A DNA stretch of 64,000 nucleotides from Allobranchiibius sp. CTAmp26 (GTDB lineage Bacteria > Actinomycetota > Actinomycetes > Actinomycetales > Dermatophilaceae), in assembly GCF_017565405.1 (NCBI RefSeq), contig NZ_JAGEKR010000024.1:62001-126000 (forward strand), written 5' to 3'. Shown here one piece after another: positions 1 to 64,000 of this stretch. Within the stretch, counting starts at the first letter, position 1. Each line of letters opens with the position of its first letter. The position numbers and the translations under genes are program-made. The notes beneath the pieces were generated by a model. That model had not been told where the DNA came from, made no database searches, and worked only from the letters and a program-made list of their open reading frames with translations.

Positions 1-90
1 GCCACCACCCTCGTGGCACCGGGAAAACCGCGTCACCCTGCGTTCATCTCTCCGCTCTAGGCTGGTCGGGTCACAAGAGGGAAACGGTTG

Positions 91-116
91 GCGCGCCGAC
101 TTCAGGATCGGCGCGC
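91..116 (+). other. Hairpin in the leader of the first LytR_C gene
   Basis: A 9-bp perfect inverted repeat (GCGCGCCGA / TCGGCGCGC, 8-nt loop) lies 54 bases before the start codon at 170. It could form in the mRNA leader. No known riboswitch motif is recognisable, so its role is open; it could also be the terminator of a gene upstream of the window. Confidence 0.3.
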
Positions 117-169
117 GGGACGTCACACTGGGGACCGGGTCAGACAGTCACAAGGGGCAGACAGGCATC

Positions 170-961
170 ATGCGTACCAGGGGGCGACTCGCCCTTCTCA
201 CCACGGCCGGACTTGCGGCCGCCTCGATGCTGCTCGCGGGGTGTGGTGACCAGGAGGCCGCTCCCGCCAAGAAGGTCGTCTGCACGACCACTCCCACGCC
301 GAGCGCGCCGATCCCCGCGTCCTACATCCACGTCAACGTGCTCAACGCATCCGACACCCAGGGCCTCGCGGGGCAGGTCGGCACCGCACTCTCGTGGCGC
401 GGCTTCCAGGTCATCGGCACGGCGAGCGACCCGCAGGACGACAACCGGCCGACGCCGACGTACGCCGAGATCCGTTACGGCGCAGGCGCTTACCAGATGG
501 CGCTGACGCTGGCGACCCAGGTGCAGCACGCCAAGCTCTACAACGACGGTCGCAACAACCCGTCGATCGACCTCGTGCTCGGGCCGTCCTTCCAGCTCGC
601 CGCGCTGCCCCCGCCGGCCGCCAAGAGCGTGACCGTCAACGTCTACAACACGACTGCCCGGTCCGGCCTCGCGACCACGGTCGGCAAGGAGTTGCGCGCC
701 CGCGGCTTCAAGACCGACCGGGTGGGCAACGACCCGCTGGGCAGCTTCAACCCGGAGTTGATCGCGATCGTGCGGTACGGCGCCAGGGGCGAGCCCGCGG
801 CCCGTCGCGTGGCGCTGTCGGTCAAGGGCGCCAAGCTCGTGCTCGACGGGCGCACCGACTCCTCAGTCGACCTGGTGCTGGACTACCGGTTCACGGGGCT
901 GGTGCCCGCCGCGCAGGCGACGGCCGCGCCGATGCCCAAGCCCAGCCGCACCTGCTCCTGA
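170..961 (+). CDS. Lipoprotein with two LytR_C domains
   Basis: 263 aa. The N-terminus is a lipoprotein signal peptide: positive residues, a hydrophobic stretch and the lipobox LLAGC with the modified Cys at residue 25, so the protein is probably anchored on the outer face of the membrane. Two tandem copies of the LytR_C fold follow (about residues 47-125 and 155-240). Each begins with a VNVLNAS- or VNVYNTT-like strand and a GLA..VG..L...GF helix and ends in a SxDLVLG/D strand. LytR_C domains occur at the C-terminus of LytR-CpsA-Psr cell-wall ligases and as stand-alone envelope proteins; their biochemical role is not established. There is no catalytic LCP domain here. It converges on the HerA-like gene with a 21-bp gap. 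Confidence 0.85.
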   Translation: MRTRGRLALLTTAGLAAASMLLAGCGDQEAAPAKKVVCTTTPTPSAPIPASYIHVNVLNASDTQGLAGQVGTALSWRGFQVIGTASDPQDDNRPTPTYAEIRYGAGAYQMALTLATQVQHAKLYNDGRNNPSIDLVLGPSFQLAALPPPAAKSVTVNVYNTTARSGLATTVGKELRARGFKTDRVGNDPLGSFNPELIAIVRYGARGEPAARRVALSVKGAKLVLDGRTDSSVDLVLDYRFTGLVPAAQATAAPMPKPSRTCS

Positions 962-982
962 CCGGGCGAAGACCCCTGGCGC

Positions 983-2563
983 TCAGCGGCGCCGGCGGGC
1001 GGTCCCGAACAAGCTGCGGGTGATCTCCCGGCCCAGAGCCGACCCCGCCGACCGCATCATCGACTTGAACGCCGGCGAGCTCGCCACATTCGCGATCATG
1101 CCCTTGTCCTCCTTGCCGCGCGGTGCGGGGCGGGGCGCCTCCTGCGGGGCCTGCGCAGGCTGTCCACCGCCTGAAGGGGCAGGAGCAGGTGCCTCCTGCG
1201 GGGTGGGCGCCTGCTGGAGCTTCGCGTTCAGCATCTCGTACGCCGACTCGCGATCGATCGCCTCCGCGTACTTGCCGACGATCGAGGATCCGCTGACCGT
1301 GGCGTCGATCGTCGCGTCCGGGCTGGGCGCCATCAGAGACTGAGGCGCGCGCATCCGGGTCCAGGCGACCGGGGTCGGCGCGCCGTTCTCCGACAGCACC
1401 GTCACCACGCCCTCACCGGTGCCGAGCTGGGTGAGCAGCTCCTCCAGGTCGTAGGAGCTGTGCGGGAACGTCTGCACGGTCGCCTTGAGCGCCTTGGCGT
1501 CGTCGGGGGTGAAGGCGCGCAGCGCGTGCTGCACCCGGTTGCCCAGCTGCGCCAGCACGTCGTTCGGGACGTCCTTCGGGGTCTGGGTGACGAAGAAGAT
1601 GCCGACACCCTTGGACCGGATGAGCCGGACCGTCTGCTGGATGGCGTCCAGGAACGCCTTGGAGGCGTCGTCGAAGAGCAGGTGCGCCTCGTCGAAGAAG
1701 AAGACCAGCTTGGGCTTGTCGATGTCTCCGACCTCGGGCAGGTCGTGGAAGAGGTCGGCGAGCAGCCACATGAGGAACGTCGAGAAGAGGGCGGGCTTGT
1801 CCTGGACCGCCGCGAGCTCCAGGCAGCTGACGACCCCGCGACCGTCGGAGGAGGTGCGCAGCAGGTCCGCGGTGTCGAACTCCGGCTCACCGAAGAACGC
1901 GTCGGCACCCTGATCGCTGAACGCCACCAGATTGCGCAGGATCACCCCCGCCGTCGCCGAGGAGAGCCCGCCGAGGCCCTCCAGGTCCGCCTTGCCGTCC
2001 TTGGAGGTCAGGTGGGAGATGACGGCCTGCAGGTCCTTCAGATCCAGCAACGACATGCCCTGGCTGTCGGCCCAGTGGAAGACCAGCCCGAGGCTGGACT
2101 CCTGGGTGTCGTTCAGCCCCAGCACCTTCGACAGCAGGGTCGGCCCGAAGGAAGTGATGGTCGCCCGGATCGGCACGCCCTTGCCGAGGCCCGCGAGCGC
2201 GTAGAACTCCGTCGGGTACGCCGACGGCGTCCACTGCTGGCCGATGTCGGTCGTGCGCGCGGTGACCCGGTCACCAGGTTGACCGGCGGTCGCCACCCCC
2301 GACAGGTCCCCTTTGATGTCGGCGAGGAAGACGGGCACGCCCTGGGCGCTCAGCTGCTCGGCCATCAACTGCAGGGTCTTGGTCTTGCCGGTGCCGGTCG
2401 CACCCGCGACCAGGCCGTGACGGTTCATCATCGACAGCGGCAACCGGACCGGGACGTCGGGATGCGCCTTCCCGTCGACCACTGCGGCCCCGAGCTCGAG
2501 TGCGGCGCCGGAGAAGCCGTAACCGGCCTTGATCTGGGCGAGGGCGTCTTCCGAGGTGGTCAT
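983..2563 (-). CDS. HerA-like (DUF853) ATPase/helicase
   Basis: 526 aa. This is a HerA/FtsK-superfamily ATPase of the DUF853 type. The Walker A motif GATGTGKT is at residues 54-61, and a Walker B-like FFFDEAH occurs in the middle. The last ~120 residues are a low-complexity Pro/Ala/Gln tail followed by a basic C-terminus. Family members are annotated as helicase HerA-like; the substrate is not known here. The ATG at 2563 is chosen over upstream in-frame codons because a leaderless -10 box (TATCGT, 2576-2571) lies 7 nt before it and the protein begins where family members begin. A longer reading frame up to 2959 would run across the divergent gene. It is transcribed divergently from the VapB-like gene. 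Confidence 0.88.
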   Translation of the reverse strand: MTTSEDALAQIKAGYGFSGAALELGAAVVDGKAHPDVPVRLPLSMMNRHGLVAGATGTGKTKTLQLMAEQLSAQGVPVFLADIKGDLSGVATAGQPGDRVTARTTDIGQQWTPSAYPTEFYALAGLGKGVPIRATITSFGPTLLSKVLGLNDTQESSLGLVFHWADSQGMSLLDLKDLQAVISHLTSKDGKADLEGLGGLSSATAGVILRNLVAFSDQGADAFFGEPEFDTADLLRTSSDGRGVVSCLELAAVQDKPALFSTFLMWLLADLFHDLPEVGDIDKPKLVFFFDEAHLLFDDASKAFLDAIQQTVRLIRSKGVGIFFVTQTPKDVPNDVLAQLGNRVQHALRAFTPDDAKALKATVQTFPHSSYDLEELLTQLGTGEGVVTVLSENGAPTPVAWTRMRAPQSLMAPSPDATIDATVSGSSIVGKYAEAIDRESAYEMLNAKLQQAPTPQEAPAPAPSGGGQPAQAPQEAPRPAPRGKEDKGMIANVASSPAFKSMMRSAGSALGREITRSLFGTARRRR

Positions 2564-2570
2564 GCAAGCG

Positions 2571-2576
2571 ACGATA
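2571..2576 (-). promoter_or_regulatory. Leaderless -10 box for the HerA-like gene
   Basis: On the minus strand TATCGT is followed by 7 nt and then the ATG at 2563. That places transcription start at or next to the start codon. No Shine-Dalgarno sequence is present, consistent with a leaderless mRNA. Confidence 0.5.
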
Positions 2577-2622
2577 GCGGCGTGGGAGCGGTCGGCTGCG
2601 AAGATTCGGTCACTGACCGCCG

Positions 2623-2628
2623 TAGCAT
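2623..2628 (+). promoter_or_regulatory. Leaderless -10 box for the VapB-like gene
   Basis: TAGCAT is followed by 7 nt and the GTG at 2636. It fits the TANNNT-N6-8-start pattern that recurs through this window. Confidence 0.5.
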
Positions 2629-2635
2629 CGAGCCC

Positions 2636-2929
2636 GTGATCTTCAAGGCTGTCGGGGAGGGGCGCCCCTATCCCGAACACGGGCTGGCGACGCCTGCCGA
2701 CTGGAGCGTGGTGGCACCCCGCATCGTGCGCCTGGAGCACCTGATCACCACCAAGCGCACGCTCGACCTGGCGCTCGTCCTCGCGGTCGATTCCACGTTC
2801 TACGGCGACATCTTCGCCCATGTCGTCGCGTGGGGCGACGATCTCTACCTGGAGGACGGTCTGCATCGGGCGCTGCGCGCTGCGCTGCAGCAACGACCGG
2901 TCCTGCACGCCAGGGTGCTGGCGCTGTGA
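2636..2929 (+). CDS. Small conserved actinobacterial protein, often annotated VapB-family antitoxin
   Basis: 97 aa, starting VIFKAVGEGRPYPEHGL and ending QQRPVLHARVL. This compact family is widespread in actinobacteria and is often given the label 'type II toxin-antitoxin VapB family antitoxin'. No PIN-domain toxin adjoins it: the next gene, overlapping by 4 bp (GTGA at 2926-2929), is a LytR_C membrane protein. The toxin-antitoxin label is therefore doubtful in this context, and co-translation with an envelope protein is the stronger fact. The GTG start is supported by the leaderless -10 at 2623. There is no visible DNA-binding motif that I can assign with confidence. Confidence 0.75.
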   Translation: MIFKAVGEGRPYPEHGLATPADWSVVAPRIVRLEHLITTKRTLDLALVLAVDSTFYGDIFAHVVAWGDDLYLEDGLHRALRAALQQRPVLHARVLAL

Positions 2930-3426
2930 GCACCGCCAGCAACGGCCTGCAGGCCGCACGTCGGCGCCGTCGGATCCGCGCCACCGTCGTCCTCGTGATC
3001 GCCGCCGTCCTCGTGATCGCGGGCCTGGTGTACGCCGTCCGCAACATCAGCCCGCCGAGTGCCGCCCCGACAGGGCCGTCGACGCCGTCGTGCACCACCC
3101 TCGCCCTCCCCCAGGCGCTGGTGAAGCTCAACATCTACAACGCCTCCGACAGCAGTGGGAGCGCCCGCGACGTGGCCACGAAGTTCGCCTCCGGCGGTTT
3201 CGACATCGGCTCGATCAGCAACGACCCGTACAAGCAGAAGATCGACGGCGTCGCACAGATCCGCTTCGGCGCGACCGGCCAGGACTTCGCCAAGCGCTAC
3301 GTCCTGCCGCGCGTCCCCGGCGCCACGCTCGCCCGCGACGGGCGCTCGGACTCCTCCGTCGACCTGGTGCTCGGCAAGGACTTCCGCGCCGACGTACCGA
3401 CCGCGTCGCCCTCGACGACCTGCTGA
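2926..3426 (+). CDS. Membrane-anchored LytR_C-domain protein
   Basis: 166 aa. A short N-terminal tail with five consecutive arginines (residues 12-16) is followed by one membrane helix (about 20-38), placing the remainder outside the cell. One LytR_C domain occupies about residues 62-160, beginning VKLNIYNASDSSG and ending with the SSVDLVLG strand, close in sequence to the repeats of the lipoprotein at 170. The GTG start overlaps the stop of the preceding small gene (GTGA), suggesting translational coupling. Its last 59 bp, including the stop codon, are nearly duplicated at 4221-4279. Confidence 0.82.
   Translation: MSTASNGLQAARRRRRIRATVVLVIAAVLVIAGLVYAVRNISPPSAAPTGPSTPSCTTLALPQALVKLNIYNASDSSGSARDVATKFASGGFDIGSISNDPYKQKIDGVAQIRFGATGQDFAKRYVLPRVPGATLARDGRSDSSVDLVLGKDFRADVPTASPSTTC
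3368..3426 (+). repeat. Direct repeat copy 1 (end of the LytR_C gene)
   Basis: This is the last 59 bases of the LytR_C gene through its TGA. By eye, 56 of 59 positions match 4221-4279, at a constant offset of 853. Confidence 0.85.
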
Positions 3427-3448
3427 CAGCGCCGCACCGGGCCTGTCC

Positions 3449-3994
3449 TCAGCGACGTCGAGCTGGATCCAGCAGCGCCCGCAATTCGCGACCGAAGCCG
3501 ATCTCCGGCCCGCCGATCAACTCGTACGAGCGATTGATGCCGATGAGAAGGCAGACGGTCACGAGGACAGCGACGCTGTGCGCGGCACCCGTGTCTTCAC
3601 CATGGCTCTGAAGCACGATTCCTTGATCGAGCTGTACGACGAACAGTGCGGTGAGCCCGACCAGGAACAGCACGTCGCGCAGGTCGCGCCACCCGCGTGG
3701 GTGGAGCCGGATGAGAGAGACGACTGAGGCGGCAACAAAGATCAACCCGACGATGGAGACAGCCACCAGGGTATTGCCGATGGGCGTGCCGGGTATCAAG
3801 GCGAACAGCGCGACGGCAAGGGCATTCGTGAAGGCGGTCAATGCGGCGCGGGCACGAATGCGGTTGACCTGTTTTTCTGCCGTCTCGGCGAGGCGGTCCT
3901 TCGACACTGAGATGGCGACGAAAAGCAGTCCGATGAAGGCGCCAGCCACGCTGGCGCTGGCCACGAAGAAGTCGTGGAGGTCAGCGGGAATCAC
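3449..3994 (-). CDS. Small integral membrane protein, function unknown
   Basis: 181 aa with about four hydrophobic helices: residues ~8-28 (SVAGAFIGLLFVAISV), ~48-68 (ALAVALFALIPG), ~73-93 and ~105-122, then one near ~135-150. The polar C-terminus ends in basic residues. The start is the GTG at 3994, with the strong Shine-Dalgarno GAAGGA about 8 nt upstream; more upstream codons lack a ribosome site. I do not recognise a named family with confidence, although similar small membrane proteins of unknown function occur in soil bacteria. By eye its codons are less GC-rich at third positions than its neighbours, and it lies between the two copies of the 59-bp repeat, which suggests acquisition by insertion. 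Confidence 0.7.
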   Translation of the reverse strand: MIPADLHDFFVASASVAGAFIGLLFVAISVSKDRLAETAEKQVNRIRARAALTAFTNALAVALFALIPGTPIGNTLVAVSIVGLIFVAASVVSLIRLHPRGWRDLRDVLFLVGLTALFVVQLDQGIVLQSHGEDTGAAHSVAVLVTVCLLIGINRSYELIGGPEIGFGRELRALLDPARRR

Positions 3995-4220
3995 GCGCGA
4001 ATTCCTTCGTCTCGAAATGTCGGCCCGACTGTGGGGATGACGATTCAGTGAGCGGTCGCACCCCACCGAGAACGGCTGCGGACGATCGTGCGGGCACTAC
4101 GAGGGTAGGGGCAGCACATGGGCACCGCTGGAGGAACGAGGTCGTGCCGCTCGCGCGGTCCGGGGCGCGCCCGGCGCGCGCCCGCCCGCCAGAGGACCCA
4201 CCGACTCCTCCATCGATCCC

Positions 4221-4279
4221 TGCTCAGCAAGGAGTTCCGCGCCGACGTACCGACCGCGTCGCCCTCGACGACCCGCTGA
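4221..4279 (+). repeat. Direct repeat copy 2 (orphan LytR_C gene end)
   Basis: This is a second copy of the final 59 bases of the LytR_C gene, with three mismatches (positions 4226, 4234 and the C in CCCGCTGA). Upstream, from roughly 4140, similarity to the LytR_C gene is only faint and interrupted, so no intact gene is attached. It ends 60 bp before the tRNA-Ser gene. Confidence 0.8.
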
Positions 4280-4338
4280 CCGTCCGCGCCGGGCAACGGA
4301 TTTCGTCACGACGGGACGCCTCGGGTACCCTCGTCGGC

Positions 4339-4428
4339 GGTGGCGTGTCCGAGCGGCCTAAGGAGCACGCCTCGAAAGCGTGTGTGGGGGTAACTCCACC
4401 GTGGGTTCAAATCCCACCGCCACCGCCA
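4339..4428 (+). tRNA. tRNA-Ser(CGA)
   Basis: A 90-nt serine tRNA including an encoded CCA. The acceptor stem GGTGGCG pairs with CGCCACC (4418-4424). The anticodon stem CACGC/GCGTG encloses the loop CTCGAAA with anticodon CGA. A long variable arm (TGGGGGTAACTCCA) is typical of tRNA-Ser, and the T arm contains GGTTCAAATCC. A strong hairpin terminator follows at 4438. Confidence 0.96.
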
Positions 4429-4437
4429 GCACGTAGG

Positions 4438-4469
4438 ACGAAGCCCCGGGTAGCTGCCCGGGGCTTCGT
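4438..4469 (+). terminator. Terminator after tRNA-Ser
   Basis: A perfect 13-bp stem (ACGAAGCCCCGGG / CCCGGGGCTTCGT) with the 6-nt loop TAGCTG, starting 10 bases after the tRNA CCA. No long U-tract follows, as is common for actinobacterial terminators. Confidence 0.85.
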
Positions 4470-4991
4470 CGTACGCCGTCCGCTTCGGCCGAGATGTCGA
4501 TTACGGAGGGTGCGGCGGGCCGCAGACCCTCCCGAAGTGACATCTCGACGTGAGCAAGCACGCAGCGAACCCAGACAGACCCGCGGTGCTGCAGCTGCGC
4601 TCAGCGCGGCGCGCGTCACGAGCTCGAGGTCGGCCTGCGGTGGTTTGCAGGATGCAGCGAGCTCGCGCAGCACAACTTGGGTGGCGTCTCGCTGCCCATG
4701 GATCAACGCCAGGTCGGCGGCCCGAATCTTGGACGCGAGCGGCGCGAGCGCGGTTGTCTCCGGCAACCCAGGCGCGGAACTCGCCCAGCTCGCCGATGCG
4801 GTCACGATCGGTGGAAGAGGGCGTGCTGGCGAAGCTATCGCGAGTTGTTCCGCAGGATCACTCCTGGGGTTGACCATGTCGCAGGGGCGTACCTGCTTGC
4901 TCATGCTTCTGTGAATTACTGTCGCGAACTTCCCGTGAGACGGGAACGGACCACTGCCTATGCCATGACGGACCGGTGGGTCCGTGGACGC
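4470..4991. other. Gene-poor stretch, possible decayed gene
   Basis: No reading frame here resembles a known protein. A minus-strand frame beginning with ATG at 4904 runs about 165 codons but passes through the terminator and tRNA region, so it cannot be a normal intact gene. Its first ~100 codons (4600-4904) have mixed, protein-like composition, and a degraded gene is possible. No inverted terminal repeats or transposase motifs were seen. Confidence 0.35.
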
Positions 4992-5468
4992 TCAGGCGAA
5001 AGTGCGCTTGCTCATGAGGATGTCGAGTTTTGCGACGTGGGCGGGCTGCACCAGATGATCATTCATGCGTTCGAGGTCACGAAAGATCTCGCCGCCGCCT
5101 CCGGCCACGTGGGCGTTCCTTCCGGCGATGTCCGGGAACGCCTCGAAGATCGCGAATACGGTGTCTGAATAGCGAACGCCGAACCACGGTCCGGTTGCTG
5201 GTTCCCGCTCTACGCACGACAGGATGTCGGCGAGCATCGACTCGACCTGCTCGATCCGATCCGGTTTCGCTTCGATGTGAATGTAGAACGCCTTGGGACC
5301 GTCGGCTCCATCGCTGCCGGTCATCAGCACGCCGCGATGCCGCCCTGTCGCGTCCCACCTGATGTGTTCGGTCGACAGGCGACCGGGCGCCGTCACCTTG
5401 AGGTCGACTGCGGCACGCTCCTCTTTCGCCAGGATGTCATCGTCATTGTTGTCGGCCATCGCCCTCAT
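4992..5468 (-). CDS. ABM-fold (antibiotic biosynthesis monooxygenase-like) protein
   Basis: 158 aa. Residues ~50-145 match the ferredoxin-like ABM fold of quinol-monooxygenase-like proteins: an opening strand FYIHIEAKPDR, a helix with Q.ES.LADI, then GPWFGVRYSDTVFAIFEAF and the final MNDHLVQPAHVAKLDILM strand. The first ~50 residues are charged and specific to this protein. Such small enzymes oxidise quinols or act on polyketides and haem; the substrate here is unknown. A good AAGGAG sequence lies just upstream of ATG 5468; an ATG three codons downstream (5459) is an alternative. It stands alone between gene-poor stretches. Confidence 0.75.
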   Translation of the reverse strand: MRAMADNNDDDILAKEERAAVDLKVTAPGRLSTEHIRWDATGRHRGVLMTGSDGADGPKAFYIHIEAKPDRIEQVESMLADILSCVEREPATGPWFGVRYSDTVFAIFEAFPDIAGRNAHVAGGGGEIFRDLERMNDHLVQPAHVAKLDILMSKRTFA

Positions 5469-5849
5469 CTTTCTCCTTCATCGCCGGCGGCATTGTGCCT
5501 CGGCTCGTCTGAGCGTCGTCAGACTTCGTGAAGCTGAATCTTCGCAAGGTCCCCGTCCTGATCCGTCGCCTCATCGGCGCCGACGGAGGTCAGTGACCAA
5601 CGCCTGGCCGAGTCGCGCTCCACACGGGCTCATGTGTTCCCGCGAACAGTTCGGCCGACGCGGGGCCGGACACGTGGTGGCACATCGCCTGTTCGGGTAC
5701 CCCTGGGCACCGCCTCGACGCACACTGGACTCGACGGATCGCCGCCACCCATGTCTCAGCTCGAGAGGTTCGGATGTCGCGACTGGCCCTTCGATCGCCG
5801 GTGCATCAGTGAGCACACCGGCGACCTTCGGACGCATCTGAGCTCCCCC
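5469..5849. other. Intergenic stretch without a convincing gene
   Basis: 381 bp between the divergent ABM-fold gene and the GT39-type gene. The frame of the downstream gene stays open back to 5634, but the peptide there is rich in Arg, Pro and Thr and unlike the membrane protein that follows. Alternative starts for that gene are ATG 5751 and GTG 5850. No clear promoter, hairpin or RNA was found. Confidence 0.5.
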
Positions 5850-7406
5850 GTGTCCGTCGCCCAGGGTCGACCGGCTCGCCGAGACCACCTGAGCAGCTGG
5901 TCTGCCCGCGGCACCAGCGCTGCGCGGCCCTGGGGGCCCGTGGCGGCGGTTGCGGCCGCCCAACTCGCCGTCCTGGTGGCCTTCAGCGGAGGTTACGGCT
6001 ACCACCGTGACGAGATGTACTTCATCGTGTCCGGCGCACACCCGGCGTGGGGTTACCCGGATCAGCCACCCCTCGTGCCCCTGCTGGCGTGGCTGATGAA
6101 TTGGCTGGATCCCGCGTCGCTCGTGGTCCTGCGGCTGCCGTCGGCGCTCGCGTGCGCTGCCACCACGGTCGTGGCGTCGCTCATCGCCCGAGAAGTAGGC
6201 GCGGATCGGCGGTCCCAGCTCCTCGCCGCCGGCTGTACGGCCGTGTCGGGGTTCGCGCTCGCGGTCGGTCACATCGTCTCCACGACGACCTTCGATCTGC
6301 TCTGCACGACCGTCCTGCTCTGGTTGCTGCTGCGCGCCGCGCGCCATGACGGGAGCGCGGCCGCCCGCGCTCGCAACCGGGATCTTGTGCTGGCGGGCGT
6401 GACGGCCGGCGTTGGCTGTCAGTTCAAGCCACAGGTCGCCCTCGTGGCGGTGGTCGCCGTTATCGCCCTGACCGCGGTCGGCCCGCGCACGGCGCTGAGG
6501 TCGCGCGGGTTCGCAGGGGGTGTCCTGGCGGCCTGCGTCGTCGCCGGCCCCTACGTCCTCTGGCAGGCCTCGCACGGCTGGCCGCAGCTCACCGTGGCCG
6601 GCAACGTCGCGGGGTCCGCCGAGGGCGGACGCGTGGGATTCTTACCGTTCCAGCTGGTCATGGTCAGCCCCGTGCTGGTCCCTGTCTGGGTCGCCGGGCT
6701 CGTCGCGCCATGGCGGCGACCGGATCTGCGGACGGCCCGGTTCATCCCTGTCACCTACGCCGCGCTCGCCGTGGCCTATCTGATCGGCGACGGCAAGGCG
6801 TACTACCTGGCCAGTCTCTATCCCACGCTCCTCGGCCTCGGCGCGGCGTCGATCGTCGCGTGGATCCGCCGTGGCCGGTCATGGCTACGCCGGGGGTCGC
6901 TGGCCGTCGCCATCGCGGTGTCCGCCCTGATCGCGGCAGGCGTCGCACTGCCGGTCACGCCGCCGCGCTCACTCCAGGGCAGTGCGGCGATGGCGCTCAA
7001 CCCCGACATCGGAGAGGAGGTGGGGTGGCCGAGGTTCACCACCGCCGTGGCGGCCGCATGGACGTCCATCCATCCAGCACGCCGAGCCCGCACCGCGCTC
7101 TTCACGGGCAACTACGGCGAGGCATCCGACGTCAACCTGTTCGGGAGCGCCCATGGGCTGCCACGGGCCTACAGCGGCCACAACGCCTACAGCGAGTGGG
7201 GGCCGCCACCGGACCGCGATACCTCTGTGCTCCTCCTCGGGTACGAACAGAGCCAGGCAGCACCGCTCTTCACCGACTGCACGATCCAGGCCCGGATCGA
7301 CAACGGCGATCGTCTGGAGAACCAGGAACAGGGAATGCCCGTCCTGTTGTGCCGGGTGTCCATGCCCTGGTCCACCATCTGGCGGGACGTGCGCCACTAC
7401 GACTGA
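5850..7406 (+). CDS. GT39/PMT-like membrane glycosyltransferase
   Basis: About 518 aa from the GTG at 5850, or 551 aa from ATG 5751; neither has a strong ribosome site, so the start is uncertain. The first extracellular loop carries the family signature GYGYHRDEMYF, with the Asp-Glu pair expected to contact a lipid-linked sugar, followed by PDQPPLVPLLAWL. About nine to ten hydrophobic helices follow, then a soluble C-terminal domain from about residue 400. These are the features of ArnT/PMT-type (GT39) enzymes that transfer mannose or similar sugars from a polyprenyl carrier to acceptors at the outer membrane face. Donor and acceptor are unknown. It is a single gene with no related glycosylation gene nearby. 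Confidence 0.8.
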   Translation: MSVAQGRPARRDHLSSWSARGTSAARPWGPVAAVAAAQLAVLVAFSGGYGYHRDEMYFIVSGAHPAWGYPDQPPLVPLLAWLMNWLDPASLVVLRLPSALACAATTVVASLIAREVGADRRSQLLAAGCTAVSGFALAVGHIVSTTTFDLLCTTVLLWLLLRAARHDGSAAARARNRDLVLAGVTAGVGCQFKPQVALVAVVAVIALTAVGPRTALRSRGFAGGVLAACVVAGPYVLWQASHGWPQLTVAGNVAGSAEGGRVGFLPFQLVMVSPVLVPVWVAGLVAPWRRPDLRTARFIPVTYAALAVAYLIGDGKAYYLASLYPTLLGLGAASIVAWIRRGRSWLRRGSLAVAIAVSALIAAGVALPVTPPRSLQGSAAMALNPDIGEEVGWPRFTTAVAAAWTSIHPARRARTALFTGNYGEASDVNLFGSAHGLPRAYSGHNAYSEWGPPPDRDTSVLLLGYEQSQAAPLFTDCTIQARIDNGDRLENQEQGMPVLLCRVSMPWSTIWRDVRHYD

Positions 7407-7539
7407 TCCCCACCGGCGTCGACGTACCGTCCCCTCATTCGGAGCCAGGCCCGCGGGCGCCGCGGTCGCAGCTCAACCCTTTTGCCTCGCAAGGCGATAC
7501 GGTGCCCCTGAGTGTGTGACCGACGAGGGGAACCCAGAC

Positions 7540-8979
7540 ATGAGCCAGGCCGCCGCAGCACCACGCCAGGGTCACGGGAAGGTCATCGCCGCCAGCCTCG
7601 CGGCCGCCGTCGGCGCGTTCCTCTTCGGATTCGACTCCTCGGTCATCAACGGAGCGGTCGACGCCATCAACACCGGCTTCGGGTTGAGCGCGTTCGTCAA
7701 GGGTTTCACGGTCGCCATCGCGCTGCTCGGCTGCGCAGCGGGCGCCTGGTATGCCGGCCAGCTGGCCGACCGCCTCGGTCGCAAGAAGGTCATGCTGATC
7801 GGCGCCGTGCTCTTCCTCGCCAGTTCCATCGGCTCCGGCTTGGTGGGGAACATCTGGGAACTGATGTTCTGGCGGGTCGTCGGCGGGCTCGGGATCGGGC
7901 TGGCGTCGGTGATCTCGCCGGCGTACATCTCCGAGATCGCGCCCGCCCGGATGCGCGGCGGTCTGACCTCGATCAACCAGCTCGGCATCACCATCGGCAT
8001 CTTCGCGGCACTGCTGTCCGACGACGTGGTGCAGAGCTCGGCCGGCGGCGCCTCGAAGGCAACCTGGTTCGGACTCACCGCGTGGCGCTGGATGTTCCTG
8101 GTGGGAGCCGTACCCGCGCTGGTGTACGGCGTCCTGTCCTTCCTGCTGCCGGAGTCGCCGCGCTACCTGGTGCGCGTGGGCGAGACCGAGCGTGCCCAGT
8201 CGGTGCTGGCCACCATGGGCGACGAGGCTCCCGACCACAAGATCAAAGCCATCAAGGAATCCCTGCACAGCGAGGATCGGACCAGCTTCGCCGACATCGC
8301 CGGCGACCGCTTCGGACTGAAGCCGTTGGTCTGGGTGGGCATCGTGCTGGCGGCGCTGCAGCAGCTGGTCGGGATCAACGCGATCTTCTACTACTCGACC
8401 ACGCTGTGGCGGTCGGTCGGATTCTCCGCCAACGACTCGTTCAAGACCTCGGTCATCACCTCGGTGATCAACGTCGCCTTCACGTTCGTGGCCCTGTTGT
8501 TCGTGGACCGGTTCGGCCGCAGACTGCTGCTGCTGATCGGCTCCGCCGGGATGCTCGTCGGACTCGCTCTTGCCTCCGCGGCGTTCTTCAACGCCTCCGG
8601 CTCGGGCAAGAACATCACCCTGCCGCACACCTGGGGCATCGTCGCGCTCATCGGCGCCAACCTGTTCGTGATCTTCTTCGCCGCCACCTGGGGCCCGGTG
8701 ATGTGGACGCTGCTGTCGGAGATGTTCCCCAACAGCCAACGCTCCTACGCCATCGCGATCTGCACCGCGGCGAACTGGATCTTCAACTTCATCGTCACGG
8801 TGTCGTTCCCGTGGCTGTCGGACCGGGTCGGCCTTGGTTTCGTGTACGGCGGATTTGCCGTCTTCGCGTTGATCTCCTACTTCTTCGTGCGCGCGATGAT
8901 CCCCGAGACCTCCGGCACCGAACTGGAGGACATGACCGGTGGCACCCGACGCGAGAGTCAGGCGTCCACGCCCGCATGA
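7540..8979 (+). CDS. Sugar porter-type MFS transporter
   Basis: 479 aa with 12 predicted membrane helices. It carries the classical sugar-porter signatures: GFDSSVINGA in helix 1, DRLGRKK after helix 2, PESPRYL before the central loop, QQLVGINAIFYYS in helix 7, RFGRRLLLLIG after helix 8 and PETSGTELE at the C-terminus (PETKG in the family). Family members import monosaccharides or inositol with protons; specificity cannot be read from the sequence. The ATG at 7540 has the ribosome site GAGGGG about 9 nt upstream. It appears monocistronic, followed by a ~165-bp gap containing a convergent terminator. Confidence 0.92.
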   Translation: MSQAAAAPRQGHGKVIAASLAAAVGAFLFGFDSSVINGAVDAINTGFGLSAFVKGFTVAIALLGCAAGAWYAGQLADRLGRKKVMLIGAVLFLASSIGSGLVGNIWELMFWRVVGGLGIGLASVISPAYISEIAPARMRGGLTSINQLGITIGIFAALLSDDVVQSSAGGASKATWFGLTAWRWMFLVGAVPALVYGVLSFLLPESPRYLVRVGETERAQSVLATMGDEAPDHKIKAIKESLHSEDRTSFADIAGDRFGLKPLVWVGIVLAALQQLVGINAIFYYSTTLWRSVGFSANDSFKTSVITSVINVAFTFVALLFVDRFGRRLLLLIGSAGMLVGLALASAAFFNASGSGKNITLPHTWGIVALIGANLFVIFFAATWGPVMWTLLSEMFPNSQRSYAIAICTAANWIFNFIVTVSFPWLSDRVGLGFVYGGFAVFALISYFFVRAMIPETSGTELEDMTGGTRRESQASTPA

Positions 8980-9080
8980 TCAGGTGACCGGCCCGCCCGG
9001 TTCGAGGTAGTGCAGGTCCCCGTCCGACGCGGGCGTTTTCTGTCCGTGGCCAGCGCTGCAGCCCTGGCCCAAACGCAGAA

Positions 9081-9114
9081 CGCCCACCCCGCTAGACGTA
9101 CGACGGGGTGGGCG
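9081..9114. terminator. Terminator between convergent transporter genes
   Basis: An 11-bp perfect stem (CGCCCACCCCG / CGGGGTGGGCG) with a 12-nt loop, 31 bp beyond the stop of the APC permease on the minus strand. It probably serves both converging genes. Confidence 0.7.
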
Positions 9115-9145
9115 GCTGCACGAGACGTGTCGCCTCGCCGGCCGG

Positions 9146-10816
9146 TCAGGCCAGCGTGTCCTCCTCGAGGGCGGCCTCGCGCCGAGAGTCGGCGATGTAG
9201 CGGTCGACCGATACGCGGGGCAGCCGGGTCGCGTAGGCCAGCGCCATGATCGCGGCGGAGAAGACGAACGTGACGATGAACGCGCTGCCGAACTGGATGA
9301 CGTTGCGGCCGCCGTCGTAGTTGCCGAGGTAGGACATCAGCGCCAGGCCTCCCAGCCACGGGACGTACCAGAGACCGGACACCCAGTCCCACTCCGGCTG
9401 CTGGCCGCGCGCGGCGTTGACGGCGTACATCACGCCGAGCAGCACGATGCCGAGCACCACGGCCAAGAAGAGCTTCTCGTTGGTCTTCCAACCGGTCCAG
9501 TAGACGATCAGGTTGGCCGACCAGAAGGCGAGGAAGGCGAAGACGTGCGCACCGGGCAGCCGGAACGGACGCGGGTGATCGGGAAGTTGCTTGCGGAACG
9601 CCAGCAGTACCAACGGTCCCGAGCCGAACGACAACACGGTCGCCGAGGTGATGAAGCCTACGAGCTGCTGCCAGCTCGGGAAGGGCAGGAAGAGGATCAG
9701 ACCGACGACGAACGCCAGCACCATGCTGACGAGCGGGACGCCGTTGGACGTCGTCTTCGCCAGCGCCTGAGGGGCGTTGCGGTTGCGGGCCATGGCGAAG
9801 GAGATGCGCGAGGTCACCGTCGTGTAGATCAGACCGGTGTCCGCGGGTGAGACCACCGCGTCGATGTAGAGCAGGGTGGCCAACCAGCCGAGCCCCAGCA
9901 CGCTGGCGATCGCCGCAAGTGGACCGAAGTCGTCGGCGAAGGACACATTCCCCCAGCCGTGCGCGAGATCGGAGGGCGAGAGGGACCCCACGAACGCCAC
10001 CTGCAGCAGCACGTAGATGACGGTGGTCAACAGGACCGACCCGATGACCGCGATGGGCACGTTGCGTTTGGGGTTGTCGGTCTCGCCCGCGAGTTCGATG
10101 CCCTGGCGGAATCCGAGGAAGGAGAAGACGATTCCCGAGGTCGCGATGGCCGTGAAGACACCGTGCCATCCCTGCGGCTTGAAGCCGTGGGAGGTGAAGT
10201 TGTGCGGCGTGAACTTGGTGATCAGGAAGGCTGCGATGACCACTGCGATGATGCCGAGCTTCCACCACACCAGGATGTTGTTGACGCGGGCGAACCAGCG
10301 CACGCCGAAGTAGTTGATGACCACGAAGACGGCCATCGCGATCACGGCCACACCCAGCCCGAGGCCGGTGAGCGTGTGCACGATGGCGCCGTCGACCGTG
10401 TGCTTCTCGGTGAACGGCGCGTACTTGGTCGCGTAGGTGAGGGCGCCCTCCACCTCGATCGGCGCGACGGCCATGCACGCCACCCAGGTGATCCACCCGG
10501 TCATGTAGCTGGCGAACGACCCGAAGCCGATGTGCGGGAACCGGACGACGCCACCGGAGAGGGGGAACATGGTGCCGAGCTCGGCGTAGCAGAGCCCGAT
10601 GAGCAGGATCATCACCCCACCGAGACCCCAGGAGATGACCGCGGCGGGTCCGGCCTGCTGCGCGGCGTTCAGGGCTCCGAAGAGCCAGCCGGAGCCGATG
10701 ATCGATCCGACACTGGCGAAGAGCAGACCGACGACGCCCACATGGCGCTGCAGGTTCGGATCACCCCGATCGTCGGCGTTCGGTGCTGCGTCGGCGAGTT
10801 TGCTGGGGGAGGCCAC
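9146..10816 (-). CDS. APC-family amino acid permease
   Basis: 556 aa. The helix-1 signature GLLFASVGSIIGSGWLFG (residues ~28-45) is the substrate-binding GSG(I/W) motif of the amino acid-polyamine-organocation family. About 12-13 hydrophobic helices follow, with GFRQGIELAGETDNPKRNVP in the middle. It probably imports an amino acid or amine by proton symport; the exact substrate is not deducible. The GTG at 10816 is chosen because GGAAGG lies about 7 nt upstream and the encoded N-terminus is a normal cytoplasmic tail; codons further upstream to 10900 lack a ribosome site. The neighbour tadA is on the same strand, 84 bp upstream. Confidence 0.9.
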   Translation of the reverse strand: MASPSKLADAAPNADDRGDPNLQRHVGVVGLLFASVGSIIGSGWLFGALNAAQQAGPAAVISWGLGGVMILLIGLCYAELGTMFPLSGGVVRFPHIGFGSFASYMTGWITWVACMAVAPIEVEGALTYATKYAPFTEKHTVDGAIVHTLTGLGLGVAVIAMAVFVVINYFGVRWFARVNNILVWWKLGIIAVVIAAFLITKFTPHNFTSHGFKPQGWHGVFTAIATSGIVFSFLGFRQGIELAGETDNPKRNVPIAVIGSVLLTTVIYVLLQVAFVGSLSPSDLAHGWGNVSFADDFGPLAAIASVLGLGWLATLLYIDAVVSPADTGLIYTTVTSRISFAMARNRNAPQALAKTTSNGVPLVSMVLAFVVGLILFLPFPSWQQLVGFITSATVLSFGSGPLVLLAFRKQLPDHPRPFRLPGAHVFAFLAFWSANLIVYWTGWKTNEKLFLAVVLGIVLLGVMYAVNAARGQQPEWDWVSGLWYVPWLGGLALMSYLGNYDGGRNVIQFGSAFIVTFVFSAAIMALAYATRLPRVSVDRYIADSRREAALEEDTLA

Positions 10817-10900
10817 GGGCCACCTTCCGACCCGGTGGGGCCATATCGATAGGAGTTCTATGACTCCGGCACCGTACAGAGCGGGGCGGACCCTTCCCAA

Positions 10901-11389
10901 TCAGGTGCGTCGGCGCCGGGCGCGGAAGAAGTCGGTCAGGAGGCCGGCGCACTCCTTCTCGCGGACGCCGCCGACGCAGGTCACGCGGTGCGGTGAGGGG
11001 TTGTCGCGGATGACGTCCCACGCGCTCCCGCAGGCACCGGCCTTCGCGTCGTACGCGCCGAAGATGATGCCCGACAGCCGGGACTGCATCACGGCCCCGG
11101 CGCACATCAGGCATGGCTCGAGCGTGACCACCAGCAGACAGTCGTCGAGCCGATAGTGGCCCAGCTGCGTTGCGGCAGAACGGATCGCGAGCATCTCGGC
11201 ATGCGCGAGGGGGTCAGCCCCGCCGACCCGCAGGTTGAGCCCGGATCCGATCACCTCGCCGTGCGGATCGAGCACGACGGCGCCGACAGGCACGTCCTCC
11301 GTGCGCAGCGCCTCGCGGGCCCGGAGCAGCGCCAACCCCATCCACGCGTCGTACGGCGGCTCGGGAGCACCAGGGAAGCCGGCCGTCAC
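10901..11389 (-). CDS. tadA: tRNA-specific adenosine deaminase
   Basis: 162 aa. This zinc deaminase converts adenosine to inosine at the wobble position of tRNA-Arg(ACG), and that tRNA is encoded in this window at 14785. The metal and catalytic motifs are HAE at residues 63-65 and PCLMC at 92-96 (both zinc Cys present), with the usual N-terminal helix and C-terminal FFRARRRR tail. Full length for the family. The GTG at 11389 lies 17 bp from the divergent upp start, so the two genes share a very small promoter region. Confidence 0.93.
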
Positions 11390-11393
11390 GCCG

Positions 11394-11399
11394 TAGAGT
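11394..11399 (+). promoter_or_regulatory. Leaderless -10 box for upp
   Basis: TAGAGT is followed by 7 nt and the ATG of upp at 11407. No ribosome site precedes the ATG. Confidence 0.5.
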
Positions 11400-11406
11400 C
11401 TGGGCC

Positions 11407-12045
11407 ATGCGTGTCCAGGTCGCCAATCACCCGCTCATCGCGCACAAGCTGACGTATCTGCGCGACGAGCGCACCGACAGCCCGACGTTCCGGCGGCTCA
11501 CCGAGGAGCTGGTGACGCTGCTCGCGTACGAGGCGACCCGCTCGGTGCGCGTGGAACCGTTCGCCATCAACACCCCGGTCTCCCCCACCACCGGCATCAA
11601 GCTGTCGACGCCCAAGCCGCTGGTCGTGCCGATCCTGCGTGCCGGGCTCGGGATGCTGGAGGGGATGGTGCGGCTGCTGCCGAGCGCCGAGGTCGGCTTC
11701 CTCGGGATGCAGCGCAACGAGGAGACCCTCGAGGCCATCACGTATGCGAACCGCCTCCCGGACGACCTGTCCGGCCGGCAGTGCTACGTCCTCGACCCGA
11801 TGCTCGCGACCGGCGGCACTCTCGCGATGTCCATCCAGTACCTGGTCAACCGGGGCGCCGACGACATCACGGCGGTCACCCTGCTCTGCGCGCCCGAGGG
11901 CATCGAGGCGCTGGAGGATCAGCTCGAGGGGCTGCACGTGCCGGTCACGCTGGTCACCGGCGCGATCGACGAACGGCTCAACGAGAAGGGCTACATCGTG
12001 CCGGGCCTCGGCGACGCCGGGGACCGGCTGTACGGCGTGGTCTAG
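11407..12045 (+). CDS. upp: Uracil phosphoribosyltransferase
   Basis: 212 aa, the usual length. It salvages uracil by condensing it with PRPP to give UMP in the cytoplasm. Recognisable parts are the N-terminal [16 protein letters not shown], the PILRAGLGM segment, the PRPP loop [13 protein letters not shown] and the C-terminal uracil-binding [12 protein letters not shown]. It is divergent from tadA, an arrangement common in actinobacteria. Confidence 0.96.
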
Positions 12046-12094
12046 CCTCGGCCCCATCTCGCGACACTCCGGCGATCCCGGACGCTGTCGTCAC

Positions 12095-12122
12095 ATCTGT
12101 CACTCCTGGCACACTGACAGAT
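12095..12122. repeat. Inverted repeat upstream of a small membrane protein
   Basis: ATCTGTCA and TGACAGAT form an 8-bp perfect inverted repeat with a 12-nt loop, between upp and the small gene at 12171. It could be a weak terminator for upp or a regulator site; there is no U-tract. Confidence 0.35.
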
Positions 12123-12170
12123 GAATCGTGCCGCACGACCCGTCGGCACTCACACGCTTGCGGAGGAACG

Positions 12171-12344
12171 ATGGCCACCGACAGGGTGAAGAAGATCGTC
12201 ATTTGGGCGGTCTTTGCCTTCCTCCTCTATTCGATCTTCACCGACCCGCACCACTCCGCCGGCATCGTGCACAACATCTGGAGCATCCTGCGGTCCGGCG
12301 TGCAGCACGTGGGCGACTTCTACCACGACATCCTGCACTCCTGA
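12171..12344 (+). CDS. Small single-helix membrane protein
   Basis: 57 aa. A short positive N-terminus (TDRVKK) is followed by one hydrophobic helix (about residues 8-22) and an amphipathic, histidine-containing tail. The ribosome site GGAGGA lies 5 nt before the ATG. The stop is 6 bp before the PH-domain protein, so the two are probably one operon. I do not recognise a named family. Confidence 0.65.
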   Translation: MATDRVKKIVIWAVFAFLLYSIFTDPHHSAGIVHNIWSILRSGVQHVGDFYHDILHS

Positions 12345-12350
12345 CCGCGC

Positions 12351-13151
12351 ATGGACGGGGTTGCGTCGGGCGCCGAACGGGCGATGGGGCGCTATCTGCT
12401 CGACGGTGAACGCATGGTCGTGGCAGTCCACCAGCACTGGTGGCGGGTCGCGGGGGTCGTCGCCGGCACGGTGATCGGACTGGTGCTGGTCGTGGCGATC
12501 GCACTGATCACCCCCGCGAGCGCCGGCCTGGTCTCCGACCTCGCGTGGTGGGTGTGGCTGGCGCTGCTCGTCTACTGCCTGCTCCAGCTGCTCATGTGGC
12601 GCCACGACTGGTTCGTGGCCACCGACCGGCGCCTGCTGCTGACCTACGGCCTGGTGTCCCACAAGGTCGCGATGATGCCGTTGGCGAAGGTCACCGACAT
12701 GTCCTTCAACCAGAGCGTCGCCGCGCGCTTCCTCGGCTACGGCACGTTCGTGATGGAGAGCGCCGGGCAGGACCAGGCGCTGCGGCAGATCGACTACATC
12801 CCCGACGCCGGCCTGCACTACCGCTCCATCTGCGCCGAGATCTTCGGCGAGGAGGAGTCCGACGGCGAGGACAGCAACGAGCCGCAGCACCAGCACCACC
12901 ACCGGTCGGCAGAACCCGTCGATGCGACCGACCCGTACGGCATCCCGGTGCCGGTACACCGACCGCTGCGCGCCGATGCGCAGGAGCGGCCGCCCCGGGA
13001 GTACGGCGCCAACCGTCGCCGGGTGGTCCGCGCGGCGACCGTGCTGTCCGACGATCCCGAGGCGAGTTGGTCGGTCAGCCACGAGGACGCTCCCCCGCCG
13101 CAGCGCGTCCGCCCGCGCCACGACCCGCGCACGGACGACGACCGGCCGTGA
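12351..13151 (+). CDS. Membrane protein with bacterial PH domain (bPH2/YdbS-like)
   Basis: 266 aa. Two membrane helices (about residues 30-52 and 58-78) are followed by a bPH2 domain: WFVATDRRLLLTYGLVSHKV, PLAKVTDM and GYGTFVMESAGQ. The C-terminal ~100 residues are polar and disordered, with a His cluster and many Arg and Asp. In other bacteria these domains occur in small membrane proteins of unclear function. An alternative start at ATG 12384 would remove 11 residues. It follows the small membrane protein and precedes def by 60 bp. Confidence 0.82.
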   Translation: MDGVASGAERAMGRYLLDGERMVVAVHQHWWRVAGVVAGTVIGLVLVVAIALITPASAGLVSDLAWWVWLALLVYCLLQLLMWRHDWFVATDRRLLLTYGLVSHKVAMMPLAKVTDMSFNQSVAARFLGYGTFVMESAGQDQALRQIDYIPDAGLHYRSICAEIFGEEESDGEDSNEPQHQHHHRSAEPVDATDPYGIPVPVHRPLRADAQERPPREYGANRRRVVRAATVLSDDPEASWSVSHEDAPPPQRVRPRHDPRTDDDRP

Positions 13152-13211
13152 AACACTCCTCGCTGCAACGATCCGTGCAGCGATGCAGCGACATGCAGGA
13201 GTGAACCAGGT

Positions 13212-13784
13212 ATGGCGGTCCGGCCGATCACGATCATCGGGCACAAGGCGCTGCATCAGCCGACCCGGCGCGTCCGGGAGGTCACCGACGAGGTGCGCGA
13301 GCTGGTGGCCGACATGTTCGACACGCTGGAGGCCGCCGACGGCGCCGGGCTCGCCGCCAACCAGGTCGGGGTGCGCCTGCGGATCTTCGTCTACGAGTGC
13401 GCCGCGGCCGACGAGGTGGTCCAGCGCGGCGTCGTGATCAACCCGGTGCTGGAGAAGGGCACCGTGCCCCCCGGGGACCCGGATCCCGGTGAGCTCGAGG
13501 GGTGCCTGTCGGTGCCCGGCGAGCACTTCCCCACCGCGCGCTCGGAGTGGGCGCGGGTGACCGGCACAGACCTGGACGGCAACGAGGTCATCGTCGAGGC
13601 GCAGGGCGGCACGCTGGCACGCTGCCTGCAGCACGAGACCGACCACTTGGACGGCAAGCTCTACGTCGAGCGGCTGACGCCCACCTACCGCACGCAGGCG
13701 CGGGACGCGGTGAAGTCCCGCGGATGGGAGTCCGCACGGATCACCAAGTGGGATCCGCAGCAACAGGACGCCGACGACGTCTGA
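13212..13784 (+). CDS. def: Peptide deformylase
   Basis: 190 aa. It removes the formyl group from the N-terminal methionine of new proteins. All three catalytic motifs are present: GAGLAANQ (residues 44-51), EGCLS (96-100, metal Cys) and HETDH (141-145, two metal His and the catalytic Glu). There is an extra C-terminal helix after residue 155, as in other actinobacterial type I enzymes. The upstream region has no formyltransferase gene, so this may be one of several def copies in the genome. Confidence 0.95.
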   Translation: MAVRPITIIGHKALHQPTRRVREVTDEVRELVADMFDTLEAADGAGLAANQVGVRLRIFVYECAAADEVVQRGVVINPVLEKGTVPPGDPDPGELEGCLSVPGEHFPTARSEWARVTGTDLDGNEVIVEAQGGTLARCLQHETDHLDGKLYVERLTPTYRTQARDAVKSRGWESARITKWDPQQQDADDV

Positions 13785-13806
13785 GCAGCGTTCGGGCGGT
13801 GCGGCA

Positions 13807-13812
13807 TAGGGT
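13807..13812 (+). promoter_or_regulatory. Leaderless -10 box for the SMP-30 gene
   Basis: TAGGGT is followed by 6 nt and the ATG at 13819, 23 bp after the def stop. Confidence 0.5.
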
Positions 13813-13818
13813 GCGGGC

Positions 13819-14673
13819 ATGCGCGCCGAGGAGATCTCCGAACCGCACGCCTTCCATGCCGAAGGGCCCTGCTGGGACGTCGACTGGGGTGGGCTGAAGT
13901 ACGTCGACATGCTCGCGGGCGACGTCCTCTCGCCGCGCCCGGACGGTGGGGTCGACCGGGTGCACGTGGGCAAGGTCGCCGCTGCGTTGCGACCCCGCGG
14001 ACCCGGCGGCGCCATCATCGCGACGGAGCGGGGCTTCGCCCTCGCGAGCGAACCGGATCTGTCCGACGTACAGCAGATGCAGCCGCTGTGGAGCGACCCG
14101 GGCATCCGCTTCAACGACGGCGGCTGCGACCCGATGGGCAACTTCTACTGCGGCACGATGGCGTACGACCAGACGCCCGGCGCCGCCTCGCTCTACCTCC
14201 TGACCTCCGACGGGCTCGCGTCCCAGGTGCTGACGGGTCTCACCGTCTCCAACGGCATCGGCTGGACCGGTCTGGGGGACAAGGGGTTTCACAACGACAC
14301 CCCGACCAGGATCGTGTCCACCTTCGACTGGTCGCCCGACGGGATCACCGACCGCAGGCCGTTCGTGACGCTGCCGGACGATGTCGCCGGCGACCCGGAC
14401 GGGTTGTGCGTGGACCAGGAGGGCGGGGTCTGGGTCGCGCTCTACGGCGGCTCCGCGGTGCACCGCTACTCCCCGGAGGGCAAGCTCGATCAGATCGTCG
14501 AGCTGCCGGTGACCAACGTCACGGCCTGCACCTTCGGCGGCGACGGGTTGCGCACGCTCTACATCACCACCACCCGGGAGAACGTGCCCGATGGCCAACA
14601 ACCACTGGCCGGAGCGGTGTTCAGCTGCGAGCCGGGCATCGGCGGACTCCCCGCGCGGCCGTTCGCCGGCTGA
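13819..14673 (+). CDS. SMP-30/gluconolactonase family protein
   Basis: 284 aa, a six-bladed propeller of the SMP-30/LRE family. The expected divalent-metal ligands are visible: Glu15 in AEGPCW, Asn in RFNDGGCDPMGNFYCGTM, Asn in VSNGIGW and Asp in GDPDGLCVD. Family members hydrolyse sugar lactones such as gluconolactone; the real substrate is unknown. It is probably a single-gene unit from the leaderless promoter at 13807. Confidence 0.88.
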   Translation: MRAEEISEPHAFHAEGPCWDVDWGGLKYVDMLAGDVLSPRPDGGVDRVHVGKVAAALRPRGPGGAIIATERGFALASEPDLSDVQQMQPLWSDPGIRFNDGGCDPMGNFYCGTMAYDQTPGAASLYLLTSDGLASQVLTGLTVSNGIGWTGLGDKGFHNDTPTRIVSTFDWSPDGITDRRPFVTLPDDVAGDPDGLCVDQEGGVWVALYGGSAVHRYSPEGKLDQIVELPVTNVTACTFGGDGLRTLYITTTRENVPDGQQPLAGAVFSCEPGIGGLPARPFAG

Positions 14674-14784
14674 GGCACCCGGCGTACGCCGCGCAGCGTC
14701 GTGACGGCCGCCGATTTCCGCTGCCGACAGCGAGCAGGTAACGTACCTTCCCGGTGAACGGGCCGTCACGACGTGCCCTCGCCA

Positions 14785-14857
14785 GCACCCGTAGCTCAAC
14801 GGATAGAGCATCTGACTACGGATCAGAAGGTTGGGAGTTCGAATCTCTCCGGGTGCA
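14785..14857 (+). tRNA. tRNA-Arg(ACG)
   Basis: A 73-nt arginine tRNA without encoded CCA. The acceptor stem GCACCCG pairs with CGGGTGC. The anticodon stem TCTGA/TCAGA encloses the loop CTACGGA with anticodon ACG, the substrate of TadA encoded in the same window. The T arm contains AGTTCGAATCT. Confidence 0.96.
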
Positions 14858-14877
14858 CGCTGTGTTGAGACAGTAGG

Positions 14878-14921
14878 ACGGCCCCGATCGCGTGAGAACG
14901 CCGGTCGGGGCCGTTTCTTTT
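14878..14921 (+). terminator. Terminator after tRNA-Arg
   Basis: A 10-bp stem (ACGGCCCCGA / TCGGGGCCGT) followed directly by the T-rich run TTCTTTT. Confidence 0.85.
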
Positions 14922-15077
14922 CGCGCGTGGGCCATCGGACCCACGGTCACTTTCCTGCACGCGGGCACCGCGACCTGGTCGGTCAGCGGCCCCGCGGCCA
15001 CTTCCCTGCACCGCCGTATGGCGCCACGACCGAACCGTGACCTCGATGTGCTTGACACTGAAAGGTATTGAGCGGAC

Positions 15078-15093
15078 TGTGAGGTGGCTCACA
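15078..15093. promoter_or_regulatory. CRP/GlxR-type operator upstream of an MFS gene
   Basis: TGTGAGGTGGCTCACA is a perfect match to TGTGA-N6-TCACA, the site bound by cAMP-receptor proteins (CRP, GlxR). It is centred 28 bp before ATG 15114 and overlaps the alternative GTG start at 15084, favouring the ATG as the true start. A position this close to the gene suggests repression or a class II-like arrangement; that is inference. Confidence 0.7.
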
Positions 15094-15113
15094 CCTCGAC
15101 AGATAGGGCTCCA

Positions 15114-16838
15114 ATGGCCTCGTCCAGCGCAGCATCCCCCGCCGCACGCTCGGCACCTCGCACAGGCAACCCCCTCGTGCACCGCCAGTTGGCGAAGTAT
15201 CCCGCCACCGGACAGCGGATCGCCTACCTCGCGATCACGGTGGCCGCGACGGTCGTCCTCTACTACGAGCTCTACATCCCGGGCGCCGTGGCGACGCAGA
15301 TCATCACCAGCTTCAACATCAGCTTCAGTCAGTTCGTCTTCATCTCGGTCATCGGCAACCTCGTCGGCGCGTTCGGTTCTCTGGCCGCCGGTCTCGCCGA
15401 CCGATGGGGGCGCGCCAACCTAGTGGTGGTCGGGCTCTTCCTCACGGGGCTGCTCGTCACTTTCGCGCTCCCCCACGCGCCCAACGGCACCGTGTACCTG
15501 CTGGAGTTCGCGGTGCTGTCCCTCGTCGAGGGCATGATTCTGGTCGCCACCCCGGCCCTGATCCGCGACTTCTCCCCGCAGCTCGGACGAGCCTCCGCCA
15601 TGGGCTTCTGGACCCTCGGTCCGGTGCTCGGTTCGCTGATGGTCACCGAGGTCTCCAGCCACACGCTCGGCTCTCACCCGGACTGGCAGTTCCAGTTCTA
15701 CGTGTGCGGGATCATCGGGCTGGTCGTGGCCGTGGTCGCGCTGCTCTTCCTGCGTGAACTGTCGCCCGGCCTGCGCGACCAGCTGATGGTCTCGATGCGC
15801 GACCGGCAGCTCATCGAGGCACGTGCCGCCGACGTCGACGAGACGCAGGTGCACCAGGGCCAATGGCGTCAGATGATGCGCCTGGACGTCGTCGGATCGG
15901 CGTTCGCGATCAGCATCTTCCTGATCTTCTACTACATCGCCGTCGGCTTCTTCGTCGTCTACTTCGCGACGATCTTCGGCTACACACCGGAGCGCGCGAA
16001 CGCCCTCGCCAACTGGTACTGGCTGCCCAACGCCATCGCTCTGGTCGTGGCCGGACTCATCTCCGACAAGCTCGGTGTGCGCAAGCCGCTGATGATCGTC
16101 GGGTCGATCATCAGCGTCATCGCCTTGGTCGTCTTCGCGACGAAGGCCACCTCGTCGGGCACGTCGTACGAGACCTTCCGCACGCTGCTGATCATCATCA
16201 GTGCCTCGCAGGGCATGACCTACTGCGCGTGGATGGCCTCCTTCACCGAGACCGTCGAGAAGCACAACCCTGCGGCGACGGCGACCGGCCTCGCGGTCTG
16301 GGGATGGACGATCCGCATGGTGATCTGCCTGACGCTGATCGGCTTCGGCGCGGCGCTGCCCGCCACCTCGGTCCTCGTGGACAAGGGCGCCAAGGTGCAG
16401 GAACTGGCCGCGGAGTACAAGACGCAGCTGGCCACCGTGCAGGGCATCACCCCGGCGAACCTGGCCGCGTTGGAGAAGAATCCGACGTCGGCGAGCGCCG
16501 GTGCGGCCGCCGTGGGCGACCTGGTGAAGTCCGGGGCCGCGAAGACCCCGGCGGACGCCGTGACCCAGCTGAAGTATCTGGGGACGCACCCGATCAAGGC
16601 CGCCGACTCGGCCTACCTCACCAAGAACGCCGCGAAGGTGCAGAAGGCCGCGAAGGACAGTCCCGGGCAGTGGAAGCGCTGGTGGCTCATCTGCGCACTG
16701 GCGGATCTGCTCTTCATCCCGTTCGTCTTCCTCATGGTCGGACGGTGGAGCCCGCGCAAGGCGCGCGAGGACGCCGCCCGACACGAGGAGTTCGTGCAGG
16801 CCGAGATGGCCAAGCTCGAAGGGGCACACACCACCTAA
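15114..16838 (+). CDS. MFS transporter with a long loop before the last helix
   Basis: 574 aa with about 12 membrane helices. The GLADRWGRANLVVVG segment after helix 2 is the MFS motif A. Between what appear to be helices 11 and 12 there is an extra polar, Ala/Lys-rich helical segment of about 100 residues (roughly 421-519), which is not usual for the superfamily. Substrate not identifiable. The ATG at 15114 has AGGG six bases upstream; a GTG ten codons earlier lies inside a CRP-type palindrome and is less likely. It is a monocistronic gene ended by a strong hairpin at 16858. Confidence 0.83.
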   Translation: MASSSAASPAARSAPRTGNPLVHRQLAKYPATGQRIAYLAITVAATVVLYYELYIPGAVATQIITSFNISFSQFVFISVIGNLVGAFGSLAAGLADRWGRANLVVVGLFLTGLLVTFALPHAPNGTVYLLEFAVLSLVEGMILVATPALIRDFSPQLGRASAMGFWTLGPVLGSLMVTEVSSHTLGSHPDWQFQFYVCGIIGLVVAVVALLFLRELSPGLRDQLMVSMRDRQLIEARAADVDETQVHQGQWRQMMRLDVVGSAFAISIFLIFYYIAVGFFVVYFATIFGYTPERANALANWYWLPNAIALVVAGLISDKLGVRKPLMIVGSIISVIALVVFATKATSSGTSYETFRTLLIIISASQGMTYCAWMASFTETVEKHNPAATATGLAVWGWTIRMVICLTLIGFGAALPATSVLVDKGAKVQELAAEYKTQLATVQGITPANLAALEKNPTSASAGAAAVGDLVKSGAAKTPADAVTQLKYLGTHPIKAADSAYLTKNAAKVQKAAKDSPGQWKRWWLICALADLLFIPFVFLMVGRWSPRKAREDAARHEEFVQAEMAKLEGAHTT

Positions 16839-16857
16839 GGGCCCCGCGAGCGTGAAG

Positions 16858-16896
16858 AGGCCGGTTCGTCGTCACACCGTGATGACGGACCGGCCT
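16858..16896. terminator. Bidirectional terminator after the MFS gene
   Basis: An 18-position stem with two G-T pairs and the 3-nt loop ACC, followed by TTTCG on the plus strand. The arms run 16858-16875 and 16879-16896. It includes the stop codon and final codons of the converging oxidoreductase gene. Confidence 0.75.
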
Positions 16897-17771
16897 TTCG
16901 CATGCCCGGCCTGGCTGGCCTTCTGCGCGTCGGCGGCGCGCTCCAGAGTGAACGTCCGCTCCACGGGCAGGCTGAACTTGCCCGCCTCGGACAGCCGCGC
17001 CGCCTCGGCGTACGCCTCCTCCTGGGCAGAGCCGGACGTGGAGACCTTCGCGCCCTTCTCACCCGCGCCGAAGTCGGCGATCGAGAGCACCTTCTGGGGG
17101 TCGCCGGTGAGCTCGATCAGCTCGTCGATGACTCCGGAGCCGGCGATGTCGAGAGCCGCATCCACACCGTCCGGCGCGAGGGCACGCACCCGCTCGACCA
17201 GTCCGTCGCCGTACGTCGTCGCCGTGGCACCGAGCCCGCGCAGGTAGTCCTGGTTCTGCTCCCCGGCGGTGGCGATGACGGTGATGCCCCGGTCGACCGC
17301 GAACTGCACGACCGACGAGCCGACGCCGCCGGACGCGCCGCTGACCAGCAGCGTCTGACCCCGCTGCACGCCGACCTCCCGCAGCACCCGGAGCGCGGTC
17401 TCGACGGGGACCGGATAGCCCGCGGCCTCCTCGAAGGACAGAGACGGCGGCTTGGCCGCCCAGTGATCGAGGACGACACGCTCGGCGTACGCGCTCGAAC
17501 CGGAGCCGAACACGGCATCGCCGACCGCCACTCCCTCGACGCCGTCGCCCACCTCGTCGACCACGCCGGCGGCGTCCGCCCCGGATCCGGCCGGGAGCTG
17601 CAGCGGCATCATGTCCTTCATGTAGCCCTCCCGCACTTTCCAGTCCATGGCGTTCACGCCGGCTGCGCGTGTGGCGATGCGCACCTGTCCCCGGCCCGCA
17701 TGGGGTTCGTCCACGTCACTGACCGTGAGCACCTCGGGACCGCCGTACTCGGAGAACTGAACTGCCTTCAT
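16872..17771 (-). CDS. NADP-dependent quinone oxidoreductase-like protein
   Basis: 299 aa, medium-chain dehydrogenase/reductase family without the zinc ligands of alcohol dehydrogenases. The N-terminal GroES-like domain starts MKAVQFSEYGGPEVL and contains VNAMDWKVREG. The Rossmann fold has LLVSGASGGVGSSVVQFA (about residues 142-159) for NADPH binding. Family members reduce quinones or unsaturated carbonyls; no specific substrate can be assigned. The ATG at 17771 has GAGGAG eight nt upstream. Confidence 0.87.
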   Translation of the reverse strand: MKAVQFSEYGGPEVLTVSDVDEPHAGRGQVRIATRAAGVNAMDWKVREGYMKDMMPLQLPAGSGADAAGVVDEVGDGVEGVAVGDAVFGSGSSAYAERVVLDHWAAKPPSLSFEEAAGYPVPVETALRVLREVGVQRGQTLLVSGASGGVGSSVVQFAVDRGITVIATAGEQNQDYLRGLGATATTYGDGLVERVRALAPDGVDAALDIAGSGVIDELIELTGDPQKVLSIADFGAGEKGAKVSTSGSAQEEAYAEAARLSEAGKFSLPVERTFTLERAADAQKASQAGHAKGRSVITV

Positions 17772-17873
17772 CGCATCGCTCCTCGTGTCGTGGCGCGCCG
17801 CCCGTCGAACGCGGCGCACTCACGGGATACAACCTCCAACCGACCACCGTCAATCCCCGGCCCCAACCCTTCG

Positions 17874-17918
17874 TCAATAATTGTTGACAAAGTGCTGGGG
17901 CGTCATGTTTAGTTGACA
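17874..17918. promoter_or_regulatory. Promoter/operator region of the HTH-ClpN pair
   Basis: A near-palindrome TCAATAATTGTTGA (17874-17887) overlaps a -35-like TTGACA (17884-17889). The heptamer GTTGACA occurs twice, at 17883-17889 and 17912-17918, 29 bp apart, the second ending right before the ATG at 17920. This AT-rich patch stands out from the GC-rich surroundings. Binding by the small HTH protein encoded next is a reasonable inference. Confidence 0.45.
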
Positions 17919-17919
17919 C

Positions 17920-18129
17920 ATGGACACGCCTCAAGACCCGGCCACCGCCGCTGCGAGCACCAATCCGGCGCAGGGCCTGGCCGCGATCCGCGCACTGCGC
18001 ACGCTGGCCGACCGGCTGGAGGAGGTGCAGGTGCGCAACGCGCGGGACCAGGGCTGGAGTTGGCAGGCCATCGCCGACGTCCTGCACGTCAGCCGCCAGG
18101 CCGTCCATCAGAAGCACGCTCGGGACTGA
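17920..18129 (+). CDS. Small helix-turn-helix protein
   Basis: 69 aa. A coiled, Leu-rich segment (AAIRALRTLADRLEEVQ) is followed by a helix-turn-helix at the C-terminus (GWSWQAIADVLHVSRQAVHQKH, about residues 45-66). Such minimal HTH proteins are often encoded immediately before a Clp N-terminal domain protein in actinobacteria, as here (32-bp gap), suggesting a transcription regulator of that gene. The ATG at 17920 follows the second GTTGACA repeat without a clear ribosome site. Confidence 0.8.
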   Translation: MDTPQDPATAAASTNPAQGLAAIRALRTLADRLEEVQVRNARDQGWSWQAIADVLHVSRQAVHQKHARD

Positions 18130-18161
18130 GCGGCTTTCACCGGACTTCCAAGGAGCACAAC

Positions 18162-19001
18162 ATGTTTCACCTACACGAATCAGAAATAGGCGTCGCGATG
18201 ATGCAGGCGCACGGCTTGGCCGCGGAGCTCGGGCATTCCGAGGTCGGCCCCGACCACATCCTGCTCGGGTTCACGACCAATCTGCGCGGCAGCATGCAGC
18301 CGTTGCTCGCCGAGCACGGCCTCACCTATGCCGCAGCGCGGGACATCGTCGTCGCCCAGCGCCGCGACGACGCAAGTAATCCTGACAACGAGAGTGACGA
18401 CGGCCCGCAGACCGCGAATCTGGACGACGACCGCGACGCGCTCGCCTCCATCGGCATCGATCTGGACAAGGTCACCGAGGCGGTGGGAGAGGCGTTCGGT
18501 GAGGACATCACCCGCGCCTGGGGCCGACGTCGCGAACGCGCCGAGCGCGACTCGCGGCGACACCGTCGCGACGAGGACGATGGCCGGCGCGGGCCGGGCC
18601 CGGGTATGCCGCCGCCACCGCCCGCACCCGGATTCGCCGGGTTCGGCGGCTTCGGCCCGTTCCCGGACTTCGAGGACTTCCCCTTCGGAGGCCCCCGCGG
18701 CCGCGGCCGGCGGGGACCGCAGAGTCGCCGGTTCGGCCGGAAGCCTCGGTTGGCCGAGGCCACCGTGCGCATCTTCCACGACCTGCGGGCACAGGCTCAG
18801 GATGTCCGCGCGGCCGCACAGGACGACGACCGGCGTACCGGCCGCGCCCAGTTCCACGCGATGTTCCGACCCGAGCGCATCGTGCTCGCCATCCTGGGTT
18901 CGCAGGATCCGGCGACACGGGCGATGGTCTCCGCCATGACGGACATGGACCGTCTGCACGCCCAGCTGCACGAGCGACTGGCGGCCGAGCCCGCCGCCTG
19001 A
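18162..19001 (+). CDS. Orphan Clp N-terminal (Clp R) domain protein
   Basis: 279 aa. Two Clp-N-like segments, residues ~1-60 (HESEIGVAMMQAHGLAAELGHSEVGPDHILLG) and ~195-265 (ATVRIFHDLRAQAQ...PERIVLAILG), flank a long acidic/arginine-rich linker and a Pro/Gly/Phe-rich stretch (~145-190). No AAA+ module is present, so it is not a ClpC/ClpB chaperone; it may bind substrates or adaptors of the Clp protease. The ATG has AAGGAG 6-7 nt upstream. It is probably co-transcribed with the HTH gene and ended by the hairpin at 19013. Confidence 0.8.
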   Translation: MFHLHESEIGVAMMQAHGLAAELGHSEVGPDHILLGFTTNLRGSMQPLLAEHGLTYAAARDIVVAQRRDDASNPDNESDDGPQTANLDDDRDALASIGIDLDKVTEAVGEAFGEDITRAWGRRRERAERDSRRHRRDEDDGRRGPGPGMPPPPPAPGFAGFGGFGPFPDFEDFPFGGPRGRGRRGPQSRRFGRKPRLAEATVRIFHDLRAQAQDVRAAAQDDDRRTGRAQFHAMFRPERIVLAILGSQDPATRAMVSAMTDMDRLHAQLHERLAAEPAA

Positions 19002-19012
19002 GCCCGCATGAC

Positions 19013-19052
19013 AGGTCGGTCCGCCGTCACGAAGGTGACGACGGGCCGACCT
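19013..19052 (+). terminator. Terminator after the Clp-N gene
   Basis: Arms of 18 bases (19013-19030 and 19035-19052) with two mismatches and the loop GAAG, 11 bp beyond the stop codon. Confidence 0.75.
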
Positions 19053-19209
19053 CTCGCATCTGCGTTGCGGCCACTCCGGGGCCTTCCCGCGGGAGCCCTC
19101 GCAGCGCGGGTAGTCCCATTCTGGGGACTGCTGCGGGTCGCCCACGGCGGGAGGCTTCGCCGCAGTAATCTGCGACGGGATCTGCCGACCCCGCGAGCGG
19201 AGGACCACC

Positions 19210-19968
19210 ATGCTGGGTTTGCCAGAGAAGATCACCACCTGCCTCTTCGATCTGGACGGCGTCCTCACCGACACGGCGAGCGTGCACCGCACCGCGTGGA
19301 AGGAGACCTTCGACGCGCTGCTGAAGGCGCGCGACGGTGACGGCTACCGGCCGTTCGACATCGCCGGCGACTACAACGACTACGTCGACGGCAAGCCGCG
19401 CGAGGACGGCGTGCGCGACTTCCTGAAGTCCCGCGACATCCACCTGCCCGACGGCAGCCCTGACGACCCGCCCGACGCGAACACCGTCTACGGCGTCGGC
19501 AACCGCAAGAACGACCTCGTGCAGGTCGCCATCAAACGCGACGGAGTGAAGGTCTACGAAGGGTCGCGGCGCTATCTGCAGCGGGCGCAGGCGGCCGGCC
19601 TGCACCGGTACGTGGTCTCCTCCTCGGCCAACACCGAGATGGTGCTCGACGTGACCGGGCTCGCTCAGTACGTCGAGGGGCGTGTCGACGGCAAGACGCT
19701 TGTGCAGCAACACATCAAGGGCAAGCCTGCTCCCGATTCCTTCCTCGCCGGAGCGAAGCTCGCAGGTGCGCAGCCGGACAACTGCGTGGTCTTCGAGGAC
19801 GCGACCTCCGGCGTCGCCGCCGGCAAGGCCGGACACTTCGGGTACGTCGTGGGCGTGGATCGGGTCGACCACGCCCAGGCACTGCGCGAACACGGCGCGA
19901 GCGTGGTGGTCAAGGACCTGTCCGAGCTCCTGGAATCCGAACCGACCGATGGAGATGCACACGAGTGA
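19210..19968 (+). CDS. Beta-phosphoglucomutase family HAD hydrolase
   Basis: 252 aa. The HAD nucleophile motif [11 protein letters not shown] has Asp14 and Asp16. The later motifs [17 protein letters not shown] (Lys) and [16 protein letters not shown] complete the fold. It would interconvert beta-glucose 1-phosphate and glucose 6-phosphate, the product stream of an inverting GH65 phosphorylase. That phosphorylase overlaps its stop codon by 4 bp (GTGA at 19965), so the two act as one unit in the cytoplasm. Confidence 0.88.
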
Positions 19969-22325
19969 GCACCGATTACGAGGGCTTCGTCGTCGAACCC
20001 TGGCGGATCCGTGAGATCGGACTCGCACCCGACAACTTCGCGCAGGCCGAGTCGATCTTCGCGCTCGCCAACGGCCACATCGGCGTCCGCGGAAACCTTG
20101 ACGAGGGTGACCCCGCGGGCCTGCCCGGCACCTACCTGAACTCCTTCTACGAGACCCGTCCCCTCCCGTACGCCGAGGCCGGCTACGGCTACCCCGAGTC
20201 CGGCCAGACCGTCGTCAACGTGACCAACGGCAAGTTGATCCGGCTCCTCGTGGATGACGAGCCGTTCGACATGCGCTACGGGACGATCCGCCATCACGAG
20301 CGCGTCCTCGACCTGCGCACGGGCGTCCTCACCCGCGACGTCCTCTGGGAGTCACCGGCCCGACGCATCATCCGGGTCCGCTCCAAGCGACTGGTCTCCT
20401 TCACCCAGCGCTCCATCCTGGGCATCTGGTACCAGGTCGAGGCGGTCGACAAACCGTTGCGCGTGGTCATCCAGTCCGAGATGGTCGCCAACGAGGAACT
20501 CCCGGTGACCTCGGCCGACCCCCGCGTGGCAGCCGCGCTGGAGCACCCGCTGGTCTCCGAGCAGCACCTCGCCGGGGTGACCCGCGCGCAGCTGATCCAC
20601 AGCACGAGACGCAGCGGGCTGCGGATGGCGGCCGCCTGCGATCACGAACTGCACGGCGACCACGACTACGAGCCCAACACCTTCATCCAGCCGGACTGGT
20701 CCCGTATGACGATCGGCGCGCACCTCGACCCGGGCGAGACCCTCGGACTGACCAAGTTCGTCGCCTACGGCTGGTCCTCCCAGCGCACCCTGCCGGCACT
20801 GCGCGACCAGGTCGACGGTGCCCTCTCGGCGGTCGTCAACACCGGATGGGACGACCTGGTCAAGGAGCAGGAGGGCTACGTCCAGGAGTTCTGGGACGGC
20901 GCCGACGTGCAGGTCGACGGCGACGAGACCGTCCAGCAGGCCGTGCGCTTCGGGCTCTGGCACGTGCTGCAGGCCGGCGCCCGGGCGGAGGGTCGCGCGA
21001 TCCTCGCCAAGGGCCTCACCGGCCCGGGTTACGACGGTCACGCGTTCTGGGACACCGAGCAGTTCGTGCTGCCGGTGCTGACCGCCACCGCTCCCCTCGC
21101 GGCCCGCGACGCGCTCACCTGGCGCCAGTCGATCATCGACCTCGCATCGGAGCGGGCGACGACCTTGAAGCTGCACGGCGCGGCGTTCCCCTGGCGCACG
21201 ATCCGCGGTCAGGAGTGCTCGGCGTACTGGCCGGCGGGGACGGCCGCGTTCCACATCAACGCCGACATCTCCGTGGCCGCCGCGCGCTACGTCTTCTGGA
21301 CCCAGGACGAGGAGTTCGACCGCGATGTGGCGTTGCAGCTGCTCGTGGAGACGGCCCGGCTCTGGTCCGACCTCGGCTACCACGGCGACGACGGCAAGTT
21401 CCACATCGACGGCGTCACCGGACCGGACGAGTACTCCGCCATCGTCGGCGACAACACCTACACCAACCTGATGGCGGCACTGAACTTCCGGTACGCCGCC
21501 GACACCGCCGAGCGCTGGCCGCAGGAGGCTCTGGCGCTCGGGGTGATGAAGGGCGAGATCGCCGTCTGGCGCGCCGCGGACGACGCGATGGCGATGCCGT
21601 ACGACGAAGAACGCGGTGTGCACCAACAGGATCGGGGTAGCACCGAGCGCGAGGTCTGGGACTTCAAGGGCACCGCGAAGGACAACGAGTACCCGCTGTT
21701 GCTCAACTACCCCTACTTCGACATCTACCGCAAGCAGGTCGTCAAGCAGGCCGACCTGATGCTGGCGATGCACTGGTGCGGTGACAAGTTCTCACTGGAG
21801 GACAAGGCCAAGGCCTTCGCCTACTACGAGGCGATCACCGTGCGCGACTCCTCCCTGTCGGCGTGCACCCAGGCCGTGATCGCGGCCGAGGTGGGCCACC
21901 GGGAGCTGGCGCACGACTACCTGACCGAGGCCGCCCTGATGGACCTGCGCGACCTGGAACACAACACGGGCGACGGCGTGCACGTCGCATCGCTGGCGGG
22001 TGCGTGGCTGGCGCTGGTGTGCGGCTTCGGGGGGATGCGCGACCACGGCGGCAAGCTGTCGTTCCGGCCCGCCCTGCCGAAACGGTTGTCCCGCCTGGCC
22101 TTCGCGATCAGGTGGCGCGGGTGCAAGGTGCGCGTGACGGTGCACCCCGACCACGCGGTGTACGAGCTCGAGGACGGCGTGCACGGTTACGCCGAACTCG
22201 CCCACTACGGCGAGATGTTCAAGCTCACCACCGACGAGCCGGTTACCAGGCCGATCACCCCCGTGCAGCCGATGACCCCCCGCCCGACACAGCCCGCCGG
22301 TCGGGAGCCCATCACCAGCGAGTGA
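19965..22325 (+). CDS. Glycoside hydrolase family 65 phosphorylase (trehalose/maltose/kojibiose type)
   Basis: 786 aa. The N-terminal beta-sandwich and (alpha/alpha)6 barrel of GH65 are recognisable. The general acid is Glu489 in [18 protein letters not shown], and the phosphate-site segment [13 protein letters not shown] lies at about 363-375. The enzyme would phosphorolyse an alpha-linked disaccharide to beta-glucose 1-phosphate and glucose; which disaccharide cannot be read directly. The partner beta-PGM gene is immediately upstream. The C-terminal ~40 residues ([16 protein letters not shown]) are a Pro-rich extension. Confidence 0.9.
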
Positions 22326-22327
22326 GA

Positions 22328-22356
22328 AGGCGGGCGGCGACCTGCGCCGCCCGCCT
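22328..22356. terminator. Terminator between GH65 and DUF3105 genes
   Basis: A perfect 12-bp stem (AGGCGGGCGGCG / CGCCGCCCGCCT) with the loop ACCTG, between convergent stop codons. Confidence 0.85.
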
Positions 22357-22362
22357 CGTGCC

Positions 22363-23238
22363 TCAGTTCGCGGTGCCGCCCGGGTTCGGCACGGTGCCGC
22401 CGTCCAGGGCGGCGATCCCTCCGGTGCCGGTCGGCACTCCGTCGACGGGAGAGCCGTACTCAGGGGTGTACTTCTGGCTGTTGCGGAAGGTGTCGACGAA
22501 CTTCTGCATCCGCGGGTCGGTGGGGCTGGTGACCCGCAGCTGATGTCCCCACGCCGACAGCACGATCGGTGACGGTAGGGAGTTGGACGTCCAGGGGGTC
22601 AGGTCGATGTACCGGTTCTCCTGCCCGGTGATGCCCTGCTGCTGCAGGGCGGGCTCGGCGATCAACGACTGCTTCGTCACGAACGCGACCAGCTGATTCA
22701 CCTGTGCCGCCGACAGCTTCGGGTCGTAGGTGATCCAGATCGCGCCGTGCTCCAGGTTGTGCACGGCCCGCTCGGTCGACACCGGCTTGGTGTAGATGCC
22801 GGCGTTCATCCAGGTCGCGTTGTGCGGGCCGCCGACCGGCGGCGTCACGGCGTACGTCACGGGTCCGGGGACGTGGTCGTGGCCGATGGTGCCGGCGTTC
22901 GCGGTGCCGCTCGCGGGGTACCCGCTGGTGTCCCACGCGAGGACGCCCTGGATGCCCGAGTCGTCCTTGACCTGAGTGGGTTTCGGCTGGGTCGTCGTCT
23001 GTCCGGTCACGACCGAGGGCAGCACCTGCTTGCCGTACTTCGGTGCACCGGCGACACCGGAGGCCGACGTGCCGCTGCTACCGCTCGAGCGGGTGCCCAG
23101 GTACGTCGCGACGCCCCCGATCACGACGATCAGCACGACGGCGATCACCACGGGGATCAGCCATCCAGGGCGGGTGTTCTGCTGCTTCTTCAGTGCCGCC
23201 AGTTTGGCGGCGCGATCGGAGGACGAGGTGTCGGGCAT
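22363..23238 (-). CDS. DUF3105 membrane-anchored protein (copy 1)
   Basis: 291 aa. A cytoplasmic basic tail and one membrane helix (about residues 27-46) are followed by an extracellular DUF3105 domain: VPGPVTYAVTPPVGGPHN, WMNAGIYTKPV, RAVHNLEHGAIWITYDP and LSAWGHQLRV. The conserved His residues suggest a metal or substrate site, but the function is unknown. It is clearly paralogous to the next gene upstream (23258-24058), 19 bp away. The ATG at 23238 is backed by a -10 box TAGGAT seven nt upstream. Confidence 0.85.
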   Translation of the reverse strand: MPDTSSSDRAAKLAALKKQQNTRPGWLIPVVIAVVLIVVIGGVATYLGTRSSGSSGTSASGVAGAPKYGKQVLPSVVTGQTTTQPKPTQVKDDSGIQGVLAWDTSGYPASGTANAGTIGHDHVPGPVTYAVTPPVGGPHNATWMNAGIYTKPVSTERAVHNLEHGAIWITYDPKLSAAQVNQLVAFVTKQSLIAEPALQQQGITGQENRYIDLTPWTSNSLPSPIVLSAWGHQLRVTSPTDPRMQKFVDTFRNSQKYTPEYGSPVDGVPTGTGGIAALDGGTVPNPGGTAN

Positions 23239-23245
23239 GCCCTCG

Positions 23246-23251
23246 ATCCTA
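23246..23251 (-). promoter_or_regulatory. Leaderless -10 box for DUF3105 copy 1
   Basis: On the minus strand TAGGAT is followed by 7 nt and the ATG at 23238. It lies in the 19-bp gap after the paralogue, so copy 1 can be expressed on its own. Confidence 0.45.
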
Positions 23252-23257
23252 GGTCGG

Positions 23258-24058
23258 TCACTTCTTGGTGCCCGAGGGGTTGGGCTGCGCCCCGCCGTAC
23301 TCCGCCGCGACACCGCCGGTCCCCGTGGGGATGCCATCCACCGGCTCGTTCGTCTCGGGGCTGTAGGGCTTGCGATGCCGGAAGGTGTCGACGAAGCGCT
23401 GCATCCGCGGGTCGCCGGCGTCGGTCACCCGCAACTGGTGCCCCCACGACGACAGGACGATCGGCGCGGGCAGCGAGTTCGAGGCCCACGGCGACAGATC
23501 CATGAACCGGTTCGCCTGTCCGGAGACCTTGACCCCGCCCTGGCCCTTCGGCTCGGGGATCAGACTCTGGCGCCCGACGAACGCGACCAACTTCGCGATC
23601 TCGCCCTTGGCCAGCTTCGGGTCGTAGGTGATCCAGATCGCGCCGTGCTCCATGTTGTGCACCGCACGCTCGCTCGGCACGGGTCTCGTGTAGACACCGG
23701 CGTTCATCCAGACGATGTTGTGCGGTCCGCCGGCGGGCGGCGTCATCGTGTAGGTGACCGGTCCGCGTACGTGCGAGACATGGATCGCCTTACCGCCCTG
23801 CGTCGCCAGCGTCATGTACTCGCCCTGGTCGTACGCGAGCACGCCCGGGATGCCGGAGGTGTCCTTCACCAGCCGCACCGGATCCTGGATCGTGCGGACG
23901 CCGGTGGGAGTGCTGGGCAGCACCTGCTTGGTCGCGGCCGGGCCGTCGTCACGGGTGAACCACCATCCGAGCGCCGCGGCGATGGCCAGCACGACGACGA
24001 GCGCCACGCAGACCACCACGATCCGGGTCCTGCCGGCGGCCGGGGCATGGGTGGTCAT
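23258..24058 (-). CDS. DUF3105 membrane-anchored protein (copy 2)
   Basis: 266 aa. Same layout as its neighbour: an N-terminal helix (about residues 12-32), then the DUF3105 domain with VRGPVTYTMTPPAGGPHN, WMNAGVYTRPV, RAVHNMEHGAIWITYDP and LSSWGHQLRV. Nearly every conserved block is shared with copy 1, so the pair arose by tandem duplication. Divergent from corA across 82 bp; each has its own leaderless -10. Confidence 0.85.
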   Translation of the reverse strand: MTTHAPAAGRTRIVVVCVALVVVLAIAAALGWWFTRDDGPAATKQVLPSTPTGVRTIQDPVRLVKDTSGIPGVLAYDQGEYMTLATQGGKAIHVSHVRGPVTYTMTPPAGGPHNIVWMNAGVYTRPVPSERAVHNMEHGAIWITYDPKLAKGEIAKLVAFVGRQSLIPEPKGQGGVKVSGQANRFMDLSPWASNSLPAPIVLSSWGHQLRVTDAGDPRMQRFVDTFRHRKPYSPETNEPVDGIPTGTGGVAAEYGGAQPNPSGTKK

Positions 24059-24064
24059 ACCCGA

Positions 24065-24070
24065 ACCCTA
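24065..24070 (-). promoter_or_regulatory. Leaderless -10 box for DUF3105 copy 2
   Basis: On the minus strand TAGGGT is followed by 6 nt and the ATG at 24058. Confidence 0.5.
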
Positions 24071-24128
24071 AGCACCCGAGCGGAGTCGGCACCTTCTCGG
24101 CAGGCGGCGGCACAGCAGACTCGCGCAC

Positions 24129-24134
24129 TACAGT
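24129..24134 (+). promoter_or_regulatory. Leaderless -10 box for corA
   Basis: TACAGT is followed by 6 nt and the GTG at 24141. Confidence 0.5.
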
Positions 24135-24140
24135 CAGGCC

Positions 24141-25292
24141 GTGTCCACCTGGCGATCCCGCATCCGCACCCACCCGCACGACCCGCGGCCGGTGTCGACG
24201 CAGGACGCCCCCGAGCGGCTCCTCCAGCCGGACCGCAAGTCCCTCGGCACGACGCACCCCGGGGGCGTCGAGGGCACCGTCGTCGAGCGCGCCATCTACC
24301 TGCACGGCGTACGCCAGGAGAATCCGCACAGTTTCCGGGCCGTCGTACACCGCCTCGCCGAACCCGACCAGGCCGTCGCGTGGGTGGGACTGGCGAACGC
24401 CGCGCCCGAGGAGATCCAACAGGTCGCGCAGATCTTCCACCTGCACCCGCTGGCGGTCGAGGACGCGATCGTGGCGCACCAGCGGCCCAAGATCGAGCGG
24501 TACGACGACACGCTCTTCGTCGTGCTGCGCCCAGCCACCTACGACGACGCCACGGAGACAGTGCATCTCGGCGAGCTGCACCTCTTCATCGGCCCGGACT
24601 TCGTGGTCACCGTCCGGCATTCCGACGAGCCGAGACTGGCACCGGTTCGCCAACGGATGGACAACGACCCGCACCTCATGGCCCTCGGGCCCGAGGCGGT
24701 GCTCTACGCGATCCTGGACTTCGTGGTCGACGGGTACGCACCCGTCATCGCCGGTCTGGAGAACGACATCGACGAGATCGAGGGGCAGGTCTTCGAGTCC
24801 GACCCCGCGGTCTCGCGGCGAATCTACGAGCTGTCCCGTGAGGTGCTCGGGCTGCAGCGCGCCACCAAGCCGCTGCTGGACATCCTGGGGGCGCTGAAGC
24901 GCGGGCACGAGAAGTACGGCGTCGACGAGGAACTGCGTCGCAACATGCGCGACGTCGAGGACCATGCGACCGGCGTCGTGGAGCGCATCGACGGCTTCCG
25001 GCAGACGCTGATGTCGATCCTGTCGCTCAACTCCACCCTCGTCGCCCAGACGCAGAACGAGAAGATGACCCGGTTGGCCGAGACGGCCAACCAGCAGTCC
25101 GACCGGGTCAAGTCGGCCTCGTCCTGGGCGGCGATCCTCTTCGCCCCCACCGTGATCGCAGGCATTTACGGGATGAACTTCGACAAGATGCCGGAGCTGC
25201 ACTGGTACTACGGGTACCCGATGGCGATCGGCTTGATGGTCCTCACCTGCACCACGATGTACATCGTCTTCCGCCGCCGCGACTGGCTGTAA
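24141..25292 (+). CDS. corA: CorA-family magnesium/cobalt transporter
   Basis: 383 aa. A long cytoplasmic alpha/beta and helical domain is followed by two C-terminal membrane helices. The selectivity motif YGMNF has GMN at residues 344-346, ending the pore helix; the last helix is TCTTMYIVFRRRDW. CorA pentamers admit Mg2+ and also Co2+ or Ni2+. Cobalt uptake for the nearby B12 cluster is conceivable but not shown by anything here. Confidence 0.94.
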   Translation: MSTWRSRIRTHPHDPRPVSTQDAPERLLQPDRKSLGTTHPGGVEGTVVERAIYLHGVRQENPHSFRAVVHRLAEPDQAVAWVGLANAAPEEIQQVAQIFHLHPLAVEDAIVAHQRPKIERYDDTLFVVLRPATYDDATETVHLGELHLFIGPDFVVTVRHSDEPRLAPVRQRMDNDPHLMALGPEAVLYAILDFVVDGYAPVIAGLENDIDEIEGQVFESDPAVSRRIYELSREVLGLQRATKPLLDILGALKRGHEKYGVDEELRRNMRDVEDHATGVVERIDGFRQTLMSILSLNSTLVAQTQNEKMTRLAETANQQSDRVKSASSWAAILFAPTVIAGIYGMNFDKMPELHWYYGYPMAIGLMVLTCTTMYIVFRRRDWL

Positions 25293-25304
25293 CCGACCGG
25301 TTCC

Positions 25305-25327
25305 CCCGACCGAAGATGTCGGGTTTT
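25305..25327 (+). terminator. Probable terminator of corA
   Basis: A 6-bp stem CCCGAC/GTCGGG with a 7-nt loop, followed by TTTTGTT, 12 bp after the corA stop. Confidence 0.5.
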
Positions 25328-25397
25328 GTTGAGTCGACGGTGCATTGCGTCGCCTTCGCGACGGGCTCTGCGGGAAAGCGACACAGGTCACCGATGG

Positions 25398-25413
25398 TGT
25401 GACGGGGGTCACA
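25398..25413. promoter_or_regulatory. CRP/GlxR-type operator upstream of pckG
   Basis: TGTGACGGGGGTCACA is a perfect TGTGA-N6-TCACA palindrome, 171 bp before the pckG start, far enough for an activator position. The 25293-25583 gap otherwise holds only the corA terminator and no reading frame of note. Confidence 0.7.
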
Positions 25414-25583
25414 TCCGCGCGCTCTTCGCCCGTTGGGCGGCCCGCTCGGGGCCGGGTTACGTTCGACAGCACCTCATCCGCCCGGCGTACGACGCCGCGC
25501 AGCCCGACCGGTCGGTCGGCGCGCCACGGCCCCGCGCGATGCGGCGTACGAACCGCGACTCACACCCTATGAAGGACGGTCAC

Positions 25584-27404
25584 ATGACGCTCGACGCACC
25601 CGCAAAGTCCGGCACGACGCACGCAGGACTGGCGAGGTGGGTCGCCGAGGTCGCCGCGCTGACGACCCCGGACGAGGTGCGCTGGGTGACCGGCTCCGCC
25701 GACGAGTGGACCGAACTGACCGACAAGCTCGTCGCCGCCGGCACCTTCACCCGGCTCAACGAGGACATCAAACCCAACTCCTTCCACGCGGCCAGCTCCA
25801 CCGAGGACGTCGCGCGGGTCGAGGAGCGCACCTTCATCTGCAGCCGAGAGGAGAAGGACGCGGGTCCCACCAACAACTGGATGGACCCGGAGCAGATGAA
25901 GGACCTCATGCGCGGCCTCTACCAGGGGTGCATGAAGGGCCGCACGATGTACGTCATCCCCTTCGTGATGGGTCACCTCGAGGCCGACAGCCCGATGTTC
26001 GGCGTGGAGATCACCGACAGTGAGTACGTCGTGGTCTCGATGCGCGTGATGGCGCGCTGCGGCACGAAGATCCTGGACCGCATCGAAGAGCTGGGCGACG
26101 CCGCCAAGTACGTGCCCGCCCTGCACTCCCTCGGCGCTCCGCTGGCCGACGGCGAGCAGGACGTGAAGTGGCCGTGCAACGAAGAGAAGTACATCGTGCA
26201 GTTCCCCGAGGAGCGCACGATCTGGTCCTACGGCTCGGGCTACGGCGGCAACGCGCTGCTGGGCAAGAAGTGCTACTCGCTGCGGATCGCCTCGGCGATG
26301 GCGCGCGACGAGGGCTGGCTGGCCGAGCACATGCTGATCCTCAAGCTCATCTCCCCCGAGCAGCAGGTCTACTACGTCGCGGCCGCGTTCCCCAGCGCCT
26401 GCGGCAAGACCAACCTGGCCATGCTCAAGCCGACCATCCCCGGCTGGACCGTGGAGACCCTCGGTGACGACATCGCGTGGATGCGGTTCGGCAAGGACGG
26501 GCGCCTCTACGCCGTCAACCCCGAGTTCGGCTTCTTCGGCGTCGCGCCGGGCACCAACGAGCACACCAACCCGCACGCGATGACGACCATCAACAAGGGC
26601 AACTCGGTCTTCACCAACGTCGCGCTCACGGACGACGGCGACGTCTGGTGGGAGGGCCTGGAGAACGAGCCCGCGCACGCGACGTCCTGGAAGGGCGAGG
26701 ACTGGACGCCGGACTCCGGTGAGCTGTCCAGCCACCCGAACAGCCGCTACTGCACCCCGATCGAGCAGTGCGACATCCTCGCGGACGAGTACAACGACCC
26801 GCAGGGTGTGCCGATCTCCGCGATCCTCTTCGGTGGCCGCCGCAAGACCACGGTCCCGCTGGTGACCGAGTCGCGTGACTGGCTGCACGGCACGTTCATG
26901 GGCGCGACCCTGTCGTCCGAGACGACCGCAGCTGCCAAGGGCGAGGTGGGCGTCGTACGCCGCGACCCGATGGCGATGCTGCCGTTCATCGGTTACAACG
27001 CCGGTGACTACTTCCAGCACTGGGTCAACCTCGGCAAGGACGCCGACGCCACCAAGCTGCCGAAGATCTTCTACGTCAACTGGTTCCGCCGCGACCAGGA
27101 CGGCGGCTTCCTCTGGCCGGGCTTCGGCGAGAACTCCCGCGTGCTCAAGTGGGTCATCGAGCGCATGGAGGGCAAGGCCGCCGCGGTCGAGACGCCCATC
27201 GGGCACGTGCCGACGCCGGAGTCGCTCGACGTCGAGGGCCTGGACATGACCGCCGCCGAGCTGGAGGCCGCGCTCGCGGTCGACCCGGAGGAGTGGAAGG
27301 TCGAGATCCCGCAGATCGAGGAGTGGTTCGCCAAGTTCGGCGAGACGCTGCCGACCCAGCTGCAGATCGAGCTGGACGGACTGAAGGCCCGCCTCGGCCT
27401 GTAG
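25584..27404 (+). CDS. pckG: Phosphoenolpyruvate carboxykinase (GTP)
   Basis: 606 aa, the standard length of the GTP-dependent enzyme. It converts oxaloacetate and GTP to PEP, the entry step of gluconeogenesis. The P-loop FPSACGKTN is at residues 269-277, and the GTP-specific [11 protein letters not shown] segment lies at about 414-424. The ATG at 25584 has GAAGGA nine nt upstream; an ATG five codons earlier is possible but lacks that site. A CRP/GlxR-type operator lies upstream, consistent with catabolite control. Confidence 0.97.
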
Positions 27405-27411
27405 AACTTCC

Positions 27412-27485
27412 ATCGAGCGGAGGGGTCCGCGCGCGAGCGGAGGGGTCATAGCCCCTCCGCTCGACGCCGGACCCCTCCGCTCGAT
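27412..27485. repeat. Nested inverted repeat with four copies of GAGCGGAGGGG
   Basis: The outer arms are 18 bases (27412-27429 and 27468-27485, perfect). The inner hairpin has 12-bp perfect arms (27434-27445 and 27452-27463) and the loop TCATAG. The motif CGAGCGGAGGGG is therefore present four times, twice on each strand, in 74 bp right after pckG. It probably acts as the pckG terminator and may belong to a dispersed repeat family. Confidence 0.85.
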
Positions 27486-27498
27486 GTCGGTATCGCGA

Positions 27499-27513
27499 CT
27501 TAGGGTTGCCTTA
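27499..27513 (+). promoter_or_regulatory. Leaderless promoter of the siderophore gene, possible iron box
   Basis: TAGGGT (27501-27506) lies 6 nt before ATG 27513, a leaderless -10. The surrounding TTAGGGTTGCCTTA partly resembles the left half of the DtxR/IdeR box (TTAGGTTAGGCTAACCTAA), with about 9 of 14 positions matching. An iron repressor bound here would cover the -10 element and start codon. Confidence 0.4.
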
Positions 27514-28322
27514 TGAGCCCGAAGAAACCGCGTCGTCAGCACGTCCTGGAAGTCGTCGACCGCGAGCAGGTCACCCCGCATGTCGTTCGCGTGCGGTTCG
27601 GCGGAGCGGACGTCCGGGCGATGGCCGCCGATCGGCCGGACGCGACCGACAGCTACCTCAAGCTGCTCTTCCCCGACCCGGCCCTCGGCCTCGTCCCGCC
27701 GTACGACCTGGACGAGCTGCCGCGCGAGCACCAGCCCGTCCGCCGCACCTACACGATCCGCACCTGGCACGCCGACGGCACGATCAGCATCGATTTCGTC
27801 ACGCACGGCGACCAGGGCATCGCGGCGCCGTGGGCGATGCGTGCGCAGCCCGGTGATCTGGTGGCCGCGAACGGGCCCGGCAGCGGCTACCGGCCGAGCG
27901 GTACGGCGTCCTGGTACCTCCTGGTCGGCGACGACTCGGCTCTGCCGGCGATCAGCGCGGCGCTCGAAGCGCTGCCGACCGATGCCCGCGGCCAGGTGGT
28001 CGTGGAGGTCGACGCGGCGGCCGACGAGTTGCTGCCGCAGGCCCCGGCCGGGGTCGCCGTGCAGTGGCTGCACCGTGACGGGGCCACCCCCGGAGAGTGG
28101 TCGTTGCTGCCGGACGCCGCACGCGCCCTCGACTGGCCGGCCGACGGCGTCGAGGTCTTCGCACACGGTGAGCGGGAGTCGATGAAATCCTTGCGGGACG
28201 TCCTCTTCCGCGAGCGCGCACTCCCCCGGGACGCGGTCAGCCTGTCCGGGTACTGGGCTTTCGGACGCACCGAGGACCGCTTCCAGGCCGAGAAGCGCGA
28301 GCCCATCGGCCAGATCGGCTGA
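27513..28322 (+). CDS. Siderophore-interacting protein (FAD-dependent ferric reductase family)
   Basis: 269 aa. The FAD-binding barrel contains RRTYTIRTW (the RxYS/T flavin motif), followed by DFVTHGDQGIAAPWAMRAQPGD. The C-terminal NAD(P)H-binding part has WYLLVGDDSALPAI and ends in SGYWAFGRTEDRF. Such enzymes reduce ferric siderophores in the cytoplasm to release iron. No siderophore synthesis or uptake genes are adjacent. It is followed 4 bp later by the YdeI-family gene. Confidence 0.9.
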   Translation: MSPKKPRRQHVLEVVDREQVTPHVVRVRFGGADVRAMAADRPDATDSYLKLLFPDPALGLVPPYDLDELPREHQPVRRTYTIRTWHADGTISIDFVTHGDQGIAAPWAMRAQPGDLVAANGPGSGYRPSGTASWYLLVGDDSALPAISAALEALPTDARGQVVVEVDAAADELLPQAPAGVAVQWLHRDGATPGEWSLLPDAARALDWPADGVEVFAHGERESMKSLRDVLFRERALPRDAVSLSGYWAFGRTEDRFQAEKREPIGQIG

Positions 28323-28326
28323 CACC

Positions 28327-28899
28327 ATGGCGCTCGAGCGACCCCTGGTGCGGCTGCGGGACCGGGCCGAGGCGCTGCGCTGGTTCACCGAGCACCAGCA
28401 CGACTCCGACGCCGTGTTCATCGCGATCGGCACGAAGGGCGGGTCGGTGCCCACGCCGACGTACGACGAACTGGTCGAGCTGGCGCTCATCCACGGCTGG
28501 ATCGACGGGCAGGTCGGCCGGTTGGACGACGACTGCTACCGGCAGGCGTTCTCGCCGCGCCGGGCGCGCAGCCCCTGGTCGCAGATCAACCGACGCAAGG
28601 CCGAGGCTCTGATCGCTGCGGGCAAGATGACGCCGGCGGGACTCGCTGCGGTCGAGGTGGCGAAGGCGAACGGCCGGTGGGACACGGCGTACGCCGGGCA
28701 GAGCGACTTCGAGCTGCCGGCCGACTTCCTCGAGTCACTTGCGGCGAACCCGACCGCGGAGGCGTTCTTCGCCACGCTCAACCGGGCGAACCACTTCGCG
28801 GTCTACTTCCGGATCACCGACGCCAAGCGTCCCGAGACCCGCGCCCGCCGGATCGCCGCCTTCGTGGAGCAGTTCGAACGCGGCGAGCCCCTTCACTGA
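28327..28899 (+). CDS. YdeI/OmpD-associated family protein
   Basis: 190 aa. It matches the YdeI family throughout: an N-terminal LRDRAEALRWFTEHQ, the TPTYDELVELALIHGWIDGQ block, FSPRRARSPWSQINRRKAEALI and the C-terminal ETRARRIAAFVEQFERGE. The family has been linked to stress and antimicrobial tolerance in some bacteria, but the biochemical role is unclear. Only 4 bp separate it from the siderophore-interacting protein, suggesting one transcript. Its stop overlaps the end of the converging phosphatase by 7 bp. Confidence 0.85.
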   Translation: MALERPLVRLRDRAEALRWFTEHQHDSDAVFIAIGTKGGSVPTPTYDELVELALIHGWIDGQVGRLDDDCYRQAFSPRRARSPWSQINRRKAEALIAAGKMTPAGLAAVEVAKANGRWDTAYAGQSDFELPADFLESLAANPTAEAFFATLNRANHFAVYFRITDAKRPETRARRIAAFVEQFERGEPLH

Positions 28900-29477
28900 C
28901 GCGGCACCTCGACGGTGTGCACGCTGCCGTTCTCGATCGGATCCCACTCCACGTCGCGGTGGCCGCGCCCGGCCAGGACGGCGCGGGCCACCCGGATGGT
29001 GTCGCCGTGGCTGACGATGACCAGATCGCGCACCCGTGGGGAGGTCGCGCGCAGCTCGCGGGCGGCGAACCGCCGGAACCGTGCAGCGACGTCCTGCGTG
29101 CTCTCTCCGCCGGCCCACCGCACTTCGCTGACGTGCTGCCCGGCGGGCGTCGGCTCGGCGTGCAGCTCGTCGACCGTGCGGCCCTCCATGGTGCCGAGGT
29201 GCTGCTCGCGCAAGGCTTCGTCGTACTGCACCGGCACCCGCAGCGCGTGCCCGATGAGTTGGGCGGTGCGGGCGGCGCGCAGGAGGTCGCTGCTCCAGAG
29301 CACGACGCGGCCGTCGACCCGTCGCAGGAGGGTCTGCGCAGCGACGGCGGCCTGCGTGCGGCCCAGGGGGGTGAGATCGGGGTGGACGGTCTGACCCTGG
29401 ACGCGGTGGGCGAGGTTCCAGGTCGACTCCCCATGTCGCACCAGATGCACCCGCAGGGTCTCGGTCGGCGTCGGCAC
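28893..29477 (-). CDS. Histidine phosphatase, probable alpha-ribazole-phosphate phosphatase (CobC-like)
   Basis: 194 aa, phosphoglycerate-mutase-like fold. The catalytic LVRHGESTWN motif is at residues ~11-20, and the second histidine lies in VIVSHGDTIR near residue 157. Close linkage to cobQ (divergent, 25 bp) makes it a good candidate for the enzyme that removes phosphate from alpha-ribazole phosphate or adenosylcobalamin phosphate; that assignment rests on context, since many histidine phosphatases have other substrates. The GTG at 29477 is chosen from the -10 box TACAGT seven nt upstream. Confidence 0.75.
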   Translation of the reverse strand: MPTPTETLRVHLVRHGESTWNLAHRVQGQTVHPDLTPLGRTQAAVAAQTLLRRVDGRVVLWSSDLLRAARTAQLIGHALRVPVQYDEALREQHLGTMEGRTVDELHAEPTPAGQHVSEVRWAGGESTQDVAARFRRFAARELRATSPRVRDLVIVSHGDTIRVARAVLAGRGHRDVEWDPIENGSVHTVEVPRQ

Positions 29478-29484
29478 AGCCGCA

Positions 29485-29494
29485 ACTGTAAGGT
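29485..29494. promoter_or_regulatory. Overlapping divergent -10 boxes of the cobC-like gene and cobQ
   Basis: TACAGT on the minus strand (29490-29485) points to GTG 29477 with 7 nt between. TAAGGT on the plus strand (29489-29494) points to GTG 29503 with 8 nt. The two boxes share two base pairs, and only 25 bp separate the start codons, so both mRNAs must be leaderless or nearly so, and the two promoters can hardly be occupied at once. Confidence 0.5.
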
Positions 29495-29502
29495 CGGCGA
29501 GC

Positions 29503-30942
29503 GTGGCAGGTCTGCTGGTGGCGGGAACGAGCTCGGACGCCGGCAAGTCCCTCGTCGTGACGGGGCTGTGCCGCGCGTGGGCGCGCGCGGGGGTGCGCGT
29601 CGCGCCGTTCAAGAGCCAGAACATGTCCAACAACTCGATGGTCTGCGCCGACGGCGCGGAGATCGGCCGCGCGCAGTACCTGCAGGCGCAGGCGGCCGGC
29701 GTCCAGGCGTCGTCGCTGCACAATCCGGTGCTCCTCAAACCCGGCTCGGACCGGCGCGCGTTCGTGGTGCTGCGCGGGCAGCCGGCTGGTGAGCTGGCCG
29801 CGGGTGAGTACGCCACGGGCCGGGGCCACCTCGCCGAGGCGGCGTTCGCGGCGTACGCCGAGCTGGCCGCCTCGGTGGACCTCGTCGTGTCCGAAGGCGC
29901 CGGATCCCCCGCCGAGGTCAACCTGCGCGCTGGCGACTACACGAACATGGGCCTCGCACGACGCTTCGACCTGCCGACCGTCGTGGTCACCGACATCGAC
30001 CGGGGCGGCGCGCTGGCCGCGACGTACGGCACCTGGGCGTTGCTCGACGACGCCGACCGGGCGCTGCTGCGGGGGTACGTCGTGAACAAGTTCCGCGGAG
30101 ACGCCTCGGTGCTCGCGCCCGGCCTCGACGTCGTCACTGAACGCACCGGCATGCCGTGGCTCGGCACCATCCCGTGGTTAGAGGACGTCTGGCTGGACGC
30201 CGAGGACGCGCTGTCCGTCGGACGCTCGATGCCCCCGGATCCGGACGCGACGCTGGACGTGGCGGTCGTCCGATTCCCCCGCACGTCCAACGCCACCGAC
30301 GTCGACGCGCTGGCGGCCGAGCCGGGGGTCAGGGTGCGGGTGACCAGCGATCCCGCGGTGTGCCGCGACGCGCACCTGCTGGTGCTGCCGGGGTCACGGG
30401 CGACGGTCTCGGACCTGGGATGGCTGCGATCGCGGGGCCTTGCCGAGGTCGTTGCCGAACGGGTCACCGCCAGTCGTCCGGTGCTGGGCATCTGCGGCGG
30501 TTACGAGATGCTGGGCGAGACCATCGACGACCCGGTCGAATCCGCGGCGGGAGTCGTGCCAGGTCTCGGACTGCTCTCGGCCACAACGAGGTTCGCGCCG
30601 TCCAAGGTGCTGGCACGGCCGCGCGGCTCATGGGAGGGGCTTCCCGTGGAGGGCTACGAGATCCATCACGGCGTGGTCACGGCCGACGACACGTTCCCGG
30701 GCGGCACCCGGGAGGGGTCGACGTACGGCACGATCTGGCACGGCACGCTGGAGGGCGACGACTTCCGTCGGGCGTGGCTCACGCAGGTGGCGGCGGCGGC
30801 GGGTTCGTCCTGGGCACCGGTTGCGGACGCTCCGTCGTTCGCCGCACGACGTGAGGCGCAGATCGACGCGCTGGCGGACGCGGTGACCGAGGCACTCGAC
30901 CTGGACCGATTGCTGGCGATCGCCCAGGAGGCAGGAGCATGA
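29503..30942 (+). CDS. cobQ: Cobyric acid synthase
   Basis: 479 aa. It amidates four carboxyl groups of adenosylcobyrinate a,c-diamide using glutamine and ATP. The N-terminal P-loop-like GTSSDAGKS (residues ~7-15) and the KSQNMSNNS block belong to the synthetase domain. The class I glutaminase domain has VLGICGGYEML (nucleophile Cys) and VEGYEIHHG (catalytic His). The GTG start is 8 nt after a -10 box. It overlaps cobF by 4 bp (ATGA at 30939). Confidence 0.96.
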   Translation: MAGLLVAGTSSDAGKSLVVTGLCRAWARAGVRVAPFKSQNMSNNSMVCADGAEIGRAQYLQAQAAGVQASSLHNPVLLKPGSDRRAFVVLRGQPAGELAAGEYATGRGHLAEAAFAAYAELAASVDLVVSEGAGSPAEVNLRAGDYTNMGLARRFDLPTVVVTDIDRGGALAATYGTWALLDDADRALLRGYVVNKFRGDASVLAPGLDVVTERTGMPWLGTIPWLEDVWLDAEDALSVGRSMPPDPDATLDVAVVRFPRTSNATDVDALAAEPGVRVRVTSDPAVCRDAHLLVLPGSRATVSDLGWLRSRGLAEVVAERVTASRPVLGICGGYEMLGETIDDPVESAAGVVPGLGLLSATTRFAPSKVLARPRGSWEGLPVEGYEIHHGVVTADDTFPGGTREGSTYGTIWHGTLEGDDFRRAWLTQVAAAAGSSWAPVADAPSFAARREAQIDALADAVTEALDLDRLLAIAQEAGA

Positions 30943-31715
30943 GCACGCGCCGGGTGCAGGTGATCGGCATCGGAGCCGGGTCGCCCGAGCACCTCACCCA
31001 GCAGGCGATCGCCGCGCTGAACGAGGTCGACGTCTTCCTGGTCGCCGAGAAGCGCTCTGCCACCGACGAACTCGTTGCGCTTCGCAGGGCAATCTGCGAG
31101 CGGTTCATCGACCCCGCGCATCCGTACCGGTTCGTGACGGTGCCCGATCCGGCACGTGGTCCGGACGCGGACCGGGCGGACACGGCGTACGGCGAGGCGG
31201 TCCGCGACTGGCACGCGGCACGCGCCGACAGATACACCGCGACGATCGACGGGCTCCCGGCCGATGCCGTGGTGGGGTTCCTTGTCTGGGGGGACCCGGC
31301 GTTCTACGACTCCACGATCAGGGTCGTGCGAAGCATCGCTGAGCGGACCGCGCTGTCCGTCAACGTGATTCCCGGCATCTCGGCGTTCCAGGCCCTCGCC
31401 GCCGCGCATGGCATCGTGCTGCACGAGATCGGCGAGGCAGTGCACATCACCACAGGACGTCGCCTTGTCACAGAATGGACGCCCGACCTCGGCACCGTGG
31501 TGGTGATGCTCGACGGCCACCTCGCCTGTCGTGATCTGGTGCCGATCGCCCCTGACACGTGGATCCACTGGGGCGCGTACGTCGGTATGCCGCAGCAGGA
31601 GCTGCGCGCCGGCCGGCTCGCCGATGTGATCGACGAGATCGTCGCTGTGCGTGCCGCCCTGCGCGAGCAGCACGGCTGGGTGATGGACGTCTACGCGCTC
31701 ACGTCACCGCGGTGA
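30939..31715 (+). CDS. cobF: Precorrin-6A synthase (deacetylating)
   Basis: 258 aa. It methylates precorrin-5 at C-1 and releases acetate, a step specific to the oxygen-dependent pathway. The SAM-methylase features are VQVIGIGAGSPEHLT at the N-terminus and VVGFLVWGDPAFYDST near residue 110, with VNVIPGISAFQALAAAHG following. Translationally coupled to cobQ (ATGA). Its 3' end overlaps that of kynU on the opposite strand by 17 bp. Confidence 0.94.
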   Translation: MSTRRVQVIGIGAGSPEHLTQQAIAALNEVDVFLVAEKRSATDELVALRRAICERFIDPAHPYRFVTVPDPARGPDADRADTAYGEAVRDWHAARADRYTATIDGLPADAVVGFLVWGDPAFYDSTIRVVRSIAERTALSVNVIPGISAFQALAAAHGIVLHEIGEAVHITTGRRLVTEWTPDLGTVVVMLDGHLACRDLVPIAPDTWIHWGAYVGMPQQELRAGRLADVIDEIVAVRAALREQHGWVMDVYALTSPR

Positions 31716-32943
31716 GCTGCGGCTCGGGGTGGGAGCGCCACTCCTCGCCCGCGAGCACCTCGCGGAGTGCGAAGACGCTGTGCCAGACGTCCTCGAAGCG
31801 CAGGTAGAGCGGCGCGAATCCCAGTCGCAGCACATCGGGTGAGCGGAAGTCACCGTGCACGCCGCGCTCCATGAGCGCCCGCACCACCTGATAGGCCCGG
31901 GGGTGTCGCAGCGTCACCTGGCTGCCGCGTCGGTCGGCGTCCCGCGGCGTGACGACCTCCAGATCGAAGTCGCCGCACTCCTGGTCGACCAGGTCGATGA
32001 ACAACCCGGTCAGCGCCTCGCTCTTGTTGCGCACCTGCGCCAGGTCTAACTCGGCGAACAGGTCGAGACTCACCTCGAGGGGCGCGTACGACACGATCGG
32101 CGGAGTGCTGATGCGGAAACGCGAAACCCCCTCCCCCGGTTCGTAGTCGGCGACGAAGGCGAACGGCGTCCGGTGCCCGTGCCAGCCCGAGAGCGGTTGC
32201 TGCGCCTCGCTCTGCAGGCGCGGCGCGACGTAGACGAACGCCGGCGCACCGGGCCCGCCGTTGACGTACTTGTAGGTGCAGCCGATGGCGAAGTCGGCAT
32301 CGCAGCCGGCCAGATCCATCTGCACGACGCCGATGCTGTGGCACAGGTCCCAGACCACGAGCGCTCCGGCCGCGTGGATCTGATTGGTGATCGTTTTCAT
32401 GTCCAGCAACTCGCCCGTGCGGTAGTCGACGTGGCTGAGCACGACGACCGCGACATCCGGGGTGAGCATCTGCTGCAGGTTGCCGCGGTCGGCATCCATC
32501 AGCTCCAACCGGTGGCGGCCGGTCCACGCCGTCATGCCCTGCAGCATGTAGAGATCGGTGGGAAAACTGCCGGCCTCGGACAGGACGATGGGACGATCCG
32601 GGCGCAGACCGAGGGCGGCACCGACCGCCTTGTAGAGGTTGATCGAGGTGGTGTCGCCGACCACGACCTGGCCGTCCCCCGCGCCGATGAGCGGCGCGAG
32701 CCGGTCGCCGACGGTCAGCGGTTTGTCGAACCATCCGGCGGTGTTCCAGCTGCCCACCAGACCCTGGCCCCACTCGGTGGCGACGACCTCCTGCACCCGG
32801 GCCGGCACGTCCTTGGACATCGCTCCGAGCGAGTTGCCGACGAGGTAGGTGACGCCCTCGGGCAGCACGAACCGGTCACGCACGGCGGCCAACGGGTCCT
32901 GGCGGTCGAGCTGCTGACAATGCGACAGATCGAGCGAAGTCAC
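31699..32943 (-). CDS. kynU: Kynureninase
   Basis: 414 aa, PLP-dependent. It cleaves kynurenine to anthranilate and alanine. The PLP lysine lies in CTYKYVNGGPGAPAFVYV, preceded by VWDLCHSIGVVQMDL and by VVVLSHVDYRTGELLDM. Full length for bacterial enzymes. No tryptophan dioxygenase or kynurenine formamidase adjoins it, and it sits between cobF and a VapBC module with no known tie to B12 synthesis. The GTG start at 32943 has GAAGGG about 11 nt upstream. Confidence 0.94.
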   Translation of the reverse strand: MTSLDLSHCQQLDRQDPLAAVRDRFVLPEGVTYLVGNSLGAMSKDVPARVQEVVATEWGQGLVGSWNTAGWFDKPLTVGDRLAPLIGAGDGQVVVGDTTSINLYKAVGAALGLRPDRPIVLSEAGSFPTDLYMLQGMTAWTGRHRLELMDADRGNLQQMLTPDVAVVVLSHVDYRTGELLDMKTITNQIHAAGALVVWDLCHSIGVVQMDLAGCDADFAIGCTYKYVNGGPGAPAFVYVAPRLQSEAQQPLSGWHGHRTPFAFVADYEPGEGVSRFRISTPPIVSYAPLEVSLDLFAELDLAQVRNKSEALTGLFIDLVDQECGDFDLEVVTPRDADRRGSQVTLRHPRAYQVVRALMERGVHGDFRSPDVLRLGFAPLYLRFEDVWHSVFALREVLAGEEWRSHPEPQLTAVT

Positions 32944-33005
32944 TGCGGTGGTGTCCCTTCGACGGGTGGAGGTACAGCTTCACGATCTCACTGGTCACGG
33001 ATGCT

Positions 33006-33035
33006 ATGCACAATGCATGCAATCCGATCTACTCT
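33006..33035 (+). promoter_or_regulatory. vapBC promoter and likely autoregulatory operator
   Basis: ATGCA-CAA-TGCAT (33006-33018) and TGCATGCA (33014-33021) are overlapping palindromes just upstream of a TACTCT -10 box (33030-33035), which is 6 nt before ATG 33042. VapB-type ribbon-helix-helix proteins commonly bind such sites to repress their own operon. Confidence 0.5.
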
Positions 33036-33041
33036 GGATAC

Positions 33042-33287
33042 ATGAGCGGACTCGTGCAGATCAGGAATGTGCCGGACGACGACCGGCGCGCGCTCAAGGC
33101 ACGCGCGGCTGCTCGCGGGGAGTCGCTCAACTCCTACCTGCTGCGGATCATCTCTCGGGAGGTCTCTCGTCCCACCGTCGCCGAGGTCCTCGACCGGGCG
33201 GCGCAGCGGGCCGAGCGCGCTGACATCAGTGCAGTCGAGTCCATCCGGTCGGAGCGTGCTGGCCGGCCTGCCCTGCGGTCGGGCTGA
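33042..33287 (+). CDS. vapB: VapB/FitA-like antitoxin
   Basis: 81 aa. The N-terminal ribbon-helix-helix pattern is VQIRNVPDDDRRALKARAA followed by GESLNSYLLRIIS, typical of FitA-like antitoxins. The remainder (35-81) is the toxin-binding tail. It is expected to neutralise VapC and repress the operon. The ATG at 33042 is preferred over an ATG 12 codons upstream because of the -10 box six nt before it. The stop overlaps the vapC start (TGATG). Confidence 0.88.
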   Translation: MSGLVQIRNVPDDDRRALKARAAARGESLNSYLLRIISREVSRPTVAEVLDRAAQRAERADISAVESIRSERAGRPALRSG

Positions 33288-33676
33288 TGGTCGTCGTGGA
33301 CGCCGCGACCGTGGTCGATGCGCTGACGGCCGTCGCGGGCACCGACGATCTGCGGGCCCATCTGGCGACCGAGGATCTGCACGCACCACACCTCATCGAT
33401 GTCGAGCTGGTGTCCGCGCTGCGTGGCCTTAGGCTCGGCGGCCATCTCAGTGCGAGCCGGGCCATCGACCTACTCACCGACTTCGACGACCTGCCGATCC
33501 AGCGTTGGAAGCCGACCCCCGGCATGCGACGCCGGGTCTTCCAGCTGCGTGACAACCTGTCGGCATACGACGCCGCGTACGTCGTGCTCGCCGAGGCGCT
33601 GGAGTGCCCGCTATTGACGCGCAACGCCGGTCTGCAGCGCTCGAGCGGGCATGATGTGCAGATCGAGGTGCGCTAG
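33287..33676 (+). CDS. vapC: VapC PIN-domain toxin
   Basis: 129 aa, a PIN-domain ribonuclease. Acidic active-site residues are Asp5, Glu40 and Asp95. The fourth, usually Asp in a TxD or TRD motif near the C-terminus, is Asn113 here (LLTRNAGL). The core three-residue set is intact, so activity may be retained or reduced. It starts inside the stop of vapB and ends 4 bp from the converging bluB-cobT gene, with frames overlapping by 4 bp (33673-33676). Confidence 0.87.
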   Translation: MVVVDAATVVDALTAVAGTDDLRAHLATEDLHAPHLIDVELVSALRGLRLGGHLSASRAIDLLTDFDDLPIQRWKPTPGMRRRVFQLRDNLSAYDAAYVVLAEALECPLLTRNAGLQRSSGHDVQIEVR

Positions 33677-35432
33677 ACGTCCTCGCTAGTGCGCGCTGCC
33701 AGAGCGCGGATCTTCAGTCCCTGCAACAGCATCGAGGCCGCCAGGCAGCCGCCGACTCCCTCGCCGGCGCGCAGCCGCAGGGTGAGTAGCGGCTCGAGTC
33801 CGAGCTCGCGCAGCACCGCCGCGTGGGCGCGCTCGCGGGACTGCTGACCCGCGACGAGATAGGCCTGCACGGAGGGTTCGAGGCGCACAGCCAGCAGTCC
33901 GGGCAACGATGCGCAGAGCCCGTCGAGCACGACGGGCGCACCGGCGTCCGCGGCACCGAGCACCACTCCGGTGAGGACCGCGAGTTCCGGGCCGCCGAGC
34001 ATGCGCAAGGCGGTGAGGGCGTACGACGACGCGTCGGCTGCCTCATCGAGCTCGGGCCGCGCGCGCAGCAGCGCGGCCTCGACGACCTCCGCCTTGCGCG
34101 TCACGATGTCCGCGTCCGACCCAGCGCCCAGCCCGACGGCGTCGCGCGGCTCCACATCGACGAGCGCGCAGGCCAATGCCGCTGCGAGCGTGGTGTTTCC
34201 AACACCTACCTCGCCGAGCACGACAAGGCCGTCAACCGCAGCGGCGCGTCCGATCCCGCGTCCGGCTTCGAGGAGTCGCGAGACGTCGTCGTCCGTCAAC
34301 GCGTCGGCCGTCGACAGGTCACCACGACGGTGGAGTGGGCGCGCCGGCACCGCGCCGGCGAGCACCGGTCCGTCGACGCCCGCATCGACGACGATCAGCC
34401 CCAACCCGGCGGCGGTCGCCGCCGCGGCACCCACCGAGCCGCCCGCAAGTGCGGCGGACACCACGTCGCGGGTCACGTGCGCCGGGTATGCGCTCACGCC
34501 GAGCGCCGCGACCGGGTGGTCGGCCGCGGCGAGCACCAGGGTGCCGCCGGCGATACCGCCGGGCGCCAGTGCCTGCACCCGGTTGAGCACCCGGTCGAGC
34601 AGGCCTAGCGACTCCGGCGGGGAGAGCAGGTCGTCGGCAGCGTCGCTGGCCGTGACGAGCTGGTCCTGGGCTGGTCCGCGCAGATGCGAGATCGGAGCGT
34701 CCGGCGAGCTCGACGAGGGCCACCGTTCGTGGATCACGATGTCCTGCAACGGCGTACGCCGTGACCACGCCGCGCGCTCCAGCCCCGGCGACGTCGGCCG
34801 CTCGTCCGGCCAGCCGAGGCAGAGCCAGCCGAGCGTCTCCACCCCGGGCGGCAGGTCGAGCAGTGCCGCGAGGTCCGCGGGCTCGAAGAGAGTGACCCAG
34901 CCCATACCCAGACCGTGCGCGCGGGCAGTGAGCCACATGTTCTCGATCGCGGCGGCGCAGGACCACAGGTCGGTGTCGGGGAAGGTGGCGCGGCCCAGCA
35001 CGCCGGCGGCCGGCGTACGGCGGTCGCACGCGACGACGATGCCGACCGGAGCCTCCCGCAGGCCCTCGAGCTTGAGGTCGAGCAGCCGGGCGGCGCGGTC
35101 CTCGGTCAGACCCGACGCCTGCGCCAGCCGGGCACGGTCGGCCAGGTGAGCCGCCCGATCCCGGGTCGCCTGATCGCGCACGACCACGAACCGCCACGGT
35201 TGGGAGTGCCCCACGCTCGGCGCGTGGTGCCCCGCCTCGAGCACCGCGGTCAACAGGTCCTCCGGCACCGGGTCGGGCCGGTAGCGGCGGATGTCGCGCC
35301 GGGCGTCGACGACGTCGCGCAACGCGTCCGCCACGTCGGCGCCCATCGCCCACCCGGTCGGGTCGGCGCCGCGACGCCGCGCGCTGGTCGTGTCCCCCAC
35401 GACCGGCACGGGACGGGGCCACCTGTCGCCGG

Positions 35433-35436
<4 letters not shown>
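33673..35436 (-). CDS. cobT: BluB-CobT fusion: DMB synthase and nicotinate-nucleotide:DMB phosphoribosyltransferase
   Basis: 587 aa in two enzymes. Residues ~30-235 are a BluB-type flavin destructase of the nitroreductase family: RRDIRRYRPDPVPEDLL, APSVGHSQPWRFVVV and the GLGMGWVTLFEP block. BluB makes 5,6-dimethylbenzimidazole (DMB) from FMNH2 and O2. Residues ~250-587 are CobT, with LGEVGVGNTTLAAAL and the catalytic-Glu motif GEGVGG near the C-terminus; CobT attaches ribose phosphate to DMB. The ATG at 35436 overlaps the cobN stop (ATGA), so both are translated from the riboswitch-controlled transcript. The fusion would hand DMB directly to its consumer. Confidence 0.92.
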
Positions 35437-39068
<3,632 letters not shown>

Positions 39069-39129
39069 CAGTCTCCTTGGCCGGGGTCCGCGCCCCGAGC
39101 TGGCAGTTCGTGCTAAGGGCCGCACCCGT

Positions 39130-39240
39130 TCCGGGGCGGCGGTGCGCGCCCGCGTACCTGACTCACCGGGCGATCACCCGGTTCACAGTGGCGGGACCGT
39201 CCCGGATTCGCACCGGGTTCCGCGAGCGTGTACCGCCCGC
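39130..39240 (-). promoter_or_regulatory. Cobalamin riboswitch of cobN
   Basis: On the minus strand the leader contains GAACCCGGTGCGAATCC, then the B12 box GCCACTGTG (39192-39184), and GAGTCAGGTAC (39164-39154), the defining conserved pieces of the adenosylcobalamin riboswitch. A GC-rich hairpin follows close to the cobN ribosome site AAGGAG, which fits translational control. A -10 box TAGGCT (39246-39241) overlaps the TAG stop of the upstream lipoprotein gene, so the leader can start right where the riboswitch begins. Confidence 0.92.
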
Positions 39241-39243
39241 AGC

Positions 39244-39672
39244 CTACCCACCCGCGACGACGTGCCCCGGCGAGACGGTGACGGCCGCGTCGTAGACCGT
39301 CGGATCACAGTCCGGTCCGTTGGGCTGGACGCGTTCGGGGCGCACAATGAGGGCGTCGTTCTGCGCGACGACTCGGTGCGCGGCGTCACGCACCGTGACC
39401 TGGATCGGCTGGGCAGCGGTCGTCCGCAGCTCGCCGGTCACCACGAACGCCGTCGTGCCCGATCCGAGTCTCAGCGGCTGACTCGATCGGCAGACCGCGG
39501 CTACGCACACCTGCGCGGTCAGGACGGTCCCGTTCGGAAAGCCGGTGTACGACACGCTCACACCCGGGTCCGCGCCCATCGCGGTGCAGTAGCGCGCCTC
39601 GTCGGGGCCGCACGACGCCAATGCCAGCGAGAGCGCGACCGCTCCACCCAGCGCAAGCCACGTCCACCCCAT
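39244..39672 (-). CDS. Small lipoprotein of unknown function
   Basis: 142 aa. The signal peptide ends in the lipobox LALASC (Cys ~21), so the protein is probably anchored to the outer membrane face. The mature part has four further cysteines and a beta-rich appearance; I do not recognise the family. The ATG at 39672 gives a clean signal peptide; a GTG 11 codons upstream is possible. It lies directly upstream of the cobN riboswitch on the same strand. Confidence 0.7.
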   Translation of the reverse strand: MGWTWLALGGAVALSLALASCGPDEARYCTAMGADPGVSVSYTGFPNGTVLTAQVCVAAVCRSSQPLRLGSGTTAFVVTGELRTTAAQPIQVTVRDAAHRVVAQNDALIVRPERVQPNGPDCDPTVYDAAVTVSPGHVVAGG

Positions 39673-39787
39673 CTCCGGAGTATGCCCGCGGCGTCCGTCC
39701 AGCACGGCTGAATCGTCGTCATCGCGACCACGTGCTCGCTGTCGGGATACCCGGCGATATCGGGGTGCCCGGACAAGTCTGCGTCGA

Positions 39788-39793
39788 TAGCCT
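39788..39793 (+). promoter_or_regulatory. Leaderless -10 box for the GNAT gene
   Basis: TAGCCT is followed by 6 nt and the GTG at 39800. Confidence 0.45.
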
Positions 39794-39799
39794 CCGAAG

Positions 39800-40501
39800 G
39801 TGACCCATCCCTACGCGCTGCTGAATGTGCGGGTTTCGACGCCCCGACTCAAGTTGCGCGGCGCCACGGACGAGCTGCTCAGCGAACTTGCCCCGCTCGT
39901 ACGAGACGGTCAAGCGATGGCCCACCCGGCTCCGTACGACGACCCCATGTCCCTCTACGACGACGACCAGGCACGGCGGGTGGACAAATGGCTGCGCGGT
40001 GTGTGGCGTGCACGCGGCACGGTCGGCACCGATTTCTGGCGGCTGTGTCTGGCGGTCGTGGTCGATGAGCGCGCCGTCGGCATGCAGGACGTCATCGGAG
40101 ACCGTTTCGATCGCTTCGGGACGGTCGTCACGTTCTCCTGGCTCGCCGGCGACGTGCGCGGCCGCGGCCTGGGCGGAGAGATGCGTGCTGCCGCGCTCCA
40201 CCTGGCCTTCGCGGGTCTGGACGCCAGGGAAGTGAGCAGCGATGCCTTCGTGGACAACGACGCCTCGAACGCCGTGTCGAGAGGCCTCGGGTACTCACCG
40301 AACGGCACGACCTGGGACACCCGGAGGGGAGAACCGGCACTCCTGCAGCGGTGGCGGCTCACCCGGGAAGCGTGGGAAGTGGCCCCGCGTACGGACATCT
40401 CCCTGCACGGGGTCGAGGGTTGCAGGGCCGCATTTGAGCCTGCCGTGACGCCCACGCCGCCCGGGCAGGCAGATGGCGGCGGAACAGTCCATCCCACTTA
40501 G
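39800..40501 (+). CDS. GNAT-family N-acetyltransferase (RimJ/RimL-like)
   Basis: 233 aa. The fold is that of ribosomal-protein acetyltransferases: STPRLKLRGATDELL at the start, LAVVVDERAVGMQDV, and the acetyl-CoA motif WLAGDVRGRGLGGEMRAAAL (about residues 114-133). SSDAFVDNDASNAVSRGLGY follows. Acceptor unknown. The last ~45 residues are Pro/Gly-rich and probably disordered. It lies between cobN and cobG with no evident role in B12; its 3' end contains the cobG -10 box. Confidence 0.8.
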   Translation: MTHPYALLNVRVSTPRLKLRGATDELLSELAPLVRDGQAMAHPAPYDDPMSLYDDDQARRVDKWLRGVWRARGTVGTDFWRLCLAVVVDERAVGMQDVIGDRFDRFGTVVTFSWLAGDVRGRGLGGEMRAAALHLAFAGLDAREVSSDAFVDNDASNAVSRGLGYSPNGTTWDTRRGEPALLQRWRLTREAWEVAPRTDISLHGVEGCRAAFEPAVTPTPPGQADGGGTVHPT

Positions 40502-40504
40502 GCT
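40499..40504 (+). promoter_or_regulatory. Leaderless -10 box for cobG
   Basis: TAGGCT is followed by 6 nt and the GTG at 40511. It overlaps the stop codon of the GNAT gene. Confidence 0.5.
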
Positions 40505-40510
40505 CGCCCG

Positions 40511-41599
40511 GTGACTTCCCGAGCCCGCCCCGACGGCGGAGACCGCTGCCCGGGTGTGCTGCGCCCGTTCGTCGCGGGCGACGGCGCCCTCGTGCGGCTG
40601 CGCGTACCCGGGGGCCTGATTGGTGTCGACGTGCTCGCCGACCTCGTGGGAATCGCCGCGGAGTACGGCGCACCGGTGCTGCAGCTGACCAGCCGCGGCA
40701 ACCTGCAGCTGCGCGCTCTCCCCGACCCCCTGACCGAGGAGCTGATCGAGCGGATCGAGGCCACCGGACTGCTGCCCAGCGCCTCCCACGAGCGGGTCCG
40801 TAACATCCTCGCCGCGCCGCTGGCCGTATCCCTGCGCCCTCTCGTCGAAGCAGTCGACGCAGCGATCACCAGCGATCCCGCTCTTTCGGAATTGCCGGGG
40901 CGGTTCCTCTTCGCCGTCAGCGACGAGTCCGGTTCCGTCCTCACCGAGGGATGGGACCTGGCCTACCAGGCACTCGAGGACCACGAGGGCGTTCTCCTCG
41001 CGGGCGGTTTCGCGGCCCAGGTCCACCCCGCGGATGCGGTCGCCGAGCTCATCCGCCGCGCACACCTCTTCCTCGACCACCGCGCCGGCGACGACGTCTG
41101 GAACGTCCGCGACCTCCCCACCGACTCCCCGGTCTTCGAGGGCATGCTGCCGTACGGCGCGCGCCTTCCCGGGCCGCTCGAGCCCGGTCCGGCAGGCGCC
41201 GACCTGGTGGTCGGCGTACCCCTGGGGATGCTGCGCCCCGCTCACCTCGACGCGCTCGGCGAGCTCGCCGACGAGGTGGTGCTCACTCCGTGGAAGTCGT
41301 TCGTCGTGCCCGGAGCCGCCGCGGACCCGGGCCGACTGCAGGACGCCGGCCTGGTCACCACCTCCACCTCCCCGTGGTCGCGGATCACCGCCTGCGTGGG
41401 TGCGCCGTACTGCGCCCGCACCCAGACCCACACCCTCGACCTCGCCACCGCCGCGACCGCACAGATGACCGGGGCCGGCCCGCGTATCCACGTCGTCGGG
41501 TGCGAACGCCGTTGCGGCGAGCCGTCATCCGACCACCTCACCCTCGTCGCACCGACCGACGTACACCAGGTCGTTGCCGCCTCTGGAGACCATCGATGA
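40511..41599 (+). CDS. cobG: Precorrin-3B synthase
   Basis: 362 aa. This sulfite/nitrite-reductase-like flavo-free iron-sulfur enzyme uses O2 to hydroxylate precorrin-3A, the step that marks the oxygen-dependent route. Cysteine clusters for the 4Fe-4S centre are ITACVGAPYC (C-terminal half) and VVGCERRCGEPSSDH. Substrate-binding sequence VLQLTSRGNLQLRAL lies near residues 57-72. It is the first gene of a unit with cobH (ATGA overlap) and cobIJ. Confidence 0.93.
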   Translation: MTSRARPDGGDRCPGVLRPFVAGDGALVRLRVPGGLIGVDVLADLVGIAAEYGAPVLQLTSRGNLQLRALPDPLTEELIERIEATGLLPSASHERVRNILAAPLAVSLRPLVEAVDAAITSDPALSELPGRFLFAVSDESGSVLTEGWDLAYQALEDHEGVLLAGGFAAQVHPADAVAELIRRAHLFLDHRAGDDVWNVRDLPTDSPVFEGMLPYGARLPGPLEPGPAGADLVVGVPLGMLRPAHLDALGELADEVVLTPWKSFVVPGAAADPGRLQDAGLVTTSTSPWSRITACVGAPYCARTQTHTLDLATAATAQMTGAGPRIHVVGCERRCGEPSSDHLTLVAPTDVHQVVAASGDHR

Positions 41600-42270
41600 A
41601 TGCCGACCCGCGCCCTCCCACCCGTCGCTACGACTACGTGGCCGACGGCGCCGAGATCTACCGGCGCTCGTTCGGGATGGTCCGCGAGCAGGCCGACCTA
41701 TCCGCCGTCGCCCCTGACCTAAGGGTGGTCGTCACCCGGATCGTGCACGCCTGCGGTGACGTCGAAATCGTACCCGCGGTCGCCGCCTCACACGACGTCG
41801 TCACCGCAACCCGGCACGCATTGCAAGCAGGCGCAACGGTGTTCACCGATTCGGTGATGCTCGCCTCCGGTGTCACCGCGCGCCGGATGCCGGCGCACAA
41901 CGACGTCGTCTGCACGCTGCGGGACGCCCGTGTGCCCAACCTCGCGAAGCAGTGGCGCACCACCCGCGCTGCCGCTGCGGTCTCCCTCTGGGACGAGCGC
42001 CTCGACGGGGCGGTCGTCGCGATCGGCAACGCCCCCACGGCCCTCTTCCACCTGCTGGAGGTCGTGATGGACGGCGGACCGCGGCCGGCGGCGATCGTCG
42101 GAATGCCGGTCGGGTTCATCGGCTCGGCCGAGTCCAAGGTCGCCCTGGCCGAGCACGTGCTCCCCGATGGCGGGCAGATCCCCTGGATCACCGTGCACGG
42201 TCACCGCGGCGGGTCCGCGATGGCATCGGCCGCCGTGAACGCACTTGCCACGGAGTCCGAACTGGCATGA
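41596..42270 (+). CDS. cobH: Precorrin-8X methylmutase
   Basis: 224 aa. It moves the C-11 methyl to C-12, giving hydrogenobyrinate. The catalytic His lies in TRIVHACGDVE. The AGATVFTDSVMLASGV and VVAIGNAPTALFHLLE blocks and the C-terminal GHRGGSAMASAAVNAL are characteristic. Overlaps both neighbours by 4 bp (ATGA at each junction). Confidence 0.95.
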   Translation: MNADPRPPTRRYDYVADGAEIYRRSFGMVREQADLSAVAPDLRVVVTRIVHACGDVEIVPAVAASHDVVTATRHALQAGATVFTDSVMLASGVTARRMPAHNDVVCTLRDARVPNLAKQWRTTRAAAAVSLWDERLDGAVVAIGNAPTALFHLLEVVMDGGPRPAAIVGMPVGFIGSAESKVALAEHVLPDGGQIPWITVHGHRGGSAMASAAVNALATESELA

Positions 42271-43799
42271 GCAGCAACGACATCGGGCACCTGTACGGCG
42301 TGGGGCTCGGCCCCGGCGATCCCGACCTGATCACGCTGAAGGCGGCTCGGCTGATCGAGTCCGCCGACGTCATCGCCTATCACGCGGGCACCGGCAAGTC
42401 CTCGATCGCACGGGCCATCGCCGCCGACCTGATCCCGGTGGGCGTGCATGAGGAGGAGCTGCGCTACCCCGTGACGACCGGTGCGGTCGAGCACCCTGCC
42501 GGCTATCACGGCTGGCTCGCGGAGTTCTACGACGAGTGCGCAGCGCGGTTGCGCGCGCACCTCGAGGCCGGTCGCACGGTCGTCGTTCTGGCAGAAGGCG
42601 ATCCGATGTTCTACGGGTCGTTCATGTACCTGCACGACCGCCTCGCCGACAGCTTCCCCACAGAGGTCGTCCCCGGAGTGACCGCGGTCTCTGGCGCGAC
42701 CGCCGTCGCCGCGCACGCCCTGGCCCGACACGAGGACGTGCTCACGGTTCTGTCCGGCACACTCCCCGTCGCCGAGCTCGCGCGCCGCCTCGCCGACACC
42801 GACGCCGCCGTCGTGATGAAGCTGGGTCGCACCTTCGCCAACGTGCGCGAGGCACTGCGACAGGCCGGCCTGCTCGACCGCGCCGTCTACGTCGAGCGCG
42901 CCACCCGCGACGGCCAACGCGTGCTGCCCGCGACAGACGTCGACCCGGCGACCGTCCCCTATATGTCGATCGTCATCGTGCCGGGTCAGGACCGTCGGGC
43001 GGACGCCGCAGGACGCGCGTCCGTGGAGCCGGTGCAGCCGGTTCGTGCGTCGATCACCGGCACCGTGCACGTCGTCGGCCTCGGTCCAGGGCCGGACCGT
43101 TGGCTCACCCCGGAGGCGACTGCGATCCTGGCCGAGGTCGACCACGTCGTGGGGTACGCGCCGTACGTCGAGCGGGTGCCCCAGCGCGTCGGACTCACCC
43201 GGCATGCGAGCGGCAACACGGTCGAGGTCGACCGGGCGCGCGACGCGTTGGACCTGGCGGCTGCGGGTGACGACGTTGCTGTCGTATCCGGTGGCGACGC
43301 AGGGGTTTTCGGCATGGCCGCCGCTGTATTCGAAGCGGCGGAGACGGCCGGCGCGGCGTACGCCGAGGTGCCGGTGCACGTCGTCCCCGGGCTCACCGCG
43401 GCCCAGGCCGCCGCGGCGCTCGTCGGCGCTCCGCTCGGCGCGGACTTCGCGGTGATCAGTCTCTCGGACCGTCTGAAGCCGTGGTCGATGCTGGAGGAGC
43501 GTCTCCGCGCGGCGGCCGCCGCCGACCTCGTGATCGCGCTCTACAACCCCCGCTCGCGGTCCCGACCCGACCAGCTGCACGCCGCACGCGCGGCGCTGCT
43601 CGACGTGAAGTCGGCCGACACCGTGGTCGTTATCGCGCGCGACGTGGGCCGGGCTCAGGAGTCGGCCGTCGTGACCACGCTGGGCGCGTTCGACCCCGAC
43701 ACCGTCGACATGAAGTGCCTGGTGATCATCGGGGCGTCCTCCACCCGCGTGACCCTGGGCGGACAGGTGTGGACGCCGCGCTCCGTCGAGCGGCCGTAA
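42267..43799 (+). CDS. cobIJ: CobI-CobJ fusion methyltransferase
   Basis: 510 aa. Residues ~1-245 are CobI, precorrin-2 C20-methyltransferase (LYGVGLGPGDPDLITLKA, VVVLAEGDPMFYGSF, VVPGVTAVSGATAVAA). Residues ~265-510 are CobJ, precorrin-3B C17-methyltransferase, which contracts the ring (VHVVGLGPGPDRWLTPEA, VAVVSGGDAGVFGMAA, VIALYNPRSRSRPDQL). CobI-J fusions are known in actinobacteria. Last gene of the cobG-cobH-cobIJ unit; an inverted repeat follows 3 bp after the stop. Confidence 0.95.
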   Translation: MSSNDIGHLYGVGLGPGDPDLITLKAARLIESADVIAYHAGTGKSSIARAIAADLIPVGVHEEELRYPVTTGAVEHPAGYHGWLAEFYDECAARLRAHLEAGRTVVVLAEGDPMFYGSFMYLHDRLADSFPTEVVPGVTAVSGATAVAAHALARHEDVLTVLSGTLPVAELARRLADTDAAVVMKLGRTFANVREALRQAGLLDRAVYVERATRDGQRVLPATDVDPATVPYMSIVIVPGQDRRADAAGRASVEPVQPVRASITGTVHVVGLGPGPDRWLTPEATAILAEVDHVVGYAPYVERVPQRVGLTRHASGNTVEVDRARDALDLAAAGDDVAVVSGGDAGVFGMAAAVFEAAETAGAAYAEVPVHVVPGLTAAQAAAALVGAPLGADFAVISLSDRLKPWSMLEERLRAAAAADLVIALYNPRSRSRPDQLHAARAALLDVKSADTVVVIARDVGRAQESAVVTTLGAFDPDTVDMKCLVIIGASSTRVTLGGQVWTPRSVERP

Positions 43800-43801
43800 C
43801 T

Positions 43802-43849
43802 TTTGGACATGCACCGCGAGTCATCCATGCCCCGCCCTGCATGTCCAAA
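43802..43849. repeat. GGACATGCA inverted repeat, copy 1
   Basis: TTTGGACATGCA and TGCATGTCCAAA are perfect 12-bp arms with a 24-nt loop, directly after cobIJ. The left arm and part of the loop match copy 2 at 45332 (GGACATGCACCGCGAGTCA against GGACATGCACGGCGGGTCA). It can serve as the cobIJ terminator. Confidence 0.85.
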
Positions 43850-43979
43850 TCTGGGGCGGGTGGGCGACTCCGCGCTATGCCGAGGAGCCACATTCCTTCC
43901 TACCCTGTCCCCATGACGACCGACGACTGCTCGAACTCCATCGGGCAGGTCGACGTACGAGTTTCGGTCGCCTAATCGG

Positions 43980-44501
43980 ATGTTGCCCGCGGACACGGTC
44001 GAGCAGATCTATGCCGCCGCCTCCGCACAAGCTCCGTTGTCCGAGCCGGCGTCCGTCGCGGCGATGTATGCGGGTCTGTATGCCCGGGCTCGCACCGAAC
44101 CAGGTGTGACTATGGCGATCGCGGGAGACGAGGACGGTCCGGTCGGATTCGCCTACGGCCACGACTGGCACTGGAGCGAGGCGACCGACCCGTGGTCGAC
44201 CCAGCTGCGGCAGCGACTCGGCGAGGATGCAGCGCAGCAGATCGCGGAGTCGTTCGCCGTGAATCTCCTCGCTGTTCTTCCTGCCGCCAGTGGGATGGGT
44301 GCGGGTCGGCGACTCCTCGAAGCGCTCGTGGACGCAGCGACGTCCGACACCGCCTGGTTACAGACCACGGACATCGATTCCCCTGCGCGACAGTTGTATC
44401 GGCGAACGGGGTGGCGAACGCTGGGTCGGGGCCCGGATGCCCCGAACGGGAAACCGGGGCTCGTTCTGATCCACGTTCGAAAGCCCAGAACGGGCTGTTG
44501 A
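43980..44501 (+). CDS. GNAT-family N-acetyltransferase
   Basis: 173 aa. The acetyl-CoA site has the pattern LLAVLPAASGMGAGRRLLEALVDAA (about residues 97-121), and the C-terminal half has DIDSPARQLYRRTGWRTLG, the usual ending of the fold. Substrate unknown. The start at 43980 has no clear ribosome site. It precedes the MerR gene by 33 bp, suggesting a regulated pair. Confidence 0.78.
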   Translation: MLPADTVEQIYAAASAQAPLSEPASVAAMYAGLYARARTEPGVTMAIAGDEDGPVGFAYGHDWHWSEATDPWSTQLRQRLGEDAAQQIAESFAVNLLAVLPAASGMGAGRRLLEALVDAATSDTAWLQTTDIDSPARQLYRRTGWRTLGRGPDAPNGKPGLVLIHVRKPRTGC

Positions 44502-44534
44502 CCCTCACACGGTGTCAGGCGGGAGAACGGTGTC

Positions 44535-45326
44535 ATGTTGATCGGAGACTTCGCTCGACTCGGGCAGGTGTCGGTGCGGATGCTGCGCCACTACGACGCG
44601 ATCGGGCTGCTCACGCCCGCCAGCGTCGACGCGTCCAGCAGCTACCGCTCCTACTCCCCCGAGCAGCTGTCCGTTCTCAATCGCATCGTGGCGCTGAAGG
44701 ATCTCGGCCTCACGCTGGAACAGGTCGGCCACGTCCTGGCGGACCGGATCGGCGTGCAGGAGCTCAACGGGATGCTCCGGTTGCGGCGCAGCGAGCTCGA
44801 GGACGAGATGCGCGCTGCCGGCATCCGGCTGGCGGCGGTCGAGTCGCGACTCCGGATGATCGAGAAGGAGCACGACATGCCTACTGATTACGTCGTCAAA
44901 CAGGTGCCCGCCGTACGGCTCGCCGCCGTCAGCGCCACCGTCGATCCGGCCGAAATAGGTCAGCACGTGGAGCCCATGTTCGTCCGTGTGCAGTCCGCGC
45001 TGCAGTCCGCCGGCGCCAGCCTGGCCACCCCGATGGCGACCTACGCCGAGGCGGAGGACGGGATGGACGTGGTCGTCGGATACGCCCACGAGGGCACTCC
45101 GCCGACCGGACTGGAGGCCGTGGACCTGCCGTCCGCGAACGCGGTCTGCGGGGTCCATCTCGGCCCGATGGACCGCATCAGGGAGTCCTGGCAGGCACTG
45201 CACCGCTGGCTCGTCGACAACGGCTACGAGTACGCCGGTGCCAGCCGCGAGCTCTACGTGCGGGCGGAGTCGCAAGACCAGCAGGACTGGGTGACAGAGC
45301 TGCAGCAGCCCGTCCGGCAGAAGTGA
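44535..45326 (+). CDS. MerR-family regulator with GyrI-like effector domain
   Basis: 263 aa. The N-terminal winged helix-turn-helix is IGDFARLGQVSVRMLRHYDAIGLL with SYRSYSPEQL. A coiled dimer helix (about 75-112) and a GyrI-like small-molecule-binding domain (~118-263: VKQVPAVRLAAVSATV, VGYAHEGTPP, and ASRELYV near the end) follow. This resembles BmrR-type drug sensors. The likely target is the adjacent acetyltransferase or its own promoter; no spaced -35/-10 with a dyad was identified. Confidence 0.87.
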   Translation: MLIGDFARLGQVSVRMLRHYDAIGLLTPASVDASSSYRSYSPEQLSVLNRIVALKDLGLTLEQVGHVLADRIGVQELNGMLRLRRSELEDEMRAAGIRLAAVESRLRMIEKEHDMPTDYVVKQVPAVRLAAVSATVDPAEIGQHVEPMFVRVQSALQSAGASLATPMATYAEAEDGMDVVVGYAHEGTPPTGLEAVDLPSANAVCGVHLGPMDRIRESWQALHRWLVDNGYEYAGASRELYVRAESQDQQDWVTELQQPVRQK

Positions 45327-45331
45327 GTTTC

Positions 45332-45373
45332 GGACATGCACGGCGGGTCACATGTGACCCACCGTGCATGTCC
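45332..45373. repeat. GGACATGCA inverted repeat, copy 2 (42-bp near-perfect palindrome)
   Basis: GGACATGCACGG (45332-45343) pairs with CCGTGCATGTCC (45362-45373). Inside, after one mismatch, GGGTCACATGTGACCC (45345-45360) is a perfect palindrome with no loop. It lies between the MerR gene and the converging RCC1-repeat gene and shares its outer arms with copy 1. Confidence 0.88.
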
Positions 45374-45389
45374 AAACCTTGGGCCGCCC

Positions 45390-48113
45390 CTAGCCGGTCA
45401 GGCCGCCTACTTGGACCGGGACGGCGGCCTGGCCACCCTCCGTTCCATCACCCAACTCGCCGAGAGTGCGGTCACCCCAGCACGAGACCCCGCGATTGCG
45501 TAGCGCGCAGAATGCCTCGAAGCCGGGCTCCAATGCGGTGACCCCGGACGTCAGACCCGAAACCTGCCGCGGAGAGCTCGCCTGCACTTCGGTCCCCCCG
45601 TCCCCCAGCGCCTTGTAGGTGTTGTCGCCCCAACACAACGCACGGCCGGCACGTACCGCGCAGATCGCTGCGGTGGTAGCCGTCATCTGGGTCACCCCCG
45701 AGGTGAGACCGACGACCTGGACCGGCACATTCGAAAGGCCGCCGCTGCGGCCATCCCCCAACTGCCCGAAGGTGTTGTCTCCCCAGCAGAGGGCCGAACC
45801 CGCCCGTACGGCGCATGTCCCGTCGAAACCGTCGTACACACTGGTCACTCCGGAGGTCAGCCCGGCGACTTGAACGGGCACGTTCGAGTGACCACCAGTG
45901 TGCGCGTTGCCCAACTGGCCGTCGGAATCATCACCCCAGCACTTCAAGTCTCCGGCCGCCAGGATCGCGCAGAAGCCGGCACGCGCGCTGATGACCTGGA
46001 CGACACCAGAGGACATACCGACCACGTGAGTCGGCACTCCGGACTCGTCGACCGCTGTGCCATCTCCCAGCTCGCCCTCGCGGTTATGGCCCCAACACCT
46101 GGCGCCACCACTTACGACCGCACACATGCTTCTGAAGCCACCCGCCAGCTGAACCACACCCGAAGACAGACCCTCGACCGGCACAGGAACCGACGAATAT
46201 CCGCCGACGACACCGTTGCCCAGTTCGCCGCCGCCGTTGTCACCCCAGCACATGACGCCACCCCCGCTCAGCACTGCGCACATCCCGGTCGTCTCCGGCA
46301 CCAGATGCGCCACCGCCGAGGTCAGCCCCGTGACCTGGACCGGACGGTTCGACTCCCTCTCGCTGCCACCATCGCCAAGCTGACCGAGCCAGTTGTTGCC
46401 CCAGCACCACACGGTCCCGTCCGTACGCACAGCACAGGATCCATCCGCGGTATTCGCCAGTTCCGTCACCCCGGAGGTCAATCCCACCACCTGCACCGGT
46501 CGACTCCCGGTCGCCTCGGTTCCGCCGTCGCCCAATTGGCCGTAGGTGTTGTCGCCCCAGCACTGGACATCTCCACCCGTCAGGATCCCGCACATCCCCG
46601 CGTTGGTCCGGACCAAGCTCGTCACACTGTGAGAGTCGGGAACCGCGATCGGCAGGGTCCGGCCGATGCTGTGACCGACCTGGTCGGTGACACTGGCGGT
46701 GATCGTGGCGAAGGCGCTGGCCGTCGGCGTCCCGCTCACCGTGCCCGAACGACTGTCCAGCAGGAGTCCCGCCGGCAGTCCCGACACGGCCCAGGTGTAC
46801 GGGGGCTTGCCACCGCTCGCGGTCAAGGTCGCGTTGTACGGCGTCCCGACGAAACCGGACGGCATGCTGCTGGTCGTGACGCTCAGAGGAGGGACCGGTA
46901 CGGGCCCGGTCGTGACGTACCCGACCAGGTCGACGATCACATCGGCTGCTGTCGAGACTCCCACCTCGAGGTGACCATTCGCGCCGAGCGCGACGGTGGC
47001 CGAGTTCGCGACCGTTGCTGCCGAGCCGAAGTTCAGCGTCGAGGTGCCGGGCGACGGTGCCCCGCCCGCGAACACGGTCGCCCACCCCGCATGGGCTGCC
47101 CTGGTCACGGTGACACTGACTTCGACGGCGCGCACCCCCGTGATGGGGACACCGCGCAGACCCGCGATCGGCACGTCCAGCGCAGTGGCCGCCGACACCT
47201 TCCCGCTGGTCCCGCCGGTCCCGTCCCTGGTGTCGGCAACACGCACCGGCGTGATCGCCGTGTAGTCGCTCGTGGTGGGGATCCAGCCCACGACGTCCAC
47301 AAGCAGGTCGACCGCCGAAGCGGAGTAGATGTCGACCGCACCCGTGGCACCCACCTTGACGATGCCCATTCCGGCGGTGGTCTGCCCCGGGACGTAGTCC
47401 ACGACCGACGTGGGTGGACGGGTGACACCGGCGGGGAAGAGCGTCAACCAACCGGCACTCGCACGGGGAATAGCCGTGACGTTGAGGACGACCGCGCCCA
47501 CGCCCGTCGCCGGAACCCCTCCACGACCGGTCACGGTGACCTGCGTTGTCGAATCGCCACTCGGATGGGACGAGGCGTGGCGCGTGTCGAGCAGTCGGGA
47601 AGGCTGCAGCGGGTCGTACGCCGCGCCGGTCGGGTAGTAGCCGCTGACGTCCACGAACAGTTGCGTACCGGCGGAGGAGAAGAGGTCCACGATCCCGCCG
47701 GCACCCACCTTCACGATGACCTGGTTGGCGACGGTCTCGTGCGTCACGAAGTTGACGTTGGACGTCGTCGGCCGCGGTGCGGCCGCCGGCCATAAGGTCG
47801 CGAACCCGCTTCGGGTGGGTTCGGCGACCGTCACGTTCAACACCACCGCCGATACCCCTGCGGACGGCACGCCGCCACGGCCCAGAACCTGCACCGACGT
47901 CGTCGACGCCGCACGCACCGGACCCCTGGCGACCCCCTGCCCGTCACGGCTGTCCAGCAGCCGCGCTGGGGACAGCGGTGTGTAGTCGGGCTCGGTGGGT
48001 ACGCCGGTCGCGGCTGTTCGCGGAGGCGCTGCGCGGGCCACCGCAGGGTCGACCCCCGTCAAGGTGGCGACCATCGCCACCACCACGAACAGGACACCCA
48101 GAATCCGCTGCAT
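45390..48113 (-). CDS. Secreted RCC1-repeat protein with three N-terminal surface repeats
   Basis: 907 aa. An N-terminal signal peptide (about residues 1-28) is followed by three repeats of ~125 residues, each beginning with a PxRLLDSR-, RLLDTR- or RVADTR-type motif and containing VSAVVLNVTV- and LFVDVSGYYP-type strands. A putative Ig-like domain follows (PSGFVGTPYNATLTASGGKPPYTW, about 408-480). Eight RCC1-type repeats of ~50 residues form a probable beta-propeller, each with CWGDNxxGQLGDG. Expected location is the cell surface or outside; a role in adhesion or polymer binding is only a guess. No LPXTG or membrane anchor is seen at the C-terminus. An alternative GTG start is one codon upstream. 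Confidence 0.87.
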   Translation of the reverse strand: MQRILGVLFVVVAMVATLTGVDPAVARAAPPRTAATGVPTEPDYTPLSPARLLDSRDGQGVARGPVRAASTTSVQVLGRGGVPSAGVSAVVLNVTVAEPTRSGFATLWPAAAPRPTTSNVNFVTHETVANQVIVKVGAGGIVDLFSSAGTQLFVDVSGYYPTGAAYDPLQPSRLLDTRHASSHPSGDSTTQVTVTGRGGVPATGVGAVVLNVTAIPRASAGWLTLFPAGVTRPPTSVVDYVPGQTTAGMGIVKVGATGAVDIYSASAVDLLVDVVGWIPTTSDYTAITPVRVADTRDGTGGTSGKVSAATALDVPIAGLRGVPITGVRAVEVSVTVTRAAHAGWATVFAGGAPSPGTSTLNFGSAATVANSATVALGANGHLEVGVSTAADVIVDLVGYVTTGPVPVPPLSVTTSSMPSGFVGTPYNATLTASGGKPPYTWAVSGLPAGLLLDSRSGTVSGTPTASAFATITASVTDQVGHSIGRTLPIAVPDSHSVTSLVRTNAGMCGILTGGDVQCWGDNTYGQLGDGGTEATGSRPVQVVGLTSGVTELANTADGSCAVRTDGTVWCWGNNWLGQLGDGGSERESNRPVQVTGLTSAVAHLVPETTGMCAVLSGGGVMCWGDNGGGELGNGVVGGYSSVPVPVEGLSSGVVQLAGGFRSMCAVVSGGARCWGHNREGELGDGTAVDESGVPTHVVGMSSGVVQVISARAGFCAILAAGDLKCWGDDSDGQLGNAHTGGHSNVPVQVAGLTSGVTSVYDGFDGTCAVRAGSALCWGDNTFGQLGDGRSGGLSNVPVQVVGLTSGVTQMTATTAAICAVRAGRALCWGDNTYKALGDGGTEVQASSPRQVSGLTSGVTALEPGFEAFCALRNRGVSCWGDRTLGELGDGTEGGQAAVPVQVGGLTG

Positions 48114-48282
48114 CACAGTCGACCGTTCCCCCAGGGCGCGCCCTGGCCGATGTGTCAGACCCGTGGCGAACCGACTCCGCCGCGTCCTGCGGCGCGAAAA
48201 AATACCACGCCGTACGGCGCGTTGGGCGCGGATCGAGGACCCCGGTTCGGCCAGTGAGTGAGGACGCTCTGCGGCCGGGTTC

Positions 48283-49023
48283 TCAGGCGGGTGGGCGCGA
48301 GGAGTAGAGGTGCGACTCCACGAAGTCGCGTGTGCCGAGCGCGGGGCCGACCAGGATGACCGCCGCCTGCCGCAGCGCGTGCTCGTGCACCTGACCCGCG
48401 ATGTTCGCCAGCGTCCCGCGCAGGACCAGCTCGGCGGGCTGACTGACCTGCGATCCGATGACCACCGGGCAGTCGGCGCCGTAGTGCGGGGTCAACCGCT
48501 GGACGATGGAGTCGATGTGCCGGATCGCCAGGTGCAGCACCAGGGTCGCTCCCGTTGCGGCGTACGCCTCGAGCGATTCGCCGGCGGGCATCTTCGTCGA
48601 GTCCTTCTGCACCCGCGTGAGCACGACGGACTGGGCGACCTCGGGGACGGTGAGCTCCCGCCCGACCAGCGCGGCGGTCGCGGCGTACGCCGGGACGCCG
48701 GGTGTCACGTCCCAGGCGACCCCCGCCCGATCCAGGCGGCGGGTCTGCTCGGCGATCGCGGAGTAGACCGACGGGTCGCCGGAGCACAGCCGGGCCACGT
48801 CGGCGCCCCGCGCCGTCGCTGCCACCAGGTGCTCGGTGATCGCGTCCAGATTGAGGTGCTGGGTGTCGACCAGCTCCGCGCCGGCCGGGCAGTGACCCAG
48901 CACGGCGGCGTCCAGGTAGGTGCCCGCGTAGAGACAGACAGGACTCTGCTCGAGCAGCCGCACCGCGCGCAGCGTCAGCAGGTCCGCGGCGCCGGGACCG
49001 GCGCCGATGAAGTGCACGGTCAC
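48283..49023 (-). CDS. cobM: Precorrin-4 C11-methyltransferase
   Basis: 246 aa. SAM-dependent methylation of precorrin-4 at C-11. Motifs: VHFIGAGPGAADLLTLRAVRLL, VARLCSGDPSVYSAIAEQ, VTPGVPAYAATAALVG and VVLTRVQKDSTKMP. Starts with GTG overlapping the cobL stop by 4 bp (GTGA). The 166 bp upstream of the RCC1 gene end hold no other feature. Confidence 0.94.
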   Translation of the reverse strand: MTVHFIGAGPGAADLLTLRAVRLLEQSPVCLYAGTYLDAAVLGHCPAGAELVDTQHLNLDAITEHLVAATARGADVARLCSGDPSVYSAIAEQTRRLDRAGVAWDVTPGVPAYAATAALVGRELTVPEVAQSVVLTRVQKDSTKMPAGESLEAYAATGATLVLHLAIRHIDSIVQRLTPHYGADCPVVIGSQVSQPAELVLRGTLANIAGQVHEHALRQAAVILVGPALGTRDFVESHLYSSRPPA

Positions 49024-50246
49024 GGCATTCCCTTCGTGGAGCTCCACTGGACGACGGCGCGCGCCGGTGTCCACGACAGGTGCGCACCCAGCGAGGTCGC
49101 GTGCTCGACGCTGATCCGGGTCAGCTCACCCCCGAAGCGCTCGTGCGCCCCGACCAGCAGGGCCTCGGTGCTCAGCGTCACCGCATGCGCGACGAGCCGC
49201 CCGCCCGGACGCAACCGCGAGCGCACGGCGTCGATGAGAGCAGGAGTGAGCCCGCCACCGACGAAGACGGCGTCGGGATCGGGGAGGCCGGCCAAGGCGT
49301 CGAGCGATGCGGACTCGACGACCGTGACCTCGGCCGCGACACCGAACTGCCTGGCATTGCTGCGAATCCGCTCGGCACGCGCCACATTGTGCTCGACGGC
49401 GCTCACGCTGGCGCCGGGCGCGGCGAGCGCCCATTCGATGCCCACGGCACCCGATCCGGCACCGAGATCCCAGAGATGCCCACCAGGTGTCGGGCGCAGC
49501 TGGGCGAGCGCGGAGGCGCGCACGTCCCGCTTGCTGATCTGGCCGTCGTGGTCGAACGAGGACTCCGGCCGCCCCGGAGCCGGACCGATGGCCGCAGGCG
49601 TCGCGGGTGTCCCCGACACCTGCACGCACACGAGCACCAGGTCGGCGGTCCGCTCGACGGACCAGTGCGCGGCCGACGCGGTGAGCGACCCCTCGGCAGG
49701 GCCGTCGAGGTGCCACCAGGCCGTCATCCGGGACGCGCCCCATCCCTGCTCGGTCAGCAACCGGGCGAGCACCGCGGGCGTGCTCCCGTCGCTGCAGAGC
49801 ACGACCAGGCGCGCACCGGAGGCCAGGTGACGGCGTACGCCGTCCGGTGACCGGCCGACGAGCGTCACGACCGTCGCCTGCTCGGCCGACCAGCCCATCC
49901 GGGCCCGCGCGAGGGTCTCGGAGGACACGACCGGGTGGATACGCACCGCATCGGCACCGAGCACCTCGATCAGGGTGGTACCGATCCCGGACAGCAGTGG
50001 ATCGCCGCTGGCGAGCGCCACCACCTCCCCCGCGGGGGAGGACGCCGCGTCCAGCTCGGCGAGCAGCGGGCCCAGCCCTTCGCGCAGCGGTGACGGCCAC
50101 GGGCGGCGGGTCTGACCCGGTGCGGCGGGGACCAGCTTCAGGTGCCGGCGGCCACCGAGCAGCGTCCGGGCGCCCATCACGAGAGCCCGGCTCCGGGGGG
50201 AAAGCTCGGCTTCGCCGCCCTCCCCGATACCCACGACGTCGATCAC
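49020..50246 (-). CDS. cobL: Precorrin-6B methyltransferase/decarboxylase (CbiE-CbiT type)
   Basis: 408 aa, bifunctional. Residues ~1-200 form the CbiE methylase domain (VVGIGEGGEAELSPRSRALV, VVALASGDPLLSGIGTTL). Residues ~215-408 form the CbiT domain with the SAM loop LWDLGAGSGAVGIEWA. Together they methylate C-5 and C-15 and decarboxylate the acetate at C-12. The GTG at 50246 lies 6 nt after the -10 box TAGAGT. It is divergent from the riboswitch operon. Confidence 0.94.
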   Translation of the reverse strand: MIDVVGIGEGGEAELSPRSRALVMGARTLLGGRRHLKLVPAAPGQTRRPWPSPLREGLGPLLAELDAASSPAGEVVALASGDPLLSGIGTTLIEVLGADAVRIHPVVSSETLARARMGWSAEQATVVTLVGRSPDGVRRHLASGARLVVLCSDGSTPAVLARLLTEQGWGASRMTAWWHLDGPAEGSLTASAAHWSVERTADLVLVCVQVSGTPATPAAIGPAPGRPESSFDHDGQISKRDVRASALAQLRPTPGGHLWDLGAGSGAVGIEWALAAPGASVSAVEHNVARAERIRSNARQFGVAAEVTVVESASLDALAGLPDPDAVFVGGGLTPALIDAVRSRLRPGGRLVAHAVTLSTEALLVGAHERFGGELTRISVEHATSLGAHLSWTPARAVVQWSSTKGMP

Positions 50247-50252
50247 GTCGGC

Positions 50253-50258
50253 ACTCTA
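50253..50258 (-). promoter_or_regulatory. Leaderless -10 box for cobL
   Basis: On the minus strand TAGAGT is followed by 6 nt and the GTG at 50246. Confidence 0.5.
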
Positions 50259-50287
50259 GGCGAGGGCGCCGATATGACATGATCGCT

Positions 50288-50387
50288 GCGACGCAGGGCG
50301 AGGAATCCGGTGCGAATCCGGAGCGGTCCCGCCACTGTGAGTTGCCGGAGTCCCTCCGGTACGAGCCAGGATGTCGGCCTGCGTCAC
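50288..50387 (+). promoter_or_regulatory. Cobalamin riboswitch of the chlID-cobO-cbiB operon
   Basis: The plus strand carries GGAATCCGGTGCGAATCCGG, then the B12 box GCCACTGTGA (50331-50340) and GAGCCAGGATGTCGG. The closing P1 stem pairs ACGCAGG (50291-50297) with CCTGCGT (50378-50384). A -10-like CATGAT lies at 50278-50283, so transcription may begin just before P1. About 64 bp separate P1 from the GTG at 50451. Confidence 0.93.
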
Positions 50388-50450
50388 GCTCGGTCGGCGA
50401 CCCGATCGGGCCACTCGACCGGCGAGCGTGGTCACTCGTCAGAAGGGCCC

Positions 50451-52544
50451 GTGGATTCCGTGCCGCAGTTCCCGTTCTCCGCCATCGTCGGTGCCGACGA
50501 GATGGCCCTCGCACTCGTCCTGACGACCGTCGCCCCCGATGTCGGCGGGGTGCTCGTCCGCGGCGAGAAGGGCACCGCGAAGTCCACCATGGTGCGCTCC
50601 CTTGCGGCGGTGCTGCCCGAGCAGGACGTCGTCGACGGATGCCGCTTCGGTTGTGATCCGCGCGAACCCGACCCGCAGTGCCCCGACGGCCCGCACACGC
50701 CCGGGATGGACGCCGCGCAGCGGCCCGCCCGGCTGGTCGAGCTTCCCATCGGCGCCAGCGACGACCGGGTCACCGGATCGCTCGATCTCAGCCGCGCGCT
50801 CGGATCCGGCGAGACGGCGTTCGAGCCCGGCCTGCTCGCCGATGCCCACCGCGGCCTCCTCTACGTCGACGAGGTCAACCTGCTGCAGGACCACCTCGTC
50901 GACCTGCTGCTCGACGCGGCCGCGATGGGCCGCAACACCGTCGAGCGCGACGGTGTCTCGGTCACTCACGCGGCGCGGATCATGCTCGTCGGCACGATGA
51001 ACCCCGAAGAAGGCGAGCTGCGCCCGCAGCTGCTCGACCGCTTCGGGCTGTCCGTCGAGATCAGCGCGTCCCGCGTCCCGCAGGAGCGGGTGGAGATCGT
51101 CCGCCGGCGGCTCGCGTTCGACGCCGACCCCGAGGGTTTCGCCACGACGTACGCCGACGCGCAGGCCACGCTCGGCGCGCGGTTGGCCGCCGCCCAGCAG
51201 CGTGTGGCGGACGTGGAGCTGTCGGACTGGGCGCTGGGCAAGATCGCGACCGTCTGTGCCGGATTCGACGTCGACGGGATGCGCGCGGACATCGTGACCG
51301 CCCGCGCCGCCCGGGCGCACGCGGCGTGGCAGGACCGCGACAGCGTCGCCCGCGAGGACATCCGGGTGGCCGCGAAGCTCGCTCTGCCGCACCGCCGTCG
51401 GCGCAAGCCGTTCGACGCGCCGGGCCTGGACGAAGACCTGCTCGACCGTCTGCTCGGCGACGACGACGAGCCGGACCCCACGCCGGACGAGACTGAGACG
51501 AATGACGACCCGGATCCTACGCAGCCGCAGCCTGATTCGCCGGCCGATGGGAACGAGACCGAGGGCGACGACGCAGAGTCCAACAACCAGTCACCCTCAG
51601 AGGGCGGCGACGCCACGGAGGATCCGAACGACGCCACCACGCCGACCCCGCACCGGGACGGCGGCGAGGCCGAGCGCTCCGAGCAGGAGCGGGAGACCGA
51701 CACGGCGGCCCCCGAGGCGCCGACCGCGCCCCTGCAGGTCGCGCAAGCCGAGGAGCCCTACCGGGTGCGGTCATTCACCGTCCGAGGTGTCGGCCGTGGC
51801 GAGGCCGGGCGGCGCAGCCGGGCGATCACCAACTGGGGCGCGACCATCGGCTCCGCTCGCACCGGCACCGGCGCGGTGCACCTGCCCGCCACGATCCGGG
51901 CAGCCGCGCTGCGCGGCGCGGGCCGGTCGCGTGCCGGTCGACTGCGCGTCGCCGGTGAGGATCTGCGCCACAAGGTGACCCAGGGCCGCGAGTCCAACCT
52001 CGTCCTCATCGCCGTCGACGCCTCCGGTTCGATGGGCGCGCGCGAACGGATGAGCGAGGTCAAGACCGCCGTCATCAGCCTGCTGACCGACGCCTACCAG
52101 CGCCGTGACCGGGTCGGGGTGGTGACCTTCCGAGGCGCGGGGGCCGATCTCGCGCTCCCGCCGACGCACTCCGTCGAGGCCGCCGCGGCCTGCCTGACCG
52201 ACCTGCCGCACGGCGGCCGTACGCCGCTCGCCGAGGGACTGCTCACCGCCGCCCGCACCCTCGAGGTCGAGCGCATCCGCGACCCGCACCGGCGGGTGCT
52301 GCTCGTGCTGGTGACCGACGGCCGGGCCACCTCCGGCCCGGACGCCCTCGAGCGCGCCCGCTGGGTCGCCGATCGGTGGCCGAGCACCGGAGTGGATGCC
52401 GTGGTGGTCGACGCCGAGACCGGCCGCTTCCGGATGGGCTTGGCCGCCGACCTCGCCGCGCGGATGGGCGCCGAGCACGTGACGCTGGCAGAATTCGCCG
52501 CCGACAGCCTGGTGACGGCGATCCGCGAGAGGAGTGTGGCCTGA
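50451..52544 (+). CDS. ChlI-ChlD fusion, probable cobaltochelatase ATPase subunit
   Basis: 697 aa. Residues ~8-330 are an AAA+ ATPase of the magnesium-chelatase I type, with Walker A GEKGTAKST (38-46) and Walker B LLYVDEVNLL. An acidic, disordered linker (~333-423) leads to a von Willebrand A domain with the MIDAS motif DASGSMG (from 523). In actinobacteria such single chains are thought to power CobN in place of CobS and CobT; the B12 riboswitch and position before cobO support this. The GTG at 50451 has AGAAGGG upstream. Its stop overlaps cobO (TGATG). Confidence 0.9.
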   Translation: MDSVPQFPFSAIVGADEMALALVLTTVAPDVGGVLVRGEKGTAKSTMVRSLAAVLPEQDVVDGCRFGCDPREPDPQCPDGPHTPGMDAAQRPARLVELPIGASDDRVTGSLDLSRALGSGETAFEPGLLADAHRGLLYVDEVNLLQDHLVDLLLDAAAMGRNTVERDGVSVTHAARIMLVGTMNPEEGELRPQLLDRFGLSVEISASRVPQERVEIVRRRLAFDADPEGFATTYADAQATLGARLAAAQQRVADVELSDWALGKIATVCAGFDVDGMRADIVTARAARAHAAWQDRDSVAREDIRVAAKLALPHRRRRKPFDAPGLDEDLLDRLLGDDDEPDPTPDETETNDDPDPTQPQPDSPADGNETEGDDAESNNQSPSEGGDATEDPNDATTPTPHRDGGEAERSEQERETDTAAPEAPTAPLQVAQAEEPYRVRSFTVRGVGRGEAGRRSRAITNWGATIGSARTGTGAVHLPATIRAAALRGAGRSRAGRLRVAGEDLRHKVTQGRESNLVLIAVDASGSMGARERMSEVKTAVISLLTDAYQRRDRVGVVTFRGAGADLALPPTHSVEAAAACLTDLPHGGRTPLAEGLLTAARTLEVERIRDPHRRVLLVLVTDGRATSGPDALERARWVADRWPSTGVDAVVVDAETGRFRMGLAADLAARMGAEHVTLAEFAADSLVTAIRERSVA

Positions 52545-53158
52545 TGCCCCGAGGACAGACCCCCGTCGCCGCGGCGGACGGACTCACCACCCGCGCCCGG
52601 CGCAACTCCCCACTCGTCGTCGTGCACGGCGGCGACGGCAAGGGCAAGTCCACGGCCGCGTTCGGGCTCGCGCTGCGCGGCTGGAACCAGGGCTGGTCGA
52701 TCGGTGTCTTCCAGTTCGTGAAGTCCGCCAAGTGGCGCATCGGCGAGCAGACCGCCCTCGAGACGCTCGACCGGGTGCACCAGGACACCGGCCAGGGCGG
52801 TCCCATCGAGTGGCACAAGATGGGCTCGGGCTGGTCCTGGTCGCGCAAGGCGGGCAGCGAGCAGGAGCACGCCGACGCGGCACGCGAGGGGTGGGCGGAG
52901 ATCAAGCGGCGCCTCGCCGCGCAGACCCACACGCTCTACATCCTCGACGAGTTCACCTACCTCATGAAGTGGGGCTGGGTCGACGTGGACGACGTCGTGA
53001 CCACCCTGCGGGACCGGCCCGGCCACCAGCACGTCGTGATCACCGGGCGCAATCCGGACCCCCGCCTGTTGGAGATCGCCGACGTCGCGACCGAGATGAC
53101 CAAGATCGCGCACCCCTTCGACAAGGGCCAGAAGGGCCAGAAGGGCATCGAGTGGTGA
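52544..53158 (+). CDS. cobO: Cob(I)alamin adenosyltransferase
   Basis: 204 aa. It transfers the adenosyl group of ATP to cobalt(I). The P-loop is GGDGKGKST (residues 29-37), with FQFVKSAKWRIGE and LYILDEFTYLMKWGW downstream, as in the CobA/CobO/BtuR family. Overlaps chlID (TGATG) and cobB (GTGA). Confidence 0.95.
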   Translation: MPRGQTPVAAADGLTTRARRNSPLVVVHGGDGKGKSTAAFGLALRGWNQGWSIGVFQFVKSAKWRIGEQTALETLDRVHQDTGQGGPIEWHKMGSGWSWSRKAGSEQEHADAAREGWAEIKRRLAAQTHTLYILDEFTYLMKWGWVDVDDVVTTLRDRPGHQHVVITGRNPDPRLLEIADVATEMTKIAHPFDKGQKGQKGIEW

Positions 53159-55647
53159 CCCGGCTGCCCCGCGTCGTGATCGCCGCCGCGGCGTCGGGCC
53201 AGGGCAAGACCACCGTGGCCGTCGGCATCATGGCCGCCCTGCGCAGCCGCGGGCTCGCGGTCGCCCCCGCCAAGGTCGGCCCCGACTACATCGACCCCGG
53301 CTACCACGCGCTCGCGACCGGACGGCCGGGCCGCAACCTCGACCCGTGGCTGACCGCGCCCGAGCAGATCGCGCCGCTGCTGCTGCACGGTGCGCGCACG
53401 CCGTACGCCGCGGACCTGTCGGTGATCGAGGGCGTGATGGGCCTGTACGACGGGCAGATGGGCACCGACGGATTCGCCTCGACCGCCCATGTCGCGACGC
53501 TGACCCACTCACCGGTGCTGCTGGTCATCGACATCTCCTCGGCGGCCCGCACGATCGCCGCCAGCGTGCATGGCCTCGCCAGCTACGACCCGTCCGTGCA
53601 GGTCGCCGGCGTCGTGCTCAACAAGGCCGGCAGCGCCCGGCACGCCACGGAAGTACGCCGCGCCGTCGAGGCCACCGGCCTGCCCGTCCTCGGTGTCCTG
53701 CCCCGCGACGCCGGCGTCAGCGTGCCGTCCCGCCACCTCGGTCTGGTCCCCGCCGCCGAGCGCGACGAGGCCGCGGCCGGGCTCGACCGACTCGCCGGCC
53801 AGATCACCGAGCACCTCGATCTCGACGCCGTCCTCGAGCTGGCGCGGACCGCGCCGGACCTGCACGAGGAGCCCTGGGCCCCACCGACCGTGCACCGTGC
53901 CGCACCCGCTCGCGTTGTCGCGGTCGCCGGTGGGCAGGCCTTCACCTTCCGGTACACCGAGACCGACGAGATACTGCGCGCCGCAGGGTGCGAGCCGGTC
54001 GTCTTCGACCCGGCGTCGGACCCCGCCCTGCCGGCCGGCACCAGTGGCCTCTACCTGGGCGGCGGTTTCCCGGAGGCACACGCCCCGGCGCTGGCCCGGA
54101 ACGCGTCCCTGCTCGCCGAGCTGCGCGACGCCGTCGCCTCCGGCATGCCGACCGTCGCGGAGTGCGCCGGCCTGCTCTACCTGGCGCAGGCACTCGACGA
54201 CCACGCGATGGTGGGCGCGCTGCCCGCTGCCGCGGCGATGCACCCGCGGCTGACCCTGGGCTACCGCACCGCGACTCTTCCGGTCGACGGGGTCCTCGGC
54301 GTTGCCGGCACGACGGTGCACGCCCACGAGTTCCACCGCACCCGCACGACTCCCGCCACGTCGGGGCCCGGCGCCTGGCTGGTCGACGGTGCACCGGCCG
54401 GGTTCGCGCTCGACCCGGCCGGCACCGGGCGCCCCACCGTCCACGCGTCGTACCTGCACGTGCACTGGGCCGGAAACCCCTCTTTGGCAACGTCGTTCGC
54501 CGACGCGGTGCACACGTACCAGCCCGCGATGGAGGCGGTACGCCCTCCGGTGACCCCTTCGCCGGTGGCTGCGTACCCCGCGGCCACGGCCGGGCCCACC
54601 GACCCGCTCGACCACCACGGCGACGCCGAGCTCCGTGGCACCGGACGCACCCTCGTCGACCTCGCCGTCAACGTGCGGGTCCCTGTCCCGCCGGTGTGGC
54701 TCACCGACCGCATCGCCGCCTGCACGACCCGGTTGGCCGCGTATCCCGATGTCTCGCAGGCTCGTACGGCGATCGCCGAGCGACACGGCGTCCCCGAGGC
54801 GATGGTGCTGCCGACCAGCGGCGCCGCCGAGGCCTTCACCCTGATCGCGCGCGCCGTGCCCGGGCGGCACCCCCTCGTGGTGCACCCGCAGTTCACCGAG
54901 CCCGAGGCGGCGCTGCGCCGCGTCGGACGGGTGCCCGAGCGGCATGTGCTGCACGCCGACGCCGGCTTCGTGCTCGACGCCGCCCGTGTCGACCCGAACG
55001 CCGACCTGGTCATGCTCGGCAATCCCACCAACCCGACCGGCGTGCTGCACCCGCACGCCCCCATCGAGTCCCTGTTGGGCCCCGGTCGCACGGTCGTCGT
55101 CGATGAAGCGTTCATGGATGCCGTTCCTGGAGAGCCGAACTCGCTGATCGGCGCGCAGATGCCCGGACTGTTGGTGCTGCGCTCGCTGACCAAGACGTGG
55201 GGACTAGCCGGACTGCGCGCCGGGTACGTCGTCGGCGACCCCGACCTGATCGCGCTCCTGGCGCACCACCAGCCGCCGTGGTCGGTGTCGACGCCCGCGG
55301 CCGTCGTGATGACCGCGACCGCGACCCGCAGCGCGCTCGATCAGGCCGACGGACTGGCCCGGCAGGCGACCACCGACCGGGCACATCTCGTCCGTGGCCT
55401 GCGGGCGTGCGGGCTGCGGCCGGTCGATGGAGTCGCGCCGTTCGTCCTGGTCCAGGCGCCTCCGAATACTCGGGAAGCACTGCGGGACAACGGGTTCGCC
55501 GTACGTCGCGGCGACACCTTCCCCGGACTGGACGCACGGTGGATCCGCATCGCGGTGCGCGACACGACGACGACCGATGCCTTCCTGGTCGCCCTGGACG
55601 ATGTGCTCGCCCGCATCCCTTCGACCGCACCCGAGCTCGCCCGATGA
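53155..55647 (+). CDS. cobB: CobB fused to a CobC/CobD-type PLP enzyme
   Basis: 830 aa. Residues ~1-450 are CobB, hydrogenobyrinate a,c-diamide synthase: P-loop ASGQGKTT (13-20), KVGPDYIDPGYH and the glutaminase segment VAECAGLLYLAQ with Cys337. Residues ~465-830 are an aminotransferase-fold enzyme like CobC/CobD, with VLPTSGAAEAF, GNPTNPTG and the PLP lysine 680 in SLTKTWGLAG. In Salmonella CobD makes (R)-1-amino-2-propanol phosphate from threonine phosphate. One chain thus carries two steps that are not consecutive. GTGA overlap with cobO, ATGA with cobA. Confidence 0.92.
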   Translation: MTRLPRVVIAAAASGQGKTTVAVGIMAALRSRGLAVAPAKVGPDYIDPGYHALATGRPGRNLDPWLTAPEQIAPLLLHGARTPYAADLSVIEGVMGLYDGQMGTDGFASTAHVATLTHSPVLLVIDISSAARTIAASVHGLASYDPSVQVAGVVLNKAGSARHATEVRRAVEATGLPVLGVLPRDAGVSVPSRHLGLVPAAERDEAAAGLDRLAGQITEHLDLDAVLELARTAPDLHEEPWAPPTVHRAAPARVVAVAGGQAFTFRYTETDEILRAAGCEPVVFDPASDPALPAGTSGLYLGGGFPEAHAPALARNASLLAELRDAVASGMPTVAECAGLLYLAQALDDHAMVGALPAAAAMHPRLTLGYRTATLPVDGVLGVAGTTVHAHEFHRTRTTPATSGPGAWLVDGAPAGFALDPAGTGRPTVHASYLHVHWAGNPSLATSFADAVHTYQPAMEAVRPPVTPSPVAAYPAATAGPTDPLDHHGDAELRGTGRTLVDLAVNVRVPVPPVWLTDRIAACTTRLAAYPDVSQARTAIAERHGVPEAMVLPTSGAAEAFTLIARAVPGRHPLVVHPQFTEPEAALRRVGRVPERHVLHADAGFVLDAARVDPNADLVMLGNPTNPTGVLHPHAPIESLLGPGRTVVVDEAFMDAVPGEPNSLIGAQMPGLLVLRSLTKTWGLAGLRAGYVVGDPDLIALLAHHQPPWSVSTPAAVVMTATATRSALDQADGLARQATTDRAHLVRGLRACGLRPVDGVAPFVLVQAPPNTREALRDNGFAVRRGDTFPGLDARWIRIAVRDTTTTDAFLVALDDVLARIPSTAPELAR

Positions 55648-56642
55648 GGCTCGACATCCCCGGCACGGGCGCCCGCGTGCTGGTGCGTGACCCCGGGCCG
55701 CGCGTCGCTGAGATCGTGCACACCCTGCTCGACGGCGGGGCCGTGGTCGATGTGCAGGAGTCCGGAACGCACCCGGTGGTGCGAGACCTGGCCACACGCC
55801 GGCTCGTCACGGTCGTTGCCGCGCCCGATCTCGCCTCGTACGACGTCGTGCTGCGCGACCCGGCGGTCGAGGCGCAGGAGCCTTCCCGGTCCGGAAGCAG
55901 CGGACGGGTCGTGCTGGTCGGCGGAGGTCCAGGCGACCGCGGCCTGCTGACCATCGCCGGGATGCAGGCACTGCGCGAGGCAGACGTGGTGGTCTGCGAC
56001 AGGTTGGCTCCGCTCGGCGTGCTCGACGAATTGGACCCGCGTCCGGAGATCATCCACGTCGGCAAGATCCCTTCGGGTGCCTTCACGCCCCAGGAGCAGA
56101 TCAACGCCATCCTCGTCGAGCAGGCACAAGCTGGACGGAACGTCGTGCGGTTCAAGGGTGGCGACAGTTTCGTCTTCGGCCGCGGCGGCGAGGAATGGAA
56201 CGCGTGCGTCGACGCGGGCGTAGCAGTCACTGTGATTCCCGGTGTCACTTCGTCTATCGCCGCGCCCGCACTCGCCGGGATTCCCCTCACGCACCGCGAC
56301 GTCATCCAGGGCTTCGTCGTCGTCTCCGGACACGTCGCCCCCGACGACCCGCGCAGCACCGTGGACTGGCGCGCCGTCGCGGAGACGCGGATGACGGTGG
56401 TCGTCCTCATGGGGGTCAAGACCCTCGCGAGCATCGCGGATGCGCTCATCTCCCACGGCCTCGACCCCGAGACGCCGGCAGCGTCGGTGGCCGACGCGGG
56501 CCTGCCGAGTCAGCGGGTCGCTCGGGGGCCACTGCGCGACATCGCGCGGATCGGCGACCAGGCGGACATCCGACCGCCCGCCGTCACAGTGATCGGGCAC
56601 TCCGTCGCCGCACTGCGCCCACAGGACATCGGCACGTCGTGA
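55644..56642 (+). CDS. cobA: Uroporphyrinogen-III C-methyltransferase
   Basis: 332 aa. Residues ~90-332 are the SAM methylase that makes precorrin-2: VLVGGGPGDRGLLTIAGMQAL, HVGKIPSGAFTPQEQIN, VVRFKGGDSFVFGRGGEE, VIPGVTSSIAAPALAGIPLTHR. The first ~85 residues resemble a shortened CysG-type dehydrogenase domain without a complete GxGxxA NAD motif, so no precorrin-2 oxidation is expected from it. Overlaps both neighbours by 4 bp. Confidence 0.94.
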   Translation: MRLDIPGTGARVLVRDPGPRVAEIVHTLLDGGAVVDVQESGTHPVVRDLATRRLVTVVAAPDLASYDVVLRDPAVEAQEPSRSGSSGRVVLVGGGPGDRGLLTIAGMQALREADVVVCDRLAPLGVLDELDPRPEIIHVGKIPSGAFTPQEQINAILVEQAQAGRNVVRFKGGDSFVFGRGGEEWNACVDAGVAVTVIPGVTSSIAAPALAGIPLTHRDVIQGFVVVSGHVAPDDPRSTVDWRAVAETRMTVVVLMGVKTLASIADALISHGLDPETPAASVADAGLPSQRVARGPLRDIARIGDQADIRPPAVTVIGHSVAALRPQDIGTS

Positions 56643-57415
56643 GGCAGTTGCTGACCGGCCTGCGCCTTGCCGTCGGCACCCTGTCCATCGTTCCCGTGGG
56701 CACGCTCCCCGAGGTGGACCGCACCAGTGCGCGGTGGGCGATGACTCTGGCACCCGTGGGCGCGCTGCCCGTCGCCTTGCTCGGCGGGCTGCTCGCCTGG
56801 GCCGGCCCCACGGTCCACCTGCCCTCGCTGGTGACCGGCGTCCTGGTGTGTGCGGCACTCGGCTGGGGCACCCGCGCCATGCACTGGGACGGCTTGGCGG
56901 ACACCGCAGACGGCCTCGCCGCGGGTTGGAGTCGCGAACGCGCCCTGGAGGTCATGCGCAAGGGCGACACCGGCCCTGTCGCGGTCGGGGTGCTCGTGGT
57001 GGTCCTGCTGCTCGACGCCGCATCCCTGGCCGCCGTGGTCACGGACGCATGGGGCTGGCTGCTCGTCGGCGTGGCCGTGCTCGCGTCCCGGGCCGCCTGC
57101 ACCCTGATCGCCGTACGCGGTCTTCCGGCCGCCCGCTCCGACGGCCTCGGGGTCGTCGTCGCCGATAACGTGCCGGTCCCCGCCCTCGCCTCGACGGTGC
57201 TGGTGGTGCTGGCCCTCTCCGCGGCGGTCGGGTTCGTCGCCGGCCACGTCCTCCTCACGCCGGTCGCGGTGGCCCTCGGGCTCGTGGCGGTGTCCGTGCT
57301 CGCGATCCGCTGCCGCACGGTGCTGGGCGGGGTGACCGGTGACGTGATGGGCGCCGGCGTCGAGATCGCCCTGGCGGTCAGCCTGCTCGTCCTGTCCACT
57401 CGGGGTGGCGCGTGA
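56639..57415 (+). CDS. cobS: Adenosylcobinamide-GDP ribazoletransferase
   Basis: 258 aa integral membrane enzyme (CobS/CobV). The conserved HWDGLADTADGL segment and RKGDTGPVAVGVL follow; about six hydrophobic helices are visible. It joins alpha-ribazole to adenosylcobinamide-GDP to give adenosylcobalamin at the membrane. Coupled to cobA (GTGA) and cobU (GTGA). Confidence 0.94.
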   Translation: MRQLLTGLRLAVGTLSIVPVGTLPEVDRTSARWAMTLAPVGALPVALLGGLLAWAGPTVHLPSLVTGVLVCAALGWGTRAMHWDGLADTADGLAAGWSRERALEVMRKGDTGPVAVGVLVVVLLLDAASLAAVVTDAWGWLLVGVAVLASRAACTLIAVRGLPAARSDGLGVVVADNVPVPALASTVLVVLALSAAVGFVAGHVLLTPVAVALGLVAVSVLAIRCRTVLGGVTGDVMGAGVEIALAVSLLVLSTRGGA

Positions 57416-57945
57416 AGACCCTGGTCCTCGGCGGCATCCGCTCGGGCAAGTCCGCGGTCGCCGAGCGCACGCTGGCGGACGCGCCGGCGGTCTCGTACGT
57501 CGCGACGGGTCCCGGCCCCGATCTGGACGATGACTGGGCGCGCCGCGTGCATACCCACCGCGAACGCCGCCCCGCGCACTGGTCGACCATTGAGTCGATC
57601 GACCTCGCAGGCGTATTGGCGGACCTGCCCGGTCCGGCTCTCGTCGACGGACTCGGCACCTGGATCACCGCCCACCTGGACCGGCTACGGGCCTGGGAAG
57701 CCCCGCGCGAGGACTGGGAACCCGCCGCGCTGGAGCTGGTCGACGACCTGGCGACAACGGTCCGCGGCTGCCGGCACGACCTGGTGATCGTGTCGGACGA
57801 GGTCGGCCTCAGTCTCGTGCCCGAGCATCGCTCGGCCCGCATCTTCGCCGACCTGCTCGGGCTCACCAACCAACGCGTCGCCGATGCCTGCGACACCGTG
57901 CAGCTCGTCGTCGCAGGGCAGGTGCTCACGGTGAAGTCGCCGTGA
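57412..57945 (+). CDS. cobU: Adenosylcobinamide kinase/guanylyltransferase
   Basis: 177 aa. The P-loop LGGIRSGKS is at the N-terminus (residues ~6-14), with YVATGPG and HRERRP carrying the guanylylated His region, and LVIVSDEVGLSLVPEHRSAR near residue 125. It phosphorylates adenosylcobinamide and adds GMP. GTGA overlaps at both ends. Confidence 0.95.
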   Translation: MKTLVLGGIRSGKSAVAERTLADAPAVSYVATGPGPDLDDDWARRVHTHRERRPAHWSTIESIDLAGVLADLPGPALVDGLGTWITAHLDRLRAWEAPREDWEPAALELVDDLATTVRGCRHDLVIVSDEVGLSLVPEHRSARIFADLLGLTNQRVADACDTVQLVVAGQVLTVKSP

Positions 57946-58889
57946 GACCCGACCCCATCGTCGCCGGGCTGCTCGTCGGGTACGCCGCCGATCTGGTCCT
58001 CGGCGATCCACGCCGGTGGCACCCAGTGGCCGGTTTCGGCACCCTGGCCACCGCCCTGGAGCGGCGCACGTACGCCCCTCGTCGCACCCGCGGCATCCTG
58101 CACGAGGCCCTCCTGGTCGGCGGGGTGACCGTGGCCGGCGGGTATGCCGCCCGCATGCGTCCCCACCTGCCGGTCGTCGCGCTCGCCACCTGGACCGTGC
58201 TCGGCGGCCGCTCGCTGACGCGGGAGGCATCCGCGATGCACGACCTGCTCGTACGCGAGGACCTCGCGGGCGCCAGAGTGCAGATCCGGCACCTCGTGGG
58301 ACGGGACAGTTCGCAGCTGACCCCCGCCGAGCTGGCACGCGCCTGCGTCGAGTCGGTCGCCGAGAACGGTGCGGACGCCGTGGTCAGCCCGCTCTTCTGG
58401 GGCGCGATCGCCGGGGTGCCCGGGCTGGTCGGCTACCGCGCAGTCAACACCCTCGACGCGATGATCGGGCACCGTTCCCAGCGCTACCGCGAATTCGGCT
58501 GGGCCGCAGCACGACTGGACGACGTCGCGAACTGGGCCCCGGCGCGCCTCACCGTGCTGTCGATCGCCCTCGCCACCGGATCACCCGCCCGGGCACGCCA
58601 GGTGGTGCACGTCGTACGCCGGGACGCCCCCGCACACCCGAGCCCGAACGCCGGCCCGGTCGAGTCGGCGTTCGCCGCGGCACTCGGGCGCCGGCTGGGA
58701 GGCCGCAGCACCTACCGCGGTGTGCCCGAGGATCGGGGCACGCTCGGCGACGGCCCGGACGTGGGGGTCGACGACATCGGCGCCGCGATCCGGCTGCACC
58801 ACCGCACAGCCACGATCGCCCTGGCCCTCGTCGTCGGAGCCCGAGTGGTCAGCCGGGCAGCAGCGCGAGGCATCCGTCGACGGAGCTGA
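57942..58889 (+). CDS. cbiB: Adenosylcobinamide-phosphate synthase (CbiB/CobD)
   Basis: 315 aa membrane protein. It attaches aminopropanol (or its phosphate) to adenosylcobyrate. Markers: DLVLGDPRRWHPV, the RACVESVAENGADAVVSPLFW block and GPVESAFAAALGRRLGG. It is the last gene of the eight-cistron riboswitch operon chlID-cobO-cobB-cobA-cobS-cobU-cbiB (with the fusions counted as one gene each the unit has seven reading frames). Its 3' end overlaps cobK by 41 bp on the opposite strand. Confidence 0.94.
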   Translation: MRPDPIVAGLLVGYAADLVLGDPRRWHPVAGFGTLATALERRTYAPRRTRGILHEALLVGGVTVAGGYAARMRPHLPVVALATWTVLGGRSLTREASAMHDLLVREDLAGARVQIRHLVGRDSSQLTPAELARACVESVAENGADAVVSPLFWGAIAGVPGLVGYRAVNTLDAMIGHRSQRYREFGWAAARLDDVANWAPARLTVLSIALATGSPARARQVVHVVRRDAPAHPSPNAGPVESAFAAALGRRLGGRSTYRGVPEDRGTLGDGPDVGVDDIGAAIRLHHRTATIALALVVGARVVSRAAARGIRRRS

Positions 58890-59580
58890 CCTCCCGCAGC
58901 CCGGCGGGGCTGCTCGGTCGCGAGAGCACGACGACCGGCACTCCCAGCGCAGCGGCCGCGTCGAGCTTGGCGCTCGTGTAGTCACCACCGGAGTCCTTCG
59001 TCACCAGCACGTCGATCCGGTGGTCGCGCAGCAGCGCCAGCTCGCCGTCCACGTCGTACGGCCCGCGATCCTGCACGACGGTCCACCTCGCCGGCAGCGC
59101 CTGCTGCACGGGTTCGACCACCCGCACCAGCACGTCGCGGTCGCTCCACGCGGCGAATGCCGGCAACGTCTGGCGTCCGCTCGTCAGGAACGGTCGCGCG
59201 CCGATCCCGCCAGCGACCCGGCACACGTCGGACAGCGAGCCGCACCAGTGCCATCCGGGCGCGTCCGGCCGACCGGACCACCCAGGACGCGCCAACCGGA
59301 TCAGCGAAATGCCCACGTCCGCAGCCGCCTGCGCCGCGTGCCGCGTCATCGTCGCGGCGAACGGGTGGGTGGCGTCCACCAGATGGGTGACCTCCGACGA
59401 GCGCAGGTACGCCGCCAGCCCGACCACCCCGCCGAAGCCGCCGATCCGCACCTGCCCGACGGGCAGCCTCGGCCGGGCGACCCGACCGGCGAGTGAGGAG
59501 GCGAACGGCACGCCGGCACCGTGCAACCGGGCGGCCAGGTCACGTGCCTCGGCGGTGCCACCGAGGATCAGGACGAACAC
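58849..59580 (-). CDS. cobK: Precorrin-6A reductase
   Basis: 243 aa. NADPH-dependent reduction of precorrin-6A. N-terminal VLILGGTAEARDLAARL, then SSLAGRVARP, VDATHPFAATMTRHA and VTKDSGGDYTSAKLDAA are family hallmarks. The GTG at 59580 lies 6 nt from the -10 box TACCCT (59592-59587). Convergent with cbiB. Confidence 0.94.
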   Translation of the reverse strand: MFVLILGGTAEARDLAARLHGAGVPFASSLAGRVARPRLPVGQVRIGGFGGVVGLAAYLRSSEVTHLVDATHPFAATMTRHAAQAAADVGISLIRLARPGWSGRPDAPGWHWCGSLSDVCRVAGGIGARPFLTSGRQTLPAFAAWSDRDVLVRVVEPVQQALPARWTVVQDRGPYDVDGELALLRDHRIDVLVTKDSGGDYTSAKLDAAAALGVPVVVLSRPSSPAGLREVSSVDGCLALLPG

Positions 59581-59586
59581 CCGCCG

Positions 59587-59592
59587 AGGGTA
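59587..59592 (-). promoter_or_regulatory. Leaderless -10 box for cobK
   Basis: On the minus strand TACCCT is followed by 6 nt and the GTG at 59580. The glpK terminator lies 6 bp further upstream. Confidence 0.5.
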
Positions 59593-59597
59593 CGGCG

Positions 59598-59629
59598 AAG
59601 GGCCCGCGGCGCGTACGCCACGGGCCCTT
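59598..59629 (-). terminator. Terminator of glpFK
   Basis: AAGGGCCCG/CGGGCCCTT (9 bp) continues, after one mismatch, with GGC/GCC around a 6-nt loop. It is about 35 bp beyond the glpK stop and immediately upstream of the cobK promoter. Confidence 0.7.
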
Positions 59630-59635
59630 AGGGTG

Positions 59636-59663
59636 AGCTCAGGTCAGGTCAGGTCAGCTCAAC

Positions 59664-59665
<2 letters not shown>
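59636..59665. repeat. Pentamer tandem repeat after glpK
   Basis: Six consecutive pentamers of the form AGSTC/AACTC: AGCTC, AGGTC three times, AGCTC and AACTC. The last copy enters the glpK stop codon. It may be a slippage-prone tract; no function is evident. Confidence 0.6.
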
Positions 59666-61187
<1,522 letters not shown>

Positions 61188-61223
61188 GGTGCGGATCTCC
61201 TAGATCGTTACGGCTGGAGGTGC

Positions 61224-61949
61224 TCAGATGTAGGCGCGCGCCGCGAGCGCGGCGATGACACACCCGACGATCGGCGCGACCACCGGGATCCACGCGTAGG
61301 ACCAGTTGCTGGCGTCCTTGTTCGGGATCGGCAGCAGGGCGTGGGCGACGCGAGGACCCAGGTCGCGGGCGGGGTTGATCGCGTACCCCGTCGGGCCACC
61401 CAGGCTCGCACCGATACCGACGACGACCAATGCCACGGCGAGCGGTCCGACCTGCGTCGGGGTCTTGCCGCTGACGAGGACGAAGAAGATCAGCACGAAC
61501 GTCGCGATGACCTCGGTGATGAAGTTCCAGGTGTAGGACCGGATGGCGGGGCCGGTCGAGAAGACACCGAGCGAGGGGGCGTCGAGGCGGTCGTCGAACT
61601 GCTTCTTGTACGCCAGCCACATGGCGACCGCGCCGAGGAACGCGCCGAGGAACTCCCCGGCGAAGTACACCAGGGTCGAGCCGAACGTCACGTCGACGTG
61701 CGGAGCGTAGGTCGAGGCCCCGTCCACCAGCAACGCGATCGTGACGGCCGGATTGAGATGACCACCTGACTTGTACGCGGCGTAGACACCGGCGAAGACA
61801 CCGAGGCCCCAACCGAAGTTGATCATCAGCGTGCCGCCCTCGAACCCACCTGCCTTGGGGAGCACGACATTGGCCACGACACCACAGCCCAGAAGGGTCA
61901 GCGTCGCCGTGCCGAGTACCTCACTGAAAAACACCGACCACAGACTCAC
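61224..61949 (-). CDS. glpF: Glycerol uptake facilitator (aquaglyceroporin)
   Basis: 241 aa, six membrane helices plus two half-helices. Both pore motifs are present: GGHLNPAVT (about residues 62-70) and YAINPARDLGPR. The Asp following the second NPAR is typical of glycerol channels rather than water-only channels. GTG start at 61949 with GGAGGAGAG upstream. Promoter side faces glpD. Confidence 0.95.
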   Translation of the reverse strand: MSLWSVFFSEVLGTATLTLLGCGVVANVVLPKAGGFEGGTLMINFGWGLGVFAGVYAAYKSGGHLNPAVTIALLVDGASTYAPHVDVTFGSTLVYFAGEFLGAFLGAVAMWLAYKKQFDDRLDAPSLGVFSTGPAIRSYTWNFITEVIATFVLIFFVLVSGKTPTQVGPLAVALVVVGIGASLGGPTGYAINPARDLGPRVAHALLPIPNKDASNWSYAWIPVVAPIVGCVIAALAARAYI

Positions 61950-61986
61950 TGGCTCTCCTCCGACGTCGGGATAACGACAGCTCTGG

Positions 61987-62002
61987 TGTGAGCGGCGTCA
62001 CA
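61987..62002. promoter_or_regulatory. CRP/GlxR-type operator between glpF and glpD
   Basis: TGTGAGCGGCGTCACA is a perfect TGTGA-N6-TCACA palindrome, 38 bp upstream of the glpF GTG and 139 bp upstream of the glpD ATG. The position would suit control of both directions. Confidence 0.7.
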
Positions 62003-62140
62003 CCGTACCGTACGCGGATTCGTCGCCCTCGCAAGCCGCCGGTGAGATATCCCGGCTCTGCACGGGCGGTCTCCAGTGACCGGCCGCAGCGCGGGATGCG
62101 ACGGGCCTAAGCTCGGATGGACACTCAAAGAGGAGCTCCC

Positions 62141-63868
62141 ATGGTGATGCAACCCTTCAGTGCGACGCTGTCGCCGAAACAGCACGAGCAGGCGTGGAAC
62201 GACTTGCAGAACACCGAGTTCGACGTGCTGGTCATCGGCGGTGGTGTCACCGGCGCCGGGTCGGCGCTCGACGCTGCCACGCGCGGGCTGAAGGTGGCGA
62301 TGGTCGAGGCGCGCGACTTCGCAAGCGGCACCTCGTCGCGTAGCAGCAAGCTGTTCCACGGGGGCCTGCGCTACCTGGAGCAGCTCAACTTCAGCCTGGT
62401 GGCCGAGGCGCTCAAGGAGCGCGAGCTCATGCTCACCACCATCGCCCCGCACCTGGTGCACCCGGTGCCGTTCCTCTACCCGATCAAGCACCGCTACTGG
62501 GAGCGCCCGTACATCGCGAGCGGTCTGATGCTCTACGACAACATCAACGGCAAGCAGTCGGTGCCCCGCCAGAAGCACCTCACCCGCACCAGTGCGCTGC
62601 GGCTGTTCCCTAGCCTGAAGAAGAATGCGCTCGTCGGGGCGGTGCGGTACTTCGACGCACAATCGGACGACGCCCGCCACACGATGACGGTGGTGCGGAC
62701 CGCAGCTCACTACGGAGCGGTGGTGCGCAACTCCACCGAGGTCGTGAAGATCGTGAAGGAGGCCGACCGGGTGGTCGGCGCCGTCGTCCGCGACGTCGAG
62801 AGCGGCGCGGAGGTCACGGTGCGCGCCAAGGTCGTCGTCAATGCCACCGGTGTGTGGACCGACGACGTGCAGAAGATGGCCGGGGGCCGTGGTCGTTTCC
62901 ACGTCCGCGCCTCCAAGGGGGTGCACATCCTCGTGCCGCGCGACCGGATCGCGGGCGAGGTCGGGCTGATCCTGCGCACCGAGAAGTCCGTGCTCTTCGT
63001 GATTCCCTTCGGCCAGCAGTGGATCATCGGCACCACCGACACCGACTGGGTGTACGACCTCGCGCACCCTGCGGCCACGTCCAAGGACATCGACTACATC
63101 CTCGAGCACGTCAACACCGTGCTCACGACGCCGGTCAGCCGCGACGACATCCTCGGGGTCTACTCCGGCCTGCGGCCGCTGCTCGCCGGTGAGAGCGAGG
63201 ACACCAGCCAGCTGTCCCGTGAGCACGCGGTGGCCCGCCCGCAGCCGGGGCTGATCTCGATCGCCGGTGGCAAGTACACGACGTACCGGGTCATGGCGGC
63301 CGATGCGATCGACGCGTGTGCGGCCGATCTGGGTGAGCTCAAGCCGTCGGTCACCGAGCACGTGCCGCTCGTCGGCGCCGACGGCTACCAGGCGATGATC
63401 AACCTCAAGAGCGAGCTGGCCAAAGAGGCCGGCATCTCCACCTGGCGGGTGGAGCACCTGCTCGGCCGCTACGGCTCCAAACTCAACGAGCTGCTGTCGC
63501 TCGGCGACGACGACCGCTCGATGCTCGACCCGGTCACCGGTGCCGAGGAGTACCTGCGCGCGGAGTTGAAGTATGCCGTCACGCACGAGGGTGCCAAGCA
63601 CATCACCGACGTGCTCGCCCGGCGTACCCGCATCTCCATCGACACCAAGCACCGCGGTGTCGACTGCGTCGAGGAGACCGCGGCGATCATGGCGACCGAG
63701 CTGGGTTGGGACGAGGCGACCGTCGAGCACGAGAAGGCCGCGTACGTCGAGCGGGTGCACGCCGAGCGCAAGTCCCAGGAGCTGTCCACCGACGAGGAGT
63801 CCGACGCTGCTCGTCGGGAGGCCGCCGAGAGCCGCGGTGGGCTCCGCCAGGTGACCGCCACCCGCTGA
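62141..63868 (+). CDS. glpD: Aerobic glycerol-3-phosphate dehydrogenase
   Basis: 575 aa. The FAD-binding GGGVTGAGSALDAATRGLKV (about 34-53), SGTSSRSSKLFHGGLRYLE and the later GGKYTTYRVMA are diagnostic. It oxidises glycerol 3-phosphate to dihydroxyacetone phosphate, passing electrons to quinone at the membrane. The ATG at 62141 has GAGGAG five nt upstream; ATG 62147 is an alternative. It forms a glycerol catabolic unit with the divergent glpFK. Confidence 0.96.
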   Translation: MVMQPFSATLSPKQHEQAWNDLQNTEFDVLVIGGGVTGAGSALDAATRGLKVAMVEARDFASGTSSRSSKLFHGGLRYLEQLNFSLVAEALKERELMLTTIAPHLVHPVPFLYPIKHRYWERPYIASGLMLYDNINGKQSVPRQKHLTRTSALRLFPSLKKNALVGAVRYFDAQSDDARHTMTVVRTAAHYGAVVRNSTEVVKIVKEADRVVGAVVRDVESGAEVTVRAKVVVNATGVWTDDVQKMAGGRGRFHVRASKGVHILVPRDRIAGEVGLILRTEKSVLFVIPFGQQWIIGTTDTDWVYDLAHPAATSKDIDYILEHVNTVLTTPVSRDDILGVYSGLRPLLAGESEDTSQLSREHAVARPQPGLISIAGGKYTTYRVMAADAIDACAADLGELKPSVTEHVPLVGADGYQAMINLKSELAKEAGISTWRVEHLLGRYGSKLNELLSLGDDDRSMLDPVTGAEEYLRAELKYAVTHEGAKHITDVLARRTRISIDTKHRGVDCVEETAAIMATELGWDEATVEHEKAAYVERVHAERKSQELSTDEESDAARREAAESRGGLRQVTATR

Positions 63869-63880
63869 GCGCGCTGCGTT

Positions 63881-63911
63881 CCGGCCCGGGTCGTGGACCG
63901 ACCCGGGCCGG
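63881..63911. terminator. Terminator between glpD and the next convergent gene
   Basis: A perfect 13-bp stem CCGGCCCGGGTCG / CGACCCGGGCCGG with a 5-nt loop, 12 bp after the glpD stop. Confidence 0.85.
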
Positions 63912-63912
63912 T

Positions 63913-64000
63913 TCAGGTCCGCCGGATCCGGAACTCGCCCTTGGCGGTCGACGGGTCGACCACGCGGCCGCCCTGGACGATCTGCGCCTTGCCGGACTCC
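63913..64000 (-). CDS. C-terminal end of an unidentified protein (cut by window edge)
   Basis: The last ~28 codons of a minus-strand gene are visible, ending GEFRIRRT before the stop at 63913-63915. The reading is open to the window edge, and codon use (GC-rich third positions) fits a real gene converging on glpD. The family cannot be told from so short a fragment. Confidence 0.5.
   Translation of the reverse strand, partial: ESGKAQIVQGGRVVDPSTAKGEFRIRRT

Follow-up and report, generated by a model that had tools for sequence, protein, structure and literature searches.

A Fused CobB–CobC Gene in a Cobalamin Operon of Allobranchiibius and the Probable Role of Its CobC Half

In Allobranchiibius sp. 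CTAmp26 a single gene, cobBC, very probably encodes a bifunctional vitamin B12 protein that arose by in-frame fusion of two neighboring, translationally coupled operon genes and whose halves work independently on a flexible linker. The gene lies in the 64,000-nucleotide stretch analyzed here (the window), and its position and neighborhood are given in Table 1. In the scheme we propose, the CobB half would use glutamine and ATP to amidate hydrogenobyrinic acid at its a and c side chains, and the CobC half would form aminopropanol phosphate by decarboxylating L-threonine-O-3-phosphate. CbiB, whose gene belongs to the same operon, would then join this product to cobyric acid. The two halves would fold independently on either side of the linker, and the main effect of the fusion would be their co-production in a 1:1 ratio, without any hand-over of substrate.

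Table 1. The fused gene and surrounding cobalamin features, in window coordinates
Feature	Coordinates	Strand	Evidence
CobN	35451–38948	-	
AdoCbl riboswitch, before cobN	39140–39235	-	
Cobalamin riboswitch, operon head	50278–50396	+	RF00174, 40.8 bits (gathering 31.5)
ChlI/ChlD-type cobaltochelatase subunit	50469–52544	+	TIGR02442, 760 bits, just below cut-off 779
cobO, corrinoid adenosyltransferase (domain part)	52610–53158	+	PF02572, 193 bits; 4-nt overlap with cobBC
cobBC, fused CobB–CobC	53155–55647	+	ORF, 830 aa; NCBIfam NF053748, 1206.6 bits
CobB half: (hydrogeno)byrinic acid a,c-diamide synthase, residues ~1–455	53155–54519	+	NF002204, CbiA, GATase_3
Disordered linker, residues 459–490	54529–54624	+	pLDDT, codon-position GC
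CobC half, CobD-type, probable L-threonine-O-3-phosphate decarboxylase, residues 485–830	54607–55644	+	NF005915, TIGR01140, 1lc5, Foldseek, residues
Uroporphyrinogen-III C-methyltransferase (SUMT)	55644–56642	+	TIGR01469, 267 bits; ATG overlaps cobBC stop by 4 nt
cobS	56639–57415	+	PF02654, 118 bits
cobU	57412–57945	+	PF02283, 159 bits
cbiB, expected consumer of aminopropanol phosphate	57942–58889	+	TIGR00380, 184 bits (cut-off 166)

The cobBC frame runs from a GTG at 53155 to a TGA at 55645–55647 with no internal stop and reads as 830 amino acids. Three Pfam domains follow one another in the product, CbiA (PF01656, residues 7–195), GATase_3 (PF07685, residues 255–441) and Aminotran_1_2 (residues 522–811), the first two above their cut-offs, and the CobB half scores 491 bits against NF002204 (cut-off 254). 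The whole protein passes the NCBIfam model NF053748, "bifunc_CobBC" (release 20.0; cut-off 950 bits), scoring 1206.6 bits over positions 1–796 of 797. The original prediction of a CobB fused to a CobC/CobD-type PLP enzyme is thereby confirmed, and the fusion is real, common in relatives and already catalogued. Since the model is matched over this span and the same in-frame fusion is found in 37 of the 84 other rows of our homolog set (described below), sequence comparison leads us to exclude chance. The catalytic residues that had been named are also in place: a P-loop (SGQGKT, residues 14–19) and the amidotransferase nucleophile Cys337 in the CobB half, and the PLP lysine, Lys680, in the CobC half. 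G17, K18, T19, C337, H435, H437 and K680 are each invariant (85/85 homologous rows). The N-terminal half therefore has what marks a CobB, a CbiA P-loop together with a GATase_3 domain carrying a cysteine nucleophile and conserved histidine. With this half, phmmer returned no PDB match at E 0.001, and no CobB-type structure was among the 50 Foldseek matches listed.

It had been proposed to look for the same fusion in other genomes, and it was found there. Searching with the two halves separately, we classified the best 80 of 585 confirmed stretches, so that the counts describe the nearest relatives only: 34 loci are fused in one frame, 8 are adjacent and unfused, and 38 have the two genes apart. 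Our 85-row set consists of these 80 loci, the window, three further fused loci (L007–L009) and one further adjacent locus (L010), giving 38 fused, 9 adjacent and 38 apart; L011–L013, with no CobC match in the fetched stretch, were excluded, and L001, which duplicates the window, was not counted again. One locus counted as adjacent, L054, comes from a metagenome-assembled genome and has a broken CobC frame rather than a clean unfused arrangement. Fused loci among the best 80 include those of Knoellia, Aeromicrobium, Nocardioides, Mumia, Rhodococcus, Nocardiopsis, Microbispora, Acidipropionibacterium, Cutibacterium avidum, Austwickia and two Streptomyces (S. fragilis and S. smaragdinus). The 38 apart loci belong to Streptomyces and relatives, with 0.5–4.5 kb between cobB and cobC; in L056 this gap holds a Zip-like frame on the opposite strand and a CbiG_C domain.

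We also examined the distribution of the fusion at the level of whole genomes. In an evenly drawn sample of 396 genomes of the phylum, our own included, seven pass the NF053748 cut-off, four as one continuous match and three (G107, G352 and G023) only with their neighbors in frame; the latter were left out of the count of CobB–CobC fusions. None of the 14 control genomes passes. Within the family of the window the cut-off is passed by 48 of 149 genomes, 40 with one match and 8 with neighbors in frame, which were likewise left out as CobB–CobC fusions. The other 101 family genomes comprise 36 whose matches stay under the cut-off, 32 of these with CobB and CobC matched separately, and 65 with no match at E 1e-60. 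In a 99% complete genome of the same genus as the window (G473) neither CobB nor CobC gave a match at E 1e-60, and the B12 pathway may have been lost within this genus. Among open-licence PMC papers we found none that names a CobB–CobC fusion in its title or the opening of its abstract; an excerpt of PMC8123684 mentions bluB/cobT fusions.

The adjacent loci suggest how the fusion may have come about. In 7 of the 9, cobC has a candidate in-frame start whose overlap with the cobB stop is exactly 4 nt; L048 has a second cobC start candidate directly after the cobB stop, the overlap in L050 is 8 nt, and L054 is the broken frame mentioned above. The order cobO, cobB, cobC in one direction is kept in 35 of the 37 fused loci (window not counted), in all 9 adjacent loci and in all 38 apart loci. 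In a quick phylogeny of the two halves (85 rows), five changes of the fused label are needed, and well-supported branches force at least four of these, although the count is blind to gain versus loss. None of 500 label shuffles gave as low a number. The neighbors of the window on this tree are Knoellia, a Micrococcales metagenome bin and G307, a placement that is unsure in its finer detail owing to several long branches. The tree thus indicates that the fused or unfused state has changed repeatedly. Because a 4-nt overlap of cobB and cobC is possible in 7 of the 9 adjacent loci, we infer that in the simplest origin a coupled stop/start junction would have been lost, or the reverse, several times. 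The fused clades are large, so some benefit of the fusion is possible.

Does the fused gene give one protein or two? We scanned each locus, between 75 nt before the CobC half and 15 nt into it, for in-frame start codons that are preceded by a Shine-Dalgarno-like motif at 4–11 nt. Such starts occur in 6 of the 9 adjacent unfused loci and in 9 of the 38 apart loci, compared with only 2 of the 38 fused loci, the window not being one of the two. The window does have two in-frame start codons near the beginning of its CobC half, as would be needed if a separate CobC were made and the fused frame were incidental, but neither has the motif. The hidden internal start that had been named as a possible refutation thus finds little support. 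A leaderless or weak internal start, or proteolysis, is possible; that a separate CobC is in fact made by a hidden start or by proteolysis we consider very unlikely. The linker itself has a coding-like composition, with codon-position GC of 0.79/0.68/0.86 in the window (residues 459–486) and 0.80/0.69/0.83 over all fused loci, a weak trend in that the third position is highest in 24 of 38.

CobC may have a second fusion partner. In L056 one frame (8122–9726) contains both Pfam domains, with CbiG_C/CobE upstream of cobC. Among the 38 apart loci, CbiG_C/CobE and cobC share a stop-free frame in 23, share a frame with stops in 3, and do not share one in 12; L056 and the 22 other stop-free loci are Streptomyces and Kitasatospora. 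The two domains lie within 260 nt of each other in 29 loci, of which 26 are frame-sharing (3 of these with stops). Third-position GC across the join is 0.83, versus 0.61 and 0.63. A possible start codon lies between the domains in 19 of the 23 stop-free loci, in 2 with a Shine-Dalgarno-like motif, and for this reason the second CobC fusion is probable rather than established; these loci are, besides, related among themselves. In L056, no model for this domain pair was among those listed by the NCBIfam scan. Since CobC would then have two different, non-consecutive partners, it seems that whichever gene adjoins it can become fused.

These observations bear on whether the two enzymes need to be joined. 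The original prediction suggested that the fusion may tether enzymes in a complex, and in its strongest form this would make the fusion an obligate scaffold, holding CobB and CobC together as part of a larger B12 assembly alongside CbiB and others. The fused state is common to large clades, and in many Streptomyces CbiG_C/CobE and CobC occupy one frame, both of which could be read in this way. However, among the best 80 loci, taken from 585 confirmed stretches, there are the 8 adjacent unfused ones (the broken L054 included) and the 38 apart, same-family relatives have the two genes split, and the distance between the aligned halves in fused loci varies from 30 to 384 nt. An AlphaFold2 model built on 37 of the 38 fused sequences (alignment A1, which omits L051 and its longer linker, a locus kept in all other counts) has a mean pLDDT of 88.3 and a pTM of 0.59. 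It shows two confident domains on a disordered tether, pLDDT being below 50 for residues 459–490, and the position of the halves relative to each other is not confident, a single-chain result that is compatible with an oligomeric assembly. The tethering idea is therefore unsupported, and we give an obligate scaffold a very low probability. The remark that the CobB and CobC steps are not consecutive in the pathway was right; because of this, and because the domains have no confident arrangement, we dropped a channelling model. Ordinary fusion of adjoining operon genes accounts for the data.

The genomic setting is that of B12 synthesis. After the riboswitch the operon continues, on one strand, with the chelatase subunit, cobO, cobBC, SUMT, cobS, cobU and cbiB. 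CobN is present and there is no match to CbiD, consistent with the aerobic route, in which the CobB half would act on hydrogenobyrinic acid. A CobG-like protein of the nitrite/sulfite reductase type is encoded at 40511–41599 (+); its 168 bits fall short of the CobG cut-off (235), as do the 184 bits of a second match elsewhere in the genome (G000:C9). None of the four GHMP-kinase genes found in the genome is of the PduX threonine kinase type; they are GalK-, HddA- (heptose-phosphate kinase, below the model cut-off), IspE- and ThrB-like. The low CobG-like scores and the lack of a PduX-type gene among these four weigh against the proposed scheme. Elsewhere in the window, one frame (41952–43799, +) joins the methyltransferase domains of CobI and CobJ, and a gene amid the cob genes (45390–48116, -) encodes a 908-amino-acid protein carrying RCC1-type repeats together with a putative Ig domain.

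What does the CobC half do? NCBIfam names both NF053748 and NF005915, which the CobC half passes with 443 bits (cut-off 360, residues 485–814), histidinol phosphate aminotransferase, after M. tuberculosis Rv2231c, for which such activity is reported in an excerpt of PMC11065945. However, the CobC half scores only 120 bits against the HisC model TIGR01141 (cut-off 276.55), compared with 236 bits against the CobD model TIGR01140. The latter is also below its cut-off of 290.55, and we therefore base the CobD-like reading on the scores taken together with residues, context and the structural match. A HisC of its own is encoded in this genome between hisD and hisB, with 533 bits to NF002877 (cut-off 409), 297 to the HisC model and 162 to the CobD model. 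In the PDB the best sequence match of the CobC half is Salmonella CobD (1lc5, 108 bits), followed by 9jfb (CobC, 69 bits) and 3fkd (deposited as threonine-phosphate decarboxylase, 68 bits). Two of the five best matches, 3p1t (putative, 68 bits) and 3ftb (65 bits), are deposited as HisC and lie near 9jfb and 3fkd in score; 1fg3, also HisC, has 61 bits. Foldseek ranks 1–4 are all CobD structures.

The residues point away from HisC. In the CobC rows F653 and W709 are invariant (85/85 each), H488 is found in 84 of the 84 rows with a letter there and R802 in 82 of 83, whereas the two HisC-type proteins of the genome have Y and Y, Y and F, M and A, and G and A, respectively, at F653, W709, H488 and R802. 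The DEAY tyrosine of HisC, present in both of these proteins and in 4r8d, 9t0w, 3cq5 and 3cq4, is thus replaced in every CobC row by F653. Salmonella 1lc5 has DEAF, PWSV, PGLD and a final R (VAIR), with S where the window protein has R785; 9jfb keeps DEAF and PWAV and lacks PGLD and the counterpart of R802; 3fkd has PWAV, but DQSY in place of DEAF. Letters of the 1lc5 type are present in the CobC half, at positions chosen in this analysis, from which 3fkd and 9jfb deviate and one of which, DEAF, is shared by 3ftb, a deposited HisC. Because of these deviations, that in 1lc5 included, and because of 3ftb, the residues separate the CobC half from HisC better than they define CobD.

In view of the CobD-like scores, the structure match, the residues, the riboswitch-headed B12 operon and the separate HisC, the CobC half is most likely a threonine-phosphate decarboxylase and not a histidinol phosphate aminotransferase. 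As far as its excerpt goes, a 2026 census of PLP enzymes in M. tuberculosis doubts the aminotransferase role of Rv2231c, whose activity is 2–3 orders below that of HisC (PMC12910592). We regard an aminotransferase role of the fused half as highly unlikely.

The significance of the fusion lies mostly in annotation. That a CobB fusion partner, a cobalamin riboswitch and a proper HisC are found in one genome is good evidence for a role in B12 synthesis of the family named "Rv2231c family histidinol phosphate aminotransferase CobC", which is likely misnamed. If so, automatic annotation would spread a doubtful function across many genomes of actinobacteria, and threonine-phosphate decarboxylase may be scored as missing in pathway surveys; according to an excerpt of PMC6461909, cobD and pduX annotations are absent from most genomes of verified producers. 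A bolder view would hold both that CobC is a promiscuous fusion partner across Actinomycetota (with CobB in many lineages and CbiG_C/CobE in many Streptomyces), marking an unrecognized physical assembly of late B12 enzymes, and that the aminotransferase label is wrong for the whole family; taken together, this seems unlikely to us.

Several known systems invite comparison. The CobC half finds its best sequence and fold match in Salmonella CobD (1lc5, 1lc7, 1lc8, 1lkc), with which it has DEAF, SLTK, PWSV, PGLD and the R of VAIR in common, although that enzyme stands alone and is 28% identical in the Foldseek alignment. Rhodobacter capsulatus CobC, likened here by description rather than by alignment, has the same proposed activity and place in the pathway; an excerpt of PMC6249242 presents it as a demonstrated threonine-phosphate decarboxylase, but a stand-alone one that works with the kinase BluE. 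M. tuberculosis Rv2231c (CobC) is the namesake of NF005915 and is likened through that family model, not by alignment; it differs in being reported as a histidinol phosphate aminotransferase. The CobC of MSMEG_4305 is presumably the phosphatase of the Salmonella naming and not a PLP enzyme. MSMEG_4305 itself, an RNase H–CobC fusion in the excerpt of PMC7466739, is likewise called a CobC fusion. The closest counterpart is the NF053748 architecture, which is like the window protein in domain order, in both halves and over its full length; structurally we see no difference, and it is the aminotransferase role in the name of the model that we doubt.
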